DNA from: Duganella sp. BuS-21
GTDB taxonomy: Bacteria; Pseudomonadota; Gammaproteobacteria; Burkholderiales; Burkholderiaceae_D
Direction of reading: 5' to 3'
NCBI GenBank assembly: GCA_041874725.1
Contig: CP097466.1
Location: 4,464,001-4,528,000, forward strand
DNA: 64,000 nt
This document shows, in pieces, positions 1-64,000 of the stretch. Within the stretch, counting starts at the first letter, position 1; each line of letters starts with the position of its first letter. A program made the translations under genes and the position numbers. The notes beneath the pieces are model-generated. The model was given only the letters and a program-made list of their open reading frames with translations. It had not been told where the DNA came from and made no database searches.

Positions 1-94
1 GATGCTGAAGAACGACCCGCTCGGCCCGGCCTACTACGTGATGGCGGTGTGCGTGATCGGCATGCTGTCGGCACTATTCATCCGCAAGGCCTGA
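1..94 (+). CDS. C-terminal end of an MFS-type transporter (partial, runs off left edge)
   Basis: The first 31 codons are the end of a gene that begins outside the window. The visible peptide has one hydrophobic segment ([16 protein letters not shown]) and a short basic tail (IRKA), which is how the last membrane helix of many major facilitator transporters ends. The substrate cannot be judged from so little. Its stop codon lies 21 bases inside the 3' end of the opposing MFS gene, so the two genes converge with overlapping ends. Confidence 0.55.
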   Translation, partial: MLKNDPLGPAYYVMAVCVIGMLSALFIRKA

Positions 95-1441
95 AGCCGC
101 GACACCTGATCTTCGCTGCACCGCCAGCGCCATGAGCAGCAAGGCCAGCGCCAGCATCACGCTCGACGCGGTGAGCGCGGTGGTGAGGCGCTGCGCCAAC
201 GGCGCGGCGCCGGCCAGCGCCACCAGTACCGCCAGTCCCAGCGAATTTCCCAACTGGTGCGCCACATTCACCACGCCCGAGGCGGCGCCGGCGTCCTGCG
301 CCGCCACGCCGGCGATGCCGGCCGCCGTCAGGGGGCTGAGCGTCATCCCCTGTCCCGCGCCGATCAGCACCATCGGCAGCGCCACCGTCAGCCAATAGCC
401 GCCGTCCGGCGTCACGCGGCTCAGCCACGCCATGCCGGCCAGGCCTACCGCCAGGCCGCAGGCCAGCAGCAGCGGATTGCCATAGCGGCGCGTCAGGCGC
501 GGCATCTGCAAAGCCACCGCAAAATTCACCAGCGTCATGGGCAGGAAGGCCATGCCGGTTAATGAAGGCGAATAGTTCAGCACCGTCTGCAGGTACTGCG
601 TAGTGAAGAAAAAGAAGCCGATCATCGCGCCCAGGAACAGCACCCGCGCGGCATAAGCCGAAGCGCGCTGGCGATCGGCGAACAGGCGCAGCGGCATAAT
701 GGGCTGTGCGGCCCGGCGCTGTCCTGCCACGAAGGCCGCTAGCAGCAACAGGCCGGCGGCCAGCATGCCCAGTGTCAGCGGATCGGACCAGCCGGCGCCG
801 GCCGAGCGGATGAAGGCGTACACCAGCGCGCTCATGCCGGCGGTGGAGGTCAGCGCGCCAGCCAGGTCGAAACGCCCGCCGCTGGGCGGACTGTCGGGAA
901 TGTAGCGCAGCGCCGCCCAGATCATCGCGACACCGATCGGCAGGTTGATAAAAAAGCCGACCCGCCAAGACATCCATTCGGCCAGCAGGCCGCCCAGCAC
1001 CAACCCCGCACTGGCGGCGATGCCCGCCGTGGCGCTGTACAGGGACACGGCACGCGTGCGCTGTGCACCTTCCACGAACGTGGTTTGCAGTAGCGCCAGC
1101 GTGGACGGCGCCAGGATCGCCGCGCCCAGTCCTTGCACGGCGCGCGCACCGACCAGCCATGCAGGTGATGGAGCGGCACCTATCGCCAGCGACGCCAGCG
1201 TGAACAACGCCAGCCCCGCCACCAGCATGCGGCGGCGGCCGACGATGTCGCCGCCGCGCGCGGCCAGCAACAGGAAGCCGCCGAAGGTCAGCGTGTAGGC
1301 GCTGTGCGCCCAGGCCAGGCCGCTGTCGCTGAAGCCCAGCTCCTGATGAATCTTCGGCAGGCCGGTCAACAGCACCGAGGTGTCGAGCACGATCATTACG
1401 TAGCTGACCAGGATGATGGCCAGGATGGCGCGCCTGTTCAT
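74..1441 (-). CDS. MFS drug/solute exporter, DHA2 (EmrB/QacA) type
   Basis: A 455-residue integral membrane protein of the major facilitator superfamily, expected to export small molecules using the proton gradient. The N-terminus ([20 protein letters not shown]) and the following [24 protein letters not shown] stretch match the first helices of DHA2 transporters, where the Asp in helix 1 is characteristic. An R-x-G-R-R loop ([10 protein letters not shown]) follows helix 2. The start at 1441 was chosen because it gives the canonical N-terminus and overlaps the stop of the upstream cupin gene by 4 nt (ATGA), implying translational coupling. A longer reading frame upstream is only the cupin gene read out of frame. 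The LysR gene across the intergenic region is the likely regulator. The substrate is unknown. Confidence 0.87.
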
Positions 1442-1821
1442 ACAGGCTCCAGCCAATCCACCACTCTGCCGTTCAGGTTTTCTGCAATGGCGATGTGCGA
1501 CATGGCGGTGTCGTCCGACGCGCCATGCCAGTGCTTGACGCCGGGCGGTATCCAGACCGTGTCGCCCTGGCGGATCTCCTGCGGCGCACCGCCCCAATGC
1601 TGCACCAGGCCGGCGCCGGCGGTGACGAGCAGCGTCTGCCCCAGCGGGTGAGTATGCCAATGGGTGCGCGCACCCGGCTCGAAGGTGACGACGGCGCCGC
1701 CGATACGGGCGTCGCCGCTGCCCTGGAATGGCGCGTCGATACGCACGCGGCCGGCGAAGTAGTCGGCGGGGCCGGTGGCTGAAGCTTGCGTGCCGGCGCG
1801 GGTAATTTGTACTTGTTCCAT
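1438..1821 (-). CDS. Small metal-binding cupin, hydroxynitrile-lyase-like family
   Basis: A 127-residue single-domain cupin. Metal ligands are visible as the [10 protein letters not shown] motif (two His) near residue 55 and GVKHWHGA near residue 95, the usual three-His-one-Glu/Gln cupin set. The flanking pattern ([36 protein letters not shown]) closely resembles the manganese cupins to which the Granulicella hydroxynitrile lyase belongs. That resemblance is from memory, and most relatives have unknown substrates. The start at 1821 is preceded by AAAGGAC at good spacing; longer frames would run into the intergenic region. The gene overlaps the exporter by 4 nt and diverges from a LysR gene, suggesting an inducible detoxification or efflux pair. 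Confidence 0.85.
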
Positions 1822-1922
1822 ATGCTGGTGTCCTTTGTGGAGGTATGCCGCACAGTGTAAGCGTCGCGCGAGCCATTGATAAGAGGCTATAATTAACATG
1901 GGTTTATGAGCAGGATTCATCA
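1822..1922. promoter_or_regulatory. Divergent promoter region, cupin/exporter versus LysR
   Basis: The 101-bp space between two divergent starts is more A+T-rich than its surroundings. It contains a perfect TATAAT at 1888-1893, suitably placed as a -10 for the LysR gene at 1923. LysR proteins usually bind such shared regions and control both directions. No clear T-N11-A operator could be singled out by eye. Confidence 0.45.
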
Positions 1923-2816
1923 ATGGAATACGAAAATTTCAACGACTTGCTGGCCTTCGTGGCCGTGGCGCGGGAAGGCAGCTTCACCAGGGCCGCCAGG
2001 CAGCTCGGCGTGTCGCAGTCGGCGCTGAGCCACACCATACGCGGGCTGGAGACGCGTCTCGGCATCCGGTTGCTGACCCGCACCACCCGCAGCGTCAGCC
2101 CGACGGAAGCCGGCCTGCGCCTGCTCAACACCGCCGCACCGCGCTTCGATGAAATCACGCAGGAGCTGGCGTCGCTCAATGACTTACGCGACAAGCCGGC
2201 CGGCACCATCCGCATCACCGCCGCCGAACATGCGGCCAACAGCGTGCTGTGGCCCAAGCTCTCCGCCCTCATGCACGACTATCCGGACGTAAAAATCGAC
2301 ATCAACGTCGACTACAGCATGACCAACATTGTGTCGCAGCGTTTTGACGCGGGTTTGCGCTTGGGCGATCAGGTGGAGAAGGACATGATCGCCGTGCGCA
2401 TCGGGCCGGACCTGCGCATGGCGGTGGTCGGCACGCCGGAATATTTTTCCCGTCATCCGAAGCCGCGCACGCCGCACGATCTGCAGAAACACAGCTGCAT
2501 CAACCTGCGCCTGCCTACGCACGGCAATCCGATGGTGTGGGAATTCGAGAAGAACGGCACGCCGCTGAACGTGCGCGTTGAAGGCCAGTGGGTGTTCAAC
2601 AGCACCACGCCCCGCTTGCGCGCGGCGCTGGCAGCTTATGGCCTGGCCTGCGTGCCGGAAGACATGGTGACCGAGCACCTGAAAGAAGGCACGCTGGTAC
2701 GCGTGTTGCGCGAATGGTGCCCGGCGTACCAGGGCTACCACCTGTACTACCCGAGCCGCAGGCAATCGTCGCAGGCGTTTCAGCTGGTAGTGGAGGCGCT
2801 ACGGCACAGAACATGA
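1923..2816 (+). CDS. LysR-type transcriptional regulator
   Basis: A 297-residue LysR regulator of normal length. The N-terminal winged helix-turn-helix spans about residues 5-65 ([20 protein letters not shown], then [15 protein letters not shown] and [15 protein letters not shown]). The periplasmic-binding-protein-like effector domain follows from about residue 90 ([18 protein letters not shown] onward). It is transcribed away from the cupin/exporter pair across a 101-bp gap, the classic arrangement in which a LysR protein activates the adjacent divergent operon in response to a small molecule. AGGA precedes the ATG. The inducer is unknown but is likely related to the exporter or cupin substrate. 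Confidence 0.93.
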
Positions 2817-2840
2817 CAACACATTGCACGTATAAAAACC

Positions 2841-3326
2841 ATGAGTTACATTTTATACGCGACTTACAATACCTGGAGCTGGAGCGACCTTTCCTTTACC
2901 TGCGCCGGATCATGGTGCGACACCGGCCTCGGCGAGCGCAAGTTCTTCGGCGTTTTCTTCGACAAGCCGGTAACGTCGATCTCGCTTGTGATCGGCACGG
3001 AAGGCAATGGCCTTTTCTTTGACAACATCCGCTACACGGTTGCCGCGCTGGCTGCCGGCCTTGACGTCGCCGCCGCCAGACTGGCGCCGCCATCGGCTGA
3101 CGTAGTTAAATCCGATAGGAAATCACGCGTGGTTGCCTATCGGCCGGAGTTTGCGTGCTGCGATGATAGCGTGCAGCGCATTGGCGTCCCGCAGCCATTC
3201 GGCATATTCCTGACGGTTCATTCCCAAAAAATCGCGCAGACCAATATCCAGCGCAATATTACCCTCATGCCATCGAGATACGTACGAGTCGATCTGCTCT
3301 GGCGAAGCAGCGCCCTGAAGGCATAG
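2841..3326 (+). CDS. Hypothetical ORF, probably remnant of a secreted protein
   Basis: An open frame of 161 codons with no convincing ribosome-binding site. Residues 1-70 (WSWSDLSFTCAGSWCDTG, ERKFFGVFFDKPVTSISLVI, LFFDNIRYTV) look like a real beta-rich extracellular domain of the kind found in PEP-CTERM-sorted proteins. No signal peptide or sorting tail is present, and after about position 3060 the composition changes. The last 200 bases lie antisense to the well-supported immunity gene at 3123-3353, so that part is probably not coding. My reading is a truncated gene fragment rather than a working protein. Confidence 0.3.
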   Translation: MSYILYATYNTWSWSDLSFTCAGSWCDTGLGERKFFGVFFDKPVTSISLVIGTEGNGLFFDNIRYTVAALAAGLDVAAARLAPPSADVVKSDRKSRVVAYRPEFACCDDSVQRIGVPQPFGIFLTVHSQKIAQTNIQRNITLMPSRYVRVDLLWRSSALKA

Positions 3327-3353
3327 ATCAATAAAGCTCGCGACCTTAGACAT
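3123..3353 (-). CDS. Probable immunity/antitoxin protein for the adjacent E3-type RNase
   Basis: A 76-residue soluble, acidic protein beginning MSKVASFIDLCLQGAASPEQ. It contains a WHEG segment and an LRDFLGMNRQEYAEWLRDA segment and ends in a short basic tail. I recall a widespread family with this pattern sitting directly downstream of small toxins, but no biochemical function can be read from the sequence. The start at 3353 has a strong Shine-Dalgarno (GGGGGAGG) and lies 8 nt inside the 3' end of the toxin gene, so the two are translationally coupled. Toxin-first, partner-second is the usual order for colicin/immunity pairs. A longer in-frame extension only reads the toxin gene in the wrong frame. 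Confidence 0.72.
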   Translation of the reverse strand: MSKVASFIDLCLQGAASPEQIDSYVSRWHEGNIALDIGLRDFLGMNRQEYAEWLRDANALHAIIAARKLRPIGNHA

Positions 3354-3576
3354 TGATTTTCCTCCCCCGCACTGCTTCTTTGGTTTGCTTACCTGAGATA
3401 GCATCAAACGCTCCCAGATGACGGACTCTACTGTCGAAGCCTTCGATTTCTCCATGCAACGCGTCCCAAGTATAGTAACGCTCTCTATCCTTGCTCGCCC
3501 ATATCTGTCTCCCACGCTGAGTATAGAGTTTGTCGCAAGCGTCCAAAAAAGAAGGCGTGGGTTTAGCGATGGTCAT
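3346..3576 (-). CDS. Stand-alone colicin E3-type ribosomal RNase domain (toxin)
   Basis: A 76-residue protein that is nearly all one domain. Residues 34-75 follow the C-terminal cytotoxic domain of colicin E3/cloacin: YYTWDALHGEIEGFD, then RHLGAFD, then GRKI. The E3 catalytic set is preserved as Asp38, His41, Glu45 and a C-terminal Arg (Arg72). In E3 these residues cleave 16S rRNA in the decoding centre. There is no receptor-binding, translocation or Rhs/CdiA delivery part, and an in-frame stop lies 9 nt before the ATG, so it is a genuinely stand-alone domain. No strong Shine-Dalgarno precedes the ATG, while the partner gene has a very strong one, which would favour excess immunity protein. 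I infer a toxin-antitoxin-like unit; an orphaned effector tip is the alternative. Confidence 0.75.
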   Translation of the reverse strand: MTIAKPTPSFLDACDKLYTQRGRQIWASKDRERYYTWDALHGEIEGFDSRVRHLGAFDAISGKQTKEAVRGRKINV

Positions 3577-3712
3577 GACGCGTCAGAGTGATCGGCATAT
3601 CGCCGCATGTCACAGTACTGGCGAAGGTCGGGGCACTTGATGAGCCGGATCAAAGTCGCGCAACATCTTCAGAATATGGCCACCTTGGCAACTAGCCGGT
3701 ACACTACGCGCC

Positions 3713-4864
3713 ATGTTGACCAAAACAACCCTGCTCCAGGGCTGGCGCTCTCTCTGGGAGCTTCGCCCGCATCATGACGCGTCCACCGCCGCGCGGCTGC
3801 TGATGGCTTCCCTGATCGCCATCGCGCTGGCGCTCGGATTGATGTCCTTCGTCGCGGTGTTTGGTCGCGTGGACCGGCCGGGCTGGTGGTGGACCTCAAT
3901 GCTGCCCAACATCTGCATCTGCCTGTGCATCGTGCATACGATGTTCGGCGTGCTACGGCTGGCGGAGCGCTTGCTGCCGCAGCCGCTCGTCGAGCGCATG
4001 TCGAACGTGCGCGATATCCGCGCCGGCATGGCGCTGAGCGCTGTGGCACTGGGCGGCATCATACTGGGCATGACCATCGGCTTCACCATCGTCCCCTTCC
4101 TGGTCGGCTTCAATGTGTGGGGCATGTTCATTTCCCTGCCGGCCGCACTGACCAAGTTCGCGGTGTTTATCCTGTTCGTGATGGCGGTCAATTGGGCGTG
4201 GTGGCGTTCGCGCCTGCGCCAACAGCGGTTGCAGAACGAAGCGACCGAGGCCCGCCTGCGCCTGTTGCAGGGCCAGATCGAGCCGCACCTGTTGTTCAAC
4301 ACATTGGCGAATATCCAAAGCCTGATGGACTACGATCCCCCGCGCGCCAAGCAAATGATAGAGACTTTCTCCAGCTACCTGCGCGCCAGCCTGTCGCAAC
4401 TGCGCCAGACCGACAGCACGCTGGAGGCGGAACTGGACATGGCGGGCAATTACCTCTCGCTGCTGCAGATCCGCATGGACGAACGGCTGCGCTACCACAT
4501 CGACGCCACTGACGAAGCGCGGCTGGCCGTCATGCCGACGCTGATGCTGCAACCGTTGGTCGAGAACGCGATCAATCACGGCCTCGCGCCCAAGCGTGAT
4601 GGCGGCAGTGTGCTGGTCGATGCCACTGTGCGCGCAGGCCGCCTGCAAGTGCGCGTGGTGGACGATGGCGTCGGCCTGGATGCGCACGGCCGCAGCAAAC
4701 AGGCCGGCGCCGGCATGGCGCTTGCCAATCTGCGGTCACGCCTGCACACCCAGTTCGGTGCCAATGCCAGCCTGACGCTGCGCCAACTTGAAAGCGGCGT
4801 GGAGGCGGTGCTCGACCTGCCCTACCTGCGCCGCGCCACCGCACCGACAATGGAGGCCGCATGA
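3713..4864 (+). CDS. Membrane sensor histidine kinase, LytS/YehU (His_kinase) family
   Basis: A 383-residue inner-membrane kinase. About four hydrophobic helices occupy residues 28-160. The phospho-acceptor segment (QGQIEPHLLFNTLANIQSLM, His192) is the signature of the LytS/His_kinase family, and the HATPase domain follows with an N-box (LQPLVENAINHGL) and G-boxes (DDGVGLD and GAGMALANLRSRL). It would autophosphorylate and pass phosphate to the LytTR regulator encoded next, whose ATG overlaps this stop by 4 nt. No extracellular sensor domain is present, so the signal may be sensed in the membrane. Confidence 0.92.
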   Translation: MLTKTTLLQGWRSLWELRPHHDASTAARLLMASLIAIALALGLMSFVAVFGRVDRPGWWWTSMLPNICICLCIVHTMFGVLRLAERLLPQPLVERMSNVRDIRAGMALSAVALGGIILGMTIGFTIVPFLVGFNVWGMFISLPAALTKFAVFILFVMAVNWAWWRSRLRQQRLQNEATEARLRLLQGQIEPHLLFNTLANIQSLMDYDPPRAKQMIETFSSYLRASLSQLRQTDSTLEAELDMAGNYLSLLQIRMDERLRYHIDATDEARLAVMPTLMLQPLVENAINHGLAPKRDGGSVLVDATVRAGRLQVRVVDDGVGLDAHGRSKQAGAGMALANLRSRLHTQFGANASLTLRQLESGVEAVLDLPYLRRATAPTMEAA

Positions 4865-5616
4865 CGCGCGCGCTGATCGCCGACGACGAACCGCATCTGG
4901 CGCGCTACCTGCGCGACCAGCTAATGCTCCTTTGGCCAGAGCTCGACATCATACATATCGCGCGCGACGGCGTGGAAGCCGCTGCCTGCATCGTCGAACT
5001 GGAGCCGGACCTGGCCTTCCTCGATATCCAGATGCCGGGGCTTTCCGGCCTCGAGGTGGCGCAGGGCATCGAGGGCAACACGCGCGTCGTCTTCGTCACC
5101 GCCTTCGACGAATTCGCGCTGCAGGCGTTCGAACACGCGGCGCTGGACTATGTGCTCAAGCCGGTCAGCACCGAACGCCTGGCGCGCACCGTAGCACGCC
5201 TGCGTGCCGCTCCCGCGACGCCGCCGTCCGGCCCTGCGATGGCGCAGGCCTTGCGGCAGTTGACGGCCTCCACTGCCCCGCACGGCGTCGCCCCGCTACG
5301 CTATATCATCGCCTCGCAGGGCGAACGCACGCACCATATCGACATCGCCAACGTGCGCTTCTTCCGGGCGGACGACAAGTACACCGTGGTCGCCAGCACA
5401 GGCGGCGAATTCCTGATCCGCACCACGATCACGGAACTGGCCGCGCAACTCGATCCCGATCAGTTCTGGCAGGTGCACCGCTCCACCCTGGTCAATCTGG
5501 CCTGGCTGGATGGCACGCGGCGCGATGCGGCCAGCCGCCTGTTCCTGCGCATACGCGAGCATGCAGGCGAATTGCCGGTCAGCCGCGCCTTCGTTCACCT
5601 GTTCAAGGCCATGTAG
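4861..5616 (+). CDS. LytTR-family response regulator
   Basis: A 251-residue cytoplasmic regulator. Residues 1-115 form a receiver with the acidic pocket Asp8-Asp9, phospho-acceptor Asp55 (AFLDIQMPG), a Thr in VFVTAFD and the conserved Lys in YVLKPVS. Residues about 145-245 form a LytTR DNA-binding domain (RYIIASQGERTHHI, VRFFRADDKYTVV, FWQVHRSTLVNL). It is co-transcribed and translationally coupled with the kinase at 3713-4864. Targets are unknown; the exported hydrolase 110 nt downstream on the same strand is a candidate. A GC-rich hairpin without a T-run follows the stop. Confidence 0.93.
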   Translation: MTRALIADDEPHLARYLRDQLMLLWPELDIIHIARDGVEAAACIVELEPDLAFLDIQMPGLSGLEVAQGIEGNTRVVFVTAFDEFALQAFEHAALDYVLKPVSTERLARTVARLRAAPATPPSGPAMAQALRQLTASTAPHGVAPLRYIIASQGERTHHIDIANVRFFRADDKYTVVASTGGEFLIRTTITELAAQLDPDQFWQVHRSTLVNLAWLDGTRRDAASRLFLRIREHAGELPVSRAFVHLFKAM

Positions 5617-5725
5617 CCGGCGACGCCGGCTTGCCATCCGTCGCATCCGCTGTCGATTCGTCGCATAGGGCGTGCGCCTTTGCGCGCCTTGGGCCATGCT
5701 GGCGTTTTCTTTCATGGAGCCGCCA

Positions 5726-6532
5726 ATGTTCAAGCCTGCATCGATCCTGTTCATCCTAATGCTCACCATGCCGGCGTTTGCCGCGCCGCTTATTGAAGCT
5801 ATCAACGGGCGTCAGGTGGAGTCGTTGACCATCCGCCACCCGACTTCGGAAGACCTGGTGGTATTCGAAGGCGGCTCGCGCAATACGATCGATAAATGGG
5901 GAACGGTGCCGGAACGAATCGCCTCGGATGCGTCGGTGTTCGTCTACAACCGGCCGGGCTACGGCAACAGCGAGATCGCCACCACGCCGCGCGACGGCCG
6001 CACCATCGTCGAGGAACTACGCGGCGTGCTGCGTCACAAGGGTCTGCGACCACCGTATGTGCTGGTCGGCCACTCCCTGGGCGGTTTATACATGCAGCTG
6101 TTCGCCAGAATGTATCCGGCTGAAGTGAAAGGCCTGGTGCTGGTCGATTCCATCTACCCGCGCATGATCAAGAAAGCACAGGACTTTCCGCTGTCGACAC
6201 GTCTGGCCGGCCAACTGGCGTTTTCCCGCTCGGTGTGGCGCGAGATCGAACAGATCGACGACACCGGCGAAATGATCCTGGCGCTGCCGGGCATCGACGA
6301 CAAGCCCATCGTGCGGCTGATGAATCAGCCCACATCGAGCACCGCCATCGCCGTCGACTTCGGCGCCTTCAGGACGGACAAGGCGACCCAGGACACCGTG
6401 CGCGCGCTCTATCCAAAGGCGACCAAGGTGAGCGCCGACTCCAGTCACCAGATGGCGTTGACGTCGCCCGACATCGTAGCGGCGGCGATCCAACAGTTGC
6501 TGCCCCCCACGCGCACCGTGACCAGCCGCTGA
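5726..6532 (+). CDS. Exported alpha/beta-fold hydrolase
   Basis: A 268-residue protein with a signal peptide (MFKPASILFILMLTMPAFAA), then an alpha/beta-hydrolase core. The nucleophile elbow is GHSLGG (LVGHSLGGLYMQLFA), the oxyanion region is around NRPGYGNS, and a C-terminal His is present in SSHQMAL. The family covers esterases, lipases and related enzymes acting in the periplasm or outside, and no specific substrate is evident. The start at 5726 was chosen because it places the signal peptide at the N-terminus and has GGAG 7 nt upstream. An upstream in-frame ATG would add residues of the LytTR intergenic region. Confidence 0.85.
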   Translation: MFKPASILFILMLTMPAFAAPLIEAINGRQVESLTIRHPTSEDLVVFEGGSRNTIDKWGTVPERIASDASVFVYNRPGYGNSEIATTPRDGRTIVEELRGVLRHKGLRPPYVLVGHSLGGLYMQLFARMYPAEVKGLVLVDSIYPRMIKKAQDFPLSTRLAGQLAFSRSVWREIEQIDDTGEMILALPGIDDKPIVRLMNQPTSSTAIAVDFGAFRTDKATQDTVRALYPKATKVSADSSHQMALTSPDIVAAAIQQLLPPTRTVTSR

Positions 6533-6593
6533 CTTGCCTGCGACAGCACCTCAGTCGATGTATTTCAGGCCGGCCGGCCATGGCTTGTAAGCT

Positions 6594-7298
6594 TTAAAGA
6601 TCTTCATGGTGGCCGGAAGCGCCCTGCTTCCAGTACGCGGAGATACGGGCCGCCTCGCGCGGGTGGCCCTTGTCGCCGAACACCGCGTCGCGCACCTGCG
6701 CGGCCACCGACGCTTCCCCCGCAAACCAGAAAAAGCCTACCCCGGCCGGCAGCGCCATGGCGCGGATTGCCGTCAGCAGCGCCTGCCCGTCGTCGTAGCG
6801 CTGCAGTGATACCTGCGCCGCGCTGTCGAAGCTCAGCGCGGCCGCTTCCGGCCCAGCCACCAGCACCTGCACCTGCGCCTCGGCCGGCAGTTCCTCCAGC
6901 CGGCGGCGGATCGCCGGCAGCGCGCTGGCGTCGCCGGCCAGCACGTGCCAGGCGTAGTCCATCGGAATGATCATCGAGCCGCGCGGGCCGGCGACCAGGG
7001 CGCTCTGCCCCGGCGCCGCCTGGCGCGCCCAGTCGGATGCCGCGCCGGTGGCGTGCAGCGCGAATTCGATGGTCAGCTCGCGCTTTTCGTTGTTGTAGCT
7101 GCGCGGCGTAAAATCGCGCCGCTCCTCGTCGCTGATCAGAAATTTCAGATGGTCGTCGTAGGAGGACGAGACGAAATCGTGTAAGGTCTCGCCTTTGAAT
7201 GTTACGCTGACATAGTCGGGCGTCAGATGCCGCACGTCGACCACTTGCAGTTCCCGACGCTTGAGTTCATGCCGCACACGCTGAATTCGATTGCTCAT
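6594..7298 (-). CDS. Siderophore-interacting protein (flavin-dependent ferric reductase)
   Basis: A 234-residue cytoplasmic protein of the ViuB/SIP family. An N-terminal FAD-binding barrel contains the RSYNNE motif (residues about 68-80), followed by GPRGSMIIP and the C-terminal SIP domain (WHVLAGDASALPAIRRRLEE and a FWFAGEAS motif near the end). Such enzymes reduce ferric siderophore complexes to release iron. The start at 7298 avoids overlap with the divergent MarR gene and has an AGGTG upstream. No siderophore receptor or transporter lies nearby, so it is an isolated iron-release gene, perhaps controlled by the adjacent MarR protein. Confidence 0.9.
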   Translation of the reverse strand: MSNRIQRVRHELKRRELQVVDVRHLTPDYVSVTFKGETLHDFVSSSYDDHLKFLISDEERRDFTPRSYNNEKRELTIEFALHATGAASDWARQAAPGQSALVAGPRGSMIIPMDYAWHVLAGDASALPAIRRRLEELPAEAQVQVLVAGPEAAALSFDSAAQVSLQRYDDGQALLTAIRAMALPAGVGFFWFAGEASVAAQVRDAVFGDKGHPREAARISAYWKQGASGHHEDL

Positions 7299-7333
7299 CA
7301 CGCACCTATTAGTTGATAATGTCACCTATTATG
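7299..7333. promoter_or_regulatory. Short divergent control region with a direct repeat
   Basis: Only about 20 bp separate the SIP and MarR starts. CACCTATTA occurs twice, at 7303-7311 and 7323-7331, exactly 20 bp (two helical turns) apart. This may be an operator through which the MarR protein controls both itself and the SIP gene. It is an inference from spacing alone. Confidence 0.3.
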
Positions 7334-7783
7334 ACCAAACAAGTTAATAAAGTCAACCAATCAGATACGGTCTTCGACGCCATCCATTCGATCATGCATC
7401 TGTACCGGGCGCGCCAGCTGCAAGGCATGCGCGACAACCCGCATGAGTTGACCCACATGGAATACAAGGCCTTGGGATTTTTCTCGCGCCGCCCCGGCGC
7501 CACGCAGGGCGACCTGGTGGCGCATTCGGGCCGCGACAAGGCGCAGCTGGCGCGCCTGCTGAAAGGCTTGCGCGACAAGGGGCTGCTGGACGCGGTGGCC
7601 GACGACAGCGACCGCCGCATCACGCGCCTGAGCCTGAGCGCCGAAGGCCAGCGCATCTTCAAGCACCTGCACGACCTGGGCGCGCAGGCATCCAACGCGG
7701 CGGTGGCCGGCATGAGCGCCGACCAGCTGGCGCAGTTGCAGATCCTGTTGGCGCAGATCCGCGCCAACCTCGAAATCAGCTGA
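7319..7783 (+). CDS. MarR-family transcriptional regulator
   Basis: A 154-residue winged-helix regulator. The DNA-binding domain runs from about residue 45 to 110 (TQGDLVAHSGRDKAQLARLLKGL, then DKGLLDAV and the wing DDSDRRITRLSLSAEGQ), and dimerisation helices lie at both ends. MarR proteins usually repress a neighbouring divergent gene until a ligand binds, here the siderophore-interacting protein. The start is uncertain: ATG at 7319 or at 7331 are both possible and neither has a good Shine-Dalgarno. A REP-like palindrome follows the stop by 5 nt. Confidence 0.9.
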   Translation: MSPIMTKQVNKVNQSDTVFDAIHSIMHLYRARQLQGMRDNPHELTHMEYKALGFFSRRPGATQGDLVAHSGRDKAQLARLLKGLRDKGLLDAVADDSDRRITRLSLSAEGQRIFKHLHDLGAQASNAAVAGMSADQLAQLQILLAQIRANLEIS

Positions 7784-7787
7784 CCCC

Positions 7788-7813
7788 TCGTTCCCGCGCA
7801 CGCGGGAACCCAT
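7788..7813. repeat. REP-like palindromic element
   Basis: A near-perfect palindrome, TTCCCGCGCACGCGGGAA, with flanks that match, in inverted orientation, the element at 22279-22306. Dispersed intergenic palindromes of this type are common in betaproteobacteria. It could form a strong hairpin after the MarR stop. Confidence 0.6.
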
Positions 7814-7850
7814 GCCCCGTGTGCAGGCAACGCGCCGCGCCCGCCCGCCG

Positions 7851-8999
7851 CTAAAGCGGCTGTTGCGGCACATTGCGCGTGGCCGCGCTGATGCGCTCCA
7901 GCGGCACCTTGGGCGAGCGGTCGGCGTTGAGCAGGCCGTTGGTCTCCTGCCAGGTGTCGGCAAATTGTGTGTAGCAAAAACCGCTGAACATGATGGTCTC
8001 GTTGACCACCTTCAGCAGCGCCGTGTATAGGCGCAGGTAGGCATCGGCGTCGCCGGCGCGCGAATAGCCCCAGGTGTGGCCTGCCGGCGCGTTCGGATCG
8101 TAGGCGATGCCGCCGAATTCCGTCAGCACGATGGGCTGGCCGCGATGCGGGAAGCCGTCCAGCGTCAGGATGCGGCCGCCGGGGCGGCGCTGGTCGAACA
8201 GCGTGCGCACCTGGTCGGTCACCGCATAGCGCCCGCCCAGCTTTTCCGGATCGCCGTCGTAATCGTGGATGCCGAGGATGTCGGTGGCCGACGCTTCCCA
8301 GCCGTCGTTGCCGATCACCGGCCGCGTGGCGTCGAGCATGCGCGTCAGGTGGTATAGCGCCTCCACCGCATTGCGGTGCGCCTGGGTCGAGGTCAGGTTC
8401 GGCACGCCCCACGACTCGTTGAAAGGCACCCACACGATCACGCACGGATGGCTGTAATCACGCTCGATCACTTCGGTCCATTCCTTGATCAGGCGCGTCA
8501 TCGAGCGCGCGCTGAAGGCGTAGGCCGACGGCATTTCGCCCCACACCAGTAGTCCCAGCTTGTCGGCCCAATACAGGTAGCGCGGGTCTTCCACCTTCTG
8601 GTGCTTGCGCACGCCGTTGAAGCCCATGGCCTTGGCCAGCTCCACGTCGCGCCGCAAGGCGTCGTCGGACGGCGCCGTCATCAGGGTGCCGGGCCAGTAG
8701 CCCTGGTCCAGCACCAGCCGCAGCGGATACGGGCGACCGTTGAGCATGAAGCGGTCGCGGTTGATGGCCACCGAACGCAAGGCCGTGTATGAGCGCACGC
8801 TGTCGACCAATACATCGTCGCAGTACAGGCGCAGCTCGGCATCGAGCAGGGTCGGACGCTCGGGGCTCCACAGCAGGTCGTTGCGCGAATCGTCGATGCC
8901 GGGATCGGACAGCACGATCTTGCGGTTGGCCTCCTGCCCCACCAGCAGATAACGGTCGGCCGCCAGCAGCACGCCGTTGTGCAGCAGGCGCACCTCGGC
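7851..8999 (-). pseudogene. Glycoside hydrolase family 2 enzyme, 5' half missing
   Basis: About 383 codons encode the C-terminal half of a GH2 glycosidase (beta-galactosidase/glucuronidase superfamily). A piece of the immunoglobulin-like sandwich domain (DAELRLYCDDVLVDSVRSY) is followed by the TIM-barrel, with the acid/base Glu in PFNESWG and the nucleophile Glu in VLTEFGG both intact. The N-terminal sugar-binding domain and the start codon are absent. Homology stops near 8999, where the antisense strand of an unrelated oxidoreductase begins. The longer open frame beyond that point is that gene read backwards. The fragment has no promoter and is unlikely to make a stable enzyme. Confidence 0.75.
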
Positions 9000-9914
9000 G
9001 TGTGGGGCGCCGGCATCGCCAGGCACTTCGCCATCCCCTACAACAAGAAGATCTGGACCGTGCCGCTGAAGGACATGGAAACCTCGTGGCTGGGCGGCCG
9101 CGTGCCGCTGCCGGACCTGGGCCAGATCATCGAGGGCGCGCTGGAACCGGTGGCCAAGCCGATGGGGCCGAACGCGCGTTCCGGCTATCCGCTCAAGGGC
9201 GGCTTCCAGGCGCTGATGAACGGCTTCCTGCCGCATCTCCGCGGCAAGCTGGAACTGAACGCCAGCGTGGTGCAGGTGCTGCCGCAGGACCACACGGTGG
9301 TGCTGGCCGACGGCCGCCGCCTCGCCTACGGCCAGCTGATCAGCACCATGCCGCTGCCGCAGCTGGTGCAGCTGTGCGGCAACGACGTGCCGGAGCCGGT
9401 GCGCAAGGCGGCGCAAGGGCTCAAGCACGTCTCGATCCGCTGCGTGAACATCGGCGTCAACCGCACCGGCGTCAGCGACAAGCACTGGATTTACTATCCC
9501 GAGGACAGCATCTTCCACCGCATCTTCGTACAGGGCAACGCCAGCCTGGACTGCAACGCACCGGGCGGCTTCGGCTTCACCTGCGAGATCTCGTATTCGC
9601 CGTGGAAACCGCTGCCGGTGGATGGCGCGGCGCTGATCGCGCGCTGCATTGCAGACTGCATCAAGGTCGGCTTCATTCGTGCGGACGACGAGATCGTCAC
9701 CACCAACCAGGTCGACATGCCGTATGCCTACGTGGTGTACGACCACGCGCGTGCGCGCAATGTGGCCACGGTGCGCGAGTGGATGGAGCGGCACGACATC
9801 GTTCTGGCCGGGCGCTACAGCGAGTGGGAGTACTACAACTCGGACCACGCCTTCCTGGCCGGGAAGAAGGCGGCCGAGCGGGTCAGCGAGGCGCGTGCTG
9901 TAAAAGCCGGTTAA
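9000..9914 (+). pseudogene. FAD-dependent amine oxidase/protoporphyrinogen-oxidase-like protein, N-terminus missing
   Basis: About 304 codons match the middle and end of an NAD(P)/FAD-binding amine-oxidoreductase (HemY/UDP-galactopyranose-mutase-like). Visible parts are GAGIARHFAIPYNKKIWTVP, SGYPLKGGFQALMNGF, the middle segment ending ISTMPLPQLVQL, and a C-terminal AGRYSEWEYYNSDHAFLAGK region. The N-terminal GxGxxG Rossmann motif that binds FAD is missing, so the product cannot bind cofactor normally. The frame opens directly at the break with the oppositely oriented GH2 fragment. An ATG at 8979 exists but lies inside GH2 sequence. Confidence 0.72.
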
Positions 9915-10042
9915 ACCGGCCGGGTGATCTGCCCAGTCTGTCAGCCTACTCTTACGTGAACACAAGAGACGCACCGATGTGGGGCGGCGTTTGCACCATT
10001 GATAATCGGTGCACCACGATACGCCTCACGCACAGGACTCTT

Positions 10043-11458
10043 ATGTTACTCGATCACGCAGCACCCGCCACCGTGGCGGCCGCCACCAACGCCGCAGCAA
10101 TCTACCACGCGCTGAACGGCGGCCGCCCGGACGCGTCCACCCTGGCCCAGGGCCGCGCCTTCCTGCTGCAACGCCTGCAAGCCGCGCGCCAGCTGCGCTG
10201 CGACCTGCCGGCCGCGCCGGCGCAACTGGGGCCATGGGTGGCCAGCCGCGCGTTCACGGTCGGCATGGAATACCAGGCCTACCTGCAGGGCCGTCGCGAA
10301 GGCGCGCCGCGCCGCTACTTCAGCAACCAGTCGCACGCCCTGTATTTCCTCAAGCACGTGGCGCCGACCAAGCTGGTGGACGGCGCCTGGCTGTTCGGTC
10401 TGCTCGAACGCTGGGACGATCCCGACTTCCGTCCGCTGATCCAGACCTACCTGGAAGAGCTGGGCGACGGTGTCCCCGAAAAGAATCACGTGTTGCTTTA
10501 CAAAAAGCTGCTGGCGGCGCACGACTGCGACAACTGGCACGACTTGCCGGACACGTATTTCGAACAGGGCGCGATCCAGCTGGCGCTGGCCTATGATGCC
10601 GAACACTTCCTGCCGGAAATTATCGGCTACAACCTCGGCTACGAGCAGCTACCGCTGCACCTGCTCATCAGCGCCTACGAACTGAACGAGCTGGGCATCG
10701 ATCCGTATTACTTCACGCTCCACATCACGGTCGACAACGGCAGCACCGGCCACGCGCACAAGGCCGTGCAAGCGCTGCTGCAGCTGCTGCAGTTGCTGCC
10801 GCGCCTGGGCGACAGCGCCGCCGTCTGGCAGCGCGTGCAGGACGGCTACCGCCTCAACGACCTGGGCGCGTGCACCACTTCGGTGATCGACGGTTTCGAC
10901 CTGGAAACGGAACTGGTCGAGATCATGGCGGCCAAGAGCTACGCCGGCTGCACCATGCATTCCGACTACTGCCGCCTGGCCGGTCGCGGCATCAATGAAT
11001 GGCTGAGCGATCCGCAGCAGATCCCCGCCATGCTCACCGAGCTGGAAAGCGCCGGCTGGATCCAGCGCGGCCAAGCGCCCGAAAACAGCCGCTTCTGGCG
11101 CCTGATCCAGAGCGAACGCGCCGAGATGTTCGGCGTTTTCAGCGCCTACGAACAGCAGCTGCTGCGCGACTGGATCGTGACGCCGGCGCGGGTGCCGAGC
11201 TTCCGCGCCCGCCAGCGCTCCCTCGATTCCCTGGGCCTGCACCACGCCCAGCGACGCGGGCCGCTGCGCGGCATCGTGCGCCACCATGCCGGTGATGCAG
11301 AAGACGCCAGCCCGCTGCACCGGCTGGAACAGCAGGTCGCCACGCTGGGCAGCAAGCAGGCCGCCATGACGCTGCTGCTGGAACTGATGTCGCCGGCCCA
11401 GCACCATCGTCCGCTGGGACTGATGGCCACCCGCATATACCGCCAACTGATCGACTGA
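10043..11458 (+). CDS. Iron-containing redox enzyme, heme-oxygenase-like diiron family
   Basis: A 471-residue cytoplasmic protein. The central part (about residues 165-260) has the spaced acid and His residues expected of heme-oxygenase-like diiron oxidases/oxygenases, notably FEQGAIQLALAYDAEHFLPE and HITVDNGSTGHAHKA. The reaction is unknown; relatives oxidise amino-acid- or fatty-acid-derived substrates. The stop lies 4 nt before the cyanophycinase ATG, so it heads a three-gene operon with cphB and cphA and probably acts in cyanophycin or arginine/aspartate metabolism. The ATG at 10043 was chosen as the first that begins the conserved protein; a long in-frame extension upstream crosses the previous gene. 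It is longer than single-domain members, with an extra C-terminal region of about 150 residues. Confidence 0.75.
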   Translation: MLLDHAAPATVAAATNAAAIYHALNGGRPDASTLAQGRAFLLQRLQAARQLRCDLPAAPAQLGPWVASRAFTVGMEYQAYLQGRREGAPRRYFSNQSHALYFLKHVAPTKLVDGAWLFGLLERWDDPDFRPLIQTYLEELGDGVPEKNHVLLYKKLLAAHDCDNWHDLPDTYFEQGAIQLALAYDAEHFLPEIIGYNLGYEQLPLHLLISAYELNELGIDPYYFTLHITVDNGSTGHAHKAVQALLQLLQLLPRLGDSAAVWQRVQDGYRLNDLGACTTSVIDGFDLETELVEIMAAKSYAGCTMHSDYCRLAGRGINEWLSDPQQIPAMLTELESAGWIQRGQAPENSRFWRLIQSERAEMFGVFSAYEQQLLRDWIVTPARVPSFRARQRSLDSLGLHHAQRRGPLRGIVRHHAGDAEDASPLHRLEQQVATLGSKQAAMTLLLELMSPAQHHRPLGLMATRIYRQLID

Positions 11459-11462
11459 GCCC

Positions 11463-12284
11463 ATGAACGGAACCCTGATGATTATCGGCGGCGGCGAGGA
11501 CCGCACCGGCAGCATGGATGTGTTGAAGCGCTTCGTCGAACTGGCCGGTGGGCCAACGCAGCCGATCGCCGTGATCACCGCCGCCAGCACCGTGCCGGAC
11601 GACGTCTGGGGCATGTACGCCAAGGCCTTCGCTGAACTGGGCGTGCCCGGCGCCACCCATGTGCGCATCGAACGCCGCGCCGAGGCGGAGGACGACATGC
11701 TGGCGCACCGCGTGGCGCAAGCGCGCGGCATCTTCATGACCGGCGGCGACCAGAGGCGCCTGGCCGCCACCCTGGGCGGCACGCAGCTGGAGCGCGCCAT
11801 GCGCCAGGCGTATCTGGATGGCGGCGCCTGCATCGCCGGCACCAGCGCCGGCGCCTCGGCGCTGTGTACGCACATGCTATCGGAGGGCAAGGCCGAACTG
11901 GCACCGGAAAAAGGCGCGGCGCGGCTGGCTGCAGGGCTGGGCTTTGTCAGCCGCGTCATCATCGACCAGCACTTTTCGCAGCGCCACCGCATCAACCGCC
12001 TGCTCAGCGCCATCGCGCAGAGTCCGTTTCTGCTGGGCGCCGGTATCGACGAAGACACGGCGCTGATCGTGCGCGACGACGGTATCGAAGTGGCCGGCAC
12101 GGGCAATGTGACGGTGGTGGACTGCCGCCGCTCGCGCACCAACGTCGCCGACATCCGGGCCGGCGCCGTGCCGGAAATGCTGGACGTGCGCCTGCATCTG
12201 CTGCCGGCCGGCTCACATTTCAGCACCGCCGGGGACGACGCCCCCCTGGCCGATTTCATCTCATATCTTACCGACAGGAATTGA
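11463..12284 (+). CDS. cphB: Cyanophycinase
   Basis: A 273-residue serine peptidase of family S51. It cleaves the beta-linked Asp-Arg backbone of cyanophycin to release beta-Asp-Arg dipeptides. The nucleophile motif GTSAGAS is at about residues 126-132, preceded by FMTGGDQRRL, and the His motif is in IIDQHFSQRHRINRL; all are diagnostic of cyanophycinases. There is no signal peptide, so it acts on intracellular granules. It sits 4 nt after the iron enzyme and 5 nt before cphA, coupling storage and mobilisation. No isoaspartyl dipeptidase for the last step is visible in this window. Confidence 0.95.
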   Translation: MNGTLMIIGGGEDRTGSMDVLKRFVELAGGPTQPIAVITAASTVPDDVWGMYAKAFAELGVPGATHVRIERRAEAEDDMLAHRVAQARGIFMTGGDQRRLAATLGGTQLERAMRQAYLDGGACIAGTSAGASALCTHMLSEGKAELAPEKGAARLAAGLGFVSRVIIDQHFSQRHRINRLLSAIAQSPFLLGAGIDEDTALIVRDDGIEVAGTGNVTVVDCRRSRTNVADIRAGAVPEMLDVRLHLLPAGSHFSTAGDDAPLADFISYLTDRN

Positions 12285-12289
12285 ATAGC

Positions 12290-14941
12290 ATGATCATCGT
12301 TAAACAACACGTACTGCGCGGACCGAATCTGTACTCGCGCCAGCCTTGCCTGCTGACCCTGATCGACCTGCAAGCGCTGCGCGACCGCGACACCGCCGCC
12401 ATGGACGGCTTCAACCCGCGTCTGCTGGAGCTGCTGCCGTCGCTGTACGACCACCGCTGCTCGGCCGGACAGTACGGCGGCTTCGTGCAGGCGCTGCGCC
12501 AGGGCGCCAACCTGGCGCACGTGGTGGAGCATGTGAGCATCGCGCTGCAATGCCTGGCCGGCACGCCGACCTATCTGGGCCGCACGCACGAGGTGGCGGG
12601 CGCACCCGGCCAGTACCGCGTGGTGTGTTCGTACGAGCTGGAGCAGGTGGCGATCGAGGCCTGCGATCTGGCGCTGTCACTGGTGCGCGCCATGGTTGAC
12701 GGCACGCAGCATGTCACCGGCCTGCTGGAAGAAGGCCTGACCGCCCTGCGCGAGACGGCCGAACGCCACGCCATCGGCACCAGCACCGGCGCCATCCTGC
12801 GCGCGACGGCGCGTCAAAACATTCCGTATCGGCGTTTGACCGAGGACGCCAACCTGTTTCTGCTGGGCTGGGGCACGCAGCAAAAGCGCCTGCAGGCGAC
12901 CATCACCGGCGACACCGGCCACATCGCGGTCGGCATCGCCTCGGACAAGCAACTGACCAAGGCCCTGCTGCAGGAGGCCGGCGTGCCGGTGCCGGAAGGC
13001 ATCAGCGTGCGCACGCTGGAGCAGGCGCAGCGCGCCGCGCGCGATCTGGCGGGCCTGGTCACCATCAAGCCGCTGGACGGCAACCACGGGCGCGGCGTCA
13101 CCACGCGCTGCGGCACGCCGGACGAAGTGGCGCTGGCATTCGGACGCGCGCGCGAGCATGGCCGCACCATCATCGTTGAACGCTACATTCCCGGCGACGA
13201 TTACCGCATCCTGGTGGCCGGCGAACGGGTGGTCGCGGCCGCGCGCCGCCGTCCCGCTTCCGTCACCGGCGACGGCGCCTCGACCGTGCGCGCGCTGGTG
13301 GAACTTGAAAACCGCAATCCGGCGCGCGGCGAAGGCCACACCAACATCCTGACCCGTATTCCACTCGACGGCCATGCCGAGACCACGCTGGCGGCGCAGG
13401 GACTGAGTGTCGACAGCGTGCCGGATGCAGGCCGCCGTGTGCTGATGCGCGGCAACGCCAACCTGTCGAGCGGCGGCACGGCGGAAGACGTTACCGACCG
13501 CCTGCCGCCGGCCACGTTGGCCATGTGTGTGCGCGCCGCCCGCAAGATCGGGCTGGACGTGGCGGGCATCGACCTGGTGTGCGAAGACATCGCCACGCCG
13601 CTGGATGGCCGCAACGGCGCCGTCATCGAGATCAACGCCGCGCCGGGCATCCGCATGCATGAATACCCGAGCGCCGGCGTGCCGCGCGACGCCGGCGCGG
13701 CCATCGTCGAATCGATGTTCGGCCAGCAGGACGGCCGCATCCCGGTGATCGCCGTCACCGGCACCAACGGCAAGACCACCACCACGCTGATGATCGAGCA
13801 CGTGCTGCGCCAGGCCGGCATCGGCACCGGCTGCACCACCAGCGAGGGCGTCTTCATCAACGGCCAGACCGTCACCCGCGGCGATTGCAGCGGCTACTGG
13901 TCGGCGCGCACGGTGCTATCGGCGCCCGAGGTGGAATTCGCGGTGCTGGAAACGGCGCGCGGCGGCATCATCAAGCGCGGCCTGGCCTTTGACCGCTGCG
14001 ACGTCGCGGTGCTGCTCAACATCAGCGAAGACCATCTCGGCATGGATGGCGTGGAGACGCTGGATGAACTGATGGCCGTCAAGGCGGTGGTGGCGCAGGC
14101 GGCCGGCAGCGCCGTGGTGTTGAACATCGAGGACCACCGTTGTCTGACGGTCGGCAAGGCGCTGGACGATCAAGTGGAACGCATCTACTTCAGCTGCGAC
14201 GCCCACCATCCGGCGCTGTTGCAGCACTTGCAGGCCGGTGGACGCGCGGCCTGGCTGCAGGACGGCGCGTTGATGGTATCGGACGGCGCGGGCCAGCCGC
14301 TGCCGCTGCTGGCGGCGACCGCCATGCCCTCGACCATGGGCGGCTGTGCGCGCCACAACATCGCCAACGGCTTGGCCGCAGCGGCAGCGCTGATGGCCTG
14401 CGACGTCGGCAACGGCGCGATTGCGGCCGGTCTGCGCACCTTTGTGTCGGACGCGCGCAACAACCCGGTGCGCGGCAACCTGTATGACATCAATGGTGTG
14501 CAGGTGATAGTCGACTTCGCGCACAACCCGGCGGCATTCGCGGCGCTGGCCGACACCGCCCGCGCCATGACCAGCGGACGCACGGTGGTGGTGGCGACAT
14601 CGCCGGGCGACCGCAGCGAACAGGCGTTCCGGCAGATCGGGCACGTGTGCGGCGGCTTCGACACGGCGGTGTTCTACGAGTGGCCGAGCGAAGACCGCGG
14701 CCGCGCGCGCGGCGAGCGGGCGGCGATCATGCGGGCGGCGGCACGCGAGAGCGGGGTTGGCATCGGCGCCAACGTGCTGCTGGAAATCGACCCGGCGCAG
14801 GCGTTGCGCATGGGGTTGAGCCAGTGCCGCGAAGGCGATGTGCTGGTGTATGCCTGCGGCTCGTCGGTATCGGAACTGGTGGATGCGCTGCGCCCGGTCG
14901 ACCCGGTCAACGCAGCGCGCATCGACGCGACGCTGGTTTAA
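12290..14941 (+). CDS. cphA: Cyanophycin synthetase
   Basis: An 883-residue enzyme, the normal length for CphA1. It polymerises aspartate and arginine into multi-L-arginyl-poly-aspartate, spending two ATP per unit. Residues 1-160 are the N-terminal domain. Residues about 200-480 are a complete ATP-grasp domain (VTIKPLDGNHGRGVTTRCG, VERYIPGDDYRILV, AVIEINAAPGIRMH), and residues 485-883 are a Mur-ligase-like domain with the P-loop GTNGKTTTT at 491-499. The start at 12290 has AGGAA upstream and yields the conserved opening VKQHVLRGPNLYS. It is the last gene of the operon with cphB. A hairpin follows the stop. A second, shorter homologue converges on it from 17147. Confidence 0.96.
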   Translation: MIIVKQHVLRGPNLYSRQPCLLTLIDLQALRDRDTAAMDGFNPRLLELLPSLYDHRCSAGQYGGFVQALRQGANLAHVVEHVSIALQCLAGTPTYLGRTHEVAGAPGQYRVVCSYELEQVAIEACDLALSLVRAMVDGTQHVTGLLEEGLTALRETAERHAIGTSTGAILRATARQNIPYRRLTEDANLFLLGWGTQQKRLQATITGDTGHIAVGIASDKQLTKALLQEAGVPVPEGISVRTLEQAQRAARDLAGLVTIKPLDGNHGRGVTTRCGTPDEVALAFGRAREHGRTIIVERYIPGDDYRILVAGERVVAAARRRPASVTGDGASTVRALVELENRNPARGEGHTNILTRIPLDGHAETTLAAQGLSVDSVPDAGRRVLMRGNANLSSGGTAEDVTDRLPPATLAMCVRAARKIGLDVAGIDLVCEDIATPLDGRNGAVIEINAAPGIRMHEYPSAGVPRDAGAAIVESMFGQQDGRIPVIAVTGTNGKTTTTLMIEHVLRQAGIGTGCTTSEGVFINGQTVTRGDCSGYWSARTVLSAPEVEFAVLETARGGIIKRGLAFDRCDVAVLLNISEDHLGMDGVETLDELMAVKAVVAQAAGSAVVLNIEDHRCLTVGKALDDQVERIYFSCDAHHPALLQHLQAGGRAAWLQDGALMVSDGAGQPLPLLAATAMPSTMGGCARHNIANGLAAAAALMACDVGNGAIAAGLRTFVSDARNNPVRGNLYDINGVQVIVDFAHNPAAFAALADTARAMTSGRTVVVATSPGDRSEQAFRQIGHVCGGFDTAVFYEWPSEDRGRARGERAAIMRAAARESGVGIGANVLLEIDPAQALRMGLSQCREGDVLVYACGSSVSELVDALRPVDPVNAARIDATLV

Positions 14942-14951
14942 GGGGTACGCG

Positions 14952-14988
14952 GGACGAGCCCCTCGTGACGCTCGTCCTGCGATCTTTT
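14952..14988 (+). terminator. Possible intrinsic terminator after cphA
   Basis: GGACGAG (14952-14958) and CTCGTCC (14971-14977) can pair around a 12-nt loop. A short run of four T lies at about 14985-14988, somewhat distant for a textbook terminator. It stands between the convergent cphA and short cphA homologue. Confidence 0.35.
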
Positions 14989-15068
14989 AAAGCACCCTGA
15001 GCCGTCGCGGTGTGCGGGTTTAAAGGGTGCCGCGCGCCGCCAAAGCGGCAAACAACGTCCACCCCGCT

Positions 15069-17147
15069 CTATACCTGCTGCGCAAGCTTTTCGGCTGCGG
15101 ATGCGTCGATGACCCTGATCGCTTCGATCAGGGTCGCCACTTCCGTGCCGCAGGCGAACACCAGCACATCCCCCGGGCGGCAAGCGCGGTAGGCAGCTTG
15201 CACCGCCACATCCGCCCCCGTAAACGTCGCCACCTCCACGCCGCCACCCACCGACCGCGCGCCGGCCGCTATCAATTCCGCCGAAGCGCCCGCCGCGCGT
15301 CCGCGTCCCTGCGATTCATACACGAACAACTGGTCGAAGTGCGCGGCGCAGGTGGCGCCGGTGCGTGCGAGGTCCGCGTCGCGGCGGTCGCCGGGCGAGG
15401 TCACCACGGCCAGCACCCGGCCCGCATCCCATCCCGTCGCCTTGCTCTGGCCCTGCCCTTGCGCCAACCCGCGCGCCAAGGTCGCCAGCGCCGCATACGC
15501 CGCCGGGTTGTGCGCATAATCAAGCACGATGCGCATCGGCCCCAGTTCAAACACATTGGAACGCAAGGGATTGGTGGAGGCGTCCGATTCAAAGCTCGAC
15601 AGCCCCGCCGCAATCTGCGCCACGCTGAAACTACACGCCGCCAGCGCCGCCACGGCCGCCATGCTGTTGGCGATGTTGTAGCGCGCCAGCCCGCCGCAAG
15701 TGGCCGGGATGTGCGCCGCCTTGATCACGCGCTGGCGCACCTGGCGCTGGCTCAGCATGATGGTGTCGCTCTCCAGCCAGACGGCGTCGCCGCCCTGCTC
15801 CAGGTGCGCAACCAGCACGGGATTGTCGGGCTTCATCGAGAAATACATGGCGCGCGCCCCCGGCGCCAGGCGCGCGCGCGCCGCCACGCAGTGCGCGTCG
15901 TCCGCGTTCAGCACGGCCGTGGCGGCCGCCGCCACCACCAGCGATTTCACGCGCGCCAGCTGCTCCACCGTCTCCACGCCATCCAGGCCCAGGTGATCGT
16001 CGGAGACGTTGAGCATGACGCCGACGCTGCAGCGGTCATAGGCCAGACCGCGCTTGAGCAGGCCGCCGCGCGCGGTTTCCAGTACGGCAAATTCGGTCTG
16101 CGGAGAACTGAGCACGCTGCGGTGCGACCAGTAGCCGGTGCAGTCGCCGTCGGCGTACAGCCGGCCGTCCAGCGCAATGCCCTGGGTGCTGGCGCAGCCG
16201 GTGCGGTAGCCCGCCAGCTTGACCGCATGTGCGATCATCAGCGTGGTGGTGGTCTTGCCGTTGGTACCGGTGACGCCGATCACCGGGATGCGCGCCTGCG
16301 CCGTGTCGGCGTGCAGTTGGCGCTGCAGCATGCGCTGTTCGTGGCTGGGCGGGACCGCGCCCAGCACGGCGTCCACCTTGTAGCCGCGCCGTCCAGGCAG
16401 CAAATCGACCTGGGCGTGCGCCAGCCCGAGGGTGGCGGCGGCGCGTTCGCTGACGTCAGCGGCATCGGCGTCGGGATGTTGCGCCACGCCGTCCATGACC
16501 TGCACGCGCAGGCGTTCGCCGGGCTGCCGCTGCGGAGCGTGGAAGTCTTCGGCGGGTACTTGCAGTTGCGCTTCGATCAGCAGGGAGCGCATCATCTGGC
16601 GGTCGTGCAGCAGGGTGTTGCTGAGCAGGCGGTTGTCGTCGCCGGCGTGATCGACGTAGCGCCATTGGCGCTTGCCCCAGCCTAGCCGTATCAGGCCGCC
16701 ATGTTCGCTGATGCGCTGGACCGGAATACCCATCGCCGCCGCTGCACGTGCGATGGCACTGGCGGCAAGCGGCAATTGCATGCCGGCCGCCAGGGCACGC
16801 AGGGAGCTCACCGCTGCGGCAACGTCGGGGGTTTCGCCGCGCTCGGTGGCCGAGATCAGTTCGGCGGCGGCGGCCAGCGCGGCCTGGCCCAAATGTTCGA
16901 GCGCGTACTGCACCACCACGCGCCACTGCGCGGGTGCGCCGCCTTGGGACTGACCGCCATGCGGCTGGGCGGCCGGCTCGGCGTGCGTGAACTCCACCGG
17001 TTCGCCGCAGGCCTGCTGCAGATAAAGCGCGGTGTAAGCCAGTTGCGCTCCGGCGTCGGGCTGCGTCGATTCGATCACGGCCACGATGCAGGTGGTGCGG
17101 CTGTACAGGTTGGCGCCACGCAGCAGGCGCTGTTGCACGATGCGCAT
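15069..17147 (-). CDS. CphA-like ligase lacking most of the ATP-grasp domain (CphA'/CphA2-like)
   Basis: A 692-residue homologue of cyanophycin synthetase. The N-terminal opening (LLRGANLYSRTTC) and the Mur-ligase half are well conserved, including P-loop GTNGKTTTT (from residue 294), GDCTGYWSHRSVLSS and DDHLGLDGVETVEQL. Between the GWGKRQWRY segment (near residue 157) and the P-loop only about 135 residues remain, against about 300 in CphA, so the ATP-grasp site that adds aspartate is gone. In cyanobacteria CphA2 proteins with a dead second site re-polymerise beta-Asp-Arg dipeptides. By analogy this enzyme may recycle the products of CphB. It starts 2 nt after the methyltransferase stop and converges on cphA. 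Confidence 0.85.
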   Translation of the reverse strand: MRIVQQRLLRGANLYSRTTCIVAVIESTQPDAGAQLAYTALYLQQACGEPVEFTHAEPAAQPHGGQSQGGAPAQWRVVVQYALEHLGQAALAAAAELISATERGETPDVAAAVSSLRALAAGMQLPLAASAIARAAAAMGIPVQRISEHGGLIRLGWGKRQWRYVDHAGDDNRLLSNTLLHDRQMMRSLLIEAQLQVPAEDFHAPQRQPGERLRVQVMDGVAQHPDADAADVSERAAATLGLAHAQVDLLPGRRGYKVDAVLGAVPPSHEQRMLQRQLHADTAQARIPVIGVTGTNGKTTTTLMIAHAVKLAGYRTGCASTQGIALDGRLYADGDCTGYWSHRSVLSSPQTEFAVLETARGGLLKRGLAYDRCSVGVMLNVSDDHLGLDGVETVEQLARVKSLVVAAAATAVLNADDAHCVAARARLAPGARAMYFSMKPDNPVLVAHLEQGGDAVWLESDTIMLSQRQVRQRVIKAAHIPATCGGLARYNIANSMAAVAALAACSFSVAQIAAGLSSFESDASTNPLRSNVFELGPMRIVLDYAHNPAAYAALATLARGLAQGQGQSKATGWDAGRVLAVVTSPGDRRDADLARTGATCAAHFDQLFVYESQGRGRAAGASAELIAAGARSVGGGVEVATFTGADVAVQAAYRACRPGDVLVFACGTEVATLIEAIRVIDASAAEKLAQQV

Positions 17148-17149
17148 CC

Positions 17150-18100
17150 TCAGGGCCCCTTGGTGGCGACCAGCCACACGGCGGCGATGCGCTCGGAGCC
17201 GGCGTAGGCCGGCGTTTCCAGCTCTTCACCGAAGACGTCGGGATCGATTTCTTGGTAGCGCCAGCGCAGACCTGCTTGGTCCAGCAGCGCGGCGGCGTGG
17301 CGCAGGAATCGGTCGTCGCCGTCGGTCATGGCGACGCCGGTGTAGAGCCACAAGGCGCCGCCGGGCGCCAGCCGCTCGATGGCGGCGCGCACGATCTGCA
17401 GCGACAGGCCGATGCCGAGCTCACCGCCGCCGTGGCGATAGGCGCGCTCGGACGGGTCCAGCAGGTAGGGCGGATTGGCGACGATCAGGTCGAACTTCCC
17501 GTCGAGCTGGTTCAGCAGGTTGCTGTAGCAGCTGCGGGCGTTGGACACGCCGGCCAGACGCATATTGATGTCGGCCAGCGCCAGCGCGCGGGCGTTGATA
17601 TCGGCGGCGATCACTTCGGCCTGCGGGAAACGGCGTGCCAGCGCAATCGCGGCTGCGCCGCTGCCGCAGCAGATTTCAACGATGCGCGCAGGACCGCCCG
17701 CTGGCGCCGGCGTGTGCGCCATGGCGCGCACGAAGCGGCAGGTGTCGGGGCCGAAGAAGACGGCGTCCGCCTGCGTGGTCGGATACGCCGAGTGGTACAG
17801 CCATTCGCCCGCCAGCGTCGACACCCTGAGCGTGCTACGCAGCTGCTCGCCCTGCTCCGCCACCACGCCGGCCGCCCGCATCAGCGCCAGCAGCGTACCG
17901 TCCACCGCGTCGACGGCGAACGGCCGGCTCCAGCCGAAGATGTCGCGCAAGGTCGCCGTCTGCGGATCGGCCGCGCGCGCCAGCACGCGGGCCTGGGTGG
18001 CCGGCGTGACCGTGGAAAACTGGTATTGGCGGGCGCGCAAGGCGGCGCCCAATGCAAGCAGGGCTTGCTGTTGCGCGGCGGGGATGTGGTACGGGGTCAC
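17150..18100 (-). CDS. Class I SAM-dependent methyltransferase with NPPY motif
   Basis: A 316-residue protein. An N-terminal helical region of about 130 residues precedes a Rossmann-type methyltransferase fold with VEICCGSGAAAIALAR (SAM-binding motif I), AADINARAL (motif II) and VANPPYLL. NPPY is the catalytic signature of N-methyltransferases that modify glutamine, adenine or guanine amino groups (PrmC/HemK, RsmC and relatives). The GTG start at 18100 is preceded by GAGGAGC. It is the first gene of a two-gene unit with the short CphA homologue, 2 nt apart, so it may act on cyanophycin or its precursors, but an RNA or protein target is equally possible. Confidence 0.82.
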   Translation of the reverse strand: MTPYHIPAAQQQALLALGAALRARQYQFSTVTPATQARVLARAADPQTATLRDIFGWSRPFAVDAVDGTLLALMRAAGVVAEQGEQLRSTLRVSTLAGEWLYHSAYPTTQADAVFFGPDTCRFVRAMAHTPAPAGGPARIVEICCGSGAAAIALARRFPQAEVIAADINARALALADINMRLAGVSNARSCYSNLLNQLDGKFDLIVANPPYLLDPSERAYRHGGGELGIGLSLQIVRAAIERLAPGGALWLYTGVAMTDGDDRFLRHAAALLDQAGLRWRYQEIDPDVFGEELETPAYAGSERIAAVWLVATKGP

Positions 18101-18161
18101 AAAAGCTCCTCAAACCCTCATACTGCCGGAGCGCAAACGGCAACGATGTGCGCCAGCGAAC

Positions 18162-19691
18162 TTATAGGACCTTTAATACGCGGATCAAGTCGCTTAAACG
18201 ATAAGGCTTGGCGATCATCTCGAAGTTGCCGATGTCCGGCATCTGGTCGCGCAGCGCGGCCTTGACGTAGCCCGACGCCAGCACAATCTTCAGGTCCGGG
18301 AAGGCGGCGCGCGCGGCCTTGCCCAGGTCCACGCCGTTCATGCCCGGCATGACCACGTCGCTGAACAGGATGCCGATGTCCGGGTGCTGGCGCAGCGTCT
18401 CCAGCGCCTGCGTGGCGTTATCGGCCGACAGCACTTCATAACCGAGATGCGAGAACAGGCTGATGGCCGTCTCCAGCACCTCGAGCTGGTCGTCCACCAG
18501 CAGGACTTTTTCGGCGCTCGCCAGCGCGCCGTCCTCAGCGCCGGCCAGCTCCCGCTCCAGGGCCGGAAAATACATCGCCACCGCCGTACCTTTACCCAAT
18601 GCCGAATCGATGGTCAGCGCGCCCTGGCATTGCTGCACCATGCCGTATACCTGGCTCAGGCCGAGGCCGGTGCCCTTGCCGACTTCCTTGGTGGTGAAGA
18701 ACGGCTCGACCGCGCGCAGGATGGTATCGGGCGGCATGCCCGCGCCATTGTCCCTGACCATCACGCGCACGTAACCGCCGGCGGGCAAGCGCTCCACCTC
18801 GTGCTCGGCCAGCAGCACGGTATCCAGCTCGACCAGCACTTCGCCGCCATCGCCCATGGCATCGCGGGCGTTGACCACCAAATTGAGCAGGCCCGATTCG
18901 AACTGGGTGGGATCGATCATGGCGTTCGGCAGGTCGGCCTGGACCTGCAGGTACATATGCATCTCGTCCGGCAGCGCGCGCCGCAGCACCGCCTCGAACG
19001 AGCGGATCACGCGGGCCACGTCGTGCGACTCCTGGCGCAAGGGCTGCTGGCGGGCGAAGGCCAGCAATTGTTGCGTCAGCGAAGCGCCGCGCTGGGCGGC
19101 ACGCGACATGGTGTCGACCGATTTGGCGATCGTGGCCTGGTCCTTGGACATGCGCAGCAGCTCCAGGCCGTTCATGATGACGCTCAGCAGATTGTTGAAG
19201 TCGTGCGCGATGCCGCCGGTGAGCTTGCCGATCGCCTCCAGCTTCTGCGACTGGAACAGCGCTTCGCGCGCCCGCTCCAGCTGCTCGGCGGCCACGCGGC
19301 GCTCGGTGATGTCGCGGGTAATCTTGGCAAAGCCCATCAACTCGCCGTTGGGATCGAGGATCGGATCGATCACCACGTTGGCCCAGAAGCGGCTGCCATC
19401 CTTGCGCACGCGCCAGCCTTCGTCCTCGAACTTGCCGGTGGTGCGCGCCAGTTCCAACGCCAGCACCGGGCGGCCTTGGGCGCGGTCTTCGTCGGTATAG
19501 AACATGGAGAAATGGCGGCCGATGATTTCATCGGGGTGGTAGCCCTTGAAGCGTTGCGCCCCGGCATTCCACGTGACCACCACGCCCTCGGGCGAGAGCA
19601 TGTAGATGGCGTAATCGGTGACGCCCATGATGAACTGGCGGAACCGTTCCGCTTCAATCGCATCCACGCTGGACAGGGCATTCTGCTGCAT
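18162..19691 (-). CDS. PAS-domain hybrid sensor histidine kinase with C-terminal receiver
   Basis: A 509-residue soluble signalling protein. A PAS domain covers about residues 15-135 (FIMGVTDYAIYMLSPEGVVV through GFAKITRDITER). The HisKA helix follows with phospho-acceptor His163 (GGIAHDFNNLLSVI), then an HATPase domain (LLNLVVNARDAM, DNGAGMPPDT, GKGTGLGLSQVYG) and a C-terminal receiver (LLVDDQLEVLE, phospho-acceptor Asp in FSDVVMPGMNG, Lys in MIAKPYRL). The start at 19691 has AAGG six bases upstream; an ATG at 19697 and a GTG at 19718 are alternatives. No separate output partner is adjacent. Confidence 0.9.
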   Translation of the reverse strand: MQQNALSSVDAIEAERFRQFIMGVTDYAIYMLSPEGVVVTWNAGAQRFKGYHPDEIIGRHFSMFYTDEDRAQGRPVLALELARTTGKFEDEGWRVRKDGSRFWANVVIDPILDPNGELMGFAKITRDITERRVAAEQLERAREALFQSQKLEAIGKLTGGIAHDFNNLLSVIMNGLELLRMSKDQATIAKSVDTMSRAAQRGASLTQQLLAFARQQPLRQESHDVARVIRSFEAVLRRALPDEMHMYLQVQADLPNAMIDPTQFESGLLNLVVNARDAMGDGGEVLVELDTVLLAEHEVERLPAGGYVRVMVRDNGAGMPPDTILRAVEPFFTTKEVGKGTGLGLSQVYGMVQQCQGALTIDSALGKGTAVAMYFPALERELAGAEDGALASAEKVLLVDDQLEVLETAISLFSHLGYEVLSADNATQALETLRQHPDIGILFSDVVMPGMNGVDLGKAARAAFPDLKIVLASGYVKAALRDQMPDIGNFEMIAKPYRLSDLIRVLKVL

Positions 19692-19805
19692 CGTCATCCT
19701 TGATCTCTGAGTACGCACAATTTTACTTCAGAGCAAAGACTAGGTGAACGCAGTTTCAATCGTCTGTCCTGGACAATGCCACCATCCAGCGTGTTTCCTT
19801 CAAAT

Positions 19806-22151
19806 TTACTTGCCGATCACCTTGACCAGCCCTGCCGCCGACTTGACCAGGCCGGCATCGCCGCCGCTGGCGCTGAGCTTGCCCGCCGCGTCATCCCACT
19901 TGAGCTGGGTGACGGTCGACTTGCCCTTCTCGTAGTCGTAGCTCACGCCATCGTCGTCATACAGGCGGAACTCGCCGCTCTTGCCCGGATAGACATGGAT
20001 GGCGGCGATGGCCTGCCTGGTGGCGGTCGACTGCACCTCGGCGCCGATCGGCAGCACCGAGCCGGCTTTCACGAACACCGGCAGCTGGTCGATCGGCGCG
20101 GCCACTTTCACCCAGCGGCCGCCGGCCAGCTTTTCATTGGTCCAGAAGTTATACCAGTCGGCGCCGGCCGGCAGGTAGACCTCCTTCTCGGTCTGGCCCT
20201 GCTCCGTCACCGGCGCCACCAGGAAGGCCGGGCCGAACATGTACTGGGTGCCGATGTCGGCCACGTTAGGATCGTTCGGGAAGTCCATCCACAGCGGACG
20301 CATGAACGGCGCGCCGGTGTCGTGGGTGTACTTGGCCTGCGAGTACATATACGGAATCAGCTGATAACGCAGCTTGTTGAAGCGCGCCATCACCGCCTCG
20401 GCCTGCTTGCCGAAGGACCAGATCTCGGCTTCCTTGCGGTCGCCGTGCAGGCGCAGGGTCGGCAGGAAGGTGCCGTACTGGAACCAGCGCGTCATCAGTT
20501 CCGGATAGTCGTGATAGTTGCCGACCACGGCGCGGGCGTCCGACGGATCGAGCAGCGGCGCTTTCACGGCCGAGGTGGTCGGCGCCAGCTTCTGCCAGCC
20601 GCCGATGTCGTTGCCCCAGTAGGCGATGCCCGAGGCGGTCATGTTCAGGCCGGTCGGAATCTGGCGCGCCAGCGCATCCCAGGTCGGCTGGATGTCGGAC
20701 GACCAGAACAGCGCACCGCTGCGCTGCGAGCCGAGGTAGGCGGCGCGCGACAGGATCAGCACGCGCTTATTCGGCTTCCAGGCGCGCATATTGTCGGCCA
20801 CGCCTTCGACGTGCATCAGCGGGAACAGGTTGTGGTAGCGGTCGCCCGAGCCGATCGCATAGAAGAAGCCGTCCGGCACCAGGTCCGGCTCGGTTTCGTC
20901 CAGCCACGGGTAGTCGAAGCCCTGCGACAGGATGTTGTCGCGCGCTTTTTCCCAGAACCACTTGCGGGCGGCCGGGTTGGTCGGATCGATCAGGCCGCCG
21001 GTGCGGTCGGAACGGAACGGCAGGCCGTCGACGGTCTTGCCGTCCTTATCCTTGAGCAAGTAGCCCTTCGAGTCCAGCTCATTGAAATAGCGGCCCGAGG
21101 TTTCGTAGCGCGGCCAGATCGAGATGATGGACTCCATGCCCATGTCGTGCAGCTCTTTGTTCATCCCTTTAGGGTCGGGGAACTGCGCCGGGTCGATGTC
21201 CATCTGGCCCATGCGGGTCCAGTAGAACCAGTCGAGCACCATCACGTCGAGCGGGTATTTCTTCTCGCGGTAGGTCCTGGCCACGCGCATCAGCTCCTGC
21301 TGGCTGTCGTAGCGGGCCTTGGATTGAATCAGGCCGAACGCCGACTTCGGCGGGATCGGGGTCTTGCCGGTGACGCGCGCGTAGCCGGAGTAGATTTCCT
21401 CTGGCGTGCTGCCGGTGATGACGAAGAAGCTCACGCGCTCGCCCACATTGGACTGGAACGAGGTGCGGCCGTTGACGCCGGCGACAAAGCGCGTGGCCGA
21501 CGGGTTGTCCCAGACGATGCCGTAGCCCTTGGACGAGACCATGAACGGCACGCACACGCTTTCGCCGGCCGGGGCGTCGTACCAGTGCTTGCAATCGAGC
21601 ACGCGGCCGCGCAGGTCGAGCGCGCCGAGCGATTCCTGGTTCTGTCCCATGCCGTAGTAGTGCTCATCGCGGGCGACCGAGAAGCTGGCGCCGACCTGGA
21701 AGGTTTTTTCGGTGTTGACGGTCTGCGGCGACATCTCCCAGCCATTCATGCTGACGATCTGCTCGCCTTTGGCGTTCAGCACCTGCAGGCCGACCGGCGC
21801 CAGCGATGGCGCGAAATATTTCTGGCCCTGGGTCGGCACCGATGGCGGCGGCGATGGATTGACGCGCACCGTCATGGCGGCCGACTGGAAGACGTCGCCG
21901 CCCTTGCCGCCTTCATGGCGGAAGGCGCCGTTGTCGCTGTTTTTGGGCAAAATGCCGTAGCCGGGGCCTTTCAGCACCTCGCCCTTATCGACCGCGATGG
22001 TCACATGCACCACGTTCGGGCCATAGGCCTCGATCGAGACGAAGGCGCCGTCACGGTCCAGGGTGGCGATGGGTGCGGCGAAAGCGGAAGTGGACATTGC
22101 GAAAATCGTAGCGAGCGCGGTGCATACCGGCGTTGGGGCGAGCTGTCTCAT
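19806..22151 (-). CDS. Exported glycoside hydrolase family 31 (alpha-glucosidase/alpha-xylosidase type)
   Basis: A 781-residue protein with a signal peptide (to about residue 25, ending TSAFAA). An N-terminal beta-sandwich with the GMGQNQESLGALDLRG segment is followed by the GH31 barrel. The catalytic nucleophile is the Asp of YPWLDETEPD and the acid/base Asp lies in FWSSDIQPTWDAL. The C-terminal beta domains resemble the DUF5110-type end. GH31 enzymes release alpha-linked glucose, xylose or other sugars; the substrate is not clear here. It stands alone between a hybrid kinase and a membrane protein, with AGAGAGG before the ATG. Confidence 0.92.
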   Translation of the reverse strand: MRQLAPTPVCTALATIFAMSTSAFAAPIATLDRDGAFVSIEAYGPNVVHVTIAVDKGEVLKGPGYGILPKNSDNGAFRHEGGKGGDVFQSAAMTVRVNPSPPPSVPTQGQKYFAPSLAPVGLQVLNAKGEQIVSMNGWEMSPQTVNTEKTFQVGASFSVARDEHYYGMGQNQESLGALDLRGRVLDCKHWYDAPAGESVCVPFMVSSKGYGIVWDNPSATRFVAGVNGRTSFQSNVGERVSFFVITGSTPEEIYSGYARVTGKTPIPPKSAFGLIQSKARYDSQQELMRVARTYREKKYPLDVMVLDWFYWTRMGQMDIDPAQFPDPKGMNKELHDMGMESIISIWPRYETSGRYFNELDSKGYLLKDKDGKTVDGLPFRSDRTGGLIDPTNPAARKWFWEKARDNILSQGFDYPWLDETEPDLVPDGFFYAIGSGDRYHNLFPLMHVEGVADNMRAWKPNKRVLILSRAAYLGSQRSGALFWSSDIQPTWDALARQIPTGLNMTASGIAYWGNDIGGWQKLAPTTSAVKAPLLDPSDARAVVGNYHDYPELMTRWFQYGTFLPTLRLHGDRKEAEIWSFGKQAEAVMARFNKLRYQLIPYMYSQAKYTHDTGAPFMRPLWMDFPNDPNVADIGTQYMFGPAFLVAPVTEQGQTEKEVYLPAGADWYNFWTNEKLAGGRWVKVAAPIDQLPVFVKAGSVLPIGAEVQSTATRQAIAAIHVYPGKSGEFRLYDDDGVSYDYEKGKSTVTQLKWDDAAGKLSASGGDAGLVKSAAGLVKVIGK

Positions 22152-22278
22152 AAGCCTCTCTTAGGTTGGAGATGTGTCCCCGCATTGTGCTTCTTCATTT
22201 TCGAAATATCAATTACGAAAATCACCAAGAGCGACTATGTTTCTGTCGCATTCAACTCGGCAGCCGTCAGACGCCGTA

Positions 22279-22306
22279 TGGATACCCGCCTTCGCGGGAA
22301 TGACGA
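22279..22306. repeat. REP-like palindromic element (second copy)
   Basis: TACCCGCCTTCGCGGGAATG with flanking TGGA and ACGA matches the 7788-7813 element read in the opposite direction (CCCGCG..CGCGGGAA core, same flanks). It lies 8 nt beyond the stop of the membrane-protein gene at 22314. Confidence 0.6.
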
Positions 22307-22313
22307 GGAATAC

Positions 22314-22820
22314 TCAGGGCTTGAGCTTTTCATCCTCGGCCTGGGCCTCCTGCATGGCGGCAGGCTCCAGTTCCTCGGCCGAGCGGTTCAGGTGGATGAA
22401 CACGCCCCACGCGGCCAGCAGCACACCGACGCCGGCCACCAGCGCGGCCACGTACAACAATTCGCTGGCGTCGTCGTGCACCGCGCGGAAGGTGGCGACC
22501 AGGCATTCGATCGCCAGCGCCACGACCACCACCACGAAGAAGCGCGACAAAAACCGGCGCACGCGGGTCGGCGCGCTGATGTCGGCGTCGCGCACCACTT
22601 CTTCCTCGATGATGGTTTCAGCGATCTGCAGCGCCACCACGGCGGCGGCCAGGATGCCGATCGCCTCGATCACCTCCTGCGCGGCGGTCAGGCCAGAATC
22701 GGCCTGCAGCGCGTGCCAGCCCACCTGGGCGCCGACAAAGATCAGCATCAGCGCCCCGGCGGTAAATAATAGGGCGATCGCGGCGTGGACCACGCCGAAG
22801 GCCAGCATTAACTGTTTCAT
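22314..22820 (-). CDS. Small inner-membrane protein of unknown function
   Basis: A 168-residue protein with about four hydrophobic helices: residues 5-30, 48-65, 88-108 and 122-142. A charged loop (AETIIEEEVVRDADISAPTR) lies between helices two and three. The ends are MKQLMLAFGVVHAAIALLFT and an acidic cytoplasmic tail. I do not recognise a named family with confidence; a remote resemblance to PsiE-type membrane proteins is possible. The gene is divergent from the OmpA-like gene across about 118 bp and is followed by a REP-like palindrome. Confidence 0.75.
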   Translation of the reverse strand: MKQLMLAFGVVHAAIALLFTAGALMLIFVGAQVGWHALQADSGLTAAQEVIEAIGILAAAVVALQIAETIIEEEVVRDADISAPTRVRRFLSRFFVVVVVALAIECLVATFRAVHDDASELLYVAALVAGVGVLLAAWGVFIHLNRSAEELEPAAMQEAQAEDEKLKP

Positions 22821-22938
22821 GGTCCGTATCCCGGTGGTTGTTTCGCGTATTGTAGAGCGAGGCCGTGGCGCCGATTGTGCGCCGTCGCACCGTTAAACTT
22901 TTTATAATCGCCCATCCTCAACCACCCAGGGAATACCG

Positions 22939-23937
22939 ATGCGAGCCGCCCTCCTCTTGTTTTGCACGTTGTCCGCCAGCGCCACGCTGGCCCACGCGCA
23001 GATGCCGCCGAAAGACACCGCCAAAGGCAAGGACCATCCTTTGCTGTCGCGCTTTGCCGAAGCCAAGCTGGTTGGCTATGACATCAAGGAGTTCGACGAA
23101 GTGACGCTGCCGGCCGGTAAGCGCATCGCTGACAAGAACAAGCAGCCGGCGTTCCAGGAAGCCCTGGCGCTGGAGGGCAAGTACACGCGCATCGCCTACA
23201 ACTATCCGAAGGCGCGTTCCGCCGTGGAGGTGATGCGCAACTACCAGGCGGCGCTGGACAAGGCCGGCCTGAAGACCGTGTTCGCCTGCGTAAAGGAAGC
23301 CTGCGGCCCGGAGTTCGGCGCCTATTTCCTGGATAAACACGTGGGCAACAACTTCATCCAGGGCAGCAGCGAGTATTGGTCGCCGTTCAACCACGGCCGC
23401 AACGACGGGCGCTACCTGCTGGCCAAGGGCGCCACCGCCGACGGCACCCAGGTCCACGTCGCCATCTATGTGGTAGCGCCGGTGGACGGCAAGGAAGGCG
23501 GCATTTATCAGCAAGTGGTCGAGAGCAAGCCGATGGAAGGCGGCAAGGTCAGTGCCAACCTGAACGCGGCCGACATGGCCAAGGGCATCGCTGCCGAAGG
23601 CAAGGCCGTGGTGTACGGCGTCTACTTCGACACCGACAAGAGCGACATCAAGCCTGAATCCAAGGCGGCGTTGGGCGAAATGGCCAAGCTGTTACAGCAG
23701 GACGCGCAGCTGAAGGTGTACGTGGTCGGCCACACCGACAGCCAGGGCGCGCCGGCGCGCAATGCCGAGCTGTCGCAGAAGCGCGCCGAAGCCGTGGTGA
23801 AGGCGCTGGCCGCCGACTATAAGATAGACGGCAAGCGCCTAAGCGCCAAAGGCGTCGCCTCCTGGGCGCCGGTGGCCTCCAACGACGCCGAAGCCGGCCG
23901 CGAGAAAAACCGCCGCGTGGAGCTGGTCAAGCAATAG
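22939..23937 (+). CDS. OmpA-family protein with N-terminal DUF4892-like domain
   Basis: A 332-residue exported protein. The signal peptide ends at about AHA-Q (residue 21). Residues 30-200 resemble the DUF4892 domain (SRFAEAKLVGYDIKEFDEVTLPAG). Residues 215-332 form an OmpA peptidoglycan-binding domain with VYGVYFDTDKSDIKPES, the VVGHTDSQGAPARNAELSQKRA motif (Asp and Arg contact diaminopimelate) and REKNRRVELV. It probably anchors the outer membrane or an envelope complex to the cell wall. It is a single-gene unit. Confidence 0.88.
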   Translation: MRAALLLFCTLSASATLAHAQMPPKDTAKGKDHPLLSRFAEAKLVGYDIKEFDEVTLPAGKRIADKNKQPAFQEALALEGKYTRIAYNYPKARSAVEVMRNYQAALDKAGLKTVFACVKEACGPEFGAYFLDKHVGNNFIQGSSEYWSPFNHGRNDGRYLLAKGATADGTQVHVAIYVVAPVDGKEGGIYQQVVESKPMEGGKVSANLNAADMAKGIAAEGKAVVYGVYFDTDKSDIKPESKAALGEMAKLLQQDAQLKVYVVGHTDSQGAPARNAELSQKRAEAVVKALAADYKIDGKRLSAKGVASWAPVASNDAEAGREKNRRVELVKQ

Positions 23938-23984
23938 GAAATGCGTGCCGCCGATCTAAAAAGTGCCAGTGATTCGCGGTTTCG

Positions 23985-24403
23985 TCCAAAGCCACGCGGT
24001 GGATATTTCCCGACGCCAGCTACGGCGTTTCCGAACAAGGCGACGCCAAGAAATCCAACGCCGGCCTGGCCTGGGGCGCCACGCCACCTGGTACAACACC
24101 AGCGGCAATTACGTGATGTGGAAGGTGGGCATGGACTGGAGCGTGCTCGATACGCTGCGCCTGCGCGCCACCCGCTCGCGCGACAAGATCTCGGACGCCA
24201 TCACCACGGTCTCCGGCTCCACCGCCGCGTTCCAGACGGCCTGCTACCAGAGCGGCGACAGCTCGCCTTACTGCGCGCTGCAAAAGCGTCCCAACGGCTA
24301 TGGCGACAAGTCGGCCGCGAATGCCGTCACCTCGTGGGTCAACCGCAGCGTCAACATCGCCGAGGTCGAAACTTTCGGGCTGGGGGTGCGCTCGCTGTTC
24401 TGA
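23985..24403 (+). pseudogene. TonB-dependent receptor, decayed C-terminal remnant
   Basis: Two reading frames in succession resemble the beta-barrel end of a TonB-dependent receptor: DASYGVSEQGDAKKSNAGLA in one frame near 24010-24075, then TWYNTSGNYVMWKVGMDW, RLRATRSRD and AEVETFGLGVRSLF in another. The shift between them, the missing N-terminal plug and barrel, and an apparent internal deletion between SRDKISD and FQTACYQSGD show it is dead. It sits directly downstream of the OmpA-like gene. Confidence 0.65.
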
Positions 24404-24496
24404 CGGCGCCGCCGCGCGCCACGGATGCCAGAGTTGCCTGAGCATGGCATCCGTGTCAGAATCGGTCATACTTCGCAACCCCGGCCAGGAGACCCT

Positions 24497-27085
24497 GTGA
24501 GCCTGACAGCGCTGAAATTGACCCCACCGTCGACCGCCCTGCCCCTGATGGCGCGGGAGCAGCTGCTTGGCAAGCTGACCAGCGACGGCGAATTCAAGAT
24601 CATCCTGCTGCGCGCGCCGGCCGGTTACGGCAAAACCTCCCTGCTGCGCATGATCCACGCCAATGCCAGCCAGGCGCCGTTCCGTCCCGCCTGGCTGACG
24701 CTGGACAGCGCGGACAATGATCCGGCCCGCCTGATGCTCGGCCTGCGCGCCGCCCTGCTCGACGCCGGCGCGCCGGCCGGCGACAACTACGACGAATTGT
24801 CCGGGTCCAGCGTCACCCACCTGTTTCTCGACGACGTAGAGCGTCTCGATGCGGCCGCCATCGAGCTGCTGTTTTCGCTGATTACCCAGGTCTTCCCGCG
24901 CCGCCTGTGCGTCTACCTCGGCGCCCGCAACCTGCACGACTTCAGTATCGCCAGCCTCAAGGCCAAGGGCGCACTGCGCGAACTCGACATGCAGGACCTG
25001 CAGTTCAGCGCCGACGAAACCGTGGCCTACCTGCGCAACGCCCGGCTCGACCTGCCGAGCAACAACCTCGACCTGCTGCAGCGCGCCGCCGAGGGCTGGC
25101 CGGCCGCCATCGAGCTGATCGCCCTGGCCTGGAAACGCCTGCAGGGCCGCAGCGGCATCGCCCTGCCCAGCCTGCACAGCCTGAAGGACCTGGGCGACTA
25201 CCTGGCCGATGAAGTGTTCGAGGCGCAGCCGGCCGCCATCCAGTCCTTCCTGATCGCCACGGCGCCGCTGCAGTCCTTCAACGCCGAGCTGGCCGACGCC
25301 GCCCGCGGCGCGCACGACAGCGCCGCGCTGATCGCCGCGATCCGCGCCGCCGGCCTGCCGATCCAGCCGCTTGAAGGCCGCTGGTTCCGCTATCACCCGC
25401 TGTTTGCCGAGCATGTCGCGCAGCAGCACCCGCCGGCGCCGGCGCTGTACCTGCGCGCCGCCGCGTGGCTGGCCGAGCACGACCATGCGCTGGAATCCAT
25501 CGACTACCTGATCAAGGGCGGCCGCGCCGAGCGCGCCGCCGACCTGCTCGAATCGATGGCGCGGGCGCTGCGCTCGCGCGGCCAGATCTCGACCGTGGTA
25601 CAGATCTGCGACCGTCTGCCGCGCGCGGTGCTGGAGGCGCGGCCGTTGCTGGCCGCCACCATCATCGCCGGCCTGGTCTACACCAACCGCCGCCAGGACC
25701 TGGCCGACTGGCTGCAGTACTGCCGCCAGCAGCAGGCCCTGCCCTACGCCGACCGCCTGTATGGCGAAGCGCTGCGCGGGCTCGAACCCACCCTGGCCTT
25801 TCTCGAGGGCGACCTCGACGCCTGTCACCGCCTGGCCTACGCCTATTGGCCGCTGCAGCAGGATTCCAATGTGTTCGACCGCCTGTCGCTGTCCTACAGC
25901 ATCATCTACAGCTGCCTGTGGCGCGGCGACCTGGACGAGGCCGAGCGCCTGCTGATCGTAGCCCAGCGCGCCTGCGGCCAGGCCAACGCGGTGATGGGCA
26001 TGGCCATCGGCTGCTTCATGCACGCCCTGCTGGTCGCCATCAAGGGCGACCTCGACGACGCCGAGCGGCAGCTGGCGGCGCTCGACAAGATCGCCAGTCT
26101 ATACCGCGAGGAAATTCCGCCGGTGCTGCTGCACCTGTTCAGCGCCGGCCTGGCCATGCTGATCACGTACGAACGCAACCAGCTCGACACCATCGCCGGC
26201 CAGTTGCAGATCGCCCACGGCCTGATCATGATCGGCCTGCCGTGGGAAGCGCACAGCGGCATCCTGCTGGTGCAGTCGCGCGTCATCGGCGCCGAACACG
26301 GCGCGCCGGCCGCGCGCCAGTGGCTGCAGGAGCAAGTGATGGGCGTCACCGGCGCGCTGCCTGCGCCGGTGCGCAAGGTGCTGGAAACCGAGCTGTCGCG
26401 CCTGAGCACCCAACTCGACACGCCCGCCGCCATGGCCGGCTACGCGCAGCTGCTCGGCGACGGCGCCGGCGCCGAGCAGCATCTGCTGCCCTGCAATGAA
26501 ATCGACGGCGGCGGCATCGCCCAGGCGCGCTTGATGATCTACACCGGCCGCGTGGCCGAAGCGGTGACGCGCCTGCAGCAGCTGCTGGCCCATGCCCATG
26601 CCGGCCAGCGCCGCTGGCGCGCCGCCAAGCTCGGGCTGCTGCTGGCGATCGCGCTGGAACGCGCGGGCCACAAGCAACAGGCCGAACAGGCGCTGGCGCC
26701 GGCGCTGGAACAAGCCGCGCTGTCGGGACTGGTGCGCTGCTTCCTGGACGAAGGCGCGGCGGCGCTGGCGCTGATGCAGGCCATGCAGGCCAAGGCCCGC
26801 CACGTGCTGAGCGCGGCGGCGCTGACCCACCTCGACCATCTGCTCGGCCTGCAGGCGGCGCCGGCCACCACCGGCGCGCCGCAGGAAGACCTGACCCAGA
26901 CCGAATGCGCGCTGCTGACCATGGTGGCGCACGGCAAGACCAACAAGGAAATCGGCGATGCGCTATTTCTTTCGGTAAATACCGTGAAATGGCATATGGC
27001 CCAGATCTTCCGCAAGCTCGACGCCGGCAACCGCAGCCAGGCCGTGTTCAACGCGCGGCTGGCCGGCTTGCTCCCCAAGCAATAG
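24497..27085 (+). CDS. Large MalT-like LuxR-family ATP-dependent regulator
   Basis: An 862-residue STAND-type transcription activator. The N-terminal NTPase has the P-loop RAPAGYGKTSLL (residues about 39-50) and a Walker B-like HLFLDDVERLD. A long helical-repeat region follows (residues about 350-770). A C-terminal LuxR helix-turn-helix (residues 800-862) has LTQTECALLTMVAHGKTNKE and VNTVKWHMAQIFRKL. Ligand and ATP binding would drive oligomerisation and promoter activation. The GTG start at 24497 has AGGAGA upstream. A frame extending further upstream would enter the dead receptor. Regulon unknown; no obvious catabolic target is adjacent. Confidence 0.9.
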   Translation: MSLTALKLTPPSTALPLMAREQLLGKLTSDGEFKIILLRAPAGYGKTSLLRMIHANASQAPFRPAWLTLDSADNDPARLMLGLRAALLDAGAPAGDNYDELSGSSVTHLFLDDVERLDAAAIELLFSLITQVFPRRLCVYLGARNLHDFSIASLKAKGALRELDMQDLQFSADETVAYLRNARLDLPSNNLDLLQRAAEGWPAAIELIALAWKRLQGRSGIALPSLHSLKDLGDYLADEVFEAQPAAIQSFLIATAPLQSFNAELADAARGAHDSAALIAAIRAAGLPIQPLEGRWFRYHPLFAEHVAQQHPPAPALYLRAAAWLAEHDHALESIDYLIKGGRAERAADLLESMARALRSRGQISTVVQICDRLPRAVLEARPLLAATIIAGLVYTNRRQDLADWLQYCRQQQALPYADRLYGEALRGLEPTLAFLEGDLDACHRLAYAYWPLQQDSNVFDRLSLSYSIIYSCLWRGDLDEAERLLIVAQRACGQANAVMGMAIGCFMHALLVAIKGDLDDAERQLAALDKIASLYREEIPPVLLHLFSAGLAMLITYERNQLDTIAGQLQIAHGLIMIGLPWEAHSGILLVQSRVIGAEHGAPAARQWLQEQVMGVTGALPAPVRKVLETELSRLSTQLDTPAAMAGYAQLLGDGAGAEQHLLPCNEIDGGGIAQARLMIYTGRVAEAVTRLQQLLAHAHAGQRRWRAAKLGLLLAIALERAGHKQQAEQALAPALEQAALSGLVRCFLDEGAAALALMQAMQAKARHVLSAAALTHLDHLLGLQAAPATTGAPQEDLTQTECALLTMVAHGKTNKEIGDALFLSVNTVKWHMAQIFRKLDAGNRSQAVFNARLAGLLPKQ

Positions 27086-27338
27086 CGCTTTCTCCCCGAT
27101 TCTTCAGGCAGTTGAATGTGCCGATGTGGACGCAATCTTAAAATCCCTTGCATCCATTTCAATTGATTAATTAATAATACTTTAAGGCATCACCAGCCCA
27201 CGTAAGGCCCTATTCCATACTTTAGTAGGGCGATTACTTCCAACGGAAAACATAAGATTCCATCCAGAAATATCCCTACACCTCCCACAGCTTGGCCCTA
27301 TCCCCGCCGACTGCCAATATCACAAAGCGGAAGAAAAC

Positions 27339-27707
27339 ATGTCTAAAAATATACTCATCGTCGATGACAGCCGTTTGTCGCGCATGATTTCAAAGCAGTA
27401 CGTGCTCAGCCTGCATCCGGACTGGCAGATCGAGGAAGCCGCCACCGGCGAGCAGGCCATCGAGAAGGCGGCGCTGCGGCGGCCGTGGCTGATCCTGCTG
27501 GACGTCAACATGCCCGGCATGGGCGGCCTGGCCGCCGCCGTGGAACTGCGGCGCGCCGCCCCCGACATGCACATCGTGCTGCTGACCGCCAACGTCCAGG
27601 ACGCCGTGCGCTCGGTGGCCGAGCGGCTCGGCCTGGGCTTCCTGGGCAAGCCCATCCTGGAGCCGCAGATCCACGCCATGCTCAACAGCCTGGAGCCACG
27701 GCCATGA
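27339..27707 (+). CDS. Single-domain CheY-like response regulator
   Basis: A 122-residue receiver with no output domain: acidic pair in ILIVDDSRLSR (Asp9-Asp10 region), phospho-acceptor Asp in LILLDVNMPGMGG, Thr in IVLLTANVQ and Lys in GFLGKPIL. It is the first gene of a three-gene unit, its stop overlapping the CheC-like gene by 4 nt. It probably serves as a phosphorylated shuttle whose dephosphorylation is catalysed by the next gene product. The 250-bp region upstream is A+T-rich, suitable for a promoter, and GGAAGAA precedes the ATG. Confidence 0.92.
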   Translation: MSKNILIVDDSRLSRMISKQYVLSLHPDWQIEEAATGEQAIEKAALRRPWLILLDVNMPGMGGLAAAVELRRAAPDMHIVLLTANVQDAVRSVAERLGLGFLGKPILEPQIHAMLNSLEPRP

Positions 27708-28348
27708 TCGAACTGCGCAACCTGAGCGAATTGGAAGTCGACAGCCTGGTCGAGATCTTCAACATCGGCGTCGGCCACGCGGCCGCGGCGATGAGTTCCA
27801 TCGTCCATGAGGAAGTGCGGATGTCGGTGCCGGCCCTGCAGTTCACCAGCCGCTCCCAGGCGGCCGGCGAGCTGGGCGACGGCCTGTCCCTGTGCGGCAT
27901 CAGCCAGCAGTTCCAGGGCGCCTACGCCACCGAGGCCATCCTGATGTTTCCGGAGGCGGCCAGCTTCGAGATCGTGCGCATGATGGTCGGCGACCTGGTC
28001 CCCATCGACGAGTTGGGCGAGATGGAGCGCGAAGCCATGAGCGAGATCGGCAACATCGTGCTCAACGCCTGCGTCGGCACCCTGGCCAATCTGTTCCAGA
28101 AGGAGCTGCACGGCTCGCTGCCGGTGTACCGCGTCGGCAGCAGCGAGCAAATCCTCAACCCCACGCACGACAGCAGCGATCCGGTGGTGCTCATGCTGCG
28201 CATCGATTTTTCGCTGGAACGCCAACAAATCGAAGGCTACCTGGCCTTCATCCTGGACATGTCGGCCCTGTCCGACCTGCGTGAACAAATCAACCTTTAC
28301 CTGAAGCGCTTCTCCGGAAACGCCATCGATGGATACCATTCGCCATGA
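27704..28348 (+). CDS. CheC-family phosphatase-like protein
   Basis: A 214-residue cytoplasmic protein of the CheC/CheX/FliY group. Two copies of the E-x2-N active-site helix are visible: EIFNIGVGHAAAAMSSIV near residue 14 and MSEIGNIVLNACVGTL near residue 110. CheC proteins dephosphorylate CheY-type receivers, here most likely the one encoded immediately upstream with a 4-nt overlap. The stop overlaps the diguanylate cyclase start by 4 nt as well. The ATG at 27704 gives the conserved start; longer frames read through the receiver gene. Confidence 0.85.
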   Translation: MIELRNLSELEVDSLVEIFNIGVGHAAAAMSSIVHEEVRMSVPALQFTSRSQAAGELGDGLSLCGISQQFQGAYATEAILMFPEAASFEIVRMMVGDLVPIDELGEMEREAMSEIGNIVLNACVGTLANLFQKELHGSLPVYRVGSSEQILNPTHDSSDPVVLMLRIDFSLERQQIEGYLAFILDMSALSDLREQINLYLKRFSGNAIDGYHSP

Positions 28349-29280
28349 AAGATAATCTGTTGCACGATGCATTCGGCTCCCTGAACCTGGGCGTGCTGGT
28401 GGTGGACGCCCGCTACCGCATCACCTTGTGGAACGTCTGGCTGGCCGCGCATACCGGCCGCAGCGCCGCCGAGGCGCTGGGCCAGGATTTCTTTGAAGTC
28501 TTCCCCGACCTGCAACACCACCGCGTGGGCGTCGCCATCCACCAGGCGATTTGCCACAACCTGCCGTCGCTGCTGTCGCAATCGCTGCACCGCTCGCCGT
28601 TCCCGCTGTTTGCCGACCCGAGCGAACCGGGCCAGCGCATCAGCCAGGCCATCACCATCACCCCGCTTGGCGGCGATGAGCGCCACTGCATGATTCAGAT
28701 TAACGATGTCAGCACGGCCGTGCGGCGCGAGGCGCTGCTGCGCGAGCAGGCCCACGTGCTGCTGTCGCAGTCGCTGTCCGACGGCCTGACCGGCGTCGGC
28801 AACCGCCGCCACTTCGACCTGTGCCTCGATAAGGAATGGCGCGCGGCCAAGCGCAACGGCAAGCCGCTGTCGCTGCTGATGATCGACGTCGATTTCTTCA
28901 AGCCCTACAACGACCACTACGGCCACCAGCAGGGCGACCTGTGCCTGCAGTTGGTGGCGGCCGCCATGCGCAAGGCGCTGCGGCGGCCGGAAGACATGCT
29001 GTTCCGCTACGGCGGCGAAGAGTTCTGCGCGCTGCTGCCGGGCACCCGCCCGGCGGACGCCATCGAAGTGGCCGAGAGCGTGCGCGCCAGCGTGCTGGCG
29101 CTGCGCCTGCCGCACGTGCGTTCGGCCGACGGCGACACCGTCAGCGTCAGCGTCGGCGCGGCCAGCTACGGCCCCCGCGCCCAGATCGGCCATACGCAAC
29201 TGGTGCAGGCCGCCGACAGCGCCTTGTACGAAGCCAAACGCGCCGGCCGCAACCGCGTGCGCGCGAGCGCCGCCTTCTGA
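28345..29280 (+). CDS. PAS-GGDEF diguanylate cyclase
   Basis: A 311-residue protein. A PAS-like domain covers residues about 8-125 (FGSLNLGVLVVDARYRITLW). A GGDEF domain covers residues 140-305 with DGLTGVGNRRHFD, the metal/GTP-binding DVDFFKPYNDHYGH and active-site GGEEF at 223-227. An RxxD inhibitory site (RPED, 214-217) sits five residues before it, so product feedback is expected. It would make cyclic di-GMP. Its ATG overlaps the CheC-like stop, so output is tied to the CheY/CheC pair. Confidence 0.93.
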   Translation: MKDNLLHDAFGSLNLGVLVVDARYRITLWNVWLAAHTGRSAAEALGQDFFEVFPDLQHHRVGVAIHQAICHNLPSLLSQSLHRSPFPLFADPSEPGQRISQAITITPLGGDERHCMIQINDVSTAVRREALLREQAHVLLSQSLSDGLTGVGNRRHFDLCLDKEWRAAKRNGKPLSLLMIDVDFFKPYNDHYGHQQGDLCLQLVAAAMRKALRRPEDMLFRYGGEEFCALLPGTRPADAIEVAESVRASVLALRLPHVRSADGDTVSVSVGAASYGPRAQIGHTQLVQAADSALYEAKRAGRNRVRASAAF

Positions 29281-29325
29281 GCCCTGCCACGCAGCGTTTG
29301 CCGCCCCCCTCACCCTTTTGACATC

Positions 29326-29973
29326 ATGCTTATTCACCACAACGCATTCATCGCCCAGCGCAACAGATATGAAACGCTGGTGTGTGCCCGTTACGGCGTG
29401 GACGCCGCCACCTACGCCGCCGTCACCGAACTGCTGGCGCCGATCGCCCTGCCGGTAGTCCGCCGCAAGGGCGAATACCTGCAGCACGCCGGCGAAATCT
29501 CGCGCTACCTGTACTGGGTCACCGACGGCGTCGCGCGCAGCGGCTACACCACCAGCACCGGCACCGAAATCACCATCTCGTTTTCCACCGAAAGCTACTC
29601 GGCGCCGCCTTACCACGACCTGCTGGCCGCCAGCCAGGGCAGCCCGGCGCGCTATTTCGTGATGGCCGAAACCGCCATCGAAGGCTTTCGCCTGGAATGG
29701 GAACGGCTGCAGATGCTGCTGGAGACCGAAAAGTCGCTGCGCATCTACCACACCAAGGTATTGGAGTATCTGCTGCAGCAGGAAGCGCGCCGCAGCTACA
29801 CCCATATCGCCGCCTGCGCCACCGACCGCCTGGCCAGCTTCCGCGCCGACTTTCCCGGTCTGGAGGAACGCATCTCGCAAAAGGTGATCGCCTCGTTCCT
29901 GGAGATCACGCCGCAATACCTGTCGCAGATGCTCAACGGCAGCCTGCCTAAACCGGAGCGCAACAACGACTAG
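29326..29973 (+). CDS. Crp/Fnr-family transcriptional regulator
   Basis: A 215-residue protein. Residues about 35-130 form a cyclic-nucleotide-binding-type beta-roll (VVRRKGEYLQHAGEISRYLYW, TGTEITISFSTESY). A long helix and a C-terminal helix-turn-helix follow (RISQKVIASFLEITPQYLSQ). The cAMP-contacting RxS motif of Crp is not evident and no Fnr cysteine cluster is present, so the signal is unknown. It stands 45 nt after the diguanylate cyclase gene and could be co-transcribed. A tandem 14-bp repeat follows its stop. Confidence 0.85.
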   Translation: MLIHHNAFIAQRNRYETLVCARYGVDAATYAAVTELLAPIALPVVRRKGEYLQHAGEISRYLYWVTDGVARSGYTTSTGTEITISFSTESYSAPPYHDLLAASQGSPARYFVMAETAIEGFRLEWERLQMLLETEKSLRIYHTKVLEYLLQQEARRSYTHIAACATDRLASFRADFPGLEERISQKVIASFLEITPQYLSQMLNGSLPKPERNND

Positions 29974-29990
29974 CAAGCCGCGCCATACTT

Positions 29991-30018
29991 AAGTGGGGTC
30001 TTTAAAGTGGGGTCTTTA
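29991..30018. repeat. Tandem 14-bp repeat, two perfect copies
   Basis: AAGTGGGGTCTTTA occurs at 29991-30004 and again at 30005-30018 with no spacer, just after the Crp/Fnr gene and before the small ORF at 30072. It may be a duplication at a transposition scar or a binding site; nothing else in the window matches it. Confidence 0.7.
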
Positions 30019-30071
30019 ATTCGACCAGCGAACCTAGAATTCCTGCCGGCTCAAGCCACCCAGGAATACGC

Positions 30072-30227
30072 ATGCTGAACAATATCTCCATCAAATCCAG
30101 CCAGGTCTTCGTGATCGGCCTGCTCGCGGCGCTGATCCGCAGCATCACTGCGCCGCTCGACTACGCCATCGACATCGCGCTGGTGGAGGAAGCGGCAGCG
30201 GCGGATGATGATCGCCGTTTAATCTGA
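30072..30227 (+). CDS. Small hypothetical protein (51 aa), possible membrane peptide
   Basis: A short frame with CCAGGA eight bases before the ATG. The product starts MLNNISIKSSQVFVIGLLAA, has one moderately hydrophobic amphipathic helix (VFVIGLLAALIRSITAPLDYA) and ends in an acidic-basic tail (EEAAAADDDRRLI). Codon usage fits the GC-rich neighbours and the ribosome site is good, so it may be a real small protein. Function unknown. It precedes the converging AEC transporter by 27 nt. Confidence 0.45.
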   Translation: MLNNISIKSSQVFVIGLLAALIRSITAPLDYAIDIALVEEAAAADDDRRLI

Positions 30228-30254
30228 AACTGATGCTGAAACGTAAGCTGAAAC

Positions 30255-31211
30255 TCAGCCCGGATGCACCACCCACATCCAGGCGCTCAGCGTAAAGAAG
30301 GAAGCGACCATGCAGATCAGCAGTGCCGCAGCGCTGCGGTCGCCCTCGCCGTAGGCTTGCGCCAGAATCGGATAGATGCTCAGCATGGGCATGGCCGCCA
30401 TCAGCAGCGCCGCCGCGTGCAATTGCGGCGCCATCGGCGCGATGCCCACCAGCGGCAACAGCGACGCCACCAGCAGCACCGCCAGCGGATGGCCGACCAG
30501 CTTGGCCGCCACCAGCGGTATCACACGCTGCCAGCCGCTGGTCAGGGACAGCCCGAACAGCGTGCCGCCGATGGCGAACAGCGAGACGCTGCCGCTGGCC
30601 TGCGCAAACAGGTTCACGCTGCGCACCACCGGCGGCGGCAGTTTGATTTCCGCCAGGCTGATGACCAGCCCCGCCGTCACCGCCAGCACCAGCGGGTTGC
30701 GCGCCAGGCGCTTGAGCGACTGGCGCACCGCCTGCAGCCAGGACCGGCCGCTGCCGCCGTCACGGGCGTTTTCCGCCATTGCCAGCAGCAGTGGCAGCAT
30801 CACCAGGTTTTCCACGATGACGTTCAGGCCCAGCGCCACGCCGGCTACCGGCGCCACCATCAGCAGCAGGATGGGAAAGCCGATGAAGCTGCTGTTGGAG
30901 CAGGAGACGCCCATCGCCAGGAAGGTGCTGCGGGTGCGGCTCAAACCGCCGAGGCGGCGACCCGCCACGTAGGCCAGCGTCAGCATCAGCAGCGAGCCGG
31001 CCAGATAGGACAGCAGATAGGCCGGATGCAGAATATCGCCGATGCGGCGTTGCGCCAGCGCGTTGAAGATCAGCGCCGGCAGCGCCAGGTTGAGTACGAA
31101 TTTGCCGAACACCTGCATGTCGGTGCGGGCGAACAGGCCAAAGCGTGTAGCCAGGTAGCCCGCCAGCACAACAAGGTAGATCGGGCCGGTGATGGCGAGG
31201 ATGTCTAGCAT
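30255..31211 (-). CDS. AEC-family (auxin-efflux-carrier-like) transporter
   Basis: A 318-residue membrane protein with about ten hydrophobic helices arranged as two inverted five-helix halves. Typical features are the opening ITGPIYLVVLAGYLATRFGL, the first-half motif NLALPALIFNALA and the SCSNSSFIGFPILLL segment. The family moves organic acids such as malate or malonate, or unknown anions. The start at 31211 gives the canonical N-terminus; the extension upstream lacks character. It lies downstream of the minus-strand peptide operon, separated by 82 nt, so it might be a distal member. Confidence 0.88.
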   Translation of the reverse strand: MLDILAITGPIYLVVLAGYLATRFGLFARTDMQVFGKFVLNLALPALIFNALAQRRIGDILHPAYLLSYLAGSLLMLTLAYVAGRRLGGLSRTRSTFLAMGVSCSNSSFIGFPILLLMVAPVAGVALGLNVIVENLVMLPLLLAMAENARDGGSGRSWLQAVRQSLKRLARNPLVLAVTAGLVISLAEIKLPPPVVRSVNLFAQASGSVSLFAIGGTLFGLSLTSGWQRVIPLVAAKLVGHPLAVLLVASLLPLVGIAPMAPQLHAAALLMAAMPMLSIYPILAQAYGEGDRSAAALLICMVASFFTLSAWMWVVHPG

Positions 31212-31293
31212 GGATGACCTGCGCTGCGAAAAGCAACCATATTGCCAGACTTGGCCGGCCAGCGCCAATCGCCGGCCGCGGCACTTGCCGCCG

Positions 31294-32508
31294 CTAGCGC
31301 GGCGCCGGCGCGGCCTGGGCCTGGGCCTGGGCCTGGGCCGCGCGCAGGATGCGCAGCACGTTACCGCTCCACATTTTCTCCAGGTCGCCGTCGCTGTAGC
31401 CGGCTGCTTTCAACGCCAGCGTGATGCGCGGCAGGTCGGACACGTCGGCCAGGCCGGTGATGCCGCCGCCGCCGTCGAAGTCGGCGCCGAAGCAGACATG
31501 CTCCGGCCCCGCCACTTTAATCACGTGCAGCAGGCCGGCCATGTACTGCTCGAAGGTGCTGCTCCACAGCGGCGCGGTCCGGTTCATCGCCAGCCAGCGC
31601 GCGCTGACGATGTCTTGCTCGGCCGGGCTCAGGTTGGCCATCCGTTCGCTCTTGTCGAACAGCGCCTCGCGCTCCGGCCCCATGTCGATGTTGCTGAGGT
31701 AGATGGTGGAGAAGCACAGCGCGCCGCCCGAAGCGGCCAGCTTGCGCAGGCGTTCGTCATCGAGGTTGCGCGGGTGGTCGAAGACGGCGCGCGAGCCCGA
31801 GTGCGACAACAGGATGGGCGTGGCCGACTGCGCCACCATCTGGTCGAAGGCGGCGTCGGAGGCGTGGCTGGCGTCGATCACCATGCCCAGCCGGTTCATC
31901 TCGCGCACCCAGTCGCGGCCGAGGGGACTGAGGCCGTTCCAGCGCGGCTGGTCGGTGGACGAATCGGCGAACTGATTGTTTTGCGTGTGAACCACGCCCA
32001 CCAGTCGCACGCCCTCCTTCTGGTAGGTCGACAGCGCGGCCACGCTCTCGCCCAGCGGATAGCTGTTCTCGATGCTCTTGAATCCCACCAGCTTGGCGCG
32101 TGCGTTCAGCGCCACCGCTTCGTCGGCGCTGCGGGCGGCGCCGATGCGGTCGCTGAAGCGCGCCAGCATGAGGTCGATTTCGGCCGAGCGCCGCTGCGCC
32201 GCCTTGCCGGCGGCGGCATAGCCTTCCGGCGTAAGCGGCCCTTGCGGCGTGAAGATGGCGAAGAAGCCGCCGTCCAGATTGCCGTCCGCCATGCGCGGCA
32301 GGTCCAGCTGCGCCATCTCGGCGGCCGGGTCGTGGCGGTCGCCGAAGCTCCAGCCGGGACGGGTGAAGTGCACCGCGCTGTCCAGGTGCGTGTCGAGCGT
32401 GAACAGCTTCGTGTGCGCCGCATCCGGCAAGGCCGGCGCGCTGCTGCACGCCGCCAGCGTCAGCGTCAAGGGCGCCAGCGCTGCGGCGATTCCTGCTAAT
32501 CGATTCAT
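31294..32508 (-). CDS. Membrane dipeptidase, peptidase family M19, lipoprotein
   Basis: A 404-residue zinc dipeptidase (renal-dipeptidase fold). The lipobox TLAAC with Cys21 predicts a lipoprotein outside the inner membrane. Zinc-site motifs are LDTHLDSAVHF (HxD), VIDASHAS, LLSHSGSRAVFDHPRNLDD and CFGADFDGG. M19 enzymes cleave dipeptides and, unlike most peptidases, accept a D-residue at the C-terminal position. That fits the neighbouring D-glutamate genes. Its start overlaps the previous gene's stop by 4 nt, making it the last tightly coupled gene of the operon. The C-terminus ends in an Ala-Gln repeat encoded by a hexanucleotide tandem repeat. Confidence 0.92.
   Translation of the reverse strand: MNRLAGIAAALAPLTLTLAACSSAPALPDAAHTKLFTLDTHLDSAVHFTRPGWSFGDRHDPAAEMAQLDLPRMADGNLDGGFFAIFTPQGPLTPEGYAAAGKAAQRRSAEIDLMLARFSDRIGAARSADEAVALNARAKLVGFKSIENSYPLGESVAALSTYQKEGVRLVGVVHTQNNQFADSSTDQPRWNGLSPLGRDWVREMNRLGMVIDASHASDAAFDQMVAQSATPILLSHSGSRAVFDHPRNLDDERLRKLAASGGALCFSTIYLSNIDMGPEREALFDKSERMANLSPAEQDIVSARWLAMNRTAPLWSSTFEQYMAGLLHVIKVAGPEHVCFGADFDGGGGITGLADVSDLPRITLALKAAGYSDGDLEKMWSGNVLRILRAAQAQAQAQAAPAPR
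31312..31338. repeat. GCCTGG hexanucleotide tandem repeat in the dipeptidase 3' end
   Basis: About four and a half copies of GCCTGG encode Ala-Gln pairs at the extreme C-terminus of the M19 dipeptidase. Copy number could vary by slippage without shifting frame because the unit is six bases. Confidence 0.75.
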
Positions 32509-34088
32509 TTATCCGCCTTTACGGGAGTGAAGTCCAGATCCTGATAATCCCAGCTGAAGTCGGCGATCGGCGACGCGGCTTTCATCGCGATGCGCGCCAC
32601 CTTGCCCTCAGCGTCCAGCGCAAAGGTAACATATGCCGGCTCGATAGTCTTGTCGTCGAAGCGGGTGACGTAGGTGTCGTACTGCCAGTGTTCCAGCTTG
32701 CCGCCCATGCGCGGCGTGGATTTGAAGTCGATGCGCGGGCCGTCCGCCGTCGCCGCAATCTCGATATTGCCGTACCACGGATCGCTGTAGGTTCCGACCA
32801 GCGCGGCCGCCGGCACCGACGGCCCCACCTTGGCCGGCGTGCTTTGCCCGGCCCTCAGCGCCTCCAGTCCCTGCGCCACCTGCTTCTGGCTGAAGGCCGC
32901 GTATTTGGCCGGCCAGTCGTTGGCGGGCAGGCCGAGGTAGTGGTCCATCAGCTCATACATCAGGCCACGGATGATGGCGCCGTCTTCGCTGTTGATGGTG
33001 ATGGCGAAGCCGACCTTCTGCTCCGGCAGCATCACCACCGCCGTCTTGAAGCCGAATACCGCGCCGCCGTGCCACACCACGCGCACGCCGCGATAGTCGA
33101 CCACGTCCCAGCCCAGCGCGTAGCTGGAGAACTGCGACTGCAAGGGCTTGAGTTCAGGCGGCATCTGGCCGATCGGCATCTGCACCACCGGGGTCCACAT
33201 TTGCGCGTGGCTGGCGGCGCTGAACATGCGTTTGCCGTCGGCCATGGCGCCGCCGCTCAGTTGCACCTGCAGCCATTTGGCCAGGTCGTTGGCGCTGCTG
33301 GCGATGCCGCCGGCCGGCGCGGCGTTGCGGCCCAGGTCATCGCGTTCGTCGAGCCGCTCCTGGTCGCCGGCGCCGCGCAGGCCGCCGTTCATGCGCGCGT
33401 GCGGATAGGCGCGGTTCTCGGTGGCGAAATTGCGCTCATTGTCGCTGGTCGAATTGCGCATGCCGGCCGCCTGCAGCACGTGCTGGCGTGTGTACTCCTC
33501 CCAGCTTTGGCCGCTGACGGTTTCGATCAGTTGTCCCGCCACCACGTACATCAGATTGGAATAGGCAAAGGTGGTGCGGAAGCTGGTGGCCGGCTTGAAG
33601 TAGCGCAGGCGCCGCACCACCTCGGCGCGCGAGACGTTGCTGCGGGGGACAAACAGCAGGTCGCCGGTGCCGTAGCCGATGCCGCTGCGATGCACCAGCA
33701 GGTCGCGGATGGTCATCTCGCGCGTCACCCACGGATCGTACATCTGAAAGCCCGGCAGGTGGTCGATCACGCGGTCGTCCCATTTTATTTTGCCGGCGTC
33801 CACCAGCGTCGCCAGCGCGGCGACGGTGACGGCTTTGCTGGTGGAGCCGATCGGGAACAGCGTGTCCGCATCGACCTTGGCCGGTGCGCCCAGCTGGCGC
33901 ACGCCGTAGCCGCGCGCCAGCGTGGTCTTGCCGTTTTCGACGATGGCAATCGCCAGGCCCGGCACGCCGATCTGCTGGCGCAAGGCCTCGACGCGGGCAT
34001 CGAAGCGCGCCGGCGGCGCGGCGTGCGCCAGGCCGGCGACGGCGAGTAAGAGCGCGGCCACGGCCTGCGCCATGATGATCTTGTTCAT
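32505..34088 (-). CDS. Exported serine hydrolase, beta-lactamase/D-aminopeptidase fold
   Basis: A 527-residue protein with a signal peptide (MNKIIMAQAVAALLLAVAGL, AHA). The penicillin-binding-type domain has SxxK at Ser82-Lys85 (GSTSKAV), the YSN motif (FAYSNLMYVVAG) and an HGG triad element (VVWHGGAVFGFKT). A C-terminal lipocalin-like domain of about 110 residues follows. Relatives include D-aminopeptidases, D-alanyl carboxypeptidases and esterases. Within this operon a role in trimming D-amino-acid peptides in the periplasm is likely but unproven. Both ends overlap neighbours by 4 nt (dgcN upstream, dipeptidase downstream). Confidence 0.9.
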   Translation of the reverse strand: MNKIIMAQAVAALLLAVAGLAHAAPPARFDARVEALRQQIGVPGLAIAIVENGKTTLARGYGVRQLGAPAKVDADTLFPIGSTSKAVTVAALATLVDAGKIKWDDRVIDHLPGFQMYDPWVTREMTIRDLLVHRSGIGYGTGDLLFVPRSNVSRAEVVRRLRYFKPATSFRTTFAYSNLMYVVAGQLIETVSGQSWEEYTRQHVLQAAGMRNSTSDNERNFATENRAYPHARMNGGLRGAGDQERLDERDDLGRNAAPAGGIASSANDLAKWLQVQLSGGAMADGKRMFSAASHAQMWTPVVQMPIGQMPPELKPLQSQFSSYALGWDVVDYRGVRVVWHGGAVFGFKTAVVMLPEQKVGFAITINSEDGAIIRGLMYELMDHYLGLPANDWPAKYAAFSQKQVAQGLEALRAGQSTPAKVGPSVPAAALVGTYSDPWYGNIEIAATADGPRIDFKSTPRMGGKLEHWQYDTYVTRFDDKTIEPAYVTFALDAEGKVARIAMKAASPIADFSWDYQDLDFTPVKADK

Positions 34089-35107
34089 ACGCGCTCCTGA
34101 ATATGATTGAGCAGTTGATCGAAAGCGGCGCCGCCGCGCATCGGATCGGCGACGGGCAGGCCAAGGCGTTGCGACAGTGCGTCGATGACAGCTTGCGCCA
34201 CATCCGCTTCCATGGCCGAGGTATTCAGCGCCACGCCGGCGCAAGCGATGGCGGGATTGGTGACGCGCCCCAGCGCCACGGTCTGCGCGATCACCGCTTC
34301 AACCGACGGCAGCGGCGTGTCGCCGAAACCGAGGATGTGGGTGCGGCCCGGATCGTGGCAGACCACAAATAAATCCGGCTGGCTGCCGTGCAGCAGACCG
34401 AGCGACACGCCCGCATACGCAGGATGGAACAACGAGCCCTGCCCTTCGATCACGTCGAGGTGATGCGGCGCGGCGGCGGGGCTGAGCATCTCCGCCGCGC
34501 CGGCCACGAAGTCCGACACCACGGCGTCGATGGGCATGCCGCCGCCGGCGATCAGGATGCCGGTCTGGCCGCTGGCGCGGAAGTCCGCATCCACGCCGCG
34601 TGCGCGCAAGGCGCGGGCCAGCGCCAGCGCCGTGTACTTTTTACCCAGCGCACAGTCGGTGCCCACCGTCAGCAGCCGTTTGCCGGAACGACGCCGGCCG
34701 CTGGCCACTGGAATATTGACCGGCGGCGTGCGGATATCGATCAGGCGCCGGCCCAGCCGCTCGGCCGCCGCCCGCAGCGGCTCGACCTGCGCCAGCTTGA
34801 CGTGCATGCCGGAGACCAGGTCCAGCCCCGCCTCCAGGCCGTCCAGCAACGCCGGCACCCAGCTTTCGGGTATCAGTCCGCCCGGCGCGGCCACGCCGAT
34901 CACCAGCGCCGTCGCGCCCTGCGCCTGCGCCTGTTGCGGCGATAACGACGGCAGGCCGGTGCTGACGGTGGCCGCCGGCAAAGCCAGTTCGCCGACACAG
35001 CGCTCGCCGGCCCAGTCGCGCAGGCCGAAGGCGGTCTTGGCGTAGCCCGGCTCCACGGTATCGCCGAGGAACAGCAGGTAGCGGCCCAAAGTGGTTTCCA
35101 CAGTCAT
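34085..35107 (-). CDS. dgcN: DUF1611-family protein DgcN (N-acetyltransferase of D-glutamate pathway)
   Basis: A 340-residue cytoplasmic protein of the DUF1611 family. An N-terminal domain (residues 1-130) is followed by a P-loop-like domain starting LLTVGTDCALGKKYTALALA and later VIEGQGSLFHPAYAGVSLGL and CHDPGRTHILGF. In the DgcN-DgcA pathway described in marine Proteobacteria, DgcN acetylates D-glutamate and DgcA racemises the product to N-acetyl-L-glutamate. The partner DgcA is encoded in the same operon, which supports the assignment. The ATG at 35107 shares one base with the TonB-receptor stop and has AAGGAG before it. An upstream extension only reads the receptor gene. Confidence 0.85.
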   Translation of the reverse strand: MTVETTLGRYLLFLGDTVEPGYAKTAFGLRDWAGERCVGELALPAATVSTGLPSLSPQQAQAQGATALVIGVAAPGGLIPESWVPALLDGLEAGLDLVSGMHVKLAQVEPLRAAAERLGRRLIDIRTPPVNIPVASGRRRSGKRLLTVGTDCALGKKYTALALARALRARGVDADFRASGQTGILIAGGGMPIDAVVSDFVAGAAEMLSPAAAPHHLDVIEGQGSLFHPAYAGVSLGLLHGSQPDLFVVCHDPGRTHILGFGDTPLPSVEAVIAQTVALGRVTNPAIACAGVALNTSAMEADVAQAVIDALSQRLGLPVADPMRGGAAFDQLLNHIQERV

Positions 35108-37308
35108 TAAAACTCCTTGGTCAGGGTGACGCCCAACGTACGCGGCGCGATCACGCCCGTGTTGATGGCGCCGCCCGGTGCGACGTTCATGCCGTTGGCG
35201 GTCTGCGCGCCGGTGGACACCTTGCCGTGGCTGTTGCCGAGGTTTTTGCCGTAAGCTTCCAGCGTCCACGTGCCCATTTCAAGGCCGACGTGAGCGTCGA
35301 CCACGTTATACGACGGCACTTCGCGCTGGCGGCCGTGGGCCGTGCGGTAAGCGCCGTCGAACGACGCCGACTGGTCCGAAAGGTGCCGCACCGAGGCGCC
35401 CGCAAACGCCTGCGTGGTGTCGCCCACGGCCCAGCGGTAGTCGGCCATCAGGGCCATGCTTAACTTGGGCGAGAACGGCAGCCGGTCGCCCTTGACGCCG
35501 CCCACCAGCGGATCGGTGTCGCCATCCAGTCGGGCCTTGTTGTAAGAGCCGTTGGCCGACAGGCGCAGGCCCTGCAGCGGCCGCAGGGTGGCGTTGAATT
35601 CCAGACCGTTGGAAGTCGCGCCGACGCCGTTGGTGTTGACGCCGAAGCCGTTGACCACAGCCAGCAGCTGGATGTCTTTCCATTCGATATGGAAGGCCGC
35701 CACTTCAAACGACAGCTTGCCGTCGGCGCTGAGCGACTTGTAACCGATCTCGTAGCTCATCACCGAATCGGAAGCGTAGGTGGTCGGCGTGCCGGCCGGC
35801 GCGTTCGGCGGCAGCACATTCGGGCCGCCCGGACGGAAGCCCTTGGCAGCGCGCGCATACAGCGAGTTGCGATCGTCGATCTTGAACTTCGGCGCGACCG
35901 CGTAGGTGAACACGTGCTCCGACGACTCGGCCGTCAGATCGGATGGACCGCCCACCAGCGCGCCGTCCTGCGCCTGCTGCGCGTCTTGCTTGTTGTGGCT
36001 ATAGCGGGCGCCCAGATCGAGATCGTAGCGCGGGCCGAAGTGGAAGGTGGTGTTGGCGAAGGCCGCGTATTCCTTGTACTTGGAGGCCAGTTCCACCCGC
36101 GCCAACAGCGGCAAGGCGGTGATCGGCGTCAGGGTGCCGGGGTTCACGGGCGCATAGCGCTGCTTGATCAGCCCTTCCTCGTCGGTGTAGTAGACGCCGG
36201 CCAGCCAATCGAACGCGCCGCCCGGATTGGAGCTGAGGCGCACTTCCTGCGTGAACTTCTTCAGGTTGGTGTTCTGCGCCAGGTAAAGTTCGTTGGGCGT
36301 CTCGAAGATGCTGGCGATCAGCGCGCTCAGGTTGTAGGTGGCGTCGTCGCGGTAGGTCTGCTTCTGGCGCGCGGCGCTGGTGGAGGAAGTCAGCGCGGCC
36401 CAGCCCATGTTCCAGTTCAGGGTGGCGTTGTAGACGCGGTAGTTCACGTCGTGGAGCTGCGGCACGAACTGCGACGACGACTGGCGGCCGTGCAGCGTGG
36501 CCAGCGTCTCTGGATCGCTTTCGACCACGCTGGAGGAATCGACCTCGATGTTCTGCGCCACCGCCGACAGCCGCAGCGAGAAGTCTTTGTTCGGTGCGTA
36601 CAGCAGCGAGGCGCGGCCGCCGTAGTTGCGCGAGCCGTTGATGTCGTTGGCGCGATCCGAGCCCTCCGTGCCGATGGAGTCGATGAAGCCCGGCTCTTTG
36701 GTGTACGAGCCGGAGGCGCGGAAGGCCAGCGTGTCGCTGATCGGCGTATTCACCACCAGGTTGGAGCGGTAGGCCAGCTTGCCGCCTTCCACCGTGGCTG
36801 CGCCGGCGCGGGCGCGCAGCACGAAGTTCTCGGTATCGGGTGCGTTGGTGACGAATTTCAGCAGGCCGCCCAGCGAGCTGGCGCCGTACACCGCGCCCTG
36901 CGGACCGCGCAGCACTTCCACGCGCGCCATGTCGAAGGTGTCGAAGTCGCCGGCCAGCACGGCGCCGTTGACCAGGCCACTGCTGGAGCCGAACGGCGTT
37001 TCATCGAGATACACGGCGACGGTGGAGGCGACGCCGCCGGTGTCCAGGCCGCGCAGCACCAGCCGCCCTTCGCCCGGCGTGCTTTGCACCAGCTGCAGGC
37101 TGGGCACCAGTTTCAGGTAGTCGGCAAAGGTGCTGGCCTGTTCGCGTTCCAGCGTTTCGCCGCTGATGACAGACACCGATTGCGCCACGTCCAGCGTGGT
37201 CTGCGTGCGCTTTTGCGCGGTGATCAATACCTGCTGGACTTCCGGCTCGGCCGCGTAAGCGCTAGCGACTGCCAGCGCCATCGACGTCAACAATAAGCTC
37301 TTCAACAT
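35107..37308 (-). CDS. TonB-dependent outer-membrane receptor
   Basis: A 733-residue receptor with a signal peptide (MLKSLLLTSMALAVASAYA), a TonB-box-like VQQVLITAQKR, a plug domain to about residue 170 (VARVEVLRGPQGAVYGASSLGG pattern, present as RVEVLRGPQGAVYGASSLGG) and a 22-strand barrel ending in TLGVTLTKEF with the terminal Phe needed for assembly. It would import a substrate across the outer membrane with energy from TonB. Operon position between dgcN and a POT transporter suggests peptides or peptidoglycan fragments rather than iron. The next gene starts within its stop codon. Confidence 0.92.
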   Translation of the reverse strand: MLKSLLLTSMALAVASAYAAEPEVQQVLITAQKRTQTTLDVAQSVSVISGETLEREQASTFADYLKLVPSLQLVQSTPGEGRLVLRGLDTGGVASTVAVYLDETPFGSSSGLVNGAVLAGDFDTFDMARVEVLRGPQGAVYGASSLGGLLKFVTNAPDTENFVLRARAGAATVEGGKLAYRSNLVVNTPISDTLAFRASGSYTKEPGFIDSIGTEGSDRANDINGSRNYGGRASLLYAPNKDFSLRLSAVAQNIEVDSSSVVESDPETLATLHGRQSSSQFVPQLHDVNYRVYNATLNWNMGWAALTSSTSAARQKQTYRDDATYNLSALIASIFETPNELYLAQNTNLKKFTQEVRLSSNPGGAFDWLAGVYYTDEEGLIKQRYAPVNPGTLTPITALPLLARVELASKYKEYAAFANTTFHFGPRYDLDLGARYSHNKQDAQQAQDGALVGGPSDLTAESSEHVFTYAVAPKFKIDDRNSLYARAAKGFRPGGPNVLPPNAPAGTPTTYASDSVMSYEIGYKSLSADGKLSFEVAAFHIEWKDIQLLAVVNGFGVNTNGVGATSNGLEFNATLRPLQGLRLSANGSYNKARLDGDTDPLVGGVKGDRLPFSPKLSMALMADYRWAVGDTTQAFAGASVRHLSDQSASFDGAYRTAHGRQREVPSYNVVDAHVGLEMGTWTLEAYGKNLGNSHGKVSTGAQTANGMNVAPGGAINTGVIAPRTLGVTLTKEF

Positions 37309-37329
37309 GTGCTTCTCCCGTCAGGTGTG

Positions 37330-38610
37330 TTAATTGGTGTTTTGGTGGGTTTGATTTATTTTTTGTGTCGCAGGATGCAACAGCCACAGCAGCGCGGCTG
37401 CGAGCGACGCCAGTCCCGCCAGCAGCGCGAAGAAGGAGGCCGGTTCGCAGCGGCTCCACAGGCTGCCGACGACACCGGCGCTCAGGCTGCCGGTGAAGAT
37501 GATCAGGAACCAGGCGCCCACCGTGGTGGTGCCCAGCCGGGGCGGCGCAAGCCGCGCGAACAGGCCCAGGCCGGTCGGCAGGATGAACAGCTCGCCGAAG
37601 GTGAAGATCAGGAAGAACAGTGCCAGCCACATCCAGCCTGCCGGTTTGCCGCCGGCCTGCCAGGCCACCAGCGCCAGCAGCAGGTAGGCGGCGCCGACGA
37701 TCAGCGCGCCCAGTGCCATGCGGCGTGCCGGCGGCTGGTCGTGGCCGGCGTCGGCGCGGCGCCGCCACCAGGCCAGCAGCGGTGGCGTCATCAACATCAC
37801 GAAAAGCGGGTTGAGCGACTGGAACCAGGTCATGGGAATCAGCCAGTTGCCGGCCTGGCGATCCAGGCCGCTGTCCGCCCACAGGGCCACGGTGTTGCCG
37901 ACCTGCTCGTAGGCGGAGCGGAACACCGTCACCGCGACGCCGATGGCGACCAGCGTGAGCACGGTGCGACGGTCGAAGCCGCGCGGCGCCGCTGCGGTTG
38001 CTGCTGCGGCAGACGCGATGCGCTCCGGCTCCGGCGGCAACCAGCGCTGGCCGTTCAGGTAGATCGCCAGGCCCGCCAGCATGCCGACGCCGGCCAGCCC
38101 GAAGCCGTAGTGCCAGCCATAGACTTCGCCGATGGTCCCGCACAGCAGCGGCGCCAGGAAGCCGCCGATGTTGATGCCGACGTAGTAGACGTTATAGGCC
38201 CAGCCACGGCGCGGATCGTCGCGGCGGTACAGGTCGCCCACCTGGCTCGGCAAAGTCGGCAGGAACAAGCCGTTACCCAGTGCGATGGTGATCAGCGCCA
38301 GGTAGAACAGCGGCTCGAACGCCATCATGAAGTGCCCCGCCGCCATTACCGACGCGCCGATGATGATGGCGCGCCGTTTGCCCAGGAAGCGGTCCACCAT
38401 CATGCCGCCGATGATGGGCGTAAAGTAGGCGCAGGCGGTGTAGGCGCCGTAGATGTAGGAGGCATGCGCCTGGCCCAGCATCAGCTGCCGCGTCATGAAG
38501 TAGACCAGCAGCGCGCGCATGCCGTAGTAGGAAAACTGTTCCCACATATTCGTGAGGAACAGCACCGTCAGGCCACGCGGATGGCCGAACCACGTGGCCC
38601 CGGTCGTCAT
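37330..38610 (-). CDS. POT/PTR2-family proton-coupled oligopeptide transporter
   Basis: A 426-residue inner-membrane transporter. The N-terminal segment LFLTNMWEQFSYYGMRALLVYFM carries the POT signature, with E-x-x-E reduced to WEQ and the FSYYGMR core intact. YNVYYVGINIGGFLAPLLCG is the second PTR2 signature. Around twelve helices follow, shorter than many POT members. Such proteins import di- and tripeptides with protons. In this operon it would deliver periplasmic peptides to the cytosolic DgcN/DgcA pair. Its ATG overlaps the dgcA stop by 4 nt; the 21-nt gap to the receptor is the only non-overlapping junction in the operon. Confidence 0.9.
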   Translation of the reverse strand: MTTGATWFGHPRGLTVLFLTNMWEQFSYYGMRALLVYFMTRQLMLGQAHASYIYGAYTACAYFTPIIGGMMVDRFLGKRRAIIIGASVMAAGHFMMAFEPLFYLALITIALGNGLFLPTLPSQVGDLYRRDDPRRGWAYNVYYVGINIGGFLAPLLCGTIGEVYGWHYGFGLAGVGMLAGLAIYLNGQRWLPPEPERIASAAAATAAAPRGFDRRTVLTLVAIGVAVTVFRSAYEQVGNTVALWADSGLDRQAGNWLIPMTWFQSLNPLFVMLMTPPLLAWWRRRADAGHDQPPARRMALGALIVGAAYLLLALVAWQAGGKPAGWMWLALFFLIFTFGELFILPTGLGLFARLAPPRLGTTTVGAWFLIIFTGSLSAGVVGSLWSRCEPASFFALLAGLASLAAALLWLLHPATQKINQTHQNTN

Positions 38611-39635
38611 GGCATCACCCGCGCGCCGACGCCGATGCCGACGCCAGCTCCCCACACCGCCGACGACGACCACACGTTGCCGTGCACGTAGTCGACGCCG
38701 GGCTGGCGGTCGTTGGCGAGGAAGGTCGGACCGTCCAGGTCAACGATGTCGCAGCTTTGTCCAAGTACAAAGCTCGGCGCCATCGCCAGGCTGGACCCGC
38801 CCATATTGCCGACCATGACGCGCAGGCCGAGCCGCCGGGCCTCGGCCGCCATCATCAGCCCTTCGGTCAGGCCGCCGCACTTATCCAGCTTGATGTTTAC
38901 CACATCGAAGCGGCCCAGCGCCGACGGCACGTCGTCCAATGTCAGGATGCTTTCGTCGCCGGCGATCGGAATCGCCGAACGATAACCCTGCAGATGCGCC
39001 TCCTGTCCACGCGCCAGCGGCTGCTCCAGCAGCGCCACCCGATAGGTCGACAGGCCGGCCACCAGCGCATCCAGATCGTCCGCACCAAAGCCCTGGTTGC
39101 CGTCCACGCCCAGCCACACGTCCGGCCGGGCGGCGCGGATCGACGCTACCCGCGCCAGGTCGAGCTCAAGCTCCCCGGTCAGCTTGACCTTGATGGCGCG
39201 CGCCTGGGCGCATTCCCGCGCCGCCTGCGCCATGCGCAACGGTTCGTCCGCGCCCAGCGTGAAGGTGGTGCGCAAGGCGCGCGGCGCCGTCTGGCCGGCC
39301 AGCTGCCACACCGGCATGCCATGGCGCGCGGCCTCCAGCTCCCACAGCGCGCAATCGACCGCATTGCGGGCGCCGCCGGGCGGCATTAAACCGCGCAGCT
39401 CGTCGCGGCTGGGATCGGCCTCGATGGTGTCGCGCGCGCGTTCCAGTTCGGCCAGCATGTGCGGCGCGTCGTCGCCCAGGTAGTAGACGCCGCCGCCCTC
39501 GCCGCGTCCTTCGAAGCGGCCATCACTGAGCTTGACCACCACCACGTTGAAATGCTCGAACAGATAGCCGGAGATACGGAACGGCTGCCGCAGTTGCAGC
39601 TGTTCCGACGTCACGGTGAGCGTCAGGCGTGCCAT
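38607..39635 (-). CDS. dgcA: Enolase-superfamily epimerase DgcA (N-acetyl-D-glutamate racemase / L-Ala-D/L-Glu epimerase type)
   Basis: A 342-residue enzyme of the muconate-lactonising/dipeptide-epimerase group. All catalytic elements are visible: the KxK motif in AIKVKLTG, metal ligands Asp in WLGVDGNQGF, Glu in ALLEQPLARG and Asp in PIAGDESILT, and the second base Lys in VNIKLDKCGG. Relatives epimerise L-Ala-D-Glu from peptidoglycan (YcjG) or racemise N-acetyl-D-glutamate (DgcA). Presence of dgcN in the same operon favours DgcA, but a dipeptide epimerase role cannot be excluded. The start shares one base with the stop of the upstream serine hydrolase. Confidence 0.87.
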   Translation of the reverse strand: MARLTLTVTSEQLQLRQPFRISGYLFEHFNVVVVKLSDGRFEGRGEGGGVYYLGDDAPHMLAELERARDTIEADPSRDELRGLMPPGGARNAVDCALWELEAARHGMPVWQLAGQTAPRALRTTFTLGADEPLRMAQAARECAQARAIKVKLTGELELDLARVASIRAARPDVWLGVDGNQGFGADDLDALVAGLSTYRVALLEQPLARGQEAHLQGYRSAIPIAGDESILTLDDVPSALGRFDVVNIKLDKCGGLTEGLMMAAEARRLGLRVMVGNMGGSSLAMAPSFVLGQSCDIVDLDGPTFLANDRQPGVDYVHGNVWSSSAVWGAGVGIGVGARVMP

Positions 39636-41572
39636 CAGTAATTCACCGTGAAGGCCAGCAGGCCGAAGCTGAATGCCACCCACAGCAGCACGAGGCTGGA
39701 CACCAGCACCAGCACGCTCCACAGCTTGCGCAGCCGGCTGCGGCCATCGGTCAAGGCCAGTTGCAGATTGCGTGCGCTGAGCAGCACCGCGCCGACGAAC
39801 ACCACCAGGCCCACCGCCTGCAGCAGCCACAGATATGGATCGCTGAGCGAGGTGGCGTATTTCAGGCTGCTCAGCATGGCCGCGAACATGCCGGTCCAGC
39901 CCAGCAGCACGCCGATGCTGAGGCCCGCAGCGATCTGCGTGGCGCGGGCGGCAGTGCGCGCCTTACCGGCCGGCAGCGGCGCCACGCCGTATTTGCGGCG
40001 GCAGAACCAGCCCACCGGCAGCGCCAGGAAGGTCAACAGCAGGACCGGCAGCGCCACCATCAGGGCCGGCATCAGCCAGGCGCCGGACTGCGAGGCCGGC
40101 ACGCGGTCGAACACCATGAACGGCGACATGAAGTCCATGCTCCAGCGTACCGGCTTGCCGTCCACCACTTGCGCGGCGATGCGGTCGTGGCCGTTGCGGT
40201 CGCGCCAGATGAACGGCGCGATCTCCACCCACTCGCGCGGGCGATGGTTGCGGCCCACCAGGTCGGGAATCAGCAGCTCGCCTTTCTCGTTGACGGTGAC
40301 CTTGGTCTGGCCGATGAAGCCGAGGATGGAGAAGAAGCTCGATGCCGAGCGGCGGCTGTTCTGCCAGGTGCCGCTCATCAGCTTCGCGTGTTCGGCGGCG
40401 GTTTTGTCGTCGACCTTGCCGTCCGGCGCGCCTTCGTAGGCGAAATAACGGTCAGAGAAGTCGTGGAACAGCGCGGTGCGCAGCGTGCCGGCGGCGCCGC
40501 CCTTGCCGGCGCTGTTGAAGGACACGTAGAAGCCGACACCCTCCTTCATGTACAGGTGCAGCGAGGTGTGGAAGGCTTCGGTGTCGCCCAGGTGGCCGAC
40601 CACGGAGCGGCCGTTGATATTGGTTTCAAAGAAGCCCAGTTCCATGCGGTTGAGCGGACCGACCAGCGATTTCGGATTGACCTTGGCCAGCGGGCTGTCC
40701 AGCATGGTGCTGGCGGTGGCCTGCGACAGGATGCGTTGGCCATCGAGTTCGCCGTAACGCAGGTTGGCCAGCATGAAGCGGCCCATGTCGGTGCCGGAGG
40801 CGGACAGCGAACCGGCCGGCGCCGGGCCGACGATCTCGAACGGCTCCGCCGGCTCGCCGACCTTGGCGTAACCGCGCGACATATGCGGCTCCAGCGCGGC
40901 CGGCAGCGGCTGACGGAAGCTGGCCGTGCGCATGTCCAGCGGCTTGAAGATCTTCTGCTCGACGTAATCGTCGAACGACAGGCCCGATAAGCGTTCAACC
41001 ACATAGCCGGCCAGCGCGGTGGCGTAGTTGGAATAGGCCGGCGTGGTGCCGGCGGCGTAGATGCGGTGCGGCACCCAGGCTTTCAGCAGGTCGCCCAGCT
41101 TGGGCGTCTTGGCCGGGAAGTAGTCGATGATCTCCTTGGCCGCTTCCTCGAAGCCGGCCGTGTGGGTCATCACCTGGCGCAGCGTGATGGGAGCGCCGTC
41201 CAGTGCAGGAATCTTGAAGTCGAGGTAGGTGTTGATGTCGGCATCCAGGTCCAGCTTGCCCTGCTCCACCATCTGCATCACGGCGGTCCAGGTCACCAGC
41301 TTGGAGACCGAGCCGGGACGGAACAACGTGCGCTCGGGATCGACCGGCTTGCGCTTTTCCACATCGGCGTAGCCGAAGCCGCGCGCGGTGAGGATCTGGC
41401 CGTCCTTGACCACCACCACGACGGCGCCCGGAATGTCGCCGGTGTTCAGCGCGTAGGGCATATAGCCGTCCAGCCAGCCGTCGACATTTTCCTTGGTGAG
41501 GCCCTGCTGAGCCACCGCGCTACCCGCTGCCAGATACAACGCCCCTACTAGTATTGCCCGTCGGAAAACCAT
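39635..41572 (-). CDS. Membrane-anchored serine hydrolase (beta-lactamase fold), first gene of the peptide operon
   Basis: A 645-residue protein with an N-terminal signal (ILVGALYLAAGSAVA). The catalytic domain has SxxK at Ser88-Lys91 (GSVSKLV), YSN (PAYSNYATALAG) and an H-L-G element (VVGHLGDTEAF). A middle beta domain and, from about residue 490, four to five membrane helices (LMPALMVALPVLLLTFLALP onward) complete it. The active site would face the periplasm while the tail anchors it. Related proteins hydrolyse D-amino-acid peptides or esters. GGGAGAGG precedes the ATG at 41572, and the intergenic region to the divergent XRE regulator holds the likely operon promoter. Confidence 0.9.
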   Translation of the reverse strand: MVFRRAILVGALYLAAGSAVAQQGLTKENVDGWLDGYMPYALNTGDIPGAVVVVVKDGQILTARGFGYADVEKRKPVDPERTLFRPGSVSKLVTWTAVMQMVEQGKLDLDADINTYLDFKIPALDGAPITLRQVMTHTAGFEEAAKEIIDYFPAKTPKLGDLLKAWVPHRIYAAGTTPAYSNYATALAGYVVERLSGLSFDDYVEQKIFKPLDMRTASFRQPLPAALEPHMSRGYAKVGEPAEPFEIVGPAPAGSLSASGTDMGRFMLANLRYGELDGQRILSQATASTMLDSPLAKVNPKSLVGPLNRMELGFFETNINGRSVVGHLGDTEAFHTSLHLYMKEGVGFYVSFNSAGKGGAAGTLRTALFHDFSDRYFAYEGAPDGKVDDKTAAEHAKLMSGTWQNSRRSASSFFSILGFIGQTKVTVNEKGELLIPDLVGRNHRPREWVEIAPFIWRDRNGHDRIAAQVVDGKPVRWSMDFMSPFMVFDRVPASQSGAWLMPALMVALPVLLLTFLALPVGWFCRRKYGVAPLPAGKARTAARATQIAAGLSIGVLLGWTGMFAAMLSSLKYATSLSDPYLWLLQAVGLVVFVGAVLLSARNLQLALTDGRSRLRKLWSVLVLVSSLVLLWVAFSFGLLAFTVNY

Positions 41573-41657
41573 GGACCTCTCCCTCTCGATTGTGTATTTG
41601 CTATGGACTACATCACGCGATAGAATGCACTTTGCTGAAACGGTTAAAAATTCTCTA

Positions 41658-41679
41658 ATCAGGACACTTTGATCCTGAT
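41658..41679. promoter_or_regulatory. Candidate operator: perfect 7-bp inverted repeat
   Basis: ATCAGGA (41658-41664) and TCCTGAT (41673-41679) are exact reverse complements separated by 8 bp. They lie in the A+T-rich 138-bp gap between the peptide operon and the divergent XRE-cupin regulator, a position suited to control of both by that protein. Confidence 0.5.
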
Positions 41680-41710
41680 CGGATAATTTGTCAATATTTG
41701 GAAATTGAAA

Positions 41711-42331
41711 ATGTCTCTTAATTCGCCTACCTTGGGCGCGCTCATGCGCGGCCTGCGCAGCCGGAAGGGCTGGACGCTGAAACAAATGAGTGCGGAAAGT
41801 GGCATCCCGGTCTCGACCTTGTCGAAGGTCGAACACGATCGCCTGACCCTGACCTACGAAAAGCTGTACCAACTGGCCCAGCGGCTGGGGCTAAGAATGT
41901 CGGAACTGTTTGCGGAAGAAAGCGAGGACGCGGTGACGCCGACCGCGCGCCGCAGCCTGGGCGACCTGTCGCACGCGGTGCGGGTGGAAACGCCGAACTA
42001 CGACTACCACTACCTGTGCGCCGAGTTGCGCCGCAAGCGCATGATCCCGGTGATCGCCAAGGTGCGCGCCAAGACCGCCAAGCAGTTCGGCAATCTGGCG
42101 CATCATTCAGGGGAAGAGTTTTCGTATGTGCTGAAGGGCAGCGTGGTGGTCACCACCGAGTTCTACGACCCGGTGGTGCTGCACGAGGGGCAGTCGATCT
42201 ACTTCGATTCCAGCATGGGCCACGCCTACCTCACCGCCGAAGGCTGCGACGAGGCGCTGGTGCTGACCGTGATGTCGAGCGCGGACGAGGAACAGATGGA
42301 TACCCTGATCCACAAGCACGCCGAGAATTAA
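41711..42331 (+). CDS. XRE-family regulator with C-terminal cupin domain
   Basis: A 206-residue regulator. Residues about 8-68 form an XRE helix-turn-helix (LGALMRGLRSRKGWTLKQMS, SGIPVSTLSKVEHDRLTLTY). Residues 110-200 form a small cupin (HHSGEEFSYVLKGSVVVTTE, YFDSSMGHAYLTAEG) that would bind an effector. XRE-cupin proteins often control amino-acid, polyamine or peptide use. This one diverges from the seven-gene peptide/D-glutamate operon and is the obvious regulator. The ATG at 41711 gives MSLNSPT; a TTG two codons earlier is less likely. Confidence 0.9.
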   Translation: MSLNSPTLGALMRGLRSRKGWTLKQMSAESGIPVSTLSKVEHDRLTLTYEKLYQLAQRLGLRMSELFAEESEDAVTPTARRSLGDLSHAVRVETPNYDYHYLCAELRRKRMIPVIAKVRAKTAKQFGNLAHHSGEEFSYVLKGSVVVTTEFYDPVVLHEGQSIYFDSSMGHAYLTAEGCDEALVLTVMSSADEEQMDTLIHKHAEN

Positions 42332-42437
42332 AAATTCGAATAAACGTTATGCGGTAAATTGTATTTTCAAATAATTTGCCATGCCGGATGATGGTTGGAC
42401 AGCAGTTACAACAACAACCATCATCACGGAGACAACC

Positions 42438-43622
42438 ATGCGCAAGTTCCAACGGGCGGCCGCAGGCGCCCTGCTATCCATCCTCTTCATCAACGTGCAG
42501 GCGGCCGATGCACCGCCGGTGCGCATCGGCGTCATCACCTCGCTGAGCGGCGTGGCCGCGCAGAGCGGAGAGCAGATGAAGGCCGGCATCGACACCTGGC
42601 TGCGCATGCATGGCGACGGCGCCGGCGGCCGCAAGCTGCAGGTGATTTACAAGGACGACACCGGCGCGCAGCCGGAGGTGGCCAAGCGCCTGGCGGGAGA
42701 GCTGATCGGCCGCGAACAGGTCGACGTGCTGGCCGGCTTTGTCTTCACGCCCAACGCGGTGGCGGCGGCCGGCGTGGCCGACCGCGCCAGGAAACCGCTG
42801 GTGATCATGAACGCCGCCGCTTCCGCCATCACGGCGCGCTCGCCGTACGTCACGCGGACTTCGTACACCATCGCCCAGTCGGTGCAGCCGTTGGCCGAAT
42901 GGGCTTACAAGACTGGCTCGCGCCGCGTGTTCTCCATCGTGGCCGACTACGTGCCGGGCCAGGAAGCGCACACCTGGTTCAGCAGCAGCTTCACCGCCAA
43001 GGGCGGCGTCATTGTCGATAGCGTGAAGGTGCCCTTGTCCACCGTCGATTTCAGCGCCTACCTGCAGCGCATCAAGGACGCCAGGCCGGACGCCATCCAC
43101 GTGTTCCTGCCCAACGGCCAGCCGATGGTATCGTTCATGAAGAGCTACAAAGAAAAGGGATTGGACAAGGCCGGCATCCGCTTCCTGGGTGGCGAGGGCT
43201 GGGCCGACGAGGATGTGCTGAATGCGGCCGGCGCCTCGATGCAGGGCATCTACACTGCCGGCTTCTATACCTTCTCGCGGCAGGGTGCGGACAATGCCGC
43301 GTTCACGGCGGCGTTTGCGAAAACCGTCGGCCAGCGTTTCAAGCCCAACTTCCAGGCGGTGGCCGCGTATGACGGCATGGCGCTGATCGCCGCTGCCCTG
43401 CAGCGGACCAAGGGCGACGCCGGTGGCGAGGCGTTCATGGCTGCGTTGAAAGGCTACCGCGCCGACAGTCCTCGCGGCACAGTCAGCATCGACGACAAGA
43501 CCAGGGATATCGTGCAGACCATCTACATCCGCCGCATCGACAAGCAGGCCGACGGCCACTACGCCGCCACCGAGATCGACCGCTACGACGCCGTGCGCGA
43601 TCCGGCCAAGCCGCTCGACTAA
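42438..43622 (+). CDS. Periplasmic amino-acid-type ABC substrate-binding protein (Leu/Ile/Val family), solo
   Basis: A 394-residue exported binding protein. The signal peptide is MRKFQRAAAGALLSILFINV. The mature protein begins VRIGVITSLSGVAAQSGEQM and continues with the two-lobed type I fold (DTGAQPEVAKRLAGELI, VDVLAGFVFTPNAVAAAGVA). Such proteins bind branched-chain amino acids, amides or aromatic acids. No ABC permease or ATPase genes are adjacent, so it either uses a distant transporter or serves as a sensor. It lies 106 nt after the XRE-cupin gene on the same strand and may share its regulation. GGAG precedes the ATG. Confidence 0.9.
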   Translation: MRKFQRAAAGALLSILFINVQAADAPPVRIGVITSLSGVAAQSGEQMKAGIDTWLRMHGDGAGGRKLQVIYKDDTGAQPEVAKRLAGELIGREQVDVLAGFVFTPNAVAAAGVADRARKPLVIMNAAASAITARSPYVTRTSYTIAQSVQPLAEWAYKTGSRRVFSIVADYVPGQEAHTWFSSSFTAKGGVIVDSVKVPLSTVDFSAYLQRIKDARPDAIHVFLPNGQPMVSFMKSYKEKGLDKAGIRFLGGEGWADEDVLNAAGASMQGIYTAGFYTFSRQGADNAAFTAAFAKTVGQRFKPNFQAVAAYDGMALIAAALQRTKGDAGGEAFMAALKGYRADSPRGTVSIDDKTRDIVQTIYIRRIDKQADGHYAATEIDRYDAVRDPAKPLD

Positions 43623-43652
43623 GCCGCTGCTAAGCCGCTGCTAAGCCGCTGC
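43621..43652. repeat. 11-bp tandem repeat, nearly three copies
   Basis: AAGCCGCTGCT is repeated at 43621 and 43632, followed by a 10-base partial copy, beginning at the stop codon of the binding-protein gene. It is probably replication slippage. Confidence 0.75.
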
Positions 43653-43660
43653 GGTACAAA

Positions 43661-43682
43661 AAGGGCAGCCTTGGCTGCCCTT
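43661..43682. terminator. Bidirectional hairpin terminator
   Basis: AAGGGCAGCC and GGCTGCCCTT form a perfect 10-bp stem with a two-base centre. An A-run (AAAAA) stands on the left side, making a T-run for minus-strand transcripts. It lies between the convergent binding-protein and hydrolase genes and could terminate both. Confidence 0.7.
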
Positions 43683-43689
43683 GGCTTGC

Positions 43690-44670
43690 TTACTTGAGTG
43701 TGCGGCCGAGGAAGGTGCGCATCAGTGAGCCGATCTTCGCGCTCTCTTCTTCCAGCGCGAAGTGGCCGGTGTCGAGTATGTGCAGTTCCGCTTTCGGCAA
43801 GTCGCGCAGGTAGGGATGGGCGCCGGCCGGTGGGAAGATTTTGTCGCCCTTGCCCCAGACGATCAGCATCGGCGGCTGGTGCTTGCGGAAGTAGGCCTGC
43901 CATTCCGGATAGTGCGGCGGATTGGTGCCGTAGCTGTGGAACATCTCGATCTGGATGTCCTTGTTGCCGGGACGGTCCAGATAAGCCTGGTCGACGGTCC
44001 AGGCATCCGGACTGATGCGCGAGACATCATGCGCGCCTTCTGTGTACTGCCACTTGGTGCCGGACAGCTCCAGCAGCGGCCGCAGCTTGGAACCGTTGGC
44101 TTCCGTTTTCTCGCCCCAGTACACCTTCACCGGCGCCCAGAATTCATTGGCCAGGCCCTCGTCGTAGGCATTGCCGTTCTGGACCACGATGGCGGTCACG
44201 CGCTCGGGATGGGCGGCGGCCAGACGGTAGCCGATCGGCGCGCCGTAGTCTTGCACATACAGCGCGTATTTCGATGCGCCGACCGCGACGGTGAATTTGT
44301 CGATCACCTTGGCCAGGTTATCGAAGCTGTAGGTGAATTTGTCCATCGGCGGCATGTCGCTCTGGCCGTAACCGGGATAGTCGGGCGCGATCACGTGGTA
44401 GCGGTCGGCCAGCAGGGGAATCAGGTTGCGGAACATCTGCGACGAAGTCGGGAAGCCGTGCAGCAGCAACAGCGTCGGTGCATTCTTCGGACCGGCCTCG
44501 CGATAGAAAACGTTGACGCCGTCGATGTTCACGGTGCGATAGCTGACGGCGGCGGTGTTGGCGACATTCGGCGCGGCGGCCGGCGCAGCCATTGCCGGCA
44601 CGAAGAACGACAGCGACACGCTGACCGCCAGCGCGGCCACGGATTGCATCAGGAGGGTGGAGGTTTTCAT
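43690..44670 (-). CDS. Exported alpha/beta hydrolase, haloalkane-dehalogenase/epoxide-hydrolase-like
   Basis: A 326-residue protein with a signal peptide (to about residue 28, PAMAAPA). Core motifs are [18 protein letters not shown] (oxyanion HGFP), [11 protein letters not shown] and the nucleophile elbow [12 protein letters not shown], where Asp replaces Ser as in epoxide hydrolases and haloalkane dehalogenases. The catalytic His is in [12 protein letters not shown]. Its substrate is unknown. It is 12 nt downstream of the DsrE-like gene and shares a promoter carrying a GCGAAATAATG palindrome. Confidence 0.88.
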
Positions 44671-44682
44671 GATGGCGCTCGC

Positions 44683-45054
44683 TTAGAAGTTGAACACGGT
44701 ATAGCCGTCGGCGGCGATCTGAGCGATGCTCGGCAGACCCGAGGTACCCGGCACGCTGTTATCGGTAATCAGGTCGAAGCCCGATTTCTCGGCCTCTTCC
44801 CGCGCGCCGAACACATCGGCGCAGCCGCAGGAAATGCCGACCACGGAGACTTCCACCGCCTTGTACAGCGCGTGTACCGGATGCGCGGTGTCGGCCAGTA
44901 CGCCGGGCCAACGGGTGCCCGTGCCCTGGAAGTAGATGCCGACTTCCGTGCCCTTCTGCTGAAAGTCATAGGCTGCCGCCAATGCGTTGAATACACGGCC
45001 CAGGGCTTCTTCGCCGGCTTTGGGATCGGACAGGATGATGATGGCTGCTTTCAT
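44683..45054 (-). CDS. DsrE/DsrF-like small sulfur-relay family protein
   Basis: A 123-residue cytoplasmic protein with the DsrE fold: KAAIIILSDPKAGEEALGRV, VGIYFQGTGTRWP and the SCGCADVFGAREEAE segment, whose cysteines are in the usual active position. Members take part in sulfur transfer or have unknown roles. AAGGAGA stands before the ATG. It is the first gene of a two-gene unit with the exported hydrolase, under the palindromic site at 45108-45145. Confidence 0.85.
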   Translation of the reverse strand: MKAAIIILSDPKAGEEALGRVFNALAAAYDFQQKGTEVGIYFQGTGTRWPGVLADTAHPVHALYKAVEVSVVGISCGCADVFGAREEAEKSGFDLITDNSVPGTSGLPSIAQIAADGYTVFNF

Positions 45055-45107
45055 GCTCGTTCTCCTTCAGGTTGGATGGTGAGTCCATTCTAGGCATTGA
45101 GGAGAAT

Positions 45108-45145
45108 GAGCGAAATAATGCACAGATCAATTCATTGTTTCGCTC
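45108..45145. promoter_or_regulatory. Palindromic operator candidate upstream of the DsrE/hydrolase unit
   Basis: GAGCGAAATAATG (45108-45120) and CATTGTTTCGCTC (45133-45145) are inverted repeats matching at 12 of 13 positions with a 12-bp spacer. The site lies 54 bp upstream of the DsrE start. A related pair with the same GCGAAATA core occurs at 45374-45426. Confidence 0.6.
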
Positions 45146-45154
45146 GGAGAAATG

Positions 45155-45361
45155 CTAACCGGGGCTGAGATCGGAGTGCGCGCGCAGGTCAGGCGGACAT
45201 TACGGGTGGTGCGCAACAGCAGTTTCACGCCCAGATGCTGCGCCAGCCCGGAGATGGCGCGTCACCGCCGCCGGCGACAAGTCGGGGCGGCGCGCGGCGG
45301 CGGCGAAACGCTCCTCCTCGCCGACGCAAATGAACATCGTCATCAGGTGCAGTTGATCCAT
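45155..45361 (-). pseudogene. LysR-family regulator, frameshifted N-terminal stub
   Basis: The minus strand from 45361 begins MDQLHLMTMFICVGEEERFA and AAARRPDLSPAAVTRHL, the helix-turn-helix of a LysR regulator, with CCAGGAG before the ATG. It then loses frame, and the next recognisable stretch (AQHLGVKLLLRTTRNVRLT) is in another frame. The effector-binding domain is absent and the sequence ends within 200 bp. It sits between the two GCGAAATA palindromes and was probably their regulator before decay. Confidence 0.7.
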
Positions 45362-45373
45362 TCATTACTCCTG

Positions 45374-45426
45374 GCGAAATACTGACTTACGTTTGGCGGG
45401 TATTCTTGTTTGGTCCATTATTTCGC
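45374..45426. promoter_or_regulatory. Inverted GCGAAATA pair upstream of the oxidase/reductase unit
   Basis: GCGAAATA at 45374-45381 and TATTTCGC at 45419-45426 are exact inverted copies, 37 bp apart, in the promoter region of the gene at 45466. The same core forms the palindrome at 45108-45145. Confidence 0.5.
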
Positions 45427-45465
45427 AAAATACCGAGACCAGCAATTAACTTCGGGAGAACCGCG

Positions 45466-46392
45466 ATGGACAAGCAGGAAGGATTCCACGCCGGCGAGCG
45501 TGCCATGCAGCACTCGGCCGGCGAAACGGCCATCGCCGACCGGAATATCTCCGTACTCAGCGACACCGTACTGGCCGGCGCCCGCCCCTTCATCTCCAAG
45601 CAATTCATGGGGGTGCTGGCCAGCATCGACGCCGAAGGACGGGTGTGGTCGTCGCTGTTATTCGGCAAGCCCGGCTTCCTGCACACCGACAGCGGCCGCT
45701 CGATCCTGGTCGACGTGCCGGACAAGGACCGCGACCTGTCCGATCCGCTGTGGGCCAATATCGCGCAAAATCCCGACATCGGCATGCTGTTCATCGAACT
45801 CGGCTCGCGCCGGCGCTACCGCGTCAACGGCACGCTGGCGAATCTCAATCCTCAGGGCATCGAAGTTGCGATTCGCGAAGCCTATCCCAACTGCCCCAAG
45901 TACATTCAACGGCGCCATCTGCGCCAGCAGGGCGAGGTGCGCTTGCCGGTGCAGAGCGCGCAAGGCACGGTGCTGCGCGGCATGGTCGAGGACATCCTGC
46001 GCCAGGCCGACACCGTGTTCGTCGCCAGCCGCCATGTGGAGATGGGCGCAGACGCCTCGCACCGGGGCGGCACGGCCGGCTTCGTGCAGCAGTTGAACGA
46101 GACCACGCTGCGCATCCCGGACTTCCACGGCAACAGCCTGTTCAACACCTTGGGCAACTGGCATGTCGATCCGCGCGGCGGCCTGGCCATTCCAGACTTC
46201 CCCAACAACCAGTTGCTGCAGTTGACCGGCACGGTCGCCATCCACTGGCACCAGGACGACGCCGCCAACCAGACCGGCGGCACCAAGCGTTTCTGGGAAT
46301 TCAAGGTCGAACGCTGGATCTTGCGCGACATTCCGCAGGCGCTGGAATGGGAATACCTGGACGCCTCGCCCTTCAACCCGCCGATTCCTTGA
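45466..46392 (+). CDS. Pyridoxamine-5'-phosphate-oxidase-like flavin protein
   Basis: A 308-residue cytoplasmic protein with a split-barrel flavin-binding fold. GFLHTDSGRSILVDVPDKDR, IGMLFIELGSRRRYRVNG and LGNWHVDPRGGLAIPDFPNN are the recognisable segments. In many bacteria this module is fused to a ferredoxin-reductase-type FAD/2Fe-2S module; here the two are adjacent genes separated by only 7 nt. Together they probably form an NAD(P)H-driven flavin oxidoreductase; the substrate is unknown. GGGAGAA lies before the ATG at 45466. Confidence 0.83.
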   Translation: MDKQEGFHAGERAMQHSAGETAIADRNISVLSDTVLAGARPFISKQFMGVLASIDAEGRVWSSLLFGKPGFLHTDSGRSILVDVPDKDRDLSDPLWANIAQNPDIGMLFIELGSRRRYRVNGTLANLNPQGIEVAIREAYPNCPKYIQRRHLRQQGEVRLPVQSAQGTVLRGMVEDILRQADTVFVASRHVEMGADASHRGGTAGFVQQLNETTLRIPDFHGNSLFNTLGNWHVDPRGGLAIPDFPNNQLLQLTGTVAIHWHQDDAANQTGGTKRFWEFKVERWILRDIPQALEWEYLDASPFNPPIP

Positions 46393-46399
46393 GGCCGTG

Positions 46400-47347
46400 A
46401 TGGACTATCTGATCTCCGACATCATCGATCGCGGCACCGGCGTTAAGGAATTCCAGTTGCGTCGGCTGGACGGCGGCGCACTGGCGCCGTGGCGGCCCGG
46501 ATCGCACATCATGCTGCGCTTCCGCGCCGCCAGCGGTTGCCGCTACGAACGCCACTATTCACTGGTGGGCGTGCCCGGCGCGGCCGAGGTCTACCGCATC
46601 GCCGTGCAGCGCGAGGCCAACGGCAAAGGCGGCTCGCGCAGCCTGCACGACGAGCTGCGCACCGGCATGCTGATCGACGTCGACGGCCCGCACGACGGCT
46701 TCCCACTCGACACCAGCGGCGCCGGACGCGTGCTGCTGGTGGCCGGCGGCATCGGCATCACGCCGCTGATTTCCATGGCGCACGCGCTGGGCCTCGACGG
46801 CAAGCCCTACACCCTGCACTACCTGGCGCGCAACGCCGACCGCCTGCAATTGCTGGACGAGCTGCGCACGGCGACGTCGGCAACCGTGCTGCCGCATCTG
46901 TCGGCGCTACACGGACATGCCGACCTGGCGGTCATGCTGGGGCCGTATCAGATGGGCGACATGCTGTACGCCTGCGGACCGACGCCGCTGCTGCAGGCGC
47001 TGGTCGTAGCCGGCCAGCGGCAAGGCTGGCCCGCCGCCGCCCTGCGTTTCGAAAGCTTCGGCGGCCGCGCGCAAGCCGGCGACGTGGCGCTGACGGTGGA
47101 ACTGTCGCTGTCGGAAATCACGGTGGACGTCGCGCCCGGCACCTCGATCCTCGATGCGCTGATCGCGGCCGACGTGTTTGTCTCGTATGAGTGCAAGCGC
47201 GGCGAATGCGGCAATTGCTATACGGAGGTGCTGGAAGGTCAGCCCCTGCACCGCGACCTGTGCCTGACGCCGGCCATGCGCGCAGGCGGCATGTGCACCT
47301 GCGTGTCGTGGGCCGGCCCGCCGGGCCGGCTGGTGCTGGCCTTGTGA
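46400..47347 (+). CDS. Ferredoxin-reductase-type oxidoreductase with C-terminal 2Fe-2S domain (PDR/VanB family)
   Basis: A 315-residue electron-transfer protein. An FMN/FAD-binding barrel (YERHYSLVGVPGA) and an NAD(P)-binding domain (VLLVAGGIGITPLISMAHAL, LYACGPTPLLQAL) are followed by a plant-type ferredoxin domain whose cluster cysteines are in YECKRGECGNCYTEVL and a distal Cys near the end. It resembles vanillate-demethylase and phthalate-dioxygenase reductases. The partner is most likely the flavin protein just upstream. The ATG at 46400 has GAGG at ideal spacing; a GTG one codon earlier is an alternative. Confidence 0.9.
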   Translation: MDYLISDIIDRGTGVKEFQLRRLDGGALAPWRPGSHIMLRFRAASGCRYERHYSLVGVPGAAEVYRIAVQREANGKGGSRSLHDELRTGMLIDVDGPHDGFPLDTSGAGRVLLVAGGIGITPLISMAHALGLDGKPYTLHYLARNADRLQLLDELRTATSATVLPHLSALHGHADLAVMLGPYQMGDMLYACGPTPLLQALVVAGQRQGWPAAALRFESFGGRAQAGDVALTVELSLSEITVDVAPGTSILDALIAADVFVSYECKRGECGNCYTEVLEGQPLHRDLCLTPAMRAGGMCTCVSWAGPPGRLVLAL

Positions 47348-47356
47348 GTTGAACGA

Positions 47357-47815
47357 TTACTTCACGTCGAGCAGTTCGACGTCGAAGATCAGGGTGGAGT
47401 TCGGCGGAATCGGGCCGGCGCCGCGTTCACCATAGCCCATGTGGGCCGGTACGATCAGGGTGCGCTTGCCGCCGATCTTCATGCCTTGCACGCCTTCGTC
47501 CCAACCTGGAATCACCTGTCCGGCGCCTAGCTGGAAGCTGAACGGCTCGCGTCCCACCGAGGAATCGAACTGCGCGCCATGTTGCTGCGGCGCTTTCGGC
47601 TCATACAGCCAGCCGGTGTAGTTGACCACGGCCTGGGTGCCCGCCACGGCTTCCTTGCCGGTGCCGACCTGGGTGTCGATTTTTTGCAGCGGGGCAGCGG
47701 CGGCGGCGGCCGAAGCCGATGGCGATTCAGTCGTCGGCGTTTTGGCGCGGTCGCAGCCGGCCAGGGTCACACTCAGGGTCAGGCCGATCACGCACGAGGT
47801 AAGCAGATGTTTCAT
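47357..47815 (-). CDS. FKBP-type peptidyl-prolyl isomerase, lipoprotein
   Basis: A 152-residue protein with a lipobox (TLAGC) predicting lipid attachment and an Ala-rich linker. An FKBP domain covers residues about 45-152: [50 protein letters not shown] and [21 protein letters not shown]. The active-site aromatic and Asp residues are conserved. It would speed proline isomerisation during folding of envelope proteins. It is a single gene, 22 nt after the diguanylate cyclase start region on the same strand. Confidence 0.93.
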
Positions 47816-47837
47816 GTAGTCTTTCAATAAAGGGGGT

Positions 47838-48782
47838 TCAAGCTTCAGTTTCGCATACGCGGTCGCGTCCGGCCGACTTGGCCTGATACAGACGGCGGTC
47901 GACGCGGTCGAGGAATACATAGGCGTCGTCGTGGGCGCCGGGCACGACGGTACCGATGCCGATGCTCACCGTGACCATGCGGCCGACGCCGGACCGGGCG
48001 TGCGGCAGTTCCTTCTGCGCCAGCAGCTTGCGACAGCGTTCGGCCACGTTGCGGGCGGCGTGCTCATCCGTTGCCGGCAGCAGCAGTATAAATTCCTCGC
48101 CACCAAAACGGGCGCACAGATCGCGCGCGCGGGAAGCGCCGGTGTCGAGCGCCTGGGCCACGCGGCGCAGGCACTCGTCGCCCTGAACGTGGCCGTAATG
48201 GTCGTTGTATTGTTTGAAGTAGTCGATGTCGATCACCACCAGCGACAGCGGCTCGCCCGTGACGCGGGCCTTGGCCCACTCGACCGGATACAAGGTATCG
48301 AACATGCGGCGGTTGGCCACGCCGGTCAGGCTGTCGCGGTAGGACAGCACTTCCAGCTCGCGCTGCAGCTGCAGGATCTTGTCCTCGGCCTGCTTGCGCG
48401 CGGTGATGTCGAACATGAAGCCGACCAGCGCCTCGACGCTGCCGTCCTCGCGGCGCACCACGTGCACCACGTCGCGGATCCAGACATCGTCGCCGTCGGC
48501 GCTCAGGGCGCGGTAGTCGGCCTCGTGGTCGATGCCCTGCTGCGACTGCGCTACACAGAAGTCCACCGTCTTCTGGCGGTCTTCCTCATGGATGCGCTCG
48601 GCCCAATCGTTGACCGACCGCCAGCTGGCTTGCTTCCAGCCGAGCAGAGCCTCGATTTGCGGGCCGATGTAGGTAAATTGCATGCTGGCCCAGTCGATGC
48701 GCCACGGAATGGCGCGGGTCGATTCAAGCAAGGTGCGGTAGACGCCGGGATCCTCGGCGGTGTTGCTGTGCAGGGAAGTCAT
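47838..48782 (-). CDS. PAS-GGDEF diguanylate cyclase
   Basis: A 314-residue protein. A PAS domain of the PAS_3 type covers residues about 20-130 ([36 protein letters not shown]). A short coiled linker leads to a GGDEF domain with [13 protein letters not shown], the metal site [14 protein letters not shown], active-site GGEEF at 227-231 and an RxxD inhibitory site (RARD, 218-221). It should synthesise cyclic di-GMP under PAS control. The ATG at 48782 was chosen over a TTG one codon earlier. Confidence 0.92.
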
Positions 48783-48865
48783 CAATCTTGGAAGTCAGCG
48801 GGAACGGCGTCATTGTGCACTAGAATCGCCAGCTACGCCTACCTCCGTCTGCGCCTGCCGGCCGA

Positions 48866-49210
48866 CTAGGCAGCCAATTCGCGCAAGGGCGTCTCGGCCC
48901 GTGGCCGGGCGCGCCGCTCGGGCATAGGAAAGGTGGGCACCTCGCCCATGGCCGAGCAGGCGGCGATCAGCTTGAGCGCCGCCATGGGCTCGGCAAAGTC
49001 CACTTCGGCCGCAGACGTCAGCGTCCTAGGCGAGGTCGGCAGGATCGTCGAGAACTTGTCTTCAAGCCACAGCTCACGCACGGCGCGGATCTGAAGCTCC
49101 AGCATGATGGATTCCGGGCTATGGCTGCGCGCCACCACGGTGCCGCCCACGCTAAGCAGCATCTCGACGCCACCCTCGCCCCGGAAAAACGAAACAATCG
49201 CTGAGTTCAT
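48866..49210 (-). CDS. Hypothetical protein
   Basis: A 114-residue soluble protein beginning MNSAIVSFFRGEGGVEMLLS and ending in an Arg/Pro-rich tail. GGVEMLLSVGGTVVARSHSPESIM suggests a small alpha/beta domain, but I recognise no family. Codon use matches the neighbourhood and a G-rich ribosome site is present. It follows the large sensor kinase on the same strand, but an intrinsic terminator separates them. Confidence 0.55.
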   Translation of the reverse strand: MNSAIVSFFRGEGGVEMLLSVGGTVVARSHSPESIMLELQIRAVRELWLEDKFSTILPTSPRTLTSAAEVDFAEPMAALKLIAACSAMGEVPTFPMPERRARPRAETPLRELAA

Positions 49211-49228
49211 CTGTGCTACCCCACCCCA

Positions 49229-49255
49229 TAAAAAAACTGCCTCGGACAGAGGCAG
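49229..49255 (-). terminator. Intrinsic terminator after the sensor kinase gene
   Basis: On the minus strand CTGCCTC and GAGGCAG form a 7-bp stem around a five-base loop, followed by a run of seven T. It is located about 75 nt after the stop of the kinase gene at 49332. Confidence 0.8.
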
Positions 49256-49331
49256 GAAAAGATTTGATTCGAGAGTTGATTCAATCTACACACACTATAT
49301 CGACGCTACATGACGTCGGTGTGACACCCGA

Positions 49332-52300
49332 TCAACTGTAAGCCAAGCCGGCGCGCAGGGTGACTACCACCACGGTGCCGGCGCCCGGCGCGCTGTGGAT
49401 TTCCAGCTTGGCGTTGACGCGGGCGGCGCGCTCGCGCATGCCGGTCAGCCCCCAGTGCCGCTCGCGCTGGCCGGCCCTGAGCACGGCGTCGTCCATGCCG
49501 CTGCCGTGGTCCTGCACCGCCAGCGTCAGGACGCCGGTGCCGTAGCCCAGGCGCCCCACCACGTCGGCGCTGCCGGAGTGCCGCAGGGCGTTGGCGATGG
49601 CCTCCCTGGCGATGGCCAGCAATTCATCCTGGACCTCGGGCCGCAGCGCGCGCCGCGCGCCCTGCTCGTGCAGCGTGAACCTGACGCCATGCTGCGCGGC
49701 GGCCGCCACCCCGGCCGCGTCCAGCGCCAGCGCCAGGTCGCCGCGAGCGCCCTGGTTGCCGCGCAGGTCCATCAATTGTTCGCGCCCTTCTTCGACCACC
49801 ACGTCGGCCGCGTGCAGGGCGGCGTCGATTTGCCGCTGCACCTTGTCCTCGCGCGGCAGCACCGACTTGATGCTGTGGAAGTGCAGGATTAACGCCTGCA
49901 CGCTTTGCAGGAAGGTGTCGTGCAGCGTGCGCGCGATGCGTGCGCGTTCGTCCATGCGGCCGCGCATGCGCTCGACCACGCGCGCCGTCACCTGTGCCAT
50001 GCGCCACAGGTACAGCAGGTACAGGCCGCCGGCCAGCAGGCCCGCGCAGGCCAGCTTGTACCAGACGGTCTGGTAAAACGCCGGCGCCACATGGAAGCTC
50101 AGGCTGGCCGGCGCCGCGCTCCACACGCCGTCCTCGTTGGCGGCCATCACCTCGAAGCGGTAGTCGCCGGGACCGAGGTTGGTGTAAAAGGCCTGGCGCA
50201 AGGCGCCGGCGTCGCGCCACTCGTGGTCCTGGCCGATGAGGCGGATGCGGAAGCGCGCACGCTCCGGGATCGACAGCACGGCGGCCGTGAAATCGATGCG
50301 CACATTGTGGGTATGCTTGGGCAGTTCGATGCCATTGGCCACGCGGTAGCGCCGTTGGTCGGTGTTGAGCCAGGTGATCAGCGGCGTCGGCGCCACCGGA
50401 TTGCGCACGATCCTGCGCGGATCGATCACGCCGACGCTGCTGGAGGTGGCGTACCACAGGCGGCCGTCGCCGGCCTCGGCCAGGGTGTTGAGCGGACGCA
50501 GCTGCTGCGCTGCACCGGCGTAGCCGTCAAGGAAATCGAAGCGCTCGGCGACGACCCGGTCGGCACCGCCGTTCAGTACGCCGGCCAGCTCGGCCGCGCC
50601 GATCCGAATCAGGCCGTCCACGCCTTGCAGCCATAATTCGCCCTGCGCCGTGTGGACGATGCCGGCGATGCCGGCCAGCGGCCGGCCGGCACTGTCGTTG
50701 AGCATGACGAAGCGGCCTTGATGATAGCGCGCCAGGCCTTGGTCGCCGCCGACCCACAGCGTGCCGCGCCGGCTGAACATGGTCAACACATTACCGACCG
50801 CCAGGCCGTCGGCCGCGCCGAATTGGCGGATTTTCCCCTGCTGCAGCATCGCCATCGTGTTGCCGGTGTAACCGAACCACAGTCGCCCCTCGGCGTCGGC
50901 GTGCAGCGACAGCGCGGTGCGTGGCGCCAGCGCGGCATGACCGCCGCCGGCCTGCCACAGGCCGTCCACGAAGGTGTGCACGCCGCGCCGCGCCAGCGAG
51001 ATCCACAGCCGGCCATCGTCCGCCACCGCCATCGCCTGCGCCGGTTGCGCCTGCAAGGATGGCGGCAACATCCAGGTCTTCACCTGGCCGCTGCGCCGGC
51101 TCCATACCCAGTGCGGGTCGCCAAACCAGAGCGTGCCGTCGGGACCGAGTGTGCCGGCCGTGGCCGACAACATATCGCTGGGAATGCGGCTGCCGTCGGT
51201 GGCGATGGCGAAGGTCGGCGGCGAGACCGGGTCGCGCGATGAATGGCTGCTAATCCAGATCTCGCCTTCGGGACCGGCCGTGATGCTGAAGTCAGTATTA
51301 CCGGGCGGCATATCCTGCACCGACAGCCGGGTTTCCCGTATCCGGTCGACCCCGTTTTCGCTCATGAACCAGAGATTGCCCTCGCGGTCGTCGAAAGGCG
51401 CCCTGAAAACGCGCACGGCGCTGAACTCGTACGGCGCCGGCAGTTCTTTCTTCAGCCGCCAGTCCGGCGTGTAGAGCCGCATGCCGTCGCCGGGGCCGAC
51501 CCACCAGGCGCCGCGCCGGTCCTGATGGACGCTGTAGGGCGTTACACCCTTGTCGGGCAGAGGCAGCAGCGACAGGCTTTCCGTGACCGGATCGAACAGC
51601 CGGGGCGTCTCGCCGAATTTGAAGATGATTACCCGGCCGTCGGCGCTTACCTGGCTGCGCTGCATGCTGCCGAAATCGCCGACCCGGCGGAAGCGATGTG
51701 TGCCCGGCACGTTGCGATACAGGCCGGCCATCTGCGTGACCAGCAGGCCGCCATCGGGCAACACATTGAGCGTGGGCTGGTCGCCGGCCGGCAGTCCATC
51801 GGCCGGCAGCACCTGCCGCCAGCGCGCGCCGTCCAGCCGGTAGATGCCGGCGGAGCTGGAGAACCACCGCGTGCCGTCGGCGGTCTTCCCCATTTGCAGG
51901 ATGGCGCTCGGCGGCACGCCGTCGGCCTCGCCGTAGTGCCGCACCGCGCCGTGCTCGAAGACGCTGATGCCGCCGTGTTCGTAGCCCACCCACAAGGCGT
52001 CGCCGAACAGGGCCAGCGCATGGACATTGGGCGACTTCAGCGCATGGCCGCCGAAGTCGTCGACACGCTCGAAACGCACGCCATCGAAGCGGAACAAGCC
52101 GTTGGTGGCGCCAAACCACAGCATGCCGGTGCGGTCCTGCACCATGGCGCTGGGATCGGACGGTGCGCCGTCGCGCTTGGTCCAGGCCGTGTGCGACAGA
52201 CTGGACTGCCAGAACGGCAGCGGCTCGACGGCGTAGGCCGATGGGCAGCACCATGCGGCGCCCAGCGCGCCCATCGTCAGGGCCACGCTCAGGCGCAAAT

Positions 52301-52340
52301 GCGACAGCACTGCCAGCGCTCTGTTTCGACGAAAAACCAT
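49332..52340 (-). CDS. Beta-propeller (Reg_prop/Y_Y_Y) sensor histidine kinase
   Basis: A 1002-residue inner-membrane sensor. After a signal/anchor segment, residues about 40-640 form two periplasmic propellers of the Reg_prop type (repeated DRTGMLWFGATNGLFRFDG-like units, for example GRLWFGYTGNTMAML). Residues 650-720 are the Y_Y_Y domain, then one membrane helix (KLACAGLLAGGLYLLYLW), a HisKA_3 helix with the His of ARIARTLHDTFLQSVQALIL and an HATPase end (LAIAREAIANALRHSG, HWGLTGMRERAARVN). HisKA_3 kinases pair with NarL-type regulators, but none is adjacent. In this architecture, related systems sense glycans. The cellulase directly upstream makes that plausible. Confidence 0.92.
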   Translation of the reverse strand: MVFRRNRALAVLSHLRLSVALTMGALGAAWCCPSAYAVEPLPFWQSSLSHTAWTKRDGAPSDPSAMVQDRTGMLWFGATNGLFRFDGVRFERVDDFGGHALKSPNVHALALFGDALWVGYEHGGISVFEHGAVRHYGEADGVPPSAILQMGKTADGTRWFSSSAGIYRLDGARWRQVLPADGLPAGDQPTLNVLPDGGLLVTQMAGLYRNVPGTHRFRRVGDFGSMQRSQVSADGRVIIFKFGETPRLFDPVTESLSLLPLPDKGVTPYSVHQDRRGAWWVGPGDGMRLYTPDWRLKKELPAPYEFSAVRVFRAPFDDREGNLWFMSENGVDRIRETRLSVQDMPPGNTDFSITAGPEGEIWISSHSSRDPVSPPTFAIATDGSRIPSDMLSATAGTLGPDGTLWFGDPHWVWSRRSGQVKTWMLPPSLQAQPAQAMAVADDGRLWISLARRGVHTFVDGLWQAGGGHAALAPRTALSLHADAEGRLWFGYTGNTMAMLQQGKIRQFGAADGLAVGNVLTMFSRRGTLWVGGDQGLARYHQGRFVMLNDSAGRPLAGIAGIVHTAQGELWLQGVDGLIRIGAAELAGVLNGGADRVVAERFDFLDGYAGAAQQLRPLNTLAEAGDGRLWYATSSSVGVIDPRRIVRNPVAPTPLITWLNTDQRRYRVANGIELPKHTHNVRIDFTAAVLSIPERARFRIRLIGQDHEWRDAGALRQAFYTNLGPGDYRFEVMAANEDGVWSAAPASLSFHVAPAFYQTVWYKLACAGLLAGGLYLLYLWRMAQVTARVVERMRGRMDERARIARTLHDTFLQSVQALILHFHSIKSVLPREDKVQRQIDAALHAADVVVEEGREQLMDLRGNQGARGDLALALDAAGVAAAAQHGVRFTLHEQGARRALRPEVQDELLAIAREAIANALRHSGSADVVGRLGYGTGVLTLAVQDHGSGMDDAVLRAGQRERHWGLTGMRERAARVNAKLEIHSAPGAGTVVVVTLRAGLAYS

Positions 52341-52431
52341 GCAAGCCAGGGGGATAACTAAAAGACAATAGCTTACAGCAAGGCACTCGGTCCCGGCAAG
52401 CAAGTGCTCGGTGGCAATAGCGCTGTGCCCG

Positions 52432-53739
52432 TCAGCGTTGCGCCGCGCAGAAGATGGCGTCGTTGATGTCCTGGTGCGGCCAGGTGTTGTTCGCGCGGTC
52501 CAGCAGCGCCATCACGTCGATCGAGGTCGCCGACCGCGTATTGTTGCCGTTGTCCCACCACACGGTCGGTATGCCGTACTTGGTCGCGCCCTGGACGAAA
52601 GCCAGGGCGTGCTTGACGCGCTCGGCAGCGTTGCCCTTGTCTGTCGACGCCCATTCGCCGATCACCACCGGAATACCCTGCGCCACGTATTTGGTGTTCA
52701 GGCGGTTGAACAGCTGGTCGAATTCGGCCTGGCCGGTGAAAGTGCCGGTGCCTTTCTGGTCGCCGGCGAAGTTCCACGGGCGGTAAGCGTGGCTGGACAG
52801 CGCGATCATCGGGTCGGACGGCAGCACCAGCAGGTTAAGTTGGGCGTCGTCCGGCGCCGCCGCGTACGATGGGATCATCACCAGCCGGCGCGCGTTGTTG
52901 CCGCCGGTGGCGCGGATCGCGGCCAATGCCGTGGCATTCAGGCGGTTCAGCACGTCGTAGTACTCGGCCTTGCCGGTCCAGTCGTCAACGCCGCCGGGCG
53001 CCACGCGCGGCTCGTTCATCACCTCGAACGTGATGTGATGGTCATATTTATTGAAGCGCTGGCCGATCTGCGTCCACAGCTTGGCCAGCGTGTCCTTGGC
53101 GCCGGCCTCGTTGGCGAGCGTCGGCGCTTGCCAGCCGTTGTTGTGGTGGATATTGACGATCACCCCCATGCCGTTGTCGAGCGCGTACTTTGCCACTTCC
53201 TCGACCCGGTTCATCCAGGCCGGATCGACGGTGCGCGCGGCGCCGTTCATGTGGTCGTCCCAGCTGACCGGCAGGCGCAAGGTGGTAAAGCCGGCCTTGC
53301 GCACGGTGTCCATCATGGCCTTGGTCGTCTTCGGGTTGCCCCAGTAGGTTTCGTCGGCGAGCGGGTTGGCGGTGTTGCCGAAAGCGTCCAGCGTATTGCC
53401 GAGATTCCAGCCCTGCCCCATGTCCTTGACGATGTCGACGGCCGTACGTGCGCGGCAGGTTTTGCCGTTTTCAAGTCCATTGCCGCTGGCGTCGGGCGCG
53501 GTGGACAGCTTGGTGCAGAACATGGTTCCCGCCGGCGGCGTCGCCACGGGCGGCTTGTAGGCGGCGGCGCAGGTGGCGGTCGATGCCGTGGCGGTGGTGC
53601 CGCTGCCGCTCGCGGGAAGCGTCGATGCGTTCGATCCGCCGCCGCCGGCGGCCAGCACCGTCAGCGCAACGGCAACGCCGATAGAACCTTTGGTCATTTG
53701 CGCTACTGCGGCGGCGATAGCAGTCTTCTGAAACTTCAT
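52432..53739 (-). CDS. Exported glycoside hydrolase family 5 endoglucanase (cellulase)
   Basis: A 435-residue enzyme. The N-terminal signal ends in a Gly/Ser/Thr-rich linker after LTVLAAGGGG. The GH5 barrel starts near residue 100 (KDMGQGWNLGNTLDAFG) and contains IVNIHHNNGW, the acid/base Glu of ITFEVMNEPRVA and the nucleophile Glu of VVIGEWASTDKG. These are diagnostic for beta-1,4-glucan hydrolases. GGGGAGA precedes the ATG. It is 91 nt upstream of the sensor kinase on the same strand and may be read with it. Confidence 0.92.
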   Translation of the reverse strand: MKFQKTAIAAAVAQMTKGSIGVAVALTVLAAGGGGSNASTLPASGSGTTATASTATCAAAYKPPVATPPAGTMFCTKLSTAPDASGNGLENGKTCRARTAVDIVKDMGQGWNLGNTLDAFGNTANPLADETYWGNPKTTKAMMDTVRKAGFTTLRLPVSWDDHMNGAARTVDPAWMNRVEEVAKYALDNGMGVIVNIHHNNGWQAPTLANEAGAKDTLAKLWTQIGQRFNKYDHHITFEVMNEPRVAPGGVDDWTGKAEYYDVLNRLNATALAAIRATGGNNARRLVMIPSYAAAPDDAQLNLLVLPSDPMIALSSHAYRPWNFAGDQKGTGTFTGQAEFDQLFNRLNTKYVAQGIPVVIGEWASTDKGNAAERVKHALAFVQGATKYGIPTVWWDNGNNTRSATSIDVMALLDRANNTWPHQDINDAIFCAAQR

Positions 53740-53869
53740 GTGTCTCCCCTTTTATTGGTATGGGGGGATGATATCCGAATAACATCAGAAGACCGAAAAA
53801 AGGTCAGCCCGAAACATGCCCCCCGGTCGTTGCCGCACGTTGCGACGTTCCGGTGAACGATGCATTAAA

Positions 53870-54070
53870 TTATGCGTTTGCCAAGCGCGACTTTGCCGCA
53901 GTTGGCCTCTTCACAGCCGGCTTGGCTGTTGGCTTTGTTGCTGGCTTAGCCGACACCTTTGCGGCAGGCTTCGCATCCGCCTTCTTTTTCAGTGCCGAAG
54001 AGCTAACCCGTGCTGGTGGCACCCTTTCGATCCCTGTTTTTGCTGCTGGTTTTATCGCAGGTTTTGCCAC
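53870..54070 (-). CDS. Small Lys/Ala/Pro-rich basic protein (histone H1/AlgP-like composition)
   Basis: A 66-residue frame whose product is strongly basic and built from KPAAK-type repeats (KKKADAKPAAKVSAKPATKP, TAKPAVKRPTAAK). This is the composition of small bacterial H1-like or AlgP-like DNA-binding tails. It starts with GTG (54070) after GAGGT. An opposite-strand frame of 123 codons overlaps it, but its Ala/Gly/Phe composition is what antisense KPA codons give, so the minus strand is preferred. Confidence 0.5.
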   Translation of the reverse strand: MAKPAIKPAAKTGIERVPPARVSSSALKKKADAKPAAKVSAKPATKPTAKPAVKRPTAAKSRLANA

Positions 54071-54195
54071 CTGTACCTCAGTAGCCGACGCAGTTGCCTC
54101 TTCATTTACCCGTTCTCCTGCCGGAATACGGATTCACAATGAAATATCCGTACGTGGGTATTTGGGCGAGTCTGCCAAGCGGGAGCCAGGCATGA

Positions 54196-54399
54196 AAGTC
54201 CGCAAGCAAAGCGGCTCACGTTGACCACGGCTACGACATCACATCCACCGACGTGCTGGAAGCGCATACGGCGGCCGTTCGCGCGGCGGCCGCGCTGCAG
54301 CTCCTACCCAGCGCCGTAGACGAACGTTTAGAAGCTTTACTTGCCAGTCCTGGTGTCAATGGCGCATTTATTGCCTCGGCACTTGCACGCCATCGGTAG
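54196..54399 (+). other. Open stretch lacking a start codon, possible gene fragment; rest of 54071-54459 empty
   Basis: 67 codons run without a stop and give a plausible helical peptide (TDVLEAHTAAVRAAAALQLL, DERLEALLASPGVNGAFIA). There is no ATG and the frame is bounded by a stop just upstream; an internal GTG is possible. I do not recognise it. No other feature is visible between the basic protein and the antitoxin gene. Confidence 0.25.
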
Positions 54400-54459
54400 C
54401 ATCCCGCGCGGCCTGGATAAGCTGGCGGCAGAAGCGAATAGAAGCCGTAATGGCTTAAC

Positions 54460-54846
54460 TCAGGCGGCGAGCGCTTGGCTATTGTCGCTCACTGTTTCTT
54501 TCGGAACGATCTGCAGTGCCATGCCCAGAGCGTCGAGCAGGCTGACGATGGTTTGCATCTGCGGCTTGCTGCCCGGCTTGAGTGCCTTGTAAGCGCCCTC
54601 GCGAGTGAGGCCGGCGCGCTCTGCGATCCTAGACATCTTCTCGGCGCGGGCCGCGATCTTGATCGCCTCTTTGAAGTGCTCGACGTCGCCGGAGCGGACG
54701 GCGAACGAAAGGAATGCGGCGATCGCTTCTTTGCTGTTCAGGTGCTTGGCAGAGTCGAATGCTTTGATGCCGTCGACGCCCTCGAGACCGTCCAGACCTT
54801 CAATGCCATTCAGATCGTCAAGCGTCAATTCGCTGGTGTCGTTCAT
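54460..54846 (-). CDS. HigA2/addiction-module-antidote-like antitoxin
   Basis: A 128-residue protein. The C-terminal 85 residues match the antidote family that partners HigB-type killers: SGDVEHFKEAIKIAARAEKM, SRIAERAGLTREGAYKALKP and TIVSLLDALGMALQIV, an XRE-like helix-turn-helix. The first 40 residues are an unusual acidic Leu/Gly/Asp repeat (LNGIEGLDGLEGVDGI) not normally present. It should bind and neutralise the toxin and repress the pair. It is 3 nt downstream of the toxin gene, with GAGGAAA before its ATG. Confidence 0.85.
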   Translation of the reverse strand: MNDTSELTLDDLNGIEGLDGLEGVDGIKAFDSAKHLNSKEAIAAFLSFAVRSGDVEHFKEAIKIAARAEKMSRIAERAGLTREGAYKALKPGSKPQMQTIVSLLDALGMALQIVPKETVSDNSQALAA

Positions 54847-54849
54847 CGC

Positions 54850-55263
54850 TCATTTCCTCTTCAATTTAGTGGAGCGGTGGGATTTCTCGGTCGCTTTTTC
54901 TGCCTGACGCTCCTCCTCTTCCCGCTTCGTCTTGGCCTCTGTGGCTTTCTTCACGATTTCGCGGCCCATGTTTTTGGCAGCCGGGATATCGGCTTTCTGC
55001 GTACTCTTGTCACCGCCAATCAGCAGCAAGATGATCTGTTTTCCGACCTTGATAAAGTACACGCGGTAACCCTGGCCGACGTCGATGCGCCTCTCGTAGA
55101 GGCCGGACATACCGGTAACCGGATGGGCGTCCCCGACTAGTCCTTTTCTTAACCGTTCGATCCGCTCGGTGATGGCGGCCTTTGCAATCTGGTTTTGCAG
55201 AGCCCCAAGCCAGTCGTCAAACTCGTCGGTCGTGTCGACTTGTGTCCCAATTATACCGCTCAT
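54850..55263 (-). CDS. RelE/HigB-type addiction-module killer toxin
   Basis: A 137-residue protein. Residues 1-100 are a RelE-fold mRNA interferase of the HigB killer-protein type: TTDEFDDWLGALQNQIAKAA, GDAHPVTGMSGLYERRIDVG, YRVYFIKVGKQIILLLIGGD and KSTQKADIPAAK. The usual family length is about 100, but here a highly charged 35-residue tail (EAKTKREEEERQAEKATEKS) is added. It precedes its antitoxin, the inverted HigBA order. A GTG three codons upstream of the ATG (55272) is an alternative start. Confidence 0.87.
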   Translation of the reverse strand: MSGIIGTQVDTTDEFDDWLGALQNQIAKAAITERIERLRKGLVGDAHPVTGMSGLYERRIDVGQGYRVYFIKVGKQIILLLIGGDKSTQKADIPAAKNMGREIVKKATEAKTKREEEERQAEKATEKSHRSTKLKRK

Positions 55264-55333
55264 TGTAATCACTTGTTCTCATTCGTCAGGCCAGCTACAG
55301 TGTAAACAACAGTATTCCGCCAGGATGCATCCG

Positions 55334-55498
55334 TCAGCCTTCCATCAGCGCCACCAGCTCAAGATCAGCGAGCTCCACCTCGGCCAGCCCGCAATCGTCG
55401 TCGTAGCGCATCCAGGCCTGGCCCACGGCGGAGGGACGCCGGCGCACTAGCAGGCGCCCCGCCGTTCCTTGGTGCCGCACCGCCAGCACCGGGTTCAC
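55334..55498 (-). pseudogene. C-terminal fragment of an unknown element-encoded protein
   Basis: A 54-codon frame from a GTG, bounded by a stop just upstream: VRHQGTAGRLLVRRRPSAVG, QAWMRYDDDCGLAEVELADL and a terminal LELVALMEG. It reads like the end of a larger protein. An overlapping frame upstream (beginning MAQDSESHRSESVLVIAS) probably is the missing part, displaced by a frameshift. Function unknown. Confidence 0.4.
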
Positions 55499-55711
55499 CT
55501 ACCAGGCCGGACCGGCTTGTTCGGTGGGGCCCTCGGTCGCCCCCGGCAGTGCTGGCGATCACCAGCACCGACTCACTGCGATGCGACTCGCTATCCTGTG
55601 CCATAGCAACCCTCTGATCGGCCCGCCACGCGCCGCTTCTGCCGCCAGCAATTGCACTTTGCCTGCCACGACGTTACCTTTTCCACCGCCTCTGCCCTCT
55701 CTCGATCCCGC

Positions 55712-56004
55712 TCATTGGCGTGACAGAGGCGGCACACGCACCACCAGATAGGCCAAGACGCCGATGACAAGAATGTGCCGCAAAGCGCCGAAGCCAGTCA
55801 GTCCGCCGATAAAGGCGAATCGCAAAATTGGATGAATAAATCCACCCAAACGAACCACCGTAGCGCAGGCCAGGTACCCGCGACGAAGGCGATAAACAGG
55901 CGAAAGAAAGCTTGGGTGATCGGGTTCTCCCACAACTCGCGCCAGGGATGCTGCAGGCCGTCCAACGGTGGGTGCCTATCCTGCTCCGGCCGTGCCCGGG
56001 GCAT
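55712..56004 (-). pseudogene. Frameshifted small membrane protein
   Basis: Two frames join to give one coherent product: PPLDGLQHPWRELWENPITQ and AFFRLFIAFVAGTWPALR in the first, then LGGFIHPILRFAFIGGLTGF and HILVIGVLAYLVVRVPP in the second. The shift lies near 55865. The combined protein of about 95 residues has two to three hydrophobic helices. Similar small proteins are carried by integrative elements, but no function can be given. Confidence 0.5.
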
Positions 56005-56294
56005 CTTGGGAAACTAAAAAATCCATGCCATGGCCGCCGCTCCTATGCGCGCGTTGACGCGCCTGTGCCCAGGGTCACATCGTCTCGGCGACACGTATTG
56101 ATCCGCATCAAAGGATTGGTACAAAGCGCCAAGGTGCGCTTTAGCGGCTAAGGGGTCTCGGTCATTCAGAAGTTGCCCTGTTGATGCGTACCTGGTCCAT
56201 GCCATGACATGGCCACGAAATCACAACGAAGCAGGCGCAGGATCGAAGTGCGTCGGCACAGCAAACTGAAATGGGATATGGAGAAGAGAAAAAC

Positions 56295-56370
56295 TGGAGC
56301 GGGAGAAGAGTCTCGAACTCTCGACCTCAACCTTGGCAAGGTTGCGCTCTACCAACTGAGCTACTCCCGC
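56295..56370 (-). tRNA. tRNA-Gly (anticodon GCC), copy 1
   Basis: The minus strand folds as a complete 76-nt tRNA: acceptor GCGGGAG with CTCCCGC, D-arm AGCTCAGTTGGTAGAGC, anticodon loop TTGCCAA between CAACC and GGTTG, T-arm GTTCGAGAC region, and an encoded CCA end. Anticodon GCC reads glycine GGC/GGU. Copy 2, 42 nt to the right, is identical. Confidence 0.97.
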
Positions 56371-56412
56371 TTGGAGTGATCTTACTGACCGACATGCGCC
56401 AATTTGGGAAAT

Positions 56413-56488
56413 TGGAGCGGGAGAAGAGTCTCGAACTCTCGACCTCAACCTTGGCAAGGTTGCGCTCTACCAACTGAGCTACTCCCGC
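56413..56488 (-). tRNA. tRNA-Gly (anticodon GCC), copy 2
   Basis: Identical in sequence to the copy at 56295-56370, with encoded CCA. Being upstream on the minus strand, it is probably transcribed first, both from one promoter. Tandem tRNA genes next to integrase fragments are common insertion points for mobile elements. Confidence 0.97.
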
Positions 56489-56555
56489 ATGCGGAGCCGA
56501 ATTATAGCAGACCTTCCAAAACATTTTCCAGAAAAACTTACACAGAGACATCAAC

Positions 56556-56651
56556 ATGGACTCCCCCGACACCCTGGATATCCATCAAGCGGCAGCCATG
56601 CTGCATGCCGATGGCCGCGCTTTGGGATGGCGTGGTAATCCTCGCGGATGA
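56556..56651 (+). pseudogene. Excisionase/MerR-like N-terminal stub
   Basis: Thirty-one codons begin MDSPDTLDIHQAAAMLHAD, the first helix and turn of an excisionase-type DNA-binding domain (normally continuing into a recognition helix and wing). The frame then degenerates and stops. It is likely the remnant of a recombination directionality factor next to the integrase remnant. Confidence 0.45.
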
Positions 56652-56657
56652 GGTCCT

Positions 56658-57006
56658 TCAATTCCGCCTGCCTTGCTCCGCAAACCGCCGCCGGTCGTCC
56701 TCGTTGTAGCGTGCAAAACCACGCTTGAGCAGCCGCAGGGGATTTTGCGGCAGGATGTCCGCATGCCTGCGCATTATCCAGTCAAAGCACCACGCCGGCG
56801 CGCCGTGGCGGTGGCGTATCGTGCTCGGAGCCAGGTGGTCGTCGCGCTTCATGCCGGCGATCCAGGCTTCGGCCCAGCCGTACGTCAGATGGCCGGTGGC
56901 GCGCCTGGTCATCGCCGTCAAACGTCGCATAAAGCGGCTTGGGCAGCAGGTGATGCACGATGCGCATCTGCACACGGTCTTGGGGGAGTTTTTTGAAGGA
57001 GGACAT
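56658..57006 (-). pseudogene. Tyrosine integrase, N-terminal remnant, frameshifted
   Basis: The start MSSFKKLPQDRVQMRIVHHL continues in another frame with YGWAEAWIAGMKRDDHLAPS, TIRHRHGAPAWCFDWIMRRH and NPLRLLKRGFARYNEDDRRR. This is the SAM-like core-binding domain found at the front of phage/island integrases. A frameshift lies near 56890, and the catalytic domain with the R-H-R-Y residues is absent. It lies beside a tRNA-Cys 3' fragment, consistent with a dead integration module. Confidence 0.65.
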
Positions 57007-57137
57007 GGCGCGGGCATAGAACTCGCGGCGCGATTCATCAACGGCAAAAAGGCCGTCTCACGTGTGGTTTACCACAAATTTGGTGTGGTATATACTGCGC
57101 TTGAGACAGCTCAAATGAACGTAAGTCTTTGAATTTA

Positions 57138-57186
57138 TGGAGGCGAGGATCGGAGTCGAACCGACCTAGACGGCTTTGCAGGCCGT
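57138..57186 (-). other. 3' half of tRNA-Cys (GCA): putative attachment-site scar
   Basis: The minus strand reads GGCCTGCAAAGCC (anticodon stem-loop, anticodon GCA), then CTAGGTCGGTTCGACTCCGA (T-arm region) and CTCGCCTCCA (acceptor 3' strand with CCA). The 5' acceptor strand and D-arm are absent upstream; the sequence there is A+T-rich and non-tRNA. Integrases commonly insert at tRNA 3' ends and leave such a fragment at the far side of the element. By orientation the element would extend rightward from here, matching the drop in GC. Confidence 0.7.
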
Positions 57187-57388
57187 ATTCCACCTTTAAA
57201 AATCAAAAACTTACGGTTATACCGCATTTAACACCGCACCAGCTCGCCTTTTTTCGGCGTTTTGAGTTCGGTCAAAACTCAGCAATAAATCGTAGCGTTT
57301 GTCTAACAATAGCAACCAAAAGCTTACGCCCCCTGCCCTAAGCCCGAATCCACCCCTAAGCCGCCGGTCGCCAAGAGTCAATTTTTAT

Positions 57389-58135
57389 TCAGTGTAGGGG
57401 CATTTCGACTTTTTCAAATTTGAACATATCGTTCAGTTCGAGTGGGTCCACTTTTCTGCAAATATCTGAAATGTCGCCAAGCTCGAGTTGAAGATGGTCG
57501 TCGCCTTCGGTCTTAGTGTTGACGACAAATCTGTACTCGTTCTGAAAACTAAACCTCTTACGCCTGGAAAATGGTATGCGGTCCACTTTGATTTCGCCAT
57601 TAAACGTTTCGTCGTCGTAATACTCGACTAGGTTGCTCGCGAATCCAACTCCACGGGTCCTCAATGCCGTCTTCATTTTTTCTATAAACGTCGCAGCGTC
57701 AATCAGCACGCCGTGTCTGCCAAACTTTGCAACTTTCTCGCTGACGAATAACCGCTCGCGGACTCGGCCGGCGTCTTCCTCGCTTATCGAAAATGTCTCA
57801 CCTTGTATTAAGATTCCAAACGTGCGAATAGCGTACAGACAAAGCACATGGAGATTTTCATGGTGCGAATACGAGGTGACCACGGGTCCCGCAAGGTCTT
57901 CGGTTATATCAAGCTCGCCGGCACCATGAATATTCAGCTTAATTCGCACTTTGTCGGGCTGCCACCAATGCGAAGCGGCTTCATGTTCATCTGGCCGCGC
58001 ATCGTCAGCGTATTCCTTGTCCTCGATTTTCTTAAAGTGCCGCAGCCGGTTTAGGCGTAACTCGCCACGCATGAACGCATCGGCCCATCGTTCATCATCG
58101 AAAATTTTTAGTAAGTACCAGACCGTCGCATCCAT
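57389..58135 (-). CDS. Hypothetical protein, low-GC, island-borne
   Basis: A 248-residue soluble protein starting MDATVWYLLKIFDDERWADA. Recognisable stretches are FMRGELRLNRLRHFKKIEDK, HVLCLYAIRTFGILIQGE and RKRFSFQNEYRFVVNTKTEG. The NEYRF segment and the early RLNRLRHFK pattern recall DUF2971-type proteins found in defence and mobile loci, but I am not certain. A+T content and codon use differ from the chromosome to the left. It is a single gene between the attachment scar and an IS3 fragment. Confidence 0.65.
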   Translation of the reverse strand: MDATVWYLLKIFDDERWADAFMRGELRLNRLRHFKKIEDKEYADDARPDEHEAASHWWQPDKVRIKLNIHGAGELDITEDLAGPVVTSYSHHENLHVLCLYAIRTFGILIQGETFSISEEDAGRVRERLFVSEKVAKFGRHGVLIDAATFIEKMKTALRTRGVGFASNLVEYYDDETFNGEIKVDRIPFSRRKRFSFQNEYRFVVNTKTEGDDHLQLELGDISDICRKVDPLELNDMFKFEKVEMPLH

Positions 58136-58214
58136 TATTTCTCCATTAGCTCAGCTCCAGCAGAAAGCCATCATCGATATCATCGGCCCAAGTGTTCATT
58201 GAGTTACACCCTTC

Positions 58215-58880
58215 CCGCCACTTGTCACGCAGGTCCGGAATGAGCGCGCTCGATATGCGACGGCGCTTGTGCCGTGCCTGGATACCGGCGACCTTCATCA
58301 GCCGAGCCACGCGATTCTCGCTGCATGCGAAGCCAGCATCCATAAGGTCACGCACTACGCGTGGAGAGCCGTATGTGCCATCGCTGGCTTCGTGGCTGTG
58401 CTTGATGGCCTACAGCCGCTGAGCGTTCTCACGCTCGTGCGGGCTCATCGGTCGGTCGAGCCAGCCATAGAAACCGCTGGTGGACACGCCGAGCAGCCGG
58501 CACATGGTACGCGTAGGCCATATCCTTCGATGTTTGGCAATGAAGCCGTACTTCACTTGAGGTCGGCTGCGAAGTAGCCGAGCGCTTTTTCTAATATGTC
58601 ACGCTCCGTCTCAACCTTTGCCAGTTCACGCCGCATGCGCTCATACTCCTGGGCACAAACCTTCTCTCCGCCGCCCACTTGGCCGTTCACATTGGCCTCT
58701 CGACACCAGCGCTCCAACAAATTAGCGCCAACACCAAGGTCGCGGGCGATACCGGCCTTACTTGCGCCAGGCTGGCCTACCAGCTTGACTGCTTCGCGTT
58801 TAAACTCTTCAGAAAACAAACGTCGTTCACGTGCCATGTAATACCTCCGATAGTGACATCATACTTATCGAAAGTGTCCA
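58215..58880 (-). mobile_element. IS3-family insertion sequence, truncated
   Basis: The terminal sequence TGGACACTTTCG (minus strand, beginning at 58880) is an IS3-type end. OrfA follows intact (58553-58837). OrfB starts with GTG near 58556 (VKYGFIAKHRRIWPTRTMCR, LLGVSTSGFYGWLDRP), is interrupted by an in-frame TAG at 58410-58412, resumes (HSHEASDGTYGSPRVVRDLM, ARLMKVAGIQARHKRRRI) and is cut off near 58215 before the DDE catalytic core. It cannot transpose on its own. Confidence 0.8.
58553..58837 (-). CDS. IS3-family transposase OrfA
   Basis: A 94-residue DNA-binding protein: helix-turn-helix RRLFSEEFKREAVKLVGQPG and KAGIARDLGVGANLLERWCR, then a leucine-zipper-like helix (RMRRELAKVETERDILEKAL). 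It would normally give an OrfAB fusion transposase by frameshifting, but OrfB is broken, so this is a leftover. Confidence 0.85.
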   Translation of the reverse strand: MARERRLFSEEFKREAVKLVGQPGASKAGIARDLGVGANLLERWCREANVNGQVGGGEKVCAQEYERMRRELAKVETERDILEKALGYFAADLK

Positions 58881-58955
58881 TCACGCTGGGGGAAGGCCAG
58901 ATCTAATTCCTTATTAATATAAACAATTTATATCGTATATAGTGGTTCTTAGCAA

Positions 58956-59708
58956 TCAGTTCGGCAGCAATTTGAGCTTGGCTAATGTGACATCTAGAAG
59001 CTTCATTCCGGAGTGCTCAAAATTCACTTGTGCCCGTGTCCGCTTTTCATCTTGGAATCCAACTACTACGCCGTTGCCGAACTTTTCGTGATAAACAAGT
59101 TGCCCCTCATTTAGCTTTAGTAAACGCTGTTGTGTCGCGGCTTCATTCTCCTCCTTGTAAAGATCGAAGTAAGTTTGCCCACCCGTATCCGCGATACGTT
59201 GGACTAGTGACTCCAAGACCTCCAATCTCAGAAGTGTTTCCGATTCTTCAGGTGCGTTGGTCTTTACTACAGACTTGAAGGTTGTAGGTATCGCACTTAA
59301 AGGATTTTGAAGAACCTCGCGTATCGCTTTAGTGAGTGATGCTTTTAACTTATTACCCCACTCAGGATGATCTTTATCGTACAGGAGTACTCGGATAGAG
59401 CGTAGATCGAATGGAACATCTTCAATCGACTTTGAAATAAGTATCACTGGCTTCGAGATAGCATGCGCAAGTCCAAGTTCGTAGAAGACGTTGGGATTAC
59501 GATCAGTCAACTCAGCGATAAGCAAGTCTGCTTCACGGATTCCCTGCCAAATATCGTCAACGATTGTAGTCGGCCTGTACAGGCTGTCACCCCTCACAGC
59601 AAAAAGGCCGCAGTCTTCCAATGCAGGCTTGATGATGTGTGAAAAGTAGGTATCAAATGGCTCGCCAAAAGGCGAAATTACAAAACTAGTTTTCAATTCC
59701 GAATTCAT
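58956..59708 (-). CDS. TIR/deoxyribosyltransferase-like domain fused to a UvrD-type Tudor domain
   Basis: A 250-residue soluble protein. Residues 7-105 form a nucleotide-binding Rossmann-like domain seen in TIR-like and nucleoside-deoxyribosyltransferase-like proteins: TSFVISPFGEPFDTYFSHII, VDDIWQGIREADLLIAELTD and the catalytic-type motif NPNVFYELGLAHA with Glu77. Residues about 200-250 (LVYHEKFGNGVVVGFQDEKR, NFEHSGMKLLDVTLAKLKLL) resemble the C-terminal Tudor-like domain of UvrD/PcrA helicases, which contacts RNA polymerase or nucleic acid. A linker helix joins them. The fusion suggests an NAD- or nucleotide-cleaving effector recruited to DNA or polymerase, probably anti-phage. This is inference. 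Low GC supports acquisition. Confidence 0.7.
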   Translation of the reverse strand: MNSELKTSFVISPFGEPFDTYFSHIIKPALEDCGLFAVRGDSLYRPTTIVDDIWQGIREADLLIAELTDRNPNVFYELGLAHAISKPVILISKSIEDVPFDLRSIRVLLYDKDHPEWGNKLKASLTKAIREVLQNPLSAIPTTFKSVVKTNAPEESETLLRLEVLESLVQRIADTGGQTYFDLYKEENEAATQQRLLKLNEGQLVYHEKFGNGVVVGFQDEKRTRAQVNFEHSGMKLLDVTLAKLKLLPN

Positions 59709-59823
59709 ATTACGTCGTTGGGCTAGTTAACAGGTGCAAACGCTCTCGATGTACTGGCTTGAGTAGGTTTGATAGGCGCTACATATAGGGTCTAATGCCC
59801 CCCCATGCCTGAGTGACAGAATA

Positions 59824-60690
59824 TTAAGCATCACTCACGCCTAATAATTGGTATCGCTTCAGCCTTCCATCTTTTGATGTTACTTTAGTTACTATCGCGT
59901 TTAAGGGAGAAAATTCTCCCCTTGCTACTTTACCAAGGTTATCGGCCATGAGTGATTTTTCATCAGCGCCAATGGCACCTTCAATCGGAGAAAAACTGTG
60001 TGAAATTGCATCAATGTCGTCGATAAACCTACCGGTTCCAGTTCTTGCGTTAAACCTGCTGACTGCGACTGCAACTATTTCACTTCCAGATTCTATAATT
60101 TCTGTTTCAAGATAACTGAGAGTAGTCTCATCAAACTTAATGATTGGGGTATGCCCAAGAAGAAGTATTGTCGAATACCCTTGATGCTTAACAGGTAAGT
60201 GAGCTGCCATCAACGAATTCTCTAGCCTTTTGTGTAGATCATCATTCTGCTGCATGAGGGCAATTATCTTTTTCTTTGCCTTTCTATTTTTCAACAGAAA
60301 AGGTATTCCCAGTAGACTGCATACCATATATTTCAGGAGATCATAAAACGCATTTTTTCCCAAATCCTCCATTATGGAGATGGCATGCGGATCTGTGATT
60401 ACCATTTGTATTATTTGGTCGTATGAGCCAATAGATGCTCTTTGCATTACGATTTTGAAACCCTTTGCTGACGGGGCTTGTAGGATGATTTCTTCATTTA
60501 TAAAAGCGTGAATAGATAATAAAAGAAACTCTGATATAGCACCAAGTGACTTAGCACCGTAGTACATATCTAGCCCATCAAAATCTTTGGCTCCAGCATC
60601 ATACTTTACCCGAAACATGTACTCCATCGCACGCACCTTGGCTGTTAGTTGAAATTCAGGTATAGCATAATTCTCAAAGGTAATTTTCAC
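59824..60690 (-). CDS. Hypothetical protein, A+T-rich, island-borne
   Basis: A 288-residue protein without a signal peptide. The first 130 residues (MKITFENYAIPEFQLTAKVR, YYGAKSLGAISEFLLLSIHA, GFKIVMQRASIGSYDQIIQM) are followed by a short hydrophobic segment (YDLLKYMVCSLLGIPFLLKN), a basic stretch (RKAKKKIIALMQQNDDLHKR) and a beta-rich end (EIVAVAVSRFNARTGTGRFI). I do not recognise a characterised family. It lies 115 nt upstream of the TIR/Tudor gene on the same strand, so the two may be one transcription unit. Codon use is the most A+T-rich in the window. Confidence 0.65.
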   Translation of the reverse strand: MKITFENYAIPEFQLTAKVRAMEYMFRVKYDAGAKDFDGLDMYYGAKSLGAISEFLLLSIHAFINEEIILQAPSAKGFKIVMQRASIGSYDQIIQMVITDPHAISIMEDLGKNAFYDLLKYMVCSLLGIPFLLKNRKAKKKIIALMQQNDDLHKRLENSLMAAHLPVKHQGYSTILLLGHTPIIKFDETTLSYLETEIIESGSEIVAVAVSRFNARTGTGRFIDDIDAISHSFSPIEGAIGADEKSLMADNLGKVARGEFSPLNAIVTKVTSKDGRLKRYQLLGVSDA

Positions 60691-60749
60691 AGATAGTCAC
60701 AACAATGTTAGAAACTGTAAAAAACGCGGATAATTACTCAACTAACGCA

Positions 60750-61090
60750 CGTTACGTTGAGCTGCAGGGGTAATCCCCGCCAGCTGATGGCCCGCATGAA
60801 GGAGCTGGAAGATGAAAATCGTCGCTTGAAAAAGATGTCCGCGGAGGCGCGTCTGAAGGCCGAGATCGTTGCGGAGGCCCTGGCAAAAAGTGGTGACGCC
60901 ATCTCGCCGACGTGAGATGGCGCGTCACTACGTTGAGGCCGACCGCATGAGGGTCAAGGTCGCTTGCCTGGCCTTTGGCATCAGCCAAACCTGCTATCGC
61001 TACGAAGCCAAGCTGAACGCGGAGAACGAGGTCATTGCCGACTGGCTGGTGCGTCTGACCACCACCGCGGCGTCTTCCGCCTGCGAGTGA
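60750..61090 (+). mobile_element. IS3-family transposase fragment
   Basis: The plus strand carries the end of an OrfA (LMARMKELEDENRRLKKMSA, EARLKAEIVAEALAK) and, in another frame, the start of OrfB (HYVEADRMRVKVACLAFGIS, QTCYRYEAKLNAENEVIADW), ending at a stop at 61090 before the catalytic domain. Both parts are truncated and shifted. It differs from the IS3 copy at 58215-58880. Confidence 0.7.
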
Positions 61091-61620
61091 TTGCGTAGCT
61101 GAAGAACTGCGAAGCGTATAAACTGTGGGCGAAGAGCGCCAAGCTCTTCAAGGAGGGAAGAAAGGTGAAGGTCTGACATAGCGAGAGATAAGTTGCGAGA
61201 TTATGACGTCCCTAGACCGTGGTTGCGCCACAGGTCTTCAGGATGATTATCGAAGGCCGCTCTCTAGGGACATTCGAACGGAAGAAAGTGCGGCTTAGGC
61301 CGCAGATTAGAAGCGCCGGCTGCTCAGGTCGGGCGTAGCCGAACACCATCGGTCATCAACGTTTCCTTGGAACTTTTTTTGCATACCTAATCCTTAATTG
61401 CGATGCAGTGAAGTGCCGCGGCACGGTGGCAGAGCGTCGAAATAGTCGCGCAATGTTCACGACGCGATCGCAAACGTTAGCAGCGCGTCACGACGCCCAT
61501 GAACTAATTCGGCATTAGGCGCTGAGTGGTTACAACGGCCTGGAGAAAAAATCTGCTGGGCTGATGTAAGTTTTAGGCCGTTGAACACGACCAACGTGGA
61601 GTTCAATTTTCGGAGCCGTC
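61091..61620. other. Non-coding stretch with an inverted repeat
   Basis: About 530 bp with no convincing gene. A 24-codon tail (NCEAYKLWAKSAKLFKEGRK) lies near 61105-61180 without a start. GTCCCTAGA (about 61207-61215) and TCTAGGGAC (about 61262-61270) form a 9-bp inverted repeat around 46 bp. The rest has no repeats or promoters I can name. It is probably more element debris. Confidence 0.35.
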
Positions 61621-61962
61621 GTGAAACCCCTCATTTTTAGTCTTGCGGCCGCCGCGGCGCTGAACCTGCCTGTAACACTAGCCGCCAACAGCTGCAGTCT
61701 GCATAGCCCGAGTTACCGAATAGCGTTACTGGAGCTGTACACGTCGGAAGGCTGTAGCAGCTGTCCTCTGACAGACCGATTTGTCAGCGGTTTACGCAAC
61801 GACGGTGCAGTGGTCCTGTCAGAACATGTCGATTACTGGAACCACATCGGCTGGAAGGACTCCTTTTCCAGCAAGATCACGCACAACTCTGGCGATGCCC
61901 GACTCAGTCCGTTGCCGTCGCGTAGTAAGTCACGCCGAATACGAACAACATTCATGAGCTAA
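61621..61962 (+). pseudogene. DUF1223 thioredoxin-like protein, truncated
   Basis: The frame begins with GTG and a signal peptide (IFSLAAAAALNLPVTLAA), then the DUF1223 opening RIALLELYTSEGCSSCPLTD with its CxxC and HVDYWNHIGWKDSFSSKI. Family members have about 230-260 residues. Here homology ends near residue 88 (position about 61885), and the remaining 25 codons (SPLPSRSKSRRIRTTFMS) are out of frame. It is a broken gene. Confidence 0.75.
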
Positions 61963-62045
61963 AAAATATCGCTAACTTAATAGAATCACCTCAAACACAA
62001 CGGAAAAAACTTTAGGAAAGTGACTTTAGCTTATTCGACAACAAC

Positions 62046-62522
62046 TTAAAGAACAACTGCATCGCGAAAAAAATCACTCAGATGATGAGCGACTAATTCC
62101 ACGCCTTCCGAAAGAAAAAGTGCATCCTCGGCATCTCCGAACTCGTGCACGATCCGTACTAGCGGAGGATCGTCGTCGTTGGGATTTCTCAAATCCAAGA
62201 AGTAAGGGTCGCCGGTGCCTTGAGCGCACTCGCCTATTGGTAAGAAACCTAGTCGAACTGCCGTGATTCCCGGATACGCCTCGAACGCTTCTTCAAGCAT
62301 AAAGCTTGGCGACAACCATATCATTATGACTTCCATCTTTGACAGATCATGTTCCTCGGAGAGCGAAAAGTACGTGCCGCATATCCTGTGCTCAGAAATC
62401 ATCTTCTCAAGCCAAACAGGAAATCCTATAGTCGAGAACTTCCTTTTCAGTGTCTCAATCTCCGATGGCGTCGCCGTTGTGCCGTCAAATTTAGCACCGT
62501 AAGCTTCTGTGATTGTCGTCAT
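62046..62522 (-). CDS. Probable immunity protein, SMI1/KNR4 (SUKH)-like
   Basis: A 158-residue acidic protein. Features that recall the SUKH immunity superfamily are SEIETLKRKFSTIGFPVWLE near the start, ITAVRLGFLPIGECAQGTGD and PYFLDLRNPNDDDPPLVRIV, then a C-terminal helix (GVELVAHHLSDFFRDAVVL). SUKH proteins neutralise nuclease toxins of polymorphic systems. It is the third gene after the Rhs toxin, overlapping the preceding gene by 4 nt. Confidence 0.68.
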   Translation of the reverse strand: MTTITEAYGAKFDGTTATPSEIETLKRKFSTIGFPVWLEKMISEHRICGTYFSLSEEHDLSKMEVIMIWLSPSFMLEEAFEAYPGITAVRLGFLPIGECAQGTGDPYFLDLRNPNDDDPPLVRIVHEFGDAEDALFLSEGVELVAHHLSDFFRDAVVL

Positions 62523-62935
62523 TCCTTTTCCAATACCTTAGCCACTGGCCCGTCCTTTTTGGCCATTCGACACCACCCGGGCTTCGCCCCTTCAGTTAGC
62601 TCTGCAAACAAATTCTCAGCAAAGAATATTTGAGCTACGCGCCGCCCATTGCGATCAAGCCAACGTACAGACACATCATTTTGATAAACGGGCAGCTCAA
62701 CTTTTATATCAGTGCGCACATAATCTGCGGAATTCGCGAATGGCATATTTTCCGAATCCGTCCACTCAGGAGAAGCTGGAGTAGGAATATGGTTGTAAAG
62801 CCATACGTCACCGAGGATTTGATCCTCAGCCCCTAATAAGTATGCATATGCGACTCGTCCATCATCCGAAATAACGAGAATCAATTCCGTTTCTTTATCA
62901 AAAAATTCAATATCATTATTTGTTAAAACGTCCAT
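62519..62935 (-). CDS. Hypothetical protein directly after the Rhs toxin, probable cognate immunity
   Basis: A 138-residue acidic protein (MDVLTNNDIEFFDKETELIL, then AYLLGAEDQILGDVWLYNHI and VSVRWLDRNGRRVAQIFFAE). I do not recognise a named family. Its position is telling: the ATG at 62935 lies 20 nt inside the toxin's 3' end and its stop overlaps the next immunity-like gene by 4 nt. GGGATA precedes the ATG; a longer start at 62992 is possible but would lie deeper within the toxin gene. Confidence 0.65.
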   Translation of the reverse strand: MDVLTNNDIEFFDKETELILVISDDGRVAYAYLLGAEDQILGDVWLYNHIPTPASPEWTDSENMPFANSADYVRTDIKVELPVYQNDVSVRWLDRNGRRVAQIFFAENLFAELTEGAKPGWCRMAKKDGPVAKVLEKE

Positions 62936-64000
62936 TATCCCACTCGCTTTTCCAGTAATCCCTTTGTTTCTTTTTAAATAAGTCACGACCAATTTTCGAT
63001 TTCTCTTGACCGGTATTTGTGTGGTTTTCCTTAAAATTTTTACCCAATCTATGGTTGGTGCGCGTCATCTCTATCAAGGGACTATCATCTTCCTGCGTTA
63101 TATGGTGCAGTTCTATCGAATATCCATCCGCTCCAATCGGGGCCGTCCCGCGGTCCTTAGGATAACGTAAAAATTCATCATTCGGCATTTTCTTGATGAC
63201 TTTGAGCGGCTCCCGTTCCTTGCTCCCCTTTTTTTCGTCATCCTCGCTTTTTTCCTTCTTAGGCTCTACACCGTCGCTTAGAGCCGCTACAGTATCTTTC
63301 CCTTGATCGCCGCTGGCTAGAGGCAGTATGTATTTTTCAACATATGCTAAATGAGTCAATTCTCCCGTAAGTGGATCTATGGCACACAAATCCCCTCCTA
63401 GGCAACCCGTCTGTAACCAATTCTGGGAGGTAGCCATCGCCGTTATCCAGACACCTAGTCTGGTAAAGGAAATTTTTCCCTTCCAGTTCTTTGCATCTGT
63501 CTTGGAAACCGCATCTAGCCTCTTCGCCTCCGCTATTAGCCTCATCACGGATTCACGCGAACGCCGGGCGGCTTCGGCTTCAGCGTAGCTACCTTTAATT
63601 ACTACCTCAGTTAAAAATCCAGTCGGATCGGTTAAATTGGTAGGATTATTAAATACATAACTGTACCGATTCAACGACTGAGGGTTCGATGGGTCCTGAA
63701 CAAATGGATCGGCTGACAAGAATCTGCCTGAACGGGGATCATACACCCTCCCATTCATATGAACTAGGTCCACCTGGTCAAGCATTTCGTGCCCGGTGAA
63801 TCCTCGATTATCGATCGCAGCATCCAATGCATCGCTCGTGGACGAATGGTCCGCAGGACTCCTTCGCTTTCCCCATGAATCGTACTCCAGACGACCACCT
63901 TCACGATAACGGCCTAGTTCATCCGTCAATCCTACTACGCTTCCTAAGTGATCAGTATGGATCCAACTCATCTCCGTAGAGGCTGCGTCAGGTCGTACAA
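62916..64000 (-). CDS. Rhs polymorphic toxin with C-terminal LHH-type HNH nuclease (partial, runs off right edge)
   Basis: At least 361 codons of a larger gene that enters from the right edge without a stop. The first visible part is the Rhs core end: IHTDHLGSVVGLTDELGRYR, NRGFTGHEMLDQVDLVHMNG, RVYDPRSGRFLSADPFVQDP and LNRYSYVFNNPTNLTDPTGF, the usual boundary. After it come about 230 residues of variable tip. The last part, DGYSIELHHITQEDDSPLIE, MTRTNHRLG and a final NH segment, matches LHH-type HNH endonuclease toxins. The N-terminal delivery part (for example PAAR or signal region) is outside the window. Two immunity-like genes follow. Confidence 0.85.
   Translation of the reverse strand, partial: VRPDAASTEMSWIHTDHLGSVVGLTDELGRYREGGRLEYDSWGKRRSPADHSSTSDALDAAIDNRGFTGHEMLDQVDLVHMNGRVYDPRSGRFLSADPFVQDPSNPQSLNRYSYVFNNPTNLTDPTGFLTEVVIKGSYAEAEAARRSRESVMRLIAEAKRLDAVSKTDAKNWKGKISFTRLGVWITAMATSQNWLQTGCLGGDLCAIDPLTGELTHLAYVEKYILPLASGDQGKDTVAALSDGVEPKKEKSEDDEKKGSKEREPLKVIKKMPNDEFLRYPKDRGTAPIGADGYSIELHHITQEDDSPLIEMTRTNHRLGKNFKENHTNTGQEKSKIGRDLFKKKQRDYWKSEWDNGRFNK

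Follow-up and report, generated by a model that had tools for sequence, protein, structure and literature searches.

An operon in Duganella sp. BuS-21 that probably takes up and epimerizes small peptides containing D-residues

Duganella sp. BuS-21 encodes an operon that is probably regulated, spread horizontally and used for the uptake and epimerization of small D-residue peptides. It lies in the window analyzed here (64,000 nucleotides of contig CP097466.1, positions 4,464,001 to 4,528,000), and its seven genes, together with a regulator gene that faces them, are co-inherited as a real unit in many water and soil bacteria. We observed its gene content, order, linkage and co-inheritance, along with catalytic motifs that are conserved and substrate positions that have changed. 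In the scheme that we infer from protein families, for the reactions, the location of each protein and control by the regulator alike, a dedicated TonB receptor would carry the peptide through the outer membrane, after which a pair of S12 serine hydrolases and a lipoprotein dipeptidase of family M19 would cut it down in the periplasm. Import of the fragment into the cytosol would fall to a re-wired POT transporter; many relatives may use an APC-fold permease in addition to it or in its place. A DgcA-like enzyme would then act on an N-acylated substrate and invert its alpha carbon; this substrate would be the dipeptide as imported or an N-acetyl-D-amino acid supplied by a DgcN-like protein. An XRE-cupin protein would control the divergent promoter.

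All seven open reading frames are on the minus strand, running from 41572 to 31294 in the transcription order SH1 (the first serine hydrolase), dgcA, POT, TonB receptor, dgcN, SH2 (the second serine hydrolase) and M19 dipeptidase. Read from the sequence, SH1/dgcA and TonB/dgcN overlap by 1 nt, dgcA/POT, dgcN/SH2 and SH2/M19 overlap by 4 nt, and a 21-nt gap separates POT from TonB. The Pfam domains in gene order are PF00144; MR_MLE N and C; PF00854; TonB plug and barrel; DUF1611 N and C; PF00144 with DUF3471; and PF01244. The preliminary description of this DNA was right about the seven reading frames, their families and all six junctions, but it overlooked the divergent XRE-cupin regulator (206 aa; 41711..42331, plus strand). 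The regulator has a PuuR-like match of 38.6 bits, below that model's cut-off. An operator-like inverted repeat in the divergent gap, TCAGGA-N8-TCCTGA (41659..41678), is a candidate lead only, and the motif was evaluated on the same sequences from which it was picked. The flanking genes for an AEC transporter (30255-31268), a Peripla_BP_6 protein (42381-43622) and an alpha/beta hydrolase (43690-44670) were considered as members and left out of the unit because none has a relative in the 80 named loci compared.

We compared the 9-kb neighborhoods of 91 distinct module loci, in which dgcN is at least 61% identical to that of the operon, with those of 76 ordinary dgcN loci; L120 (from the same genome as L063) and then two duplicates were dropped before counting. 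A TonB receptor, an S12 hydrolase and the regulator occurred together in 71 of the 91 module loci and in 0/76 ordinary loci, a comparison in which taxon and module are partly confounded because most module loci were picked by dgcN identity. Taken singly, the frequencies at module versus ordinary loci were 79/91 versus 8/76 for TonB, 90/91 versus 10/76 for S12, 81/91 versus 1/76 for the XRE-cupin regulator, 70/91 versus 1/76 for the APC-fold permease, 49/91 versus 0/76 for POT and 57/91 versus 2/76 for M19. The receptor and hydrolases are thus co-conserved with dgcNA, and the preliminary view of the genes as one module holds: dgcN and dgcA repeatedly turn up with the receptor, the hydrolases, the dipeptidase and the transporter. 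Partial module-type loci also occur, L341 lacking the receptor and regulator and L343 lacking the regulator. Four genomes carry both kinds of dgcN; in these, POT, permease and regulator accompany the ordinary dgcN in 0/4 cases, TonB in 1/4 and S12 in 3/4. In an order sample of ordinary loci, TonB was found within 9 kb in 4/12 and S12 in 7/12. These nearby S12 and TonB genes leave our assessment unchanged, since the two kinds of locus remain distinct in POT, permease and regulator. Among 196 genomes from the order of G407, module-type dgcN (at least 62% identity) is present in 10 and module-type POT (at least 63%) in 7. All 7 POT genomes are among the 10 with dgcN, and the two genes lie less than 4 kb apart in six and about 11 kb apart in the seventh.

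The main carriers are sphingomonads, Lysobacteraceae, Steroidobacteraceae and Caulobacteraceae, and two megaplasmids of sphingomonads carry annotations with identical gene order. Duganella, Pseudoduganella or Massilia account for 7 of the 80 named loci. Co-occurrence of the families, proposed earlier as a check within Burkholderiales, is borne out, but mainly outside that order: the host's family has the module in 2/195 genomes, and we set aside the idea of a Burkholderiales-wide trait. Given this rarity, the operon was probably acquired by the host lineage. Recent import, as judged from base composition, was set aside, the operon having 63-68% G+C in 2-kb windows, like its surroundings.

The POT/PTR2 transporter (426 aa; 37330..38610, minus strand) scores 178.4 bits against PF00854, above the cut-off of 27. 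The reading of it as a plain di/tripeptide importer needs qualification, as the canonical signature of TM1 ExxER plus TM4 Lys is absent: NxxEQ replaces ExxER (N21, Q25), L117 replaces the TM4 Lys, and R231 is present in TM7. This three-site change (loss of the Arg in TM1 and the Lys in TM4, gain of an Arg in TM7) occurs in 49/49 distinct module rows, in 4/4 rows from a sister operon and in MlrD of the microcystin cluster, and in 0/42 other POTs. The POT tree held 26 of 51 module rows and 3 of 4 sister rows, with the POT of L201 dropped. For the atypical POT DtpC (YjdL) of E. coli, a conserved Lys is reportedly critical, according to the title of a paper. DtpC resembles the operon's transporter in its altered TM1 ExxER, with N-xx-E-Y (available text of PMC9309889) in place of N-xx-E-Q, but the operon's POT also loses the TM4 Lys and gains the TM7 Arg. 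In most relatives, a protein encoded 3' of dgcN has no match in Pfam, NCBIfam or PDB sequences. We name it a putative APC-fold permease because Foldseek matches its predicted model (pLDDT 88.5) to transporters of the APC/LeuT fold, with a best E of 1.5e-5.

DgcN and DgcA constitute a D-glutamate pathway. The operon has the same two families in one locus, but most of the 68 ordinary loci in a phylum sample consist of the dgcN-dgcA pair and nothing more, to which the operon adds receptor, importer, hydrolases, dipeptidase and regulator. Its DgcA-like enolase-superfamily epimerase/racemase (342 aa; 38607..39635, minus strand; MR_MLE N and C) scores 346 bits against the NF042940 equivalog, below the curated cut-off of 400, as do 3/3 other module rows (332, 357 and 378) and unlike 3/3 ordinary rows (440, 478 and 480). 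The catalytic Lys, Asp and Glu of the enolase superfamily are present (K149, K151, D178, E204, D227, K252) and, like D299 and D301, show 97-100% conservation across 78 module rows. The substrate loops differ. Position 23 is Gly in 96% of module rows versus Arg in 95% of ordinary rows, and position 52 is Tyr in 95% versus Arg in 88%. One apparent false match (L016, 17253-18359) is included in all of these DgcA counts and in the DgcA tree. The operon's Gly23 and Tyr52 replace both substrate-loop arginines found in ordinary DgcA and in the E. coli Ala-Glu epimerase. Its sequence places this DgcA in a subfamily whose substrate loops are changed. The L-Ala-D/L-Glu epimerase YcjG (1jpd) shares the fold and catalytic residues of module DgcA, but its 20s and 50s loops differ and it groups with ordinary DgcA in a tree of 44 module, 22 ordinary, 4 sister and 1 epimerase rows, part of those available.

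Two narrower readings are special cases of the main scheme. In one, the DgcA-like enzyme works as a dipeptide epimerase directly on the dipeptide that POT imports, with DgcN accessory or on a separate branch. We consider this rather doubtful. It would explain the sister operon, which has receptor, SH1, POT, regulator and a DgcA with module loops, while dgcN adjoins it in 0/4 loci and has no match at 1e-60 in two of the genomes (G754 and G703); however, 3/4 of these loci are close relatives. The nearest fold to DgcA is 4gfi, followed by dipeptide epimerases, and two plasmid loci are publicly annotated as dipeptide epimerase, but a fold match does not prove function, and dgcA is kept beside dgcN in 82/91 module loci. 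The DxD pair was rejected as proof of a dipeptide epimerase, since it is kept in module and ordinary DgcA alike.

The other special case was the claim of the preliminary description: a peptidoglycan-type L-Ala-D-Glu peptide is captured, D-Glu is released and N-acetylated by DgcN, and DgcA inverts the product to N-acetyl-L-Glu, which then yields L-Glu. DgcN and DgcA are indeed the best NCBIfam matches, and M19, S12 and POT suit such peptides from what is known of these families. The Glu of microcystin is the D-iso form. The transporter branch is common to the microcystin cluster, and microcystin contains Glu (available text of PMC12474180); in the accessible part of PMC12363236, dgcN is termed the key gene of a pathway that handles acidic D-amino acids and the corresponding amides. 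Against this, both proteins score below their equivalog cut-offs. The DgcN-like DUF1611 protein (340 aa; 34085..35107, minus strand; PF07755, 236.9 bits; best PDB sequence match 7xrj) reaches 435.5 bits against NF041892, with a curated cut-off of 480; 2/2 other module rows are also below it (439 and 446) and 2/2 ordinary rows above (508 and 519). DgcA has lost Arg23 and Arg52, Leu259 and Ala33 of DgcN stand at positions that are Arg in ordinary rows (90% and 87%), dgcN is missing from the sister operon, and G407 and three more genomes hold an ordinary dgcN-dgcA locus beside the module. The full L-Ala-D-Glu route is unlikely, and it is doubtful that the D-residue handled is glutamate.

The envelope proteins bear on the main scheme, D-residue peptide uptake and epimerization, as follows. 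The TonB-dependent outer-membrane receptor (733 aa; 35107..37308, minus strand) has plug and beta-barrel domains, and its best NCBIfam model is a siderophore-receptor subfamily, below the cut-off. In a tree built with a fast method, 63/65 dgcN-adjacent receptors share one branch, which contains none of the background rows (17 rows out of 38 loci tried). SH1 (645 aa; 39635..41572, minus strand) matches PF00144 with 205.8 bits, scored on the longer ORF 39635-41872, and carries SVSK at 88, YSN at 180 and HLG at 327. Hydropathy shows 3-4 transmembrane segments at its C-terminus, we read its start as signal-like, and its PDB sequence relatives include the alkaline D-peptidase 4y7p and the D-Ala-D-Ala carboxypeptidase 1cef. 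SH2 (527 aa; 32505..34088, minus strand) is an S12 hydrolase with DUF3471 according to Pfam, PDB sequence relatives and motifs (STSK at 82, YSN at 176, HGG at 340), and its N-terminus is hydrophobic by hydropathy. Both proteins have the SxxK and YxN motifs of S12 serine hydrolases. The M19 dipeptidase (404 aa; 31294..32508, minus strand) scores 269 bits against PF01244, above the gathering score. Its best PDB sequence match is 2rag (E 1.2e-118), with which the stretches THLD, SIENS, DASH and LSHSG align; we take these to be metal-ligand sites. The N-terminus is hydrophobic by hydropathy and appears lipoprotein-like, with LAAC as a lipobox-like motif. If M19 is periplasmic, dipeptides would be split before import, a poor fit with a dipeptide importer. 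S12 enzymes include esterases and amidases, which counts against the D-peptide scheme. A general peptide-scavenging cluster without a special bond to D-residues, with S12 proteins as esterases or amidases, a receptor for something else and DgcA and DgcN in an unrelated role, would suit the siderophore-type receptor model and the esterases and beta-lactamases among the S12 relatives in PDB, but it is improbable given that every enzyme family here has D-residue members (S12 D-peptidases and D,D-peptidases, M19, MR/MLE racemases; family knowledge and PDB names) and that the gene set is co-inherited.

The mlr microcystin cluster of sphingomonads (mlrA-F) also has an S12 enzyme, a POT and an M19 dipeptidase (MlrE), and an MlrF-related amidohydrolase is present in some module loci (MlrE and MlrF as named in the available text of PMC4520899). 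MlrD, whose function is termed undetermined in the accessible part of PMC6563193, falls in the module POT branch with the same three changed sites. In contrast, Pfam finds no MlrA-type (CPBP) or MlrC domains in the operon's seven genes and three neighbors, and MlrB aligns with SH2 along most of its length at only 25% identity. MlrE was rejected as an exclusive relative of the module, as background M19 rows share its branch. In L200, the mlrB and mlrD primers match, the mlrA primer has no match within 2 mismatches, and beside mlrD there is no match to dgcN, dgcA or the regulator, nor to the receptor apart from a TonB gene at 26%, about 6 kb from mlrD. We tentatively suggest a bolder possibility: the operon may be an undescribed catabolic system for peptides with a non-glutamate D-residue, combining a re-wired POT subfamily, in which recognition moved from the TM1 Arg and TM4 Lys to the TM7 Arg, with a matching racemase subfamily. 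With MlrD in the same POT branch, the importer of microcystin degraders may have come from such a D-peptide module.

A literature search, with most subscription papers outside its reach, found no description joining these genes. In soil and water, D-residue peptides form a pool that resists degradation, and a conserved locus that links capture at the outer membrane with stereo-inversion would offer a genetic means of finding the bacteria that use them. The shared transporter changes put MlrD into a testable family, and the changed loops caution against assigning D-glutamate enzyme names from homology alone.

In the window, seven minus-strand ORFs running from 41572 to 31294 encode, in transcription order, a serine hydrolase (SH1), DgcA, a POT transporter, a TonB receptor, DgcN, a second serine hydrolase (SH2) and an M19 dipeptidase. 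The preliminary description had the junctions right (overlaps of 1, 4, 1, 4 and 4 nt and a single 21-nt gap), and the gene families it named agree with Pfam and NCBIfam matches. The host genome (6.49 Mb, a single contig) has 89 TonB-barrel matches and 10 S12 matches, two of the latter belonging to the operon. Facing the operon across ~140 bp is a gene absent from that description, encoding an XRE-cupin type regulator (41711-42331, + strand). Beyond the regulator lies a Peripla_BP_6-type periplasmic binding protein gene (42381-43622, +), for which no relative was found among 80 close dgcN loci (the best 80 of 538 confirmed). Read by eye, the translations also show a PAS-GGDEF-like protein (28345-29280, +) and a large protein that resembles an ATPase and ends in a LuxR-type segment (24425-27085, +). 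Our literature searches found no paper joining the receptor, hydrolase, transporter, dgcN and dgcA genes.

To the close set, taken from named genomes (the best 80 of 538 confirmed dgcN loci), we added a less selected background of 69 dgcN places from 398 Pseudomonadota genomes, the window's own excluded; dgcN was matched in 71 of these genomes, and nine weaker places (32-37% identity) were left out. Sampling the order of G407 (196 genomes) gave another 20 loci: 12 of the 13 module-type places (the 13th, L120, was already in the set) and 8 others picked by hand. Where dgcN is at least 66% identical to that of the window, loci typically carry the regulator, SH1, dgcA, POT or a second M19, TonB, dgcN, an APC-fold permease and SH2, mostly in this order and often with M19 as well. 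At 44-59% identity they are mostly a bare dgcN-dgcA pair, with L139 and L123 as exceptions that have TonB and S12 genes nearby.

We compared module loci (dgcN at least 61% identical) with the remaining, ordinary loci, counting genes within 9 kb after removal of duplicates. The gene dgcA was present in 82/91 module vs 74/76 ordinary loci, TonB in 79/91 vs 8/76, S12 in 90/91 vs 10/76, the regulator in 81/91 vs 1/76, the permease in 70/91 vs 1/76, POT in 49/91 vs 0/76 and M19 in 57/91 vs 2/76. TonB, S12 and regulator occurred together in 71 of the 91 module loci and none of the 76 ordinary ones, a contrast in part confounded by taxon. Within the order sample (12 module vs 12 ordinary loci, four of the ordinary ones from the phylum sample), the contrast was weaker for TonB (10 vs 4) and S12 (12 vs 7) and was kept for POT (6 vs 0), permease (10 vs 0) and regulator (10 vs 0). 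Four genomes carry both kinds of dgcN. Of their ordinary loci (L156, L344, L345 and L346), three have an S12 gene and one a TonB gene; none has POT, permease or regulator.

The permease (L072:10993-12129 and relatives) mostly lies between dgcN and SH2, matches no Pfam or NCBIfam family, and is missing from the window's operon. L139 (in G539) combines an ordinary-range dgcN (51%) with nearby TonB, S12, M19 and permease relatives, and is perhaps an intermediate or an independent assembly. Three loci (L060, L066 and L079) hold two dgcN relatives each in rearranged modules.

With a fast tree method, 63 of 65 dgcN-adjoining receptors fell in one 69-row branch (support 92) that contains no background receptor; its other six rows are module-locus receptors not adjoining dgcN. 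The two outside are those of L053 and L123, the latter with an ordinary dgcN. Module POTs likewise form one branch. Within the host's family, dgcN occurs in 2 of 195 genomes, both of the same genus, and Duganella and Massilia POT rows nest among sphingomonad rows (12-row branch, 99/99). The operon's gene order is annotated on Novosphingobium and Croceicoccus megaplasmids. Base composition gave no sign of transfer. Horizontal transfer is the likely history of the operon. The operon is real, conserved, mobile and co-inherited with its receptor.

The proposed D-glutamate substrate is doubtful. The window's DgcA (346 bits; NCBIfam cut-off 400) and DgcN (435.5 bits; cut-off 480) both score under threshold, as do further module rows (DgcA 3/3, DgcN 2/2), whereas ordinary rows score over it (3/3 and 2/2). 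DgcA was compared in 78 module rows and 66 ordinary ones, and both groups keep the catalytic residues. At position 23, however, 96% of module rows have Gly and 95% of ordinary rows Arg, and a loop that reads GVYYLGD in place of the ordinary PYxRYGE brings Tyr52 (95% of module rows) where ordinary rows have Arg52 (88%). In the enolase superfamily, such loops lie over the active site and determine specificity. At these loop positions the E. coli Ala-Glu epimerase resembles ordinary rather than module DgcA. DgcN has Leu259 and Ala33 at positions occupied by Arg in ordinary rows. This loss of positive residues from both enzymes suggests that the substrate may lack an acidic side chain. The general uptake scheme first proposed probably stands and its D-glutamate label probably does not.

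A sister operon has related genes without an adjoining dgcN. At four loci, a POT (46-47% identity) belongs to a TonB-SH1-POT operon that diverges from a regulator and dgcA; none of the four, three of which are close relatives, has dgcN adjoining. At 1e-60, dgcN has no match in G754 or G703; an ordinary dgcN is present elsewhere in G416 and G763. All four sister DgcAs carry the module loops and group inside the module branch (quick tree method). The racemase thus moves together with the uptake genes and is not tied to dgcN alone.

The transporter is altered as well. We compared 51 module POT rows (49 distinct), four sister rows and MlrD, the POT of the sphingomonad microcystin-degradation (mlr) cluster, with 42 other POTs. 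In every module row, every sister row and MlrD, another residue stands in place of the ExxER Arg of TM1 (Lys in 4 module rows, uncharged in the other 47, Glu in sister rows), Leu, Met or Ile has taken the place of the Lys in TM4, and an Arg has been gained in TM7 (R231 in the window's POT). The 42 other POTs all retain Arg in TM1 and Lys in TM4 and lack an Arg at the TM7 site. Module rows keep the equivalent of GkPOT Arg43 (51/51) and the TM10 Glu (50/51, one gap), residues to which a passage of PMC4331665 ascribes roles at the two ends of the peptide. The TM1 motif is likewise changed in E. coli DtpC, for which a section of PMC9309889 describes a shift from peptide carboxylate to side chain. 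From this residue pattern we infer that substrate or coupling has changed, rather than that the protein is non-functional.

In the regulator-operon gap, TCCTGATCAGGA-like sites with at most 2 mismatches occur in 14 of 64 loci, at 0.59 per kb vs 0.07 elsewhere, the motif having been picked from the same sequences used for these counts. Because of this choice, and since the window's own sites have 3 mismatches, these candidate operators are a lead only.

MlrD was located in the Sphingosinicella microcystinivorans genome (L200) by published gene order and primers; the mlrA primer had no match in L200 within 2 mismatches. A second mlr-type cluster (L331) is in G757, a genome that also carries a dgcN module (L335). 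In a tree with 41 other POTs, MlrD groups with the module and sister POTs in a single branch (SH-aLRT 99). In the mlr cluster, MlrE is related to the operon's M19 (43%) and MlrF to an amidohydrolase of some module loci (33%); the part of PMC4520899 on these enzymes gives MlrE as a dipeptidase and MlrF as a D-aminoacylase. MlrE is not exclusively related to the operon's M19, background M19 rows sharing its branch. Glu is named as a microcystin constituent in a portion of PMC12474180. The mlr link favours peptides with D-residues in general, and is compatible with D-iso-Glu.
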